Positions 1-23,565 of a stretch of DNA of 23,565 nt are shown piece after piece. Source of the DNA: a virus; the IMG/VR virus record IMGVR_UViG_3300021957_005116, positions 1-23,565 of that record. The stretch is one strand, 5' to 3'. The notes beneath the pieces are model-generated. The model ran no database searches. It had not been told where the DNA came from and worked only from the letters and a program-made list of their open reading frames with translations. The position numbers and the translations under genes were made by a program. Every line of letters starts with the position of its first letter. Position 1 is the stretch's first letter.

Positions 1-176
1 GAATCATACTCTTCATGAAATAAATTGTCTAAATCCATACGGTCTCTAGCTTCTTCCATCCATTCATGACATTTCCACGGATTCCAACGTGAAACATTCT
101 CTGCTTCTCGAATTGTACGCTTAATACCCCAGTCTGAATATCCTACGGCATTAAGTGGATTTACAATTCTATCCAT
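1..176 (-). CDS. Hypothetical phage protein, partial (C-terminus beyond the window)
   Basis: An open frame starts at an ATG at 176-174 on the minus strand and runs off the left edge without a stop (58 codons visible). The start overlaps the last codons of the 57-aa gene to its right, the usual tight coupling here. The visible protein begins MDRIVNPLNAVGYSDWGIKR and is rich in Trp and charged residues; no signal peptide or membrane segment is seen. I do not recognise the family. Because it continues outside the window, its real length and domain content are unknown. Confidence 0.6.
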   Translation of the reverse strand, partial: MDRIVNPLNAVGYSDWGIKRTIREAENVSRWNPWKCHEWMEEARDRMDLDNLFHEEYD

Positions 177-342
177 TACTTGCTTCCTTCTCATTATTTC
201 TATAATCAATTAGTATTTCAATGATGTATCGTGCAGCAAAAAACTCACCATAGTCTTGTTTCATATCTTGATACTCGTCCATAACAAACGGCGCATTTTG
301 ATAAAAGAATGTTTTTGCTTCACTTATAGTTGGTCTTTTCAT
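169..342 (-). CDS. Hypothetical small protein, 57 aa
   Basis: A complete minus-strand frame of 57 codons begins at ATG 342-340 and stops with TAG at 171-169. The start has a clear Shine-Dalgarno-like AAGGAAG a few bases upstream, and a T4-type late promoter motif lies 28 bases before the ATG. The protein is acidic and aromatic-rich (for example YIIEILIDY near the C-terminus) and would be soluble and mostly helical. Its last codons overlap the start of the next minus-strand gene. No family is recognised. The call rests on start signals and tight packing. Confidence 0.65.
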   Translation of the reverse strand: MKRPTISEAKTFFYQNAPFVMDEYQDMKQDYGEFFAARYIIEILIDYRNNEKEASNG

Positions 343-369
343 GATCTTCCTTAATTTTTATTGATTAAC

Positions 370-377
370 TATTTATA
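370..377 (-). promoter_or_regulatory. T4-type late promoter motif (TATAAATA)
   Basis: The minus strand reads TATAAATA exactly, the consensus -10 element used by T4-type late sigma factors (gp55), which need no -35 box. It sits 28 bases upstream of the 57-aa gene, in the only non-coding gap between minus-strand genes. Such 8-mers also occur by chance in AT-rich DNA; two others in this window lie inside plus-strand genes. Position is the main support. Confidence 0.5.
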
Positions 378-400
378 CATCTTTAAAGAGAATTATGCAA

Positions 401-1099
401 TCATAAAATAGATACAGACTGCTCGCGTTCCAGATAAGTAAGCATAAAAGACCTAACATCATTTATATTTGAAGTAAAATTAAAATGATTTACAATATTC
501 ATATACTCTGATTCAAATATGTCATCGTTAGTTGAGAATAGTTTATATATATCAATATTAAAAGCCTTATTGTGAGGATTACGCATTAGTTTAAGTCTGT
601 CTTTAGCATATTCATTAGGGTGTCTTATATAATCTTTTTTAAATAGTAAATATCTTTGTTTAACTATAGCATGCATATCAGAAGTGTATAACCAAACACA
701 AGGCCTAGACATGTGATATATAAAATCTAAAGTACAATATATAAAACTTTGTAAACTGCCTTGTTTATTATAATAGTCTATTACATGCTGCAAAGGATAT
801 TTAGAAAAAGATCTTGGATTATACATGGAAGTATGAGCTGTTACATAATTAATTCTTTTATTTCTATCTAATCTAGTATCTACCCAGCTACCTTCTTCTG
901 GATAACACAAAGGCGGATAGTTAGGTTTTTTATCCCAGTTCATTATACTACTATCCCACCATACTTCTTTGTGACTAGCTAGAATCCTTAATACAGCATG
1001 ACCTCTAAAACCATGAGGAGCAATAAGAGGTTGACATCTACTGTCTAAACTATTAAAAAAAGTAGCTACTTTTATAGGATCAAGGTCTTCTTCGCGCAT
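401..1099 (-). CDS. Uncharacterised protein, 232 aa, possible degenerate sulfotransferase-like P-loop protein
   Basis: This is the longest minus-strand gene, starting at ATG 1099 with GGAAG upstream. It is divergent from the gene at 1158. Around residues 25-48 the protein reads LIAPHGFRGHAVLRILASHK followed by EVWWD. The spacing resembles the phosphate-binding loop of sulfotransferases (loop, helix ending in 'LLxSHPEV'), but the usual PRSGT-type residues are not conserved, so nucleotide binding is doubtful. The rest is rich in Tyr, Asn and Lys with a helical C-terminus; no membrane segment or signal peptide is apparent. A sulfotransferase-like protein would suit a phage with a glycan-modifying island, but this is inference. 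No family assignment is secure. Confidence 0.6.
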   Translation of the reverse strand: MREEDLDPIKVATFFNSLDSRCQPLIAPHGFRGHAVLRILASHKEVWWDSSIMNWDKKPNYPPLCYPEEGSWVDTRLDRNKRINYVTAHTSMYNPRSFSKYPLQHVIDYYNKQGSLQSFIYCTLDFIYHMSRPCVWLYTSDMHAIVKQRYLLFKKDYIRHPNEYAKDRLKLMRNPHNKAFNIDIYKLFSTNDDIFESEYMNIVNHFNFTSNINDVRSFMLTYLEREQSVSIL

Positions 1100-1122
1100 A
1101 AACTTATACTTCCGTTTTTATG

Positions 1123-1151
1123 TTGACCTACTAAATTTTATAACATATAAT
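1123..1151 (+). promoter_or_regulatory. Strong sigma-70-type promoter
   Basis: TTGACC (1123-1128) and TATAAT (1146-1151) are separated by 17 bases, a near-perfect match to the bacterial housekeeping promoter. The expected transcription start, about seven bases after the -10 box, is at or next to A1158, the first base of the ATG of the following gene. It lies in the divergent gap between the minus-strand block and the long plus-strand gene run, so it probably drives the latter with host RNA polymerase. Confidence 0.7.
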
Positions 1152-1157
1152 ACTCAT

Positions 1158-1343
1158 ATGTATTTAACTGAAAAAGATTTAAGATTTGAAATTAGACAAG
1201 TGAACGCTACTATTAATGAGTTAGCGACTGATCAAGCTGGAGATATTACCTATCTACATCAAGAAATTGTTGAATTAAAAAATCAAATACAAATGCTCAC
1301 TGAACAAGTAGAGTTTTTAAAGGATAAATTAAATGAGTCATAA
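1158..1343 (+). CDS. Small coiled-coil protein, 61 aa
   Basis: The ATG at 1158 has no Shine-Dalgarno sequence; instead it sits about seven bases after a consensus -10 box, so the message may be leaderless. There is no other in-frame ATG before residue 45. The second half shows heptad-like spacing of Ile, Leu and Val with charged residues (IVELKNQIQMLTEQVEFLKD), a typical short coiled coil likely to oligomerise. No enzymatic motif is present. Its stop overlaps the next gene by 11 bases, so the two are probably translated together. The function is unknown; a scaffold or partner-binding role is a guess. Confidence 0.65.
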   Translation: MYLTEKDLRFEIRQVNATINELATDQAGDITYLHQEIVELKNQIQMLTEQVEFLKDKLNES

Positions 1344-1593
1344 ATTAGTAGGGTTTGCTGATTCAATAAATTCAGTATATATCCAAAATCAACTACAGTC
1401 AATAGCTAATCAAATTTCTGGACTAGAAATAGAGTTTGGAACTGAAGGTGATAGAAGACTTGCAAAATATACTAAAACACCTAATAGATTTCCTTGTCTC
1501 ATGTTATTTCAAAATGATGTGCATAAAAATCATATTCACTCTAAAATGACAGAAGATTACGCATTAAGATGGGTAAGGGGAGCTATAGGCTAG
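1333..1593 (+). CDS. Small protein with possible thioredoxin-like fold, 86 aa, no CxxC
   Basis: The gene starts inside the end of the coiled-coil gene and ends one base before the aminotransferase gene. The protein order (beta KLVGFAD, helix, beta LEIEFG, a loop ending RFPCLMLF, a beta strand, a C-terminal helix ending RWVRGA) resembles thioredoxin-like proteins, where the Pro in RFPCLMLF would be the conserved cis-proline. The N-terminal CxxC is absent, so redox activity of the classical kind is unlikely. The fold suggestion comes from pattern only, and the protein may be unrelated. Confidence 0.6.
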   Translation: MSHKLVGFADSINSVYIQNQLQSIANQISGLEIEFGTEGDRRLAKYTKTPNRFPCLMLFQNDVHKNHIHSKMTEDYALRWVRGAIG

Positions 1594-1594
1594 T

Positions 1595-2647
1595 ATGCCA
1601 AAGGCAATAGTATGTACACCTCACGATGCTAGAATAAATAAACATCGTAAAGATTATTTAACAGCAGTACATCATTCTATGGATTATCCATTTCAATCAG
1701 AAGATGGCAGAAATCCATCTCCTATGCATCAGCAATTAGAAACTACCTGTAAGCGTTTTAATCCTATAAAATATTGGCAGTTTACTAATTGCTGCACAGA
1801 TTCTTTACAAATAGCATTTCACGTATTGTGTAGGCCTGGAGATACTGTTATTGTTCCTGCATATGGTTGGAGAGCTATAGCTAATGCTCCTCAATTTGTA
1901 GGCTTACATGTTATATATTGCGACATTGATGACACAGGCAATGTAGATTTAAATAAATTAGAAGATCTTATTATAGAGCATAAACCAGCTGCTGTACTAA
2001 TAGTACATAATTTTGGAACCCTAGTAAATGTATCTAAAATAGCTGACACATGTATACTTAATAATGTTCGTATTATAGAAGATGCCGCACCTTCTTTTGT
2101 TATGAATGAACCTTATAAGTATAAGTTAGGTTCTTATTCAGATATAGTATGTTTTTCTTTTGACTTTACTAAGAGTCCTGGTTGTCTAGGAGCAGGAGGA
2201 GGACTTGCTACTAATAATGAAGAGTTATATCATAAGATTAAAACTATAGGATCTCATATCACATCTACACATGGTATAGGTACAAAATCATATTTAGATA
2301 CTATAGCAGCAGGAGTGCTGAATACAGATATAAAATTAATAGAGCAAAATAACTACAGACAACATAGAGTCGATATTGCTACTTACTATATAAACAATCT
2401 TCCCTATAAAACTCTAAACGGAGAAAATTATATATTTCATCGTTTTATTATTTTAACAGATAGAGATATAAAACAAACAGTAATTGAGAAATTTAAATCA
2501 CAAAAAATACTAGCTAAATCTGTATTTAATCCTAATACAAACACTCTTCCTAGGGCAAATGAGTTTACAGAAACAGCAATTGAGCTTCCTTGTCATCAGT
2601 TTATTGATATAAATGACTTAGATTCGAGAATTAAAAACATTTTATGA
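1595..2647 (+). CDS. DegT/DnrJ/EryC1/StrS-family PLP-dependent sugar aminotransferase
   Basis: At 350 aa this is the usual length for the family, which transfers an amino group from glutamate to a keto-deoxy sugar nucleotide. The fold-type I signature is visible: an N-terminal cofactor-binding turn near CCTDSLQ (66-72), the pyridine-binding Asp in IIEDAAPSF (Asp163), and the catalytic lysine in SFDFTKSPGCLGAGGG (Lys193), followed by the Gly-rich stretch typical of DegT proteins. Start and stop overlap tightly with neighbours; its stop overlaps the SDR gene by four bases, and a dehydratase/epimerase plus aminotransferase is a standard pairing for amino-sugar synthesis. All key residues are present, so it should be active. 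Sugar and position (C3 or C4) cannot be read from sequence. Confidence 0.88.
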   Translation: MPKAIVCTPHDARINKHRKDYLTAVHHSMDYPFQSEDGRNPSPMHQQLETTCKRFNPIKYWQFTNCCTDSLQIAFHVLCRPGDTVIVPAYGWRAIANAPQFVGLHVIYCDIDDTGNVDLNKLEDLIIEHKPAAVLIVHNFGTLVNVSKIADTCILNNVRIIEDAAPSFVMNEPYKYKLGSYSDIVCFSFDFTKSPGCLGAGGGLATNNEELYHKIKTIGSHITSTHGIGTKSYLDTIAAGVLNTDIKLIEQNNYRQHRVDIATYYINNLPYKTLNGENYIFHRFIILTDRDIKQTVIEKFKSQKILAKSVFNPNTNTLPRANEFTETAIELPCHQFIDINDLDSRIKNIL

Positions 2648-3594
2648 AAATACTAATAACTGGAGGATTAGGATTTATTGGTAGTCATTTAGTAGCAGCT
2701 TTAGGAAATCAACATACAATAGATATTATTGATAATTTTAATGATGCATATCCTGGATATCAATATATACATAGAGGTAAGCAAGGTCTACAAAAAGTCG
2801 GATTAATAGAACAAAAACATAGACAACAAGCTCTTAAATATAGATTAAATTTGATTAAGGGTAATTTTAAAAAATTATACAGACAATGGACTTTTGAAAT
2901 GTCTGATGATTTTAAAAAAAATAAATATGATTTAATAATAAACTGTGGTTCTTTATGTGAAGCTATATTAAGTCAATATTTTAAGTGCTTTACTCAACAT
3001 ACGATAGTATCAGGAATTAAGAACATAAAAACATGGTTTCCAGATACTCCTTGCTTACACATAAGTAGTAGCATGGTTTATGGCACTTGGGAAGATCTAA
3101 TTGACGAGCAGTGCTCTTTAGGAAGTGTAGACGTGTATGGTCGTTGTAAAATTGAAGCAGAGAAAGCATTAAGCAAAACAGATGTATGCCTTAGACCAAT
3201 TCATGTTTACGGCATGGGAGATGGTAAATTTCCTATTTGGATGAATATAGAAAGACAAATAGCTATTAATAAGCCTGTACTAATAGAACAAGCAGGTTGT
3301 ATCTATATTAATGATTTTGTTCTATCAGTAAAAAATATTATAGACAAATGGAATCCAGGAGCGTATAATATTTCATATGACTTTACTCGCAATCCTGATG
3401 CTATTAAAACAGTATATCCTAAACATTTTAAAACTAAAGAAAAACTAGGACCAACAGGCAAGAAAAGAGGTTTACTCTTATCAAATAAACTTAGACAGAC
3501 TTTTAATTTCGACTACGAGTTTAGAGATTATGAGTCTACTATCAAGGATTATTACGAACAGTATGAAAAATATAAAACCAAGACCCAGAAATAA
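2644..3594 (+). CDS. Extended SDR NAD-dependent epimerase/dehydratase
   Basis: The protein opens with a Rossmann nucleotide-binding motif, TGGLGFIGSH (residues 6-15). The catalytic residues follow: the Ser-rich strand SSSMVYG (141-147) and YGRCK, giving the Tyr-xxx-Lys pair Tyr165/Lys169. At 316 aa it has the normal size of sugar-nucleotide epimerases and dehydratases, acting in the cytoplasm on UDP- or dTDP-sugars. Residues 40-95 and the C-terminus (GPTGKKRG onward) are unusually lysine-rich and poorly typical, so the substrate is not predictable. It overlaps the aminotransferase by four bases, indicating a shared pathway and translational coupling. Confidence 0.82.
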   Translation: MKILITGGLGFIGSHLVAALGNQHTIDIIDNFNDAYPGYQYIHRGKQGLQKVGLIEQKHRQQALKYRLNLIKGNFKKLYRQWTFEMSDDFKKNKYDLIINCGSLCEAILSQYFKCFTQHTIVSGIKNIKTWFPDTPCLHISSSMVYGTWEDLIDEQCSLGSVDVYGRCKIEAEKALSKTDVCLRPIHVYGMGDGKFPIWMNIERQIAINKPVLIEQAGCIYINDFVLSVKNIIDKWNPGAYNISYDFTRNPDAIKTVYPKHFKTKEKLGPTGKKRGLLLSNKLRQTFNFDYEFRDYESTIKDYYEQYEKYKTKTQK

Positions 3595-3607
3595 TGGGAT
3601 AAAAACA

Positions 3608-3925
3608 ATGACTATCTATGTTCGTAATAACGATGTAGATAAAGCTATGCGTATTCTTAAAAAGAAACTTCACAATGAAGGTATGACTAAAGAACTACGT
3701 GAAAAAAGACATTTTACTCCTCCAGGTGAAAAACGTAGATTAGCAGCTAAAGCTGGTAAAAAAAGATGGATTAAAAAACGAGAACAAATAGAACAGCAAA
3801 TGATTCGTAATGAACGAAATGCTATGAGAAAAACAAGGAATAAAAATAAAAATGTTTCCAGACAGAACCAAAATGCAAGTAGACCACATAAAAGGAATAG
3901 TACATCTAGGCCTAAGAGTAACTGA
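3608..3925 (+). CDS. rpsU: Phage-encoded ribosomal protein bS21 homologue with basic C-terminal tail
   Basis: Residues 1-60 follow bS21 closely: IYVRNNDVDKAMRILKKK, an EG turn, then EKRHFTPPGEKRR and a Lys/Arg-rich helix. Cellular bS21 sits on the 30S platform by the 3' end of 16S rRNA and promotes initiation; bS21 genes are known from several phages, including pelagiphages. I chose ATG 3608 because the family starts here; a longer frame from 3530 lies inside the previous gene. The extra 40 residues form a low-complexity Arg/Asn/Ser tail that overlaps the next gene. The tmRNA gene lies less than 1 kb downstream, so the phage carries two ribosome-directed products side by side. Confidence 0.88.
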   Translation: MTIYVRNNDVDKAMRILKKKLHNEGMTKELREKRHFTPPGEKRRLAAKAGKKRWIKKREQIEQQMIRNERNAMRKTRNKNKNVSRQNQNASRPHKRNSTSRPKSN

Positions 3926-4157
3926 TAATCACGTTCAAAATATTGTAATGCCTATCAGAGAAATGTTTAAAATATGCACACCATCTACAAAAAAATATGA
4001 GTGGACTGTAGGAACAATTTATTGGCAATTTTATAGAAAAACAGAACATATAAAATTATTTTTTAAAACTGAGCATGTAGATTTTCATTGGAGATTTAGT
4101 CATGAAGAGTGGGATGATATTACTAAAGAATTGCTAGAGAAAGTAAAAGAAGGTTAA
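3852..4157 (+). CDS. Uncharacterised protein, 101 aa, overlapping bS21
   Basis: The frame begins at ATG 3852 inside the bS21 tail, a 74-base overlap that is long for this genome. Alternative starts are ATG 3873 and ATG 3948, the last lying after the bS21 stop but without a ribosome binding site. The protein is soluble, rich in aromatic and His residues (for example TIYWQFYRKTEHIKLFFK), and ends in an acidic-basic helix. No family is recognised. The C-terminal part looks like a genuine folded protein, so the gene is likely real even if the start is uncertain. Confidence 0.6.
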   Translation: MFPDRTKMQVDHIKGIVHLGLRVTDNHVQNIVMPIREMFKICTPSTKKYEWTVGTIYWQFYRKTEHIKLFFKTEHVDFHWRFSHEEWDDITKELLEKVKEG

Positions 4158-4164
4158 TGCATTC

Positions 4165-4191
4165 TTGCTAACTGCTTGTTTATTATATAAT
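4165..4191 (+). promoter_or_regulatory. Possible sigma-70-type promoter
   Basis: A consensus TATAAT (4186-4191) lies about 30 bases before the ATG at 4221, in one of the few non-coding gaps. The best -35 candidate, TTGCTA (4165-4170), is at a short 15-base spacing, so strength is doubtful. It could drive the small-gene and tmRNA block. Confidence 0.4.
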
Positions 4192-4220
4192 ATGTTTATA
4201 TAACAAATAAGGAGATAACA

Positions 4221-4469
4221 ATGAGAGCGTTCAAAGGAACATTTAAAAAGAAAAATGGTGAGTCAAGAGATATGTTATTTGCTAAAATTTCTGATTTACC
4301 TCAATCGTTTCTTAGCACAATGGTGCAAGGAGCAGGTTCTGAGCAATCATATCCAGCAGGTATGGAACTAGTTTGGGATTTAGAAGCAGACAACTATAGA
4401 GTATTTAATTGGAACTCTGTAGAGTCTGATCCAAAGGAGTTTTCAATTGACGAAAGTTATTTTACCTGA
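4221..4469 (+). CDS. WYL_2/DUF2693-like small phage protein, 82 aa
   Basis: A strong AAGGAG precedes the ATG. The protein (MRAFKGTFKKKNGESRDMLF, then a Leu-Pro turn and MELVWDLEADNYRVFNW) matches what I recall of a small beta-barrel family common in marine T4-like phages and T4 relatives (DUF2693, later WYL_2). The conserved features are the charged 'KGTFKKxxG' strand, the phage-typical 'RxMLFAKxxDLP' segment and the 'WDLEADNYRVFN' strand. An SH3-like barrel with a regulatory or nucleic-acid role has been suggested for the family; the function is unproven. It ends in an acidic tail that overlaps the next small gene. Confidence 0.7.
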   Translation: MRAFKGTFKKKNGESRDMLFAKISDLPQSFLSTMVQGAGSEQSYPAGMELVWDLEADNYRVFNWNSVESDPKEFSIDESYFT

Positions 4470-4593
4470 CGATGATGAAATCAAAGGATCAATAGAAGAA
4501 GATCATATATTAGTAAAATCTGCTACTATTGATTTTGAAGAACTAAAAAAACTAGCTAAACAAAGTGCTTTGAAGAAGCAAGACGAAAGCTGA
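4447..4593 (+). CDS. Small acidic protein with TTG start, 48 aa
   Basis: A short frame begins at TTG 4447 inside the end of the preceding gene, with an excellent AAAGGAG seven bases before it, and ends with TGA at 4591-4593. The protein starts TKVILPDDDEIKGSIEEDH after the initiator, and ends in a Lys-rich helix (IDFEELKKLAKQSALKKQ). There is no membrane segment or known motif. The stop codon falls within the 5' part of the tmRNA acceptor piece, so ribosomes finishing this gene would run onto the tmRNA precursor. It was chosen because the ribosome binding site and frame fit exactly; a TTG start makes it less certain. Confidence 0.6.
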   Translation: MTKVILPDDDEIKGSIEEDHILVKSATIDFEELKKLAKQSALKKQDES

Positions 4594-4835
4594 ACTGGAC
4601 TCGGGGGCAGTACCCGACAGCTCCACCATAAGTACATAATGTGTGTTTTTGATGGGGCTGAACTAGGATCGACAGGTAGTGTATAGTTAAGTGGAGAAGC
4701 AGGTGTGCAAACAACCTTAATCGTAAGACAACTACAAATGCAAACGATAATTTTGCGCCTACAGGTTATGCTCTAGCAGCTTAATACTGGTGGGTATGGG
4801 TTCCACCTAGAAACAGAACGGGCCTTTAATCATAA
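4586..4835 (+). ncRNA. ssrA: tmRNA (ssrA), circularly permuted two-piece type
   Basis: The 3' part comes first. T-stem TCGGG/CCCGA encloses a seven-base loop (4601-4617), then CAGCTCC and encoded ACCA end at 4628. After a 25-base spacer the 5' part starts GGGGCTG (4654-4660), which pairs fully with CAGCTCC in a 7-bp acceptor stem including G3:U70, the alanine identity pair. A D-loop-like GGATCGACAGG follows, then the resume codon GCA at 4740 and a tag frame to TAA 4782-4784. GGTGG/CCACC after the tag forms a hairpin. This order is the alphaproteobacterial (and some cyanobacterial/betaproteobacterial) two-piece form. AGTTAAG (4686) can pair with CTGAACT (4590) with one mismatch, a possible P2 helix. 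The outer ends at 4586 and 4835 are approximate. The T-loop GGCAGTA lacks the usual TT. Confidence 0.95.
4740..4784 (+). other. tmRNA tag-peptide reading frame (ANDNFAPTGYALAA)
   Basis: Beginning at the GCA resume codon the tmRNA encodes A-N-D-N-F-A-P-T-G-Y-A-L-A-A and then TAA. The ANDN start and the terminal ALAA are typical of bacterial tags, the ALAA end being the signal read by ClpXP/ClpAP-type proteases. The tag is therefore expected to mark stalled products for destruction by host proteases rather than protect them. Confidence 0.93.
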
Positions 4836-4846
4836 CGAGAAATATA

Positions 4847-5413
4847 ATGAAAAAAATATACATTCTAGGAAATGGGAGTTTTGCCCAAGAAGTATTTGAG
4901 CAAATAATTGTGGCTAATCAAATTAAAAATTTTGGAGGCTTTATTATCTTAAAGGATAATAAAGCTTTTTGTATAGGAGAAGAAGGTGCTGAAGCATTTA
5001 ATTATCCTCAAGATGCACAATTTATATTAGGTACTGCAAATCCTAAGTGGAGAAAACAATTTTATAACCATTTTCTAGGTTATTATGAGCTTAATATTAA
5101 TCACTGGCCTAATATGTCTGCTCCTAATTCTTATCAGTCCTTAAGTTCTACTATAGGAATTGGTAATTTATTTTTAATGTATACATTAGTAAATGCTAAT
5201 ACACAAATGGGTAATTTTAATTTATTATGCACTTTTACATCTATTAGCGTAAATTGTGCACTAGGAAATCATAATGTACTATCTCCTTATTCTTCTATAT
5301 CAAAAAATGTATGTATAGAAAATTATAATTTATTAGAATCAGGTGAAATTTTATTTGAAGATTTAGAAAGTGACTGTATATTAACTAATGGTGTAGTATA
5401 CGCTAATGATTAA
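4847..5413 (+). CDS. NeuD/PglD-like left-handed beta-helix protein, catalytic His missing
   Basis: The N-terminus (IYILGNGSFAQEVFEQI) is the Rossmann-like sugar-binding part of NeuD/PglD-type acyltransferases, which N- or O-acetylate amino or sialic sugars. The second half (residues 100-165) has repeating hexapeptide-like turns (IGIGN, MGNFN, LGNHN), the left-handed beta-helix. Where active members have a His-Asp ('H-D-C') the protein reads ISVNCALG (133-140), so the general-base His is replaced. At 188 aa it is slightly shorter than the usual 200-210. It starts shortly after the tmRNA with only a weak ribosome site, and overlaps the WbqC-like gene by eight bases. It may be inactive, structural, or use a different base; the family call is good, activity doubtful. 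Confidence 0.72.
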   Translation: MKKIYILGNGSFAQEVFEQIIVANQIKNFGGFIILKDNKAFCIGEEGAEAFNYPQDAQFILGTANPKWRKQFYNHFLGYYELNINHWPNMSAPNSYQSLSSTIGIGNLFLMYTLVNANTQMGNFNLLCTFTSISVNCALGNHNVLSPYSSISKNVCIENYNLLESGEILFEDLESDCILTNGVVYAND

Positions 5414-6080
5414 AGTAGCTGTAATGCAGCCTTATGCGTTTCCTTACTTTGGTTATCTACAACTTATGAAGGCTGTAGATCATTTTGTATTTATGGATGA
5501 TGTTACTTTTATTAAAAAAGGTTGGATGAATAGAAATAAACTTATTGCTAATGGCGAAGAGCAGATCTTTACTATTCCTGTTAGTAAGATTTCTCAGAAT
5601 AAAAAAATTAACGAACATTATATTAGTTCTAAATGGTCTACAAAATTAATTAGGTCAATTCAACACAACTATCAGAAGAGTCCATATTTTAAAGAATATT
5701 CTGTTCATCTTTTTCCACTTATAAAAGAATTAGAAGATAAAAAATTCTCAGATGCTTGTATTTTAATTTTTGAAACTATAGCAGATATACTTAATATAAC
5801 ATCAAAATGGCATTTATCTTCATCATTTGGTGTAGAACATTTAAAAGCAGAACAAAAGATTATTACTATCTGTAATGAATTAGATGCAGATATGTATATA
5901 AATCCTATTGGAGGGTTAAGTCTTAATTTTTATACTCAAGAGCTATTTAATCCAATCCAACTACGTTTCATCAAACGACAAGATTCTTTACCCTCTACAT
6001 CTATAATAGATTTGTTATTTAGTATAGGAGCAGAAGAACTTCGTAATAATATAGATAAATATGAATTGATAAGTAAATGA
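5406..6080 (+). CDS. WbqC-family protein
   Basis: The protein opens with MQPYAFPYFGYLQLMKAVDH and continues with FMDDVTFIKKGWMNRNKL, the diagnostic N-terminal pattern of the WbqC family. Its members sit in O-antigen and sugar clusters and are linked to amino-sugar or lipid-linked glycan modification, but the reaction is not firmly established. At 224 aa it has full length. It overlaps both neighbours by a few bases, so it belongs to the island operon. It is cytoplasmic, with no membrane segment. Confidence 0.85.
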   Translation: MIKVAVMQPYAFPYFGYLQLMKAVDHFVFMDDVTFIKKGWMNRNKLIANGEEQIFTIPVSKISQNKKINEHYISSKWSTKLIRSIQHNYQKSPYFKEYSVHLFPLIKELEDKKFSDACILIFETIADILNITSKWHLSSSFGVEHLKAEQKIITICNELDADMYINPIGGLSLNFYTQELFNPIQLRFIKRQDSLPSTSIIDLLFSIGAEELRNNIDKYELISK

Positions 6081-6790
6081 CTACAAAAGCTCTACATGAA
6101 ATTTTTACAGCTAAAACCGGTATAAGCTCAATGGATAGACATTCAATTAGTGATATGGCTACCCATTTTGATGCTTTAAGACAATATGGACGCGACTGCG
6201 CTTTAATACATGAATTAGGGGTCAGAGAAATAGGATCATCATGGGCATTTTTAGCGGGGCTTGCAGATAGAGGCAATGCTATGGTTACAATGTCTGAAGA
6301 TCGTAGAAAATTAGATATGAATCCTATAACTGCCTTAGTATCTATAGATCATGTACATCCTGACAAATTTGCAGGAGAAGGAACTTTAGCAGAGTTTCAA
6401 AAACATGCACGAGAAAATAATGTACATCATGAGTTTATTGAAGCTAGTTCTTTAGATGTAATTATTGAACATTCACATTGTATATTTTTTGATACAGATC
6501 ATACTTATAAACAACTTTCTCAAGAATTACAGCTACACGGTAATAAATCAAATAAATATTTATTATTTCATGACACTATAGGATGTGCTCATGAAATAAT
6601 TCCTGCAATTAATGAATTTTTAGAAGAGTATCCTGAATGGATAGTATTTGATCATAGTGTAGAATCACAAGGTATGACTTCACTAGCTAGAATGACTGTA
6701 GAGCAATATAATGTAATGATAGAACATCAAGAGCGTTCTAGATCTGGTGAGCAATTTAGACCGCAATATGAGGATCAAAATAATGACTAA
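6077..6790 (+). CDS. Class I SAM-dependent methyltransferase (Methyltransf_24/CmcI-like)
   Basis: The SAM-binding motif I is ELGVREIGSSWAFLAG (46-61), in the 'E.GV..G.S' form seen in sugar O-methyltransferases and CmcI-like enzymes. FFDTDHTYKQL (137-147) and YLLFHDT further on match motifs that bind the metal and substrate in this group ('D.DHsY', 'l..HD'). At 237 aa it is of normal size. The C-terminal 35 residues are hydrophilic and probably disordered. Its start overlaps the WbqC stop, and the next acyltransferase starts inside its end. O-methylation of a sugar hydroxyl on the phage-directed glycan is likely. Confidence 0.8.
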   Translation: MTTKALHEIFTAKTGISSMDRHSISDMATHFDALRQYGRDCALIHELGVREIGSSWAFLAGLADRGNAMVTMSEDRRKLDMNPITALVSIDHVHPDKFAGEGTLAEFQKHARENNVHHEFIEASSLDVIIEHSHCIFFDTDHTYKQLSQELQLHGNKSNKYLLFHDTIGCAHEIIPAINEFLEEYPEWIVFDHSVESQGMTSLARMTVEQYNVMIEHQERSRSGEQFRPQYEDQNND

Positions 6791-7406
6791 ACCAATTATA
6801 ATATTTGGAAATAAAGATTTAGCAGAAATGGCTAAATGGTATTGGGGTAGTACTGTTGTAGGATTCACAATGGATAATCCTGAATCTGATACATTCTTGG
6901 GTTTTCCCATGTATGATTTTGCAACAATAACAGAAACTAGACCTCCTTCAGAATATGATATGTTTATCCCTGTGATAGACAACAGAACAAGAGCTAAAAT
7001 ATATAATAAAGCTAAAGCATTAGGCTATAGACTACCTAGTTATATACATCATGATGCTTTAATATGGAATAGAAATGCTATTGGAGATAATTGTTTTATA
7101 CAAGAATTTAACAATATACAGTATAAAACTACAGTGGGTAATAATGTAATTATGTGGGCAGGTAATCATATTGGTCATCATAGTATAATAGAAGATCATT
7201 GTTTTTTTACGTCTCATGTGTGTATGTCAGGACATTGCCACATTGGTAGTCACTCATATCTAGGAGTAAATGCTACTATTAGAGATTTTGGAGAAATAGC
7301 TGAAGGCACATTTGTATCTATGGATACATCTATAACTAAAAATATCACAGAATCGTGGGGAATGTATAGAGGAAGTCCAGCACGGAGATTAAAAAATGTG
7401 GAATAA
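6783..7406 (+). CDS. NeuD/PglD-type acyltransferase (left-handed beta-helix), apparently active
   Basis: This 207-aa protein begins IIIFGNKDLAEMAKWY, the Rossmann-like N-domain, and continues into hexapeptide repeats (residues 95-175; IGDNCF, VGNNVI, IGHHSII, IGSHSYL). GNHIGHHSII (127-136) supplies the His expected for acetyl transfer to a sugar amine, followed by FTSHVCMSGHCHIG. It ends with the usual 'GSPAR' cap (GMYRGSPARRL). I chose ATG 6783 (GAGG upstream) over the longer frame from 6747 because the family starts here. It would use acetyl-CoA to acylate the amino sugar made by a DegT enzyme. It is a paralogue of the protein at 4847 with the catalytic site intact. Confidence 0.83.
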   Translation: MTKPIIIFGNKDLAEMAKWYWGSTVVGFTMDNPESDTFLGFPMYDFATITETRPPSEYDMFIPVIDNRTRAKIYNKAKALGYRLPSYIHHDALIWNRNAIGDNCFIQEFNNIQYKTTVGNNVIMWAGNHIGHHSIIEDHCFFTSHVCMSGHCHIGSHSYLGVNATIRDFGEIAEGTFVSMDTSITKNITESWGMYRGSPARRLKNVE

Positions 7407-8283
7407 GCACGGCATTATTTATTCTGATAAAAAAGCACAGCTACCTGTAGTAGAAGAAAGAAACTGTTCTTGGAGAATCTATTTTACTTCTCGTAATAAA
7501 TTAAACCAAAATGAAGGTTACTTTATTGATGTAAAAAAAGGTAAACCATCTAAAATATTAGCTCCTGCAAAACAAATGCTCGTTCCTGGAAATCCTGGAA
7601 GTACTGATTCCGCAGGTGTTATGCCGGTCTGTAAGTTTGAAGATAAACTATATTACATAGGCTGGACTATAAGACAAGATGTTCCTTATTTTAATTATTG
7701 TTCTGTAGCAGAAGAAGGTTTAAATGCTAAATTTAAAAAACTTGGACCTATCCTATCTCCAGACATAGTAGATCAAGGATATTCAGGCACTATATGTGTA
7801 ACTAAACTTAAGGATACATATATGGGTTACTATTTATCCTGTAATAAATGGTTACCAGATGAAAATGGTGATTTACAGCCTTCATATAATATTAGATTAG
7901 CTACATCAGATGATGGAATAACATGGAGTAAATCAGTTATACCTACCATTAAACTAAGAGGCGAAGAAGCGGGTATTTCATCTGCTACTGTATATAAACA
8001 TAAAGACATTTTTCATATGTGGTTCTCAGTAAGAAACAGCATCGAGTTTAGAACAAATCCAGAGCACGCATACACTATAGAACATGCTATTTCTAAAGAT
8101 GGATATGTCTGGACAAGAGATACAAAATTTGGTATAGTTCAAGAACTGGAATTTGAATCAATTATGTGCGCTTATCCAGTAGTAATTCCTTATGAAAATA
8201 AACTTCATATGTTTTATAATGGCAATGGTTTCGGTGAAACCGGTATAGCACATGCAACAATGGAAATGGAGAAATTATGTTAA
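7396..8283 (+). CDS. Five-bladed beta-propeller glycosidase-like protein (GH43/GH32/GH130 superfamily)
   Basis: At 295 aa the protein shows repeating blades with the sugar-binding patterns of the furanosidase/beta-fructosidase superfamily: IRLATSDDGITWSK, IEHAISKDGYVWTRD and a blade ending KLHMFYNGNGFGETGIAHAT. These are the 'S.DGi.W' and 'l.MfYsG.g' repeats common to GH43, GH32 and GH130. There is no signal peptide, so it acts inside the host cell rather than on extracellular polymer. Similar proteins occur in polysaccharide-synthesis clusters, where phosphorolysis, transglycosylation or substrate binding are possible. Catalytic acidic residues cannot be assigned with confidence. It overlaps the acyltransferase by 11 bases. 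Confidence 0.72.
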   Translation: MWNKHGIIYSDKKAQLPVVEERNCSWRIYFTSRNKLNQNEGYFIDVKKGKPSKILAPAKQMLVPGNPGSTDSAGVMPVCKFEDKLYYIGWTIRQDVPYFNYCSVAEEGLNAKFKKLGPILSPDIVDQGYSGTICVTKLKDTYMGYYLSCNKWLPDENGDLQPSYNIRLATSDDGITWSKSVIPTIKLRGEEAGISSATVYKHKDIFHMWFSVRNSIEFRTNPEHAYTIEHAISKDGYVWTRDTKFGIVQELEFESIMCAYPVVIPYENKLHMFYNGNGFGETGIAHATMEMEKLC

Positions 8284-8966
8284 CAGATAATATAAAAGAA
8301 TTGAATGAACAAGGTTATACTATTGTAAAAAATTTAGTAGACATTGAACTTATAGACAATATATACAACTCAGTAAATAGAGTATTTCAAAAACAAGCAG
8401 ACCGTACTGGGTGTAAAGATATGGAGGAGCTAAAAGCTAAACACTATGATTTGTGGAATCTTTGTGATCTACATTGTCAATGGAATTTACATGGACACTA
8501 TTTGCAATGTTTACTAGGATTTAAAATGGCTGAGTTTATGACTAACCCAGATGTTAGTATAAATGTAAGACCTATAATATATTGTGATCAATACCTTCCT
8601 ATTAAAATGAGAGGCTCTACTGATTCTTTAGTATGTTGTGTACCTTTAATTACGGAAAAAGAATCAGGGTATATACAAATGATTCCTAAAAAATTAGATT
8701 CAGATCGTAACATTACATATAAAGTGCACACACGTGAGTGGCGCGATGCAGATGATAAAGATTGGGTGTCTATTGATGTTCCTAAAGGAGATATTTTAGT
8801 ATTTGCTCATGATGTAGCACATAGACATAGTAAAGCAAAAGATGGTAGTTTGTGGTATGCTTATTATACTTTTAATAATATGAATGATCCTGCATTTATT
8901 GAAGCAGGATACCCGCATCCTTATACTGATTGGACTAAAAGAGACTACTCAGATGAACATGCATAA
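8277..8966 (+). CDS. Phytanoyl-CoA dioxygenase-like protein, metal and cosubstrate ligands lost
   Basis: The protein is a tandem paralogue of its right-hand neighbour: EQGYTIVKNLVDIELIDNIY at the N-terminus and WNLHGHYLQCLLGFKMAEFM align throughout. The neighbour has an HxD iron motif at 120-122. Here the corresponding region is about 15 residues shorter (IYCDQYLPIKMRGSTDS) and has no HxD. The distal His remains (VAHRH, His182), but the 2-oxoglutarate-binding Arg of the neighbour (Arg208) aligns with Leu192. Two iron ligands and the salt-bridge Arg are thus missing, so it is probably a pseudoenzyme, perhaps forming a heteromer with the active copy. It overlaps the propeller gene by seven bases; GGAG precedes the start. 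Fold call good; role unknown. Confidence 0.78.
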   Translation: MLTDNIKELNEQGYTIVKNLVDIELIDNIYNSVNRVFQKQADRTGCKDMEELKAKHYDLWNLCDLHCQWNLHGHYLQCLLGFKMAEFMTNPDVSINVRPIIYCDQYLPIKMRGSTDSLVCCVPLITEKESGYIQMIPKKLDSDRNITYKVHTREWRDADDKDWVSIDVPKGDILVFAHDVAHRHSKAKDGSLWYAYYTFNNMNDPAFIEAGYPHPYTDWTKRDYSDEHA

Positions 8967-8992
8967 ATAAAAAATAAGAGGGGGTATAAAAT

Positions 8993-9715
8993 ATGAAAAC
9001 AACTAATTTAAAAGAAATAGAAGAACAAGGTTATACTATTGTAGATAATCTTGTTGAAACTGCATTTTTAGATGCAATTAAAGAATCAATTACAGCAATA
9101 TTTGAAAAACAGATAGAATATACAAAAAGTAAAGATATTGTAGATTTATTTGAAAATCACAATGAAAGATTTGCTAACTGCACAAAACATGCTCAATGGA
9201 ATTTACAATTACATCATTTAGGTGTAATGCTAGGTTATAAAATAGCTAAATGTATGATTGAACCACAGGTTAGTATTTGTACTAGACCTGTAATATATTT
9301 TAATAATAAAGATACAGCAGAAAAAGAAGTGCATCACACAACTCCTGCACATCAAGATTCTAAGTCTATGCAAGGTTCTAGTGATGCAGTAGTATGTTGG
9401 GTTCCTTTAATAGACATTACAGAAGAGTTAGGACAGCTACAAGTTGTTCCTAAAAGTCATAAACAAGGAGATTTAACAAAATCTATACATGAAGGCTTTG
9501 GTTTAGTAGAAGATTCCGACTTTAAATTTGAATCTGTAAAAGTAAAAAAAGGCTCAGTTCTAGTTTTTGACTCTAATTTAGTTCACAAAAGCGGTGATAT
9601 TAAAGAAGGCACTCGTTGGTCAGCACACTTTAGATTTAATAATATGTATGATCCTGAATATATTGTAAAAGGATACCCACATAATTATATTTACGCACCA
9701 AAGAGTAAAGCATGA
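8993..9715 (+). CDS. Phytanoyl-CoA dioxygenase-like Fe(II)/2-oxoglutarate oxygenase
   Basis: At 240 aa this matches the PhyH family, double-stranded beta-helix enzymes that hydroxylate a substrate with O2 and 2-oxoglutarate. The iron site is complete: HQD (His120/Asp122) and His198 in SNLVHKSGD. Arg208 in GTRWSAHFRF would hold 2-oxoglutarate. The conserved WVPLID and GQLQVVPKSHK strands are present. A strong Gly-rich ribosome site (AAGAGGGGG) precedes it in the 26-base gap. It ends overlapping the glycosyltransferase start (ATGA). Next to sugar genes, hydroxylation of a sugar or lipid precursor is likely; the substrate is unknown. Confidence 0.87.
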   Translation: MKTTNLKEIEEQGYTIVDNLVETAFLDAIKESITAIFEKQIEYTKSKDIVDLFENHNERFANCTKHAQWNLQLHHLGVMLGYKIAKCMIEPQVSICTRPVIYFNNKDTAEKEVHHTTPAHQDSKSMQGSSDAVVCWVPLIDITEELGQLQVVPKSHKQGDLTKSIHEGFGLVEDSDFKFESVKVKKGSVLVFDSNLVHKSGDIKEGTRWSAHFRFNNMYDPEYIVKGYPHNYIYAPKSKA

Positions 9716-10479
9716 TTCGTATAATTTATAGAACTTGTGGCTGGAATAACCATAATAATAGGCCTGACTGGTTTCATTATAGAAGTTGTTGGGAAAATCT
9801 AGTTGATACAAGTAAAATTGCTGATTGTGCTATAATGGTGCTTTATGATGGTAAACTACAAGGACATGAAGAGTATAACTATCATGCAGAAGTATTAGAA
9901 ATTGATAGTGCTGCCAAACTTCCTGAATTATATAAAAAATGGGAATTAGGTAGTGATACATATATAGATCATGACGAACAAGGTAGAGAAATACATAAAA
10001 GAGTAGAAGCTCCAGACAGGGAAAAAGCATCTGGATATTTAATGTATGAATTAATTAGAGACAACATTAATGACTGGGATGATAATGATATTATATATCT
10101 TGTAGAAGATGATTATATGCACATGCCTGGTTGGACTACTGTTTTACAAAATATATATGATATGTATGACGGTATAAATTATGTTTCTTTATATGATCAT
10201 CCTGATAAATATACTCCAAGGTATCAAGGATTACAAAGTCAAATTATAATATCTAATTATTGTCACTGGAGAACAGTTCCTAGTAGTTGTGGAACCTTTG
10301 CTGGTAGAGTAAAAACTTTTAAGGAAGATTTAGATATTCACATGGGTAGTCTAGGAGACCATAATAAATTTACTCTTTTAGCAGAAAGAAATAGAAATAT
10401 AGTATCTGCAATGCCTGCTTTTGCTACACACTGTGTTGAACCTTGGGCATCTCCTTTTAGAGATTGGGCTAATATATGA
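9712..10479 (+). CDS. GT-A-fold glycosyltransferase-like protein
   Basis: The 255-aa protein begins with a short beta-alpha start (MIRIIYRTCGW) and has a clear metal/nucleotide-binding acidic patch, YLVEDDYMHMPGW (129-141), the DxD-like motif of GT-A enzymes followed by the common 'PGW' turn. A later SSCGTFAGRVKTF resembles the acceptor-loop region. It has no membrane segment and is therefore cytoplasmic or peripheral. ATGA overlap with the upstream oxygenase and the downstream aminotransferase puts it in the same transcription unit. The sugar donor cannot be assigned, and a close match to a numbered CAZy family was not recognised. Confidence 0.72.
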   Translation: MIRIIYRTCGWNNHNNRPDWFHYRSCWENLVDTSKIADCAIMVLYDGKLQGHEEYNYHAEVLEIDSAAKLPELYKKWELGSDTYIDHDEQGREIHKRVEAPDREKASGYLMYELIRDNINDWDDNDIIYLVEDDYMHMPGWTTVLQNIYDMYDGINYVSLYDHPDKYTPRYQGLQSQIIISNYCHWRTVPSSCGTFAGRVKTFKEDLDIHMGSLGDHNKFTLLAERNRNIVSAMPAFATHCVEPWASPFRDWANI

Positions 10480-11486
10480 TACCTTTTACTATTAAGAAAC
10501 AACTTGATTCTAATAGATTTAATGAATATTTACTTACAGCTAATACTACTAATCAATTTACAAATTATGGTTATGCCGTACAACTTTTAGAAGAACGTGC
10601 TAGAACTATGTTAAAAATTGATGATAGTAAAGTAGTTATTGCTACTTCTAGTGGTACTTCTGCGCTAGATGCTATAATAAATGGGATGATAAGAAAAGAC
10701 TCTCATAATTATAGAGTAGGAACTCAAGCATTTACTTTTCCCTCTAATAGAATAGGCACTGCACGAGGAGCTATTATAACTGATATGACTCCTGAATGTA
10801 ATATAAATTTAGATAATGAGTATATACAACAATCTGCTGATTTGGTTATAGTTACTAATATATTTGGTCATTTACAGGATATAACTGAGGTATCTAACAA
10901 AACAGAGCATAGAAATAAAAAATTAATATTTGATAATGCTGCATCTCCTTATTCATTTTGGAAAGGCACTAATACTTGTAATCTAGGAACAGCAAGTTAT
11001 ATATCATTACATCATACAAAACCTATAGGTTTTGGTGAAGGTGGTTTAGTTATAATTGACAAAGAATATGAAAATAGTGTAAGAGCTGCTTGTAATTTTG
11101 GTATAGTAAATGGTATAGCTAATGAATACGGTGGTAATTATAAAATGAGTGAATTAAGTGCTGCTGGTATTTTACAGTGGTGGGATCAATTTAATATTGA
11201 TGAAATGCAAAATATATTTATAAAAAATTATAATACTTTAAGATACGAAATGAGAAATGAAAATGGAGATTTTTGGATTAATCATACTTCTGATACTTGG
11301 TTTCCTACTTGTTTACCTTTTATATCTAACTCACCTATAGATGAATTATCAGGAAAATATGACAGTAAAGAATATAGAAAATACTATAAACCTTTAGCTG
11401 AAGGTTATGTAGTATCAGATATTATGTATAATAATATTATGTGTATTGCATTAACTGAGGGAGTAGAAAAATGTATAAACGTATAG
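10476..11486 (+). CDS. DegT/DnrJ/EryC1/StrS-family sugar aminotransferase (second copy)
   Basis: The 336-aa protein has the family landmarks: ATSSGTSALDAIING (56-70) with the cofactor phosphate-binding turn, LIFDNAASPYS (Asp153) for the pyridine nitrogen, and the Schiff-base lysine in SLHHTKPIGFGEGG (Lys182). The 'K..GFGEGG' run is typical of sugar 3- or 4-aminotransferases. It is clearly different in sequence from the copy at 1595, so not a recent duplicate. It is immediately followed, with a 16-base overlap, by an RmlB-like 4,6-dehydratase. That order suggests a keto sugar is formed and then aminated. An active enzyme is expected. Confidence 0.88.
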   Translation: MIPFTIKKQLDSNRFNEYLLTANTTNQFTNYGYAVQLLEERARTMLKIDDSKVVIATSSGTSALDAIINGMIRKDSHNYRVGTQAFTFPSNRIGTARGAIITDMTPECNINLDNEYIQQSADLVIVTNIFGHLQDITEVSNKTEHRNKKLIFDNAASPYSFWKGTNTCNLGTASYISLHHTKPIGFGEGGLVIIDKEYENSVRAACNFGIVNGIANEYGGNYKMSELSAAGILQWWDQFNIDEMQNIFIKNYNTLRYEMRNENGDFWINHTSDTWFPTCLPFISNSPIDELSGKYDSKEYRKYYKPLAEGYVVSDIMYNNIMCIALTEGVEKCINV

Positions 11487-12454
11487 CTGTAGTAACAGGA
11501 TGTGCAGGTTTTATAGGAACTACCTTTACAAGATTACTACTTGAAAAAGGATGGTTAGTATATGGGATAGATAAGTTTACATATGTAGCTAATTTTGAAG
11601 AAGTACAATGGCTTGCAGATACATATCCTGATACTTTTACTTATACTGTGGAAGACATTAAAGATATAGATAGACTTCCTGAGTGTGATGTAGTATTTAA
11701 TTTAGCTGCTGAATCTGATGTAGACAATAGTATCGTTAATATGGATAAGTTTATTGATTCTAATATTTCAGGCGTAAAAAACTTATTAGAAATAATAACA
11801 CATAAAAGTGTGCAAATAAAACATAATAAACCGTTATTTTTTCAAGTCTCTACAGATGAAGTGTATGGAGATACGGTAGCAGAAAGTTTTGATGAAACAG
11901 CTGCTTTAATGCCTAGTAACCCTTATGCAGCTACTAAAGCAGCTGCTGATATGCTTATAGAAAGCTGGTCTAGGACTCATGGATTAGATTATATAATTGC
12001 TAGACCTTCTAATAATTATGGTGAAAATCAATATCCAGAAAAATTAGTACCTACAGCGGTTAGATGTCTACAACGGGGTAAAAAAATTAAATTACATGAC
12101 AAAGGAAAACCTATTAGATCATGGACTCATGTAGAAGATACTGCAGAAGCATTTATTTTACTATATGAAAAGGCGTGTAGAAATAATATTTATAATATAC
12201 AGTCAGATTACGAACAAACAAATTTTGTAACTGTTAAAAAAATAATAAATGCTTATTTTATGGGTGATATTGCCACAGATATTCCAGATTATAATAAACA
12301 TATAGATTATAGTTATGATAGACCAGGACAAGATGTAAGATATTCAATATCATGTGAATCTATTAAAAACTACGGATGGTATCCTAAAAAAGATTTTGAT
12401 AAAGAGATTAGTAAATTAATTAACTATTATAAAAAAAGAAAGTGGAAATGGTAA
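11471..12454 (+). CDS. dTDP-glucose 4,6-dehydratase-like extended SDR (RmlB family)
   Basis: The Rossmann motif TGCAGFIGTT (9-18), the FNLAAESDVDNSI strand and the catalytic STDEVYGDT (127-135; Thr128, Asp129, Glu130) match RmlB, where Asp and Glu carry out the dehydration. YAATKAAAD gives the Tyr152/Lys156 pair. RPSNNYGENQYPEKLVPTAV and DRPGQDVRYSI are also RmlB hallmarks. It should convert a nucleoside-diphospho-hexose to the 4-keto-6-deoxy intermediate, the entry point to most deoxyamino sugars. The donor nucleotide (dTDP, GDP or CDP) is not proven. It is coupled by overlap to the aminotransferase before and the epimerase after. Confidence 0.87.
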   Translation: MYKRIAVVTGCAGFIGTTFTRLLLEKGWLVYGIDKFTYVANFEEVQWLADTYPDTFTYTVEDIKDIDRLPECDVVFNLAAESDVDNSIVNMDKFIDSNISGVKNLLEIITHKSVQIKHNKPLFFQVSTDEVYGDTVAESFDETAALMPSNPYAATKAAADMLIESWSRTHGLDYIIARPSNNYGENQYPEKLVPTAVRCLQRGKKIKLHDKGKPIRSWTHVEDTAEAFILLYEKACRNNIYNIQSDYEQTNFVTVKKIINAYFMGDIATDIPDYNKHIDYSYDRPGQDVRYSISCESIKNYGWYPKKDFDKEISKLINYYKKRKWKW

Positions 12455-13464
12455 TGAAAGTTTTTATTACAGGAATTAGTGGGCTACTTGGTAGCACTAT
12501 GGCTAGGTACCTTATTATGCAAGGAGATAAAGTAGTAGGCATTGATAATATGATTGGTGGAGTAGAAGGCAATGTACCAGATCATCAAGATTGTGAATAT
12601 CATAGAGGTGATATACTAGATACAGAACTTATGAAAGAGATTATGACGGGATGTGATGTAGTGTTTCATACAGCATCTTTACCTTATGAAGGTTTAAGTG
12701 TATTTTCTCCTACAGTAACTGCTACTAGTATAGTATCGGGGACTATTAGTACAGCTATTGCTGCATTACATAACAAGGTAAGACTTTTTATAAATTGTTC
12801 TTCTATGGCTAGGTATGGTGATCAAACACCTCCTTTTACAGAAGATATGCCTACAAAACCTGTAGATCCTTATGGGCTAGCTAAAGTGCAAGCAGAAGAA
12901 CATTTACAGATGTTAAGCGAAATACATGGATTAAACTATGTAACAGTAGTTCCTCATAATGTTATTGGAGTAGGACAAAGATATTATGATCCTTTTAGAA
13001 ATGTAGTAGGAATTATGATTAATAGAGCTGCACAAACTAAAAATCTTATAATATATGGTGATGGAGAACAAAAACGTTCTTTTTCAGATGTAAGAGATTG
13101 TATTGTAGCAGTAGAAAGAATTATGAAAAGTTTTCGCACAAACTTATCAGGACAAGTATACAATATCGGGCCTGACGATAATGAAATGTCAATTATACAG
13201 TTAGCTACATTAATTACTCAACTTTCAGAAGTTTATATAAAATTTGATCATTATCCTGATAGACCTAGAGAGGTAAAAGATGCGTATTGTTCTAGTGACA
13301 AAATTAGAAAAGAATTTAACTATAATCCTACTACAGAAGCAAAACAAACTATAGCAGATATGGTAAACTGGATTAAGCCTATTACTCGTGAGTTTGAATA
13401 CCATCTACCTGTAGAACTAATTACAGATCAAACACCTAAAACATGGACGGATAAACTAATTTAA
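12454..13464 (+). CDS. NAD-dependent sugar epimerase/dehydratase (extended SDR)
   Basis: The Rossmann motif TGISGLLGST (6-15) uses a Ser-Gly-Leu variant. The catalytic strand is INCSSMARYG, and YGLAK gives Tyr140/Lys144. Residues IIYGDGEQKRSFSDVRDCI follow the pattern 'i.GdG.q.RdF.yV.D', typical of UDP-glucose/UDP-GalNAc 4-epimerase-like enzymes. At 336 aa it is of usual length. I chose ATG 12454, overlapping the RmlB-like stop (TAATG); ATG 12442 or 12448 are possible starts adding two to four residues. It probably inverts a sugar stereocentre in the same pathway. The end overlaps a small gene by one base. Confidence 0.83.
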   Translation: MKVFITGISGLLGSTMARYLIMQGDKVVGIDNMIGGVEGNVPDHQDCEYHRGDILDTELMKEIMTGCDVVFHTASLPYEGLSVFSPTVTATSIVSGTISTAIAALHNKVRLFINCSSMARYGDQTPPFTEDMPTKPVDPYGLAKVQAEEHLQMLSEIHGLNYVTVVPHNVIGVGQRYYDPFRNVVGIMINRAAQTKNLIIYGDGEQKRSFSDVRDCIVAVERIMKSFRTNLSGQVYNIGPDDNEMSIIQLATLITQLSEVYIKFDHYPDRPREVKDAYCSSDKIRKEFNYNPTTEAKQTIADMVNWIKPITREFEYHLPVELITDQTPKTWTDKLI

Positions 13465-13682
13465 TGAGTAAGATTCAAGAGAAAATAACTGTAATAATGG
13501 ATGAATTACAACAAAAGATGGAAAGTAATGCTCATTTAACAGATGTTACTGCAATAGTTACTTTACTTGCACAAGTATCTATTTATAGAGCACACATGAA
13601 TGATGAAGATAAAGATTACCATGATGCAATTGTATGGTGGTTAGAAGAGTACCCCGAAGGAAAAGCTTGGCGTGAGGAGTAA
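13464..13682 (+). CDS. Small uncharacterised protein, 72 aa
   Basis: The start overlaps the epimerase stop (TAATG) and the end overlaps the next gene. The protein is helical and acidic, starting MSKIQEKITVIMDELQQK, with a Trp-rich C-terminus (WWLEEYPEGKAWREE). It has no membrane helix, no signal peptide and no metal motif. I do not recognise the family. The overlaps and codon use similar to neighbours support a real gene. Confidence 0.6.
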   Translation: MSKIQEKITVIMDELQQKMESNAHLTDVTAIVTLLAQVSIYRAHMNDEDKDYHDAIVWWLEEYPEGKAWREE

Positions 13683-13884
13683 AGATTGTCGTGGCTGTAG
13701 ACATGTTCATTGGGGAGTAGGGTTGGGAGTAGGAATAGCATGTGTTCACCCAAACAATCAAAAATACAATCCAAAACGCCAAAAAGAAGGCGAAGAAAGA
13801 ACTTATTGGAACTCAACAACTCAAGTATTTAATATACCTGATGGATGTCAATTACGAGAGGAAAGAATAGAAAATGGCAGTTAA
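13672..13884 (+). CDS. Small Cys-containing protein, 70 aa, possible zinc-binding
   Basis: It begins with GTG 13672 inside the previous gene. The protein opens DCRGCRHVHWGVGLGVGIAC and carries a further Cys in DGCQLRE, giving CxxC followed by two single Cys plus nearby His, which could bind one zinc ion or an iron-sulfur cluster. The middle is basic and Gln/Asn-rich. No named family is recognised. The GTG start has only a weak upstream site, so translation may be coupled to the upstream gene. Confidence 0.58.
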   Translation: MRSKDCRGCRHVHWGVGLGVGIACVHPNNQKYNPKRQKEGEERTYWNSTTQVFNIPDGCQLREERIENGS

Positions 13885-14614
13885 AGTAATCACACCTTAT
13901 GTGTATGATAATGAAATATTAGAACATAAAGATAAGTTTTGGGATCTTGATATACATTATGAAAAAGATACTGCAGGAATTGGCTCTGATTTAATGTACC
14001 AAAAGATGTGGAATCAATTTCCAGAACATGATATTTTTATACTTCATGCAGATATGCATCCATTTAAAGATGGGTGGTGGGAAGAAATGTTAGAATATGT
14101 TGATAAGTATCCAGAAGCAGGAATGTTGGGTTTACTATTGTTATATCCTGCACAGAATAATAACTATGAACACTATATACAGTGTGCTGGTGGACAATTT
14201 ACTGACGGTAAACCAGATCATTTTGGTAGCGGTTTATTACTTGAAAATAAATCACAATTTAAACAAGATTTAGAAGTTGATGATGGAAGATATACAACAG
14301 TTCGAGAAGTAGCATGGACAACTTTTGGAGGTTGTTATCTTAGAAGAAGTTTTTTAAATACTGTAGGAGATTTTAGTCCAGAATATGAATGGACATATAA
14401 TAGAGATGTTGATTATTGTTTAAAAGCTAGAGAAGCTGGAGAACATATTTATCAAATACCTGTCAGACTTTTACACCATGAATCAAGAGACAACAAAAGA
14501 ATAAAAGATCAATCTAAAGCTGATATGGAAATGAGAAACTTACAAACATTACTGGCGAAATGGGCAAATTCAAAATTTTACAAAACACTGGACAAAGAGA
14601 TAAAAAGTGGATAA
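13874..14614 (+). CDS. GT2-family glycosyltransferase (GT-A fold)
   Basis: The 246-aa protein shows the GT2 layout: an N-terminal strand (VKVITPYVYDNEIL), a DxD-like metal site in FILHADMHPFKDGW (55-68), a central GGCYLRRSFLNTVGDF typical of rhamnosyl- and galactosyl-type transferases, and the acceptor-side acidic motif TYNRDVDYCLKAREAGEHIY (Asp178/Asp180). HHES near residue 201 is a common C-terminal landmark. It lacks membrane helices and should use a nucleotide-sugar donor. Start overlaps the previous gene by 11 bases; the stop overlaps the membrane protein gene. Donor and acceptor are not assignable. Confidence 0.83.
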   Translation: MAVKVITPYVYDNEILEHKDKFWDLDIHYEKDTAGIGSDLMYQKMWNQFPEHDIFILHADMHPFKDGWWEEMLEYVDKYPEAGMLGLLLLYPAQNNNYEHYIQCAGGQFTDGKPDHFGSGLLLENKSQFKQDLEVDDGRYTTVREVAWTTFGGCYLRRSFLNTVGDFSPEYEWTYNRDVDYCLKAREAGEHIYQIPVRLLHHESRDNKRIKDQSKADMEMRNLQTLLAKWANSKFYKTLDKEIKSG

Positions 14615-14843
14615 AGTATATATAACGAAACAAGAAATGTATGATGGTATTGAGAAAGAAGCTAAAAAATTAAAATCAGGAGCTAATGGTCCTATACTAA
14701 CTATATTGTTATGGATATGGATTATGTGGGCACTAATATTCTTAGTAATTCCTGCTTTTATATCCTTAGTATTAGTAGTGGTAGTATATGCACCATTCTA
14801 TCTTGTAGATCAAAAAATTATTAAAAGGAGATATAATGGCTAA
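14607..14843 (+). CDS. Small membrane protein, 78 aa, two hydrophobic segments
   Basis: The start is GTG 14607, overlapping the glycosyltransferase; ATG 14637 is an alternative. After a charged N-terminal third the protein has a long hydrophobic run from about residue 29 to 68 (GPILTILLWIWIMWALIFLV, then a Pro-containing turn and SLVLVVVVYAPFYLV), enough for two membrane helices, and a basic tail (KIIKRRYNG) that would stay in the cytoplasm. A membrane anchor for the neighbouring glycosyltransferases is plausible; a holin-like role cannot be excluded but nothing lysis-related is nearby. Confidence 0.65.
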   Translation: MDKVYITKQEMYDGIEKEAKKLKSGANGPILTILLWIWIMWALIFLVIPAFISLVLVVVVYAPFYLVDQKIIKRRYNG

Positions 14844-15597
14844 GCTAAATAAAGCATGGGTGCAAGCATCCCTAGAAATGTCACAAGTAGATAAAGACAA
14901 ACTTGATTGGTGGCATAAAAAAATTTCAGGGGCATCATCTAATAGATTAAGAGGTTTTATTAATAATTTATGTGGAGCTGATAATGTAAATTATCTTGAA
15001 ATAGGTGTTTACAAAGGTTCTACAATAATTGCAGCAGTAACTAATAATCCTAAAACAAAAGCTTGGGGTATAGAAAATTCTAGCTATGACTTTAGACAAA
15101 CTTTTCCTGATCAAATACCAGAAGGATCTTCTTGCTGGCCTTCTATGATACGTGATTTAAATGAAAATCTAAAAAAATGGAGCACTCATTTAAATTATGT
15201 ACCTGATGCCATTACTATTATAGAAGATTCTTTTCAAAATGTAGATTATAGTAAACTTCCAACATTTAATATATGTTATTTAGACATAGAAAAATTAAAT
15301 CCTGTTATATATGACGAGTTTTTTACCTTAGTATATCCAAAGCTTGATAAAGATTGTGTTTTAATAGTATCAGGAGTTACAAATCCTGTATTTATGGAAG
15401 AATTAAATAAAGCTCTACTTAGACATGATGATAGTTTTACAGTAGATTATGAGTTTTTAAAAGTAAGTGGAGCAGGTTCGGATAGCAGAAATTATTGGAA
15501 TGGAATTAGAGTACTAGGATTAAAAAGAAAAGTTAAAGCAGTAGTTAAATCAATAGTAACTAAAAAACCAACACCTAAACCTAGTAAAGAGGCTTAA
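14836..15597 (+). CDS. Class I SAM-dependent methyltransferase
   Basis: The 253-aa protein has motif I as YLEIGVYKGSTIIAAV (53-68), the 'lEIGvy.G.S' form of Methyltransf_24-type enzymes, preceded by a helical N-terminal region. ICYLDIEKLNPVIYDEFF resembles the strand-4 and downstream region ('D..H....~~~d') but the usual Asp-His is replaced by Asp-Ile, so metal binding is doubtful. The C-terminal 30 residues are Lys/Pro/Thr-rich and probably flexible. AAAAGGAG precedes ATG 14836. It probably O-methylates a sugar. It sits between a membrane protein gene and glycosyltransferases with no gaps. Confidence 0.75.
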   Translation: MAKLNKAWVQASLEMSQVDKDKLDWWHKKISGASSNRLRGFINNLCGADNVNYLEIGVYKGSTIIAAVTNNPKTKAWGIENSSYDFRQTFPDQIPEGSSCWPSMIRDLNENLKKWSTHLNYVPDAITIIEDSFQNVDYSKLPTFNICYLDIEKLNPVIYDEFFTLVYPKLDKDCVLIVSGVTNPVFMEELNKALLRHDDSFTVDYEFLKVSGAGSDSRNYWNGIRVLGLKRKVKAVVKSIVTKKPTPKPSKEA

Positions 15598-16428
15598 ATG
15601 AAAAAGAAATCAGCAATAAGTTTAATAAGTTATGATGCAGCTTATTTACCTGAAAGTATTTCTAGATATTATAATTATGTAGATGAAATTATATTAGGAT
15701 TGGATAAGAACAGAAAAACTTGGAGTGGTAATAGTTTTTCTTTTGATGAAAAACAATTATGGGCAGATTTAAGTGCTATTGATGGAGATTCTAAAATTTC
15801 TATTATAGAAGAAGATTTTGTAAAAAGTAGTGTCGCTATTGAAAATGACAACTATGAAAGAAATTTTCTTAAATCACAATGCACTACTGATTGGATTTTT
15901 AGTTTTGATGCTGATGAGTGGTTAATTAATTCAAAATACTTTTTTTATGAGTATTGCCCTATTGTAGAGCGTTATTATAATAAAGTAGATATTTGTATGA
16001 CTTGGGCAACTCCTTATAAGTCCATTGATGATACAACTTTAGTTATTGTAAATGAAGATGGTAGTCCATTTTTTGGAGAAAATCAAGGAGTAGTTACCTC
16101 TAAAGACAGCACCTTTACATATGCTAGATGGACAGATAAAAGTGCAGCAGGAGCAAATAGAGTTACTTCTCCTCTTATTGCATTACATTGGAGTCTTTGT
16201 AGAGAAAGAGCAGACTTACATCAAAAAATTAATAATATAGGACATTCAGATATAGTAGAAAACGATCCTTTTTATCAAATATGGGAGCAAGTAACTATGG
16301 ATAACTATCATGAGTTACACAATTTTAAAACTTCAGGATTAGGTCAAGCACAATGGCCCCGTTTAAGAGCAATCCCTGCTAGTGAAGTAGAAGATTTTTA
16401 TAAACAAAACGAAGGACAGGCTTACTAA
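15598..16428 (+). CDS. GT2-like glycosyltransferase (GT-A fold)
   Basis: The start follows the methyltransferase stop directly. The 276-aa protein begins SAISLISYDAAYLPESISRY, resembling the first strand and helix of WcaA/KdtX-type GT2 enzymes ('MIvkNEa..l..~l..~'). The metal-binding DxD is in WIFSFDADEWLI (99-110), a very common form in this family. LHWSLCRERADLHQKINNIG near the C-terminus is the typical substrate-loop His-containing segment. No membrane segment is seen. It is likely to add one residue of the phage-modified glycan. Donor unknown. Confidence 0.82.
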   Translation: MKKKSAISLISYDAAYLPESISRYYNYVDEIILGLDKNRKTWSGNSFSFDEKQLWADLSAIDGDSKISIIEEDFVKSSVAIENDNYERNFLKSQCTTDWIFSFDADEWLINSKYFFYEYCPIVERYYNKVDICMTWATPYKSIDDTTLVIVNEDGSPFFGENQGVVTSKDSTFTYARWTDKSAAGANRVTSPLIALHWSLCRERADLHQKINNIGHSDIVENDPFYQIWEQVTMDNYHELHNFKTSGLGQAQWPRLRAIPASEVEDFYKQNEGQAY

Positions 16429-16429
16429 T

Positions 16430-17593
16430 ATGATTATAGATTTTATAGGAAAATTTTATGACAACCATTCTCTATCTATTATTAATAGAAATTTAGCAAT
16501 TAAATTAGCAGAATTACATCCTGATTGGGAAATCTCTATAACACCTTTAGACTCTTATGATCCTGAGTATAGAGTTGAAAAAAATATAGTTAAACAATTA
16601 AAAGTATTAGAACAGGCAGAAACAGGTGAGCCAGATATTCAATTAAGACATTCATATCCGCCTATATGGCAGTGGCCTGCAAGCGATAAAACTAAAGTTG
16701 TGTTTATTCAACCTTGGGAATATACTAAAGCACCTTTTGAATGGCAATATAAGTTTGAAACCTTTGCAGATGCATTAATTGTTCCTAGTAAATATGTAGC
16801 TAACGTATTTAAAGGCGCAGGACTTAACCCTGAAAATTTATATGTAGTACCTAATGGTTATGACGATCAATTATTTAATATATCAGAAGATAACTTAGAA
16901 AGTAATTATATAGATAGTAGTAGATTTAATTTTGTATATGTAGGCAATGCTCAATGGAGAAAAGGTTTAGATATACTTATGAACTCTTGGAAAGATTCTT
17001 TTAAAAAATTTGATAAAGCTACATTAATTATAAAAGATAATCCTAAAATTTATGGACAAAGTAATATACTAGATGAAATTATAAAAATGCAAGTCAAAAC
17101 AGGATGTTCAGAAATTGTATATATAAATGATGATCTATCAGATAAAGAAATGGCATCAATATTTAAAAGTTCAGATATTGTAGTGCACCCTTACAGAGCA
17201 GAAGGGTTTGGTATGCATATACAAGAAGCAATGGCTTGTGGATGTATTCCACTAGTATCTGAACTTGGTCCTACAGATGATTTTGTAAACGCTGATAATG
17301 GTTTTAAGATACCAGTAACTAAAAAATCTGTAAATATAACAGATTTAAATGTATTTGCTATGAAACCAGGAGATGCTATGACAGGAATGAGCACCCATAC
17401 TTTTTATAATGAACCTAATTCTGATGCATTAACAAACGGTATTAAGATGATATATCATTCTCATAATAAAGCAGAAGAGATTTATTCTAAAAAAGATAAT
17501 ATGAATATGGTAAATACTTGGGATAAGATAGCAGAAGACTATATATCTGTATTTGAAGAAGTTAGTGCTAGACAAAATATTGTTAGATATTGA
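16430..17593 (+). CDS. GT4-family glycosyltransferase (GT-B fold)
   Basis: The 387-aa protein has the two-domain GT-B layout: an N-terminal Rossmann domain without the usual 'GG' loop, a linker with VPSKYVANVFKGAGL and VPNGYDDQLFN, and a C-terminal domain starting FNFVYVGNAQWRKGLDILM. The donor-binding EX7E motif is complete in AEGFGMHIQEAMACGCIPLV. It resembles retaining mannosyl- or glucosyltransferases and needs no metal. The gene is the last of the island before the palindrome and the Fe-S module. The stop at 17591-17593 is followed by a real intergenic gap. Confidence 0.86.
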   Translation: MIIDFIGKFYDNHSLSIINRNLAIKLAELHPDWEISITPLDSYDPEYRVEKNIVKQLKVLEQAETGEPDIQLRHSYPPIWQWPASDKTKVVFIQPWEYTKAPFEWQYKFETFADALIVPSKYVANVFKGAGLNPENLYVVPNGYDDQLFNISEDNLESNYIDSSRFNFVYVGNAQWRKGLDILMNSWKDSFKKFDKATLIIKDNPKIYGQSNILDEIIKMQVKTGCSEIVYINDDLSDKEMASIFKSSDIVVHPYRAEGFGMHIQEAMACGCIPLVSELGPTDDFVNADNGFKIPVTKKSVNITDLNVFAMKPGDAMTGMSTHTFYNEPNSDALTNGIKMIYHSHNKAEEIYSKKDNMNMVNTWDKIAEDYISVFEEVSARQNIVRY

Positions 17594-17620
17594 CTTTTTA
17601 ATAATTTGTAATACTATAGT
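17590..17620 (+). promoter_or_regulatory. Possible promoter for the Fe-S/oxygenase module
   Basis: TTGACT (17590-17595) is a good -35 box. The best -10 candidate, TATAGT (17615-17620), is at a long 19-base spacing and lies inside a perfect palindrome. The gap between 17593 and 17638 is among the few non-coding stretches, which supports a control region, but the spacing makes strength uncertain. Confidence 0.4.
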
Positions 17621-17627
17621 ATTACAA
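17606..17627. repeat. Perfect 22-bp palindrome, candidate operator
   Basis: The half-site TTGTAATACTA is followed at once by its exact reverse complement, with no mismatch and no spacer. It overlaps the candidate -10 box and the start of the AAGGAG ribosome site of the Fe-S carrier gene. A dimeric repressor bound here could block transcription; as RNA it could also fold over the ribosome site. I do not match it to a known Fur, IscR or FNR consensus. Confidence 0.75.
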
Positions 17628-17637
17628 GGAGAATAAA

Positions 17638-18111
17638 ATGGACGAATTAGACGAATTTTTTGCAAATCTAGAGGTAGAAGCAATAAATAGTAAATCATTA
17701 GAAATACCTAGTTTAGATAAAAAAATTATTGATGATTTTCATGGTAATGTTCCAATTTTTAATGAGGAAGTTAGCGGGCAATTACCTACTATTACTCCTA
17801 AAGCTCAGATATACATTACAGATGTGTTAGAACAAGGACAATATTTTAGATTTGCAGTAGATGGTGGAGGTTGTTCTGGTTTTAACTATGCTTTTGATGT
17901 AGAGACACATCCTAAAAAAGATGATATACAATTTTCAGAAAGTCCTCCATCTATTATTGATTCTGTTAGTATAAAATATTTATATGGAAGTATTATAGAT
18001 TTAGACACATCAGGTCTAAGTAAACAGCTAAAAGTAGATAATCCAGGAGCTAAAGCTAGTTGTGGTTGCGGAACAAGTTTTGCATTTGATGACTCTATGT
18101 TACTATCATGA
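17638..18111 (+). CDS. IscA/HesB-family (A-type) iron-sulfur cluster carrier
   Basis: Residues 52-151 form an A-type carrier domain, with the three conserved cysteines: GGGCSGFNYAF (Cys79) and ASCGCGTSF (Cys142 and Cys144). These bind an Fe-S cluster or iron and pass it to acceptor proteins; homologues are known in marine phages. The 157 aa include about 50 extra acidic N-terminal residues (MDELDEFFANLEVEAINS onward), absent from typical 110-aa IscA and possibly partner-binding. AAGGAG precedes the ATG and overlaps a 22-bp palindrome, suggesting separate control. Its stop overlaps an iron-dependent oxygenase gene (ATGA), so it probably supports iron enzymes during infection. Confidence 0.88.
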   Translation: MDELDEFFANLEVEAINSKSLEIPSLDKKIIDDFHGNVPIFNEEVSGQLPTITPKAQIYITDVLEQGQYFRFAVDGGGCSGFNYAFDVETHPKKDDIQFSESPPSIIDSVSIKYLYGSIIDLDTSGLSKQLKVDNPGAKASCGCGTSFAFDDSMLLS

Positions 18112-18740
18112 TTTATAAAGAAATTGTAAATGAAAGTGGTCTTCCTTGGTTAGATCTTGATATAGAAGTTCCACATCAAGAAATGCTACAAGAAGCTATA
18201 ACACTAAAAGATGAATTTGTAAAACACAGAGATGAAGATAATGGATCAGGGTATAGTCATAAAGGTTGGAGAAGCCTTTGTATACATGGTATAGATGCTT
18301 ATAAAACTAATCATTATGAGCAATATGGTTATACATCAAATGATGAAGCTCCTTACGTATGGACAGATATATGTTCTAGATGCCCTGTGACTAAAGAATT
18401 TTTTCAAGACTATTTTCCTTATGATACTTATTATAGAGTTAGGTACATGTTACTAGAACCGCAAGGCTATATAACTCCACATACAGATACTGATGTGCAT
18501 AAATTATCTCCAGTTAACTTAGCACTTAATAACCCTGAAGGTTGTAATTTTAAAATGAAAGGTCATAAAGGTTTTTTACCTTTTTCTGCGGGAAAAGCAT
18601 TATTACTAGATGTAGGTAATACACACGCAGTATATAATAATAGTGATGAAGATAGATACCATATAATAATACATGGTAAAGTAAATAAACAATTTAAACA
18701 GTTAGTAGAATATAGTTATGCGAAAAATGGGTCTCAATAA
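18108..18740 (+). CDS. Aspartyl/asparaginyl beta-hydroxylase-like Fe(II)/2-oxoglutarate oxygenase
   Basis: The iron triad is visible: PHTDTD (His125/Asp127) and NTHAVYNNSDEDRYHIIIHG (His173), with Arg183 positioned for 2-oxoglutarate. The 'YITPHTD' and 'GNTHAVYNNSDEDRYHIIIH' patterns are those of the Asp_Arg_Hydrox (aspartyl/asparaginyl hydroxylase) family. At 210 aa it is a compact, cytoplasmic member with no membrane anchor. Start and Fe-S carrier stop overlap (ATGA). The substrate could be a protein side chain or a small molecule. Confidence 0.85.
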   Translation: MIYKEIVNESGLPWLDLDIEVPHQEMLQEAITLKDEFVKHRDEDNGSGYSHKGWRSLCIHGIDAYKTNHYEQYGYTSNDEAPYVWTDICSRCPVTKEFFQDYFPYDTYYRVRYMLLEPQGYITPHTDTDVHKLSPVNLALNNPEGCNFKMKGHKGFLPFSAGKALLLDVGNTHAVYNNSDEDRYHIIIHGKVNKQFKQLVEYSYAKNGSQ

Positions 18741-20091
18741 AAATTATGTAGTAGCTATATTTGATGACCCAAACTTTTCATCTAAAAATATGACTATACA
18801 AGAAAAACGAGCAGAAATTACAGGATTCTTTACTAGATTTAAATATTTTGGTCCTATTATATATGGTAATTCAATTAATGAAGTATTAGATAAAGCACTT
18901 GAGCATAATGTTGAGTTTTGTGTAGCACAGTCTGTAGGACATATAATAAAAGAAGGAAGTTTCTTTAGACTGCTTGAAAAATGGATGGAAAAAAAGAATT
19001 TTTTTGTTACTGGGCATATTATGGACAAAGAAATTCCTAATAGTAATTGGGCAGAAGGAAATGGATATTATGGTCTACACAAACAGTGTATATTAGTTAA
19101 TTTAGATTACTATAAAAAATTTAATAAACCTGTATGGGGAGATGCTAAACATAAACTAGATAAACCAGAACACCTAGCCGCAGCAAATAGACATGCTAAA
19201 GATATTCATGATGATTATACTCCACTATCTTTAAGACCTGCAGAAGAAACAAAAGTATGTACTCCTTTAGTGAGTGGTTGGAATTTTATAAATACTAGTT
19301 TAGAAAATGGACTTACTGTATATAATTTTCATCCTAAAGTTCGAGACGCAAAACAATTTGTTTATCCTACAAGCAGTATAGAAGACTTACAAAACCAATT
19401 ATCTTGGATTAATAACATTGTAAATTACGCACCCCAATGTGTATTTTTATGGAATACAGAAACTTACTTAGATCTTAAATATTGTAAATTAGATAAGCCT
19501 ATTAAAAATTTATATACTCTAGCAGCAAGTTTTAAACCTCATATGATATTAAACACTTTTGGTTTTGAAGAGGATACTATAGTAAATTTTTATGATTATA
19601 GTAAACCTGCATTAGCGTATAAAAATATGATGTTTAAGTATTGGGATGGAGAAGACTATCCTTCTTTTATAAATTGGGCAAGAAAACAATACTCGTTTAA
19701 CGAAACACACGGCACTATGACAGAAAATGAAACAGATCAGAGTCTATGGCAACGTGAAATTAATTGGTGGGGAAGTGAAGCAAATATTAAAGAACATTGG
19801 TATAGATATAAAAAGTTAAAACATACATTTACTCATGTAGATATTTGTAAAGATCCTACACCTATAACTAATAGAATAGTAGCAGATACCAGTAGTTTAA
19901 TTTGGTGGAGTAATGCATTTCATACTGTAAACGCACACTATCTTCAAGGATTACAAGGTGTTACAAACAGTTATAATACATGGATTAATCAAATTAAAAT
20001 AAATAATCCTGACATATGGATTTTAGGTAAAGATTTTATGGATAAACCTATTGAAGGGAATCAGATTAAAGATTATGTTGTTAAAAACTAA
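18718..20091 (+). CDS. Large uncharacterised protein, 457 aa
   Basis: The frame starts inside the oxygenase gene; ATG 18727 is a possible start (both lack a clear ribosome site). The protein is soluble, without signal peptide. The first 160 residues alternate strands and helices (NYVVAIFDDPNFSSKN; FFVTGHIMDKEIPNSNWAEG; YYGLHKQCILVNLDYYKKFN), with a look of nucleotide-sugar-binding GT-A-like proteins, but no DxD is evident. The second half has many Trp and Tyr residues (INWWGSEANIKEHWYRYK; SSLIWWSNAFHTVNAHYLQG). I recognise no family with confidence. It lies between two 2-oxoglutarate oxygenases, suggesting it is their partner or substrate. Confidence 0.7.
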   Translation: MRKMGLNKNYVVAIFDDPNFSSKNMTIQEKRAEITGFFTRFKYFGPIIYGNSINEVLDKALEHNVEFCVAQSVGHIIKEGSFFRLLEKWMEKKNFFVTGHIMDKEIPNSNWAEGNGYYGLHKQCILVNLDYYKKFNKPVWGDAKHKLDKPEHLAAANRHAKDIHDDYTPLSLRPAEETKVCTPLVSGWNFINTSLENGLTVYNFHPKVRDAKQFVYPTSSIEDLQNQLSWINNIVNYAPQCVFLWNTETYLDLKYCKLDKPIKNLYTLAASFKPHMILNTFGFEEDTIVNFYDYSKPALAYKNMMFKYWDGEDYPSFINWARKQYSFNETHGTMTENETDQSLWQREINWWGSEANIKEHWYRYKKLKHTFTHVDICKDPTPITNRIVADTSSLIWWSNAFHTVNAHYLQGLQGVTNSYNTWINQIKINNPDIWILGKDFMDKPIEGNQIKDYVVKN

Positions 20092-20671
20092 AACAAGATT
20101 AAAATTTGATAATAACTGGGTTAAACAGTTAAAATTTGTAGAACATACAGACCAAGATTTAGCGGGTCATGTAGACGCTATTTCTATTAAAAGTGAATCA
20201 GGTAGTGTATTTGATTTTTATAGATCTAATCCTTTAGAGAACCCTGATGATTTTAAATATACTGCGCTATATAACAAAATACCAGAAGTTAAAAAATTAG
20301 TAGATCATTTTCAATTACAAACTACTAGAGTGAGAATACACAGACAACTTCCAGGTCAAGAAATTCCTTTACATACTGATGGTAATAATACCGCAGTAAA
20401 AGATAAAAATGATTATATGATTAGAAGTATTACCGCGCTCACTGCAAGTAAAGATTTTATATATAAATTTATAGATACAGAAAATAAACGTAGAGTTCAA
20501 TGTCTAGAACAAGGGGAAACAATATTTTTTGACCCTGACTTAGTAGCACATGGAATGTCAAATGAGTCAAAAACAGAAACTAGATATGCTTTAGTGCAGA
20601 TATTTAAGTTATACCCAGTTACAGCTTGGGCAAGAGATTTTATAAACACTGAAAAAGTAGTAACAATATGA
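20075..20671 (+). CDS. Fe(II)/2-oxoglutarate-dependent oxygenase
   Basis: The 198-aa protein carries an intact iron site: RVRIHRQLPGQEIPLHTDGN (His100/Asp102), His159 in DPDLVAHGMSN and Arg170 in ETRYALVQIF for 2-oxoglutarate. The strand order fits a prolyl/aspartyl hydroxylase-like double-stranded beta-helix, but the precise subfamily is not clear. I chose ATG 20075; the longer frame begins with TTG 20051 inside the previous gene. It ends overlapping the PC4-like gene (ATGA). It is the fourth oxygenase-fold gene in the window. Confidence 0.8.
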   Translation: MLLKTKTRLKFDNNWVKQLKFVEHTDQDLAGHVDAISIKSESGSVFDFYRSNPLENPDDFKYTALYNKIPEVKKLVDHFQLQTTRVRIHRQLPGQEIPLHTDGNNTAVKDKNDYMIRSITALTASKDFIYKFIDTENKRRVQCLEQGETIFFDPDLVAHGMSNESKTETRYALVQIFKLYPVTAWARDFINTEKVVTI

Positions 20672-20955
20672 ATATAGACTTTGGTACAGCATTTCATAAA
20701 CCAAATGGTAATGCAGTAAAAGTGACTATCAATGAATTTAGAGATAAATTATATTTACATATAAGAGATTACACAATGGATGGAGACACAGGACAGTGGT
20801 TTCCTACTAAAACAGGATTTTCTATTCCGGCAGATGAAGTTAGTTCTTTAATACCTTTACTAAATGACGCAGCAGAAGCTGTTGCTCAGAGATATATATG
20901 GAATAATCAATTGGAATTAGAATTTGAAGAATTGGAGAATGAATATGAGTATTAA
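20668..20955 (+). CDS. PC4-like single-stranded DNA-binding protein
   Basis: Residues 16-66 follow the PC4/Sub1 fold: VKVTINEFRDKLYLHIRDYT, a loop with DGDTGQWFPTKTGFSIPADE, then a helix (SLIPLLNDAAEAV). The family's 'v.i.eF.gk.~v.iReyy...g...PtkkGisl' pattern matches well. Small PC4-like proteins in phages bind ssDNA and may act in replication, recombination or transcription. The C-terminus is very acidic (LELEFEELENEYEY), as in many phage ssDNA-binding proteins. The stop overlaps the HTH gene, so the two are coupled. Confidence 0.75.
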   Translation: MNIDFGTAFHKPNGNAVKVTINEFRDKLYLHIRDYTMDGDTGQWFPTKTGFSIPADEVSSLIPLLNDAAEAVAQRYIWNNQLELEFEELENEYEY

Positions 20956-21253
20956 AGCTTGGAATGATGAGCAAGAAGTTGAATTAACTAGACTTTATTT
21001 AGAAGAAGAAATTAAAGATGTACATGAACTAGCTGCTATATTTGAAAAGGGTTATAGAAGCGTGATAAGTAAATTAGTACAGCTTAAGATATATGAAAAA
21101 CCTGAACTTGAAGAAGAAGATAAGTCATTAACTGTAAAAGTTATGCTGAGAGAACTTGAAGAAATACTAGGAGTAGAAGTAATTGGAACTAATTTAAATA
21201 AAAAAGAAAATTTAAGTAAGTTGTTAGAAGCTATCAAAAAGAAGATTGGCTAA
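20945..21253 (+). CDS. Small helix-turn-helix protein, 102 aa
   Basis: I chose ATG 20945, with GGAG seven bases upstream; a longer frame starts at 20924 inside the PC4-like gene. The first 50 residues (WNDEQEVELTRLYLEE, DVHELAAIFEKGYRSVISKL) match a homeodomain-like helix-turn-helix of the kind found in many T4-like marine phages, with the 'RSVisKLvqLkiYekP' recognition-helix end. The rest is acidic and helical. A DNA-binding regulatory role is likely; the target is unknown. Confidence 0.72.
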   Translation: MSIKAWNDEQEVELTRLYLEEEIKDVHELAAIFEKGYRSVISKLVQLKIYEKPELEEEDKSLTVKVMLRELEEILGVEVIGTNLNKKENLSKLLEAIKKKIG

Positions 21254-21798
21254 TGGGAACACTTAAACCAGGTGTACCATTATCCTATGAACGAGTAGGT
21301 GGTGTAGTGTATGGTAGATACCACGGAACAACGGATAGATTTAAAATTGGAGAAGAAATGAGACCAATATCACCAAATGATATAAAACCAGAGCCACATA
21401 GAGTTGGTTGGGATTCTGCTGCTAGACCTGCTCATAACCAATATACACAAGAAGAAATAGAAGATTTAGGTTTTAAAGTGGTTATGGAACGTCAAGAAGA
21501 TGGTTCTATAAATATTGGACCTAAAACAAATGTGTATAAGTTTAATGAAGATAAACTGATAGAAGAGTTTACAGACTATATTGATAGCACTTATGCATCA
21601 CACTATAATACCAACAAAATTCAATCTATGGAAAATATTATAGACAAAGGTCATGGCACTGGATTCTGTATGGGCAATGTTGATAAATATGCAAGTAGAT
21701 ATTTAAATAAAGGTACTAGAGATGATGCTCGTAAAGATTTAATGAAGGTGTTACATTATACACTTCTTCAATTACATATACATGATAATAACTTATAA
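21253..21798 (+). CDS. DUF3310-like phage protein, 181 aa
   Basis: The C-terminal 65 residues (117-177) read HYNTNKIQSMENIID, FCMGNVDKYASRYLNKGTRD and DARKDLMKVLHYTLLQLH, which fits the phage DUF3310 family ('GNaiKYi.R...K.....DL.KA..Yl'). The N-terminal 110 residues look like a separate SH3-like or unknown basic domain (SYERVGGVVYGRYHG), not recognised. DUF3310 proteins are common in phages and of unknown function, sometimes labelled nucleotide kinase without proof. Start overlaps the HTH stop by one base. Confidence 0.72.
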   Translation: MGTLKPGVPLSYERVGGVVYGRYHGTTDRFKIGEEMRPISPNDIKPEPHRVGWDSAARPAHNQYTQEEIEDLGFKVVMERQEDGSINIGPKTNVYKFNEDKLIEEFTDYIDSTYASHYNTNKIQSMENIIDKGHGTGFCMGNVDKYASRYLNKGTRDDARKDLMKVLHYTLLQLHIHDNNL

Positions 21799-21807
21799 GG
21801 ACTACTC

Positions 21808-22119
21808 ATGAAATATATCGTAGATATTGATGGCACTATCTGTCGTGCACATCAATTACCCAGTGGTAAATGGGATTATCAAAATCACACACCTATTGAT
21901 GGAAGAATTACTAGAATAAATAAACTATATGAAGAGGGTCACACTATTAAATATATGACTGCAAGAGGGGCAGTTAGTGGTGTTGATTACTATGAAATGA
22001 CTAAAAATCAATTAGATAGTTGGGGTTGTAAATATCATGAACTGTCAGTTGGTAAAAAAGAACACTACGATATTTGGGTAGATGATAAAGCTCATAATTC
22101 GGAAGTATTCTTTAAATGA
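21808..22119 (+). CDS. HAD-superfamily phosphatase-like protein, 103 aa
   Basis: Motif I is IVDIDGTIC (Asp6/Asp8), motif II YMTARG (Thr51), with Lys83/Lys84 and the acidic motif IV DIWVDDKAHN (Asp92/Asp93). This is the cap-less HAD form of about 100 aa often found in capsule and nucleotide-sugar clusters and in phages. It should hydrolyse a phosphomonoester such as a sugar phosphate or nucleotide. AAGGA precedes the ATG. The stop overlaps the methyltransferase start by four bases. Confidence 0.85.
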   Translation: MKYIVDIDGTICRAHQLPSGKWDYQNHTPIDGRITRINKLYEEGHTIKYMTARGAVSGVDYYEMTKNQLDSWGCKYHELSVGKKEHYDIWVDDKAHNSEVFFK

Positions 22120-22604
22120 CAACCAGTATGAGATGGTTTGCTAATCAGTGGCAAACTCAAGAAGTTGACGAAACTGTGGTAAACAGAGTCTTAGCAGCTA
22201 AAAATGTATTAGACATTGGCTGTGGACATAATCCTTATAAAAAATTCGCTACAGGTAACTTTTTAGGTATTGATGCTTATATTGATACAGCAGATAAACA
22301 TATAGATTTTTTAAATTTTAGAACTAAAGAAAAGTATGACCTCATAATTTCTTATGGGGTTTTTCACTTTCATAGTTTAGATTTAATAGATATGCAACTT
22401 AAAAAAACTATGAAGCTACTTACTCCAGATGGTGTATTATGTATGAAAGTAAATCCTAACTGTCCTAATTTTGATGGTTCTATATTACCGTGGTACAATA
22501 AATGGACAAAATCTCTTGCTTACCACTATGGGGAAGTGTATAATAAAAAAGTTAAAAATATGAGGGAAAGTACTCGTGGGAGATTTAAATGGGAATATGA
22601 ATAG
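22116..22604 (+). CDS. Short class I SAM-dependent methyltransferase
   Basis: Residues 31-43 (VLDIGCGHNPYKK) form the SAM-binding motif I, followed by FLGIDAYID for motif II and YDLIISYGVFHF for motif IV, so the cofactor site is complete. At 162 aa it is at the short end of the family and may lack a full C-terminal beta hairpin. The C-terminus (MRESTRGRFKWEYE) is basic. Substrate unknown. The stop is followed after six bases by the permease start. Confidence 0.77.
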   Translation: MTTSMRWFANQWQTQEVDETVVNRVLAAKNVLDIGCGHNPYKKFATGNFLGIDAYIDTADKHIDFLNFRTKEKYDLIISYGVFHFHSLDLIDMQLKKTMKLLTPDGVLCMKVNPNCPNFDGSILPWYNKWTKSLAYHYGEVYNKKVKNMRESTRGRFKWEYE

Positions 22605-22610
22605 GCAACT

Positions 22611-23565
22611 ATGGAATATTATATTGTAGTATTACTATTAGGTGTTTTTTATGGATTCTTAGTAGGCTTAATACCTGTAGCTGGAGCTACAACAGGACTT
22701 ATTGCCGTATATAGTTTTGTAAGTTACTTTCATGATCCCTATATGTTAGTGGTATTTACTACAGCTATTGTAGTTACAAGTAGTATAGGTGATACCTTCT
22801 GTGGTGTAGTTATGAATATACCTGGAGCAGGAGGCGCTGCCGCTACTATGGTAGATGGTTTTCCCATGAGTCGTAGAGGAGAAGCTGCAAGAGCGCTTAG
22901 TGCTGCAATCAGCACAAGTTGGGTTAATGGTCTTATATGGGGATTGTTAGTTTTTTTGTTCTTACCCTACTACACCAAAATAGTTCTATATTTTGGTACA
23001 GCTGAGATGTTTGGGTTCTTGATCTTTGCAATGACTTGTGTTATATTTATCAGTAGTAAATATTGGTTTAGAGGAGTTATAGCGCTTGTTGCAGGAGTAC
23101 TATTAGGATTAGTAGGAATGGACCCTGATACTGCTGCATCTAGATGGATAACAGTTATACCACAAATTAATTTAGATACATGGTCTTTAACTTTTACTGA
23201 CTGGGAGTATATTGAAGCTGGTATACAAATGATTCCGGTTATGGCAGGTGTTCTTGCATTTCCTGAGTTAGTAAGTGCTTATAGAATGACCACAGAAAAA
23301 GTTACTCTAACAAAAGGTGTCATTAAAGAACAACTTATTCAAGGCATAAAAGATAGTTGGAAATATAGAATAGACGGATTGCGTGGTGGATTTATTGGCG
23401 GATTTGTAGGATTGATACCAGGAATCGGAGGTAATATCGCAGATTGGTTTGCATACTCTCAAACAGTAGCCGTTAGTAAAAAAGAAGGTCATCCAGTAGG
23501 TCAAGGAAATGTACGTGGAGTAATTGGTTGTGAAGGCGCAAATAACGCTCAAAAAGCAACTTCAT
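22611..23565 (+). CDS. tctA: TctA-type tripartite tricarboxylate transporter permease (partial, C-terminus beyond the window)
   Basis: An uninterrupted frame begins at ATG 22611 and runs off the right edge (318 codons). It is strongly hydrophobic with many membrane helices. TctA landmarks are present: an N-terminal GFLVGLIPVAGATTGL, then MNIPGAGGAAATMVDGFPMS with the conserved 'DG.PM', and FVGLIPGIGGNIADWFAYSQ followed by a loop with GNVRGVIGCEGANNAQKA ('G...EgANNA'). TctA is the large inner-membrane subunit of a TctABC system importing citrate and other carboxylates with a periplasmic TctC protein. TctB and TctC are not in this window. Codon use looks like the phage genes around it. It could boost carboxylate uptake in the infected cell. 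Confidence 0.85.
   Translation, partial: MEYYIVVLLLGVFYGFLVGLIPVAGATTGLIAVYSFVSYFHDPYMLVVFTTAIVVTSSIGDTFCGVVMNIPGAGGAAATMVDGFPMSRRGEAARALSAAISTSWVNGLIWGLLVFLFLPYYTKIVLYFGTAEMFGFLIFAMTCVIFISSKYWFRGVIALVAGVLLGLVGMDPDTAASRWITVIPQINLDTWSLTFTDWEYIEAGIQMIPVMAGVLAFPELVSAYRMTTEKVTLTKGVIKEQLIQGIKDSWKYRIDGLRGGFIGGFVGLIPGIGGNIADWFAYSQTVAVSKKEGHPVGQGNVRGVIGCEGANNAQKATS

Follow-up and report, generated by a model that had tools for sequence, protein, structure and literature searches.

In the tripartite TTT systems of bacteria, such as TctCBA of Salmonella, TphC/TpiBA, MatC, and AdpC, the genes for a TctA permease and a binding protein of the TctC/Bug fold are adjacent. The phage locus described here shares this adjacency. 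It differs from the bacterial systems in that no TctB was found, its TctA shows 27–35% identity to the bacterial proteins, and the pincer loop of its TctC is altered. The gene order is also different: the phages have tctA-tctC, whereas most of the closest bacterial loci have tctC-tctA. Another point of comparison is provided by the stand-alone TctA-like proteins of archaea (PMC10133366, PMC5898192), which, like the phage locus, have the TctA domain without TctB but, unlike the phage pair, usually lack TctC. One such protein, encoded without TctB and TctC, is required for DNA uptake and natural transformation (PMC10133366); thus, function cannot be read from the TctA domain alone.

In viral sequences, the closest precedent is a tctA domain of unknown role that Roux et al. 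(2014, PMC4164917; repeated in PMC6359870) noted on a putative SUP05 viral contig. As here, the domain lies on a contig called viral, but the passage concerned describes a single domain match and no pair, clade, carriers, or swapping. The TctC/Bug fold is represented in BFVD by proteins of uncultured Caudovirales phages annotated as PBP2_Bug_TTT or Bordetella uptake protein, but these are only 11–15% identical to the phage TctC considered here. A functional likeness is provided by cyanophage PstS, a phage periplasmic binding protein that aids host uptake. However, PstS is part of an ABC system and uses the membrane parts of the host, whereas the present phages bring the permease too. TctA and TctC are known families; text searches of the open-licence literature returned no description of a phage TctA-TctC pair.

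The tctA gene and its tctC-type neighbour

The analyzed window is a stretch of 23,565 nt, IMG/VR virus record IMGVR_UViG_3300021957_005116. Its final ORF (22611–23565, plus strand) comprises 318 codons with an open 3' end and matches Pfam TctA (PF01970, E = 4.4e-62) over profile positions 1–297 of 423. The frame is intact, the contig end being its sole interruption. The remainder of the gene is found on the IMG/VR viral contig L001 (9,072 bp), which matches window positions 18735–23565 with one mismatch in 4,831 bp (99.98% DNA identity) and reaches 4.2 kb beyond the window end. The complete tctA (L001 positions 3877–5373) encodes 498 amino acids, of which the window holds residues 1–318, and matches positions 1–422 of the 423 in PF01970 (E = 6.3e-80). 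The L001 protein is a full-length member of the TctA permease family. The sequence search found no structure of TctA.

The original prediction of a TctA permease gene on a phage is thus borne out by a full-length family match and by purifying selection on the gene. The truncation of the frame that might have appeared beyond the window is absent, and extension past position 23565 yielded the full gene and then a TctC-type gene. This second gene (L001 positions 5398–6465) encodes 355 amino acids with a hydrophobic N-terminal segment that ends in A-F-A and resembles a Sec signal peptide. A Pfam search of the 355-aa protein gave no match. Among 20 phage TctC relatives, four matched PF03401 (best E = 6.2e-5), and a profile built from the 20 matched BugD (E = 7.6e-6) and MatC/TctC 6hke (E = 6.5e-4) in PDB. 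The AlphaFold model (pLDDT 91.6) is closest to Bug27 (Z 21.6, rmsd 3.1 over 272 residues). Eleven TctC/Bug structures head its ranking with Z of 19.3–21.6, the following family reaches Z 13.9, and Foldseek agrees. By its predicted fold, these structure matches place the protein among the TctC/Bug-type binding proteins.

In TctC/Bug proteins, the pincer motif P-F-x-A-G-G-x-x-D holds the ligand carboxylate, and hydroxyl substitutions at its Asp are known in some Bug proteins (PMC5812351). The phage consensus, P-Q-x-P-G-x-G-T-[ST]-V-W, departs from the family motif and has a hydroxyl residue in place of the Asp. Because the pincer is altered, the ligand of the phage TctC may be unusual, and a carboxylate ligand is not certain. 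In seven loci, among them L027 (4129–4686) and L028 (11439–11996), a 185-aa secreted-looking protein is encoded between tctA and tctC.

Both genes show dN/dS of 0.04–0.09, that is, strong purifying selection, and hence both are functional. The gene had also been regarded as a rare phage cargo and as a TctA that might be supplied alone to the TctB and TctC of the host; neither view fits the distribution. The IMG/VR scan returned 142 TctA stretches and an independent scan with a TctC profile returned 553, both counts including duplicates. A TctC-type gene adjoins tctA on L001, and among 77 further viral TctC loci TctA lies within the fetched DNA in 73, the TctC of the other four being at a contig end.

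Cassette boundary and neighbouring genes

Upstream of tctA, in the same gene run on the plus strand, lie a HAD-like phosphatase-type gene of a phage family (21808–22119; phrog_1238, E = 3.7e-24) and a small SAM-methyltransferase-like gene (22116–22604; weak Methyltransf_12/23 matches under the cut-off). GC content changes from 31% before the 22604/22611 border to 37% after it. A chimeric join at this point, considered from the outset, is excluded. Both L001 and L002 cross the same join, L002 with 88.7% DNA identity to window positions 12605–23467 over 10.9 kb, and the border therefore did not arise during assembly.

The 22604/22611 border is a genuine cassette boundary, up to which the DNA of relatives is common and past which differing tctA-tctC-oxygenase alleles follow. 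Thus, L154 matches the window at 98.3% identity as far as base 22603, after which it has another TctA allele. Past the border, its TctA, TctC, and oxygenase are 48, 65, and 70% identical to those of L001, respectively, and beyond the block similarity returns at 79% DNA identity. The three-gene block swapped between these near-identical phages spans positions 4539–7703 in L154 and 3877–7189 in L001, and its border sits exactly at the methyltransferase stop codon. Before the border, L165 and L137 show 92.3 and 85.8% DNA identity to the window, respectively, and after it a differing TctA (48% amino acid identity). The alternative TctA allele of L154 is present in both of these, as well as in L135, L139, and L132 (97–99.6%). 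In L002, the TctC is 98% identical to that of L001 (dS 0.12), yet the adjoining TctA is at dS 1.34. In L012, L015, L018, and L025, TctA is 75–80% identical to that of L001, TctC only 43–47%. Based on the L154-, L002-, and L012-type allele patterns, we conclude that the permease and the binding protein have been swapped both jointly and separately.

The methyltransferase-like family is found close to tctA in 73 of the 81 phage loci. Around the TctA-TctC pair, a P-loop, possibly sulfotransferase-like protein occurs in 60/81 loci and a 2OG-Fe(II)-oxygenase-like protein in 43/81, and the order of these three neighbours varies. The oxygenase-like protein shows the pattern H-x-D...H...R, and its model, a double-stranded beta-helix, lies close to 2-oxoglutarate oxygenases; the PDB profile search gave no annotation for the methyltransferase and P-loop neighbours. 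Because an oxygenase adjoins an acid importer, 2-oxoglutarate is one candidate substrate of the pair, although this assignment would be a guess from gene context.

Elsewhere in the window, a tmRNA of the permuted alphaproteobacterial type (4531–4875, plus strand; Rfam RF01849, E = 3.5e-29, and RF04321, E = 8.7e-25) hints at an alphaproteobacterial host; a similarity search with it gave only short matches, across Alphaproteobacteria. Its tag peptide is ANDNFAPTGYALAA. The window also encodes an A-type protein of Fe-S biogenesis (17638–18111, plus strand; PF01521, E = 3.1e-11), an Asp/Asn hydroxylase-like protein (18108–18740), and a PhyH-like oxygenase (8277–8966). As judged from translations, many successive genes at 1595–17593 (plus strand) resemble those of aminotransferases, epimerases, glycosyltransferases, and acetyltransferases, which suggests glycan synthesis or surface modification.

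Phage carriers and origin of the pair

Some carriers of the TctA-TctC pair are phage genomes with T4-type hallmark genes. Thus, gp23 is encoded on L004 (299.9 kb), L009 (151 kb), L018 (192 kb), and L029 (383 kb), a portal gene on the same four plus L129, L136, and L167, and a terminase gene on L004, L015, and L029. Terminase or sheath was found in the fetched DNA around the pair in ten loci. The carriers reach the jumbo-myophage range (299.9–383 kb), and the capsid protein of L004 is 64–66% identical to those of jumbo myophages, for example Sinorhizobium phage Phosso and the PA5oct/Paride group. The class of the window phage itself we infer, because the window holds no structural gene and the cassette region is the sole DNA that L004 has in common with L001. 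In cultured phages, TctA matches were limited to 25–31% identity, and a number of these came from records that were short and unannotated or host-like; TctC and the methyltransferase had no match. No PHROG covers TctA, TctC, or the three tested downstream and upstream partners; the weak PHROG methyltransferase matches concern only the window's own methyltransferase gene.

In phylogenetic trees, phage TctA and phage TctC each form one clade beyond long supported branches; these are quick trees, and the branch lengths call for caution. The wider root of the phage clades is uncertain because the bacterial sampling was mostly from Pseudomonadota. A comparison with SAR11, suggested for the window gene, showed no close relation, the phage clade having 27–35% identity to the sampled bacterial TctA, Pelagibacterales included. 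Against this mostly Pseudomonadota sample, neither identity nor the tree supports a recent SAR11 origin of phage TctA.

A scan of 84,980 species with two short peptide patterns, which may miss relatives, found relatives at about 44% in only two genomes. One (L083, 7.9 kb) is a phage-like contig from a Pelagibacter bin, and its genes are ordered as in the phage loci. The other (L082) is an Omnitrophota contig with the TctA-TctC pair among bacterial-looking genes, and it is the sole bacterial member nested inside both phage clades. SAM-methyltransferase-like genes lie to either side of its phage-type pair (3168–5675), which comes with no TctB, an arrangement that echoes the phage neighbourhood. 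Phage-type TctC was found in one of 145 sampled Omnitrophota and, weakly, in one of 240 Alphaproteobacteria. The simplest reading, although not proven, is transfer of the pair from a phage to an Omnitrophota lineage.

Proposed function and alternative explanations

Of the functions suggested at the outset, organic-acid uptake during infection is still the best reading, with both the uptake and the carboxylate substrate presumed. We consider it fairly probable that the pair forms a phage importer that works without TctB and brings a small organic acid into the infected cell. TctA would be made by the phage as an ion-coupled permease of the inner membrane, and the adjoining gene would yield a secreted TctC-type protein of the periplasm that captures the acid and passes it on to TctA, with no TctB subunit involved. 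The likely gain would be additional carbon or reductant, or else a co-substrate (for example 2-oxoglutarate), while a large myophage goes through a long infection. Related phages would switch specificity by swapping the whole pair or one part. Export and assembly in the host, the direction of transport, the carboxylate nature of the substrate, and the benefit are presumed as well, and transport may suffer from the absence of TctB if none is provided by the host.

The strongest alternative, although an unlikely one, is that the pair belongs to a true three-part TTT importer completed by a host TctB or by an unrecognisable phage TctB. TctB is poorly conserved, at about 27% identity on average (PMC5812351), and TctA was found in 39 of 117 Pelagibacterales genomes. 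Moreover, the nearest bacterial TctAs bear a C-terminal extension, which in L107 matches TctB (7.4e-6). Against this alternative, PF07331 had no match at E 0.1 in 50 phage records, many of them fragments but including the 299.9- and 383-kb carriers. A custom profile of seven sequences, the C-terminal domains of related bacterial TctAs, gave one chance match with an interrupted frame in 50 records, including those of 299.9, 328, and 383 kb. A hydropathy scan beside the pair revealed no conserved small multi-span membrane ORF, and the Omnitrophota relative also shows TctA and TctC only. Neither the two profiles nor the scan found anything conserved that would support a hidden TctB. No complete tripartite TTT set, with TctB separate or fused, was present in the phage records searched.

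Improbable, too, is that the pair serves infection rather than nutrition, in superinfection exclusion, periplasmic sensing, or another envelope function. Abrupt swaps of divergent alleles between phages that are otherwise almost identical would be expected of genes in phage-phage conflict as well. A part in signalling is possible for TctC proteins (PMC5812351), and the altered pincer also counts in favour of this reading. However, a full permease would be costly for this purpose, the phage proteins retain the conserved TctA blocks, and pairing of a permease with a binding protein is the pattern of an importer.

The last two explanations are very improbable. Misbinned bacterial DNA or a chimera would agree with the lack of a structural gene in the window and with the GC shift, but not with the two contigs that span the join, the terminase, sheath, gp23, or portal genes on other carriers, or the restriction of close relatives to two genomes in the 84,980-species scan, one of them a phage-like contig. 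Hosts are a frequent source of AMG-type genes, but recent incidental host cargo, functionless in the phage, is at odds with dN/dS of about 0.05, the single deep phage clade, and the conserved pairing.

Returning to the TctB-free importer, we tentatively suggest that it represents a branch of TTT that evolved in viruses and is widespread among uncultured jumbo myophages, with permeases and binding proteins reshuffled from phage to phage to set and change the imported substrate or to fight rival phages. Alleles that combine similar permeases with differing binding proteins lend themselves to testing TTT specificity and the need for TctB, both open questions in the TTT field. Phage-encoded uptake usually involves single parts that lean on host machinery. 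Here, a permease with its own binding protein, a deep viral clade, selection, and swapping suggest that phages control their own import route. Because these large aquatic phages swap importer versions, the choice of what an infected microbe imports may lie with the virus.
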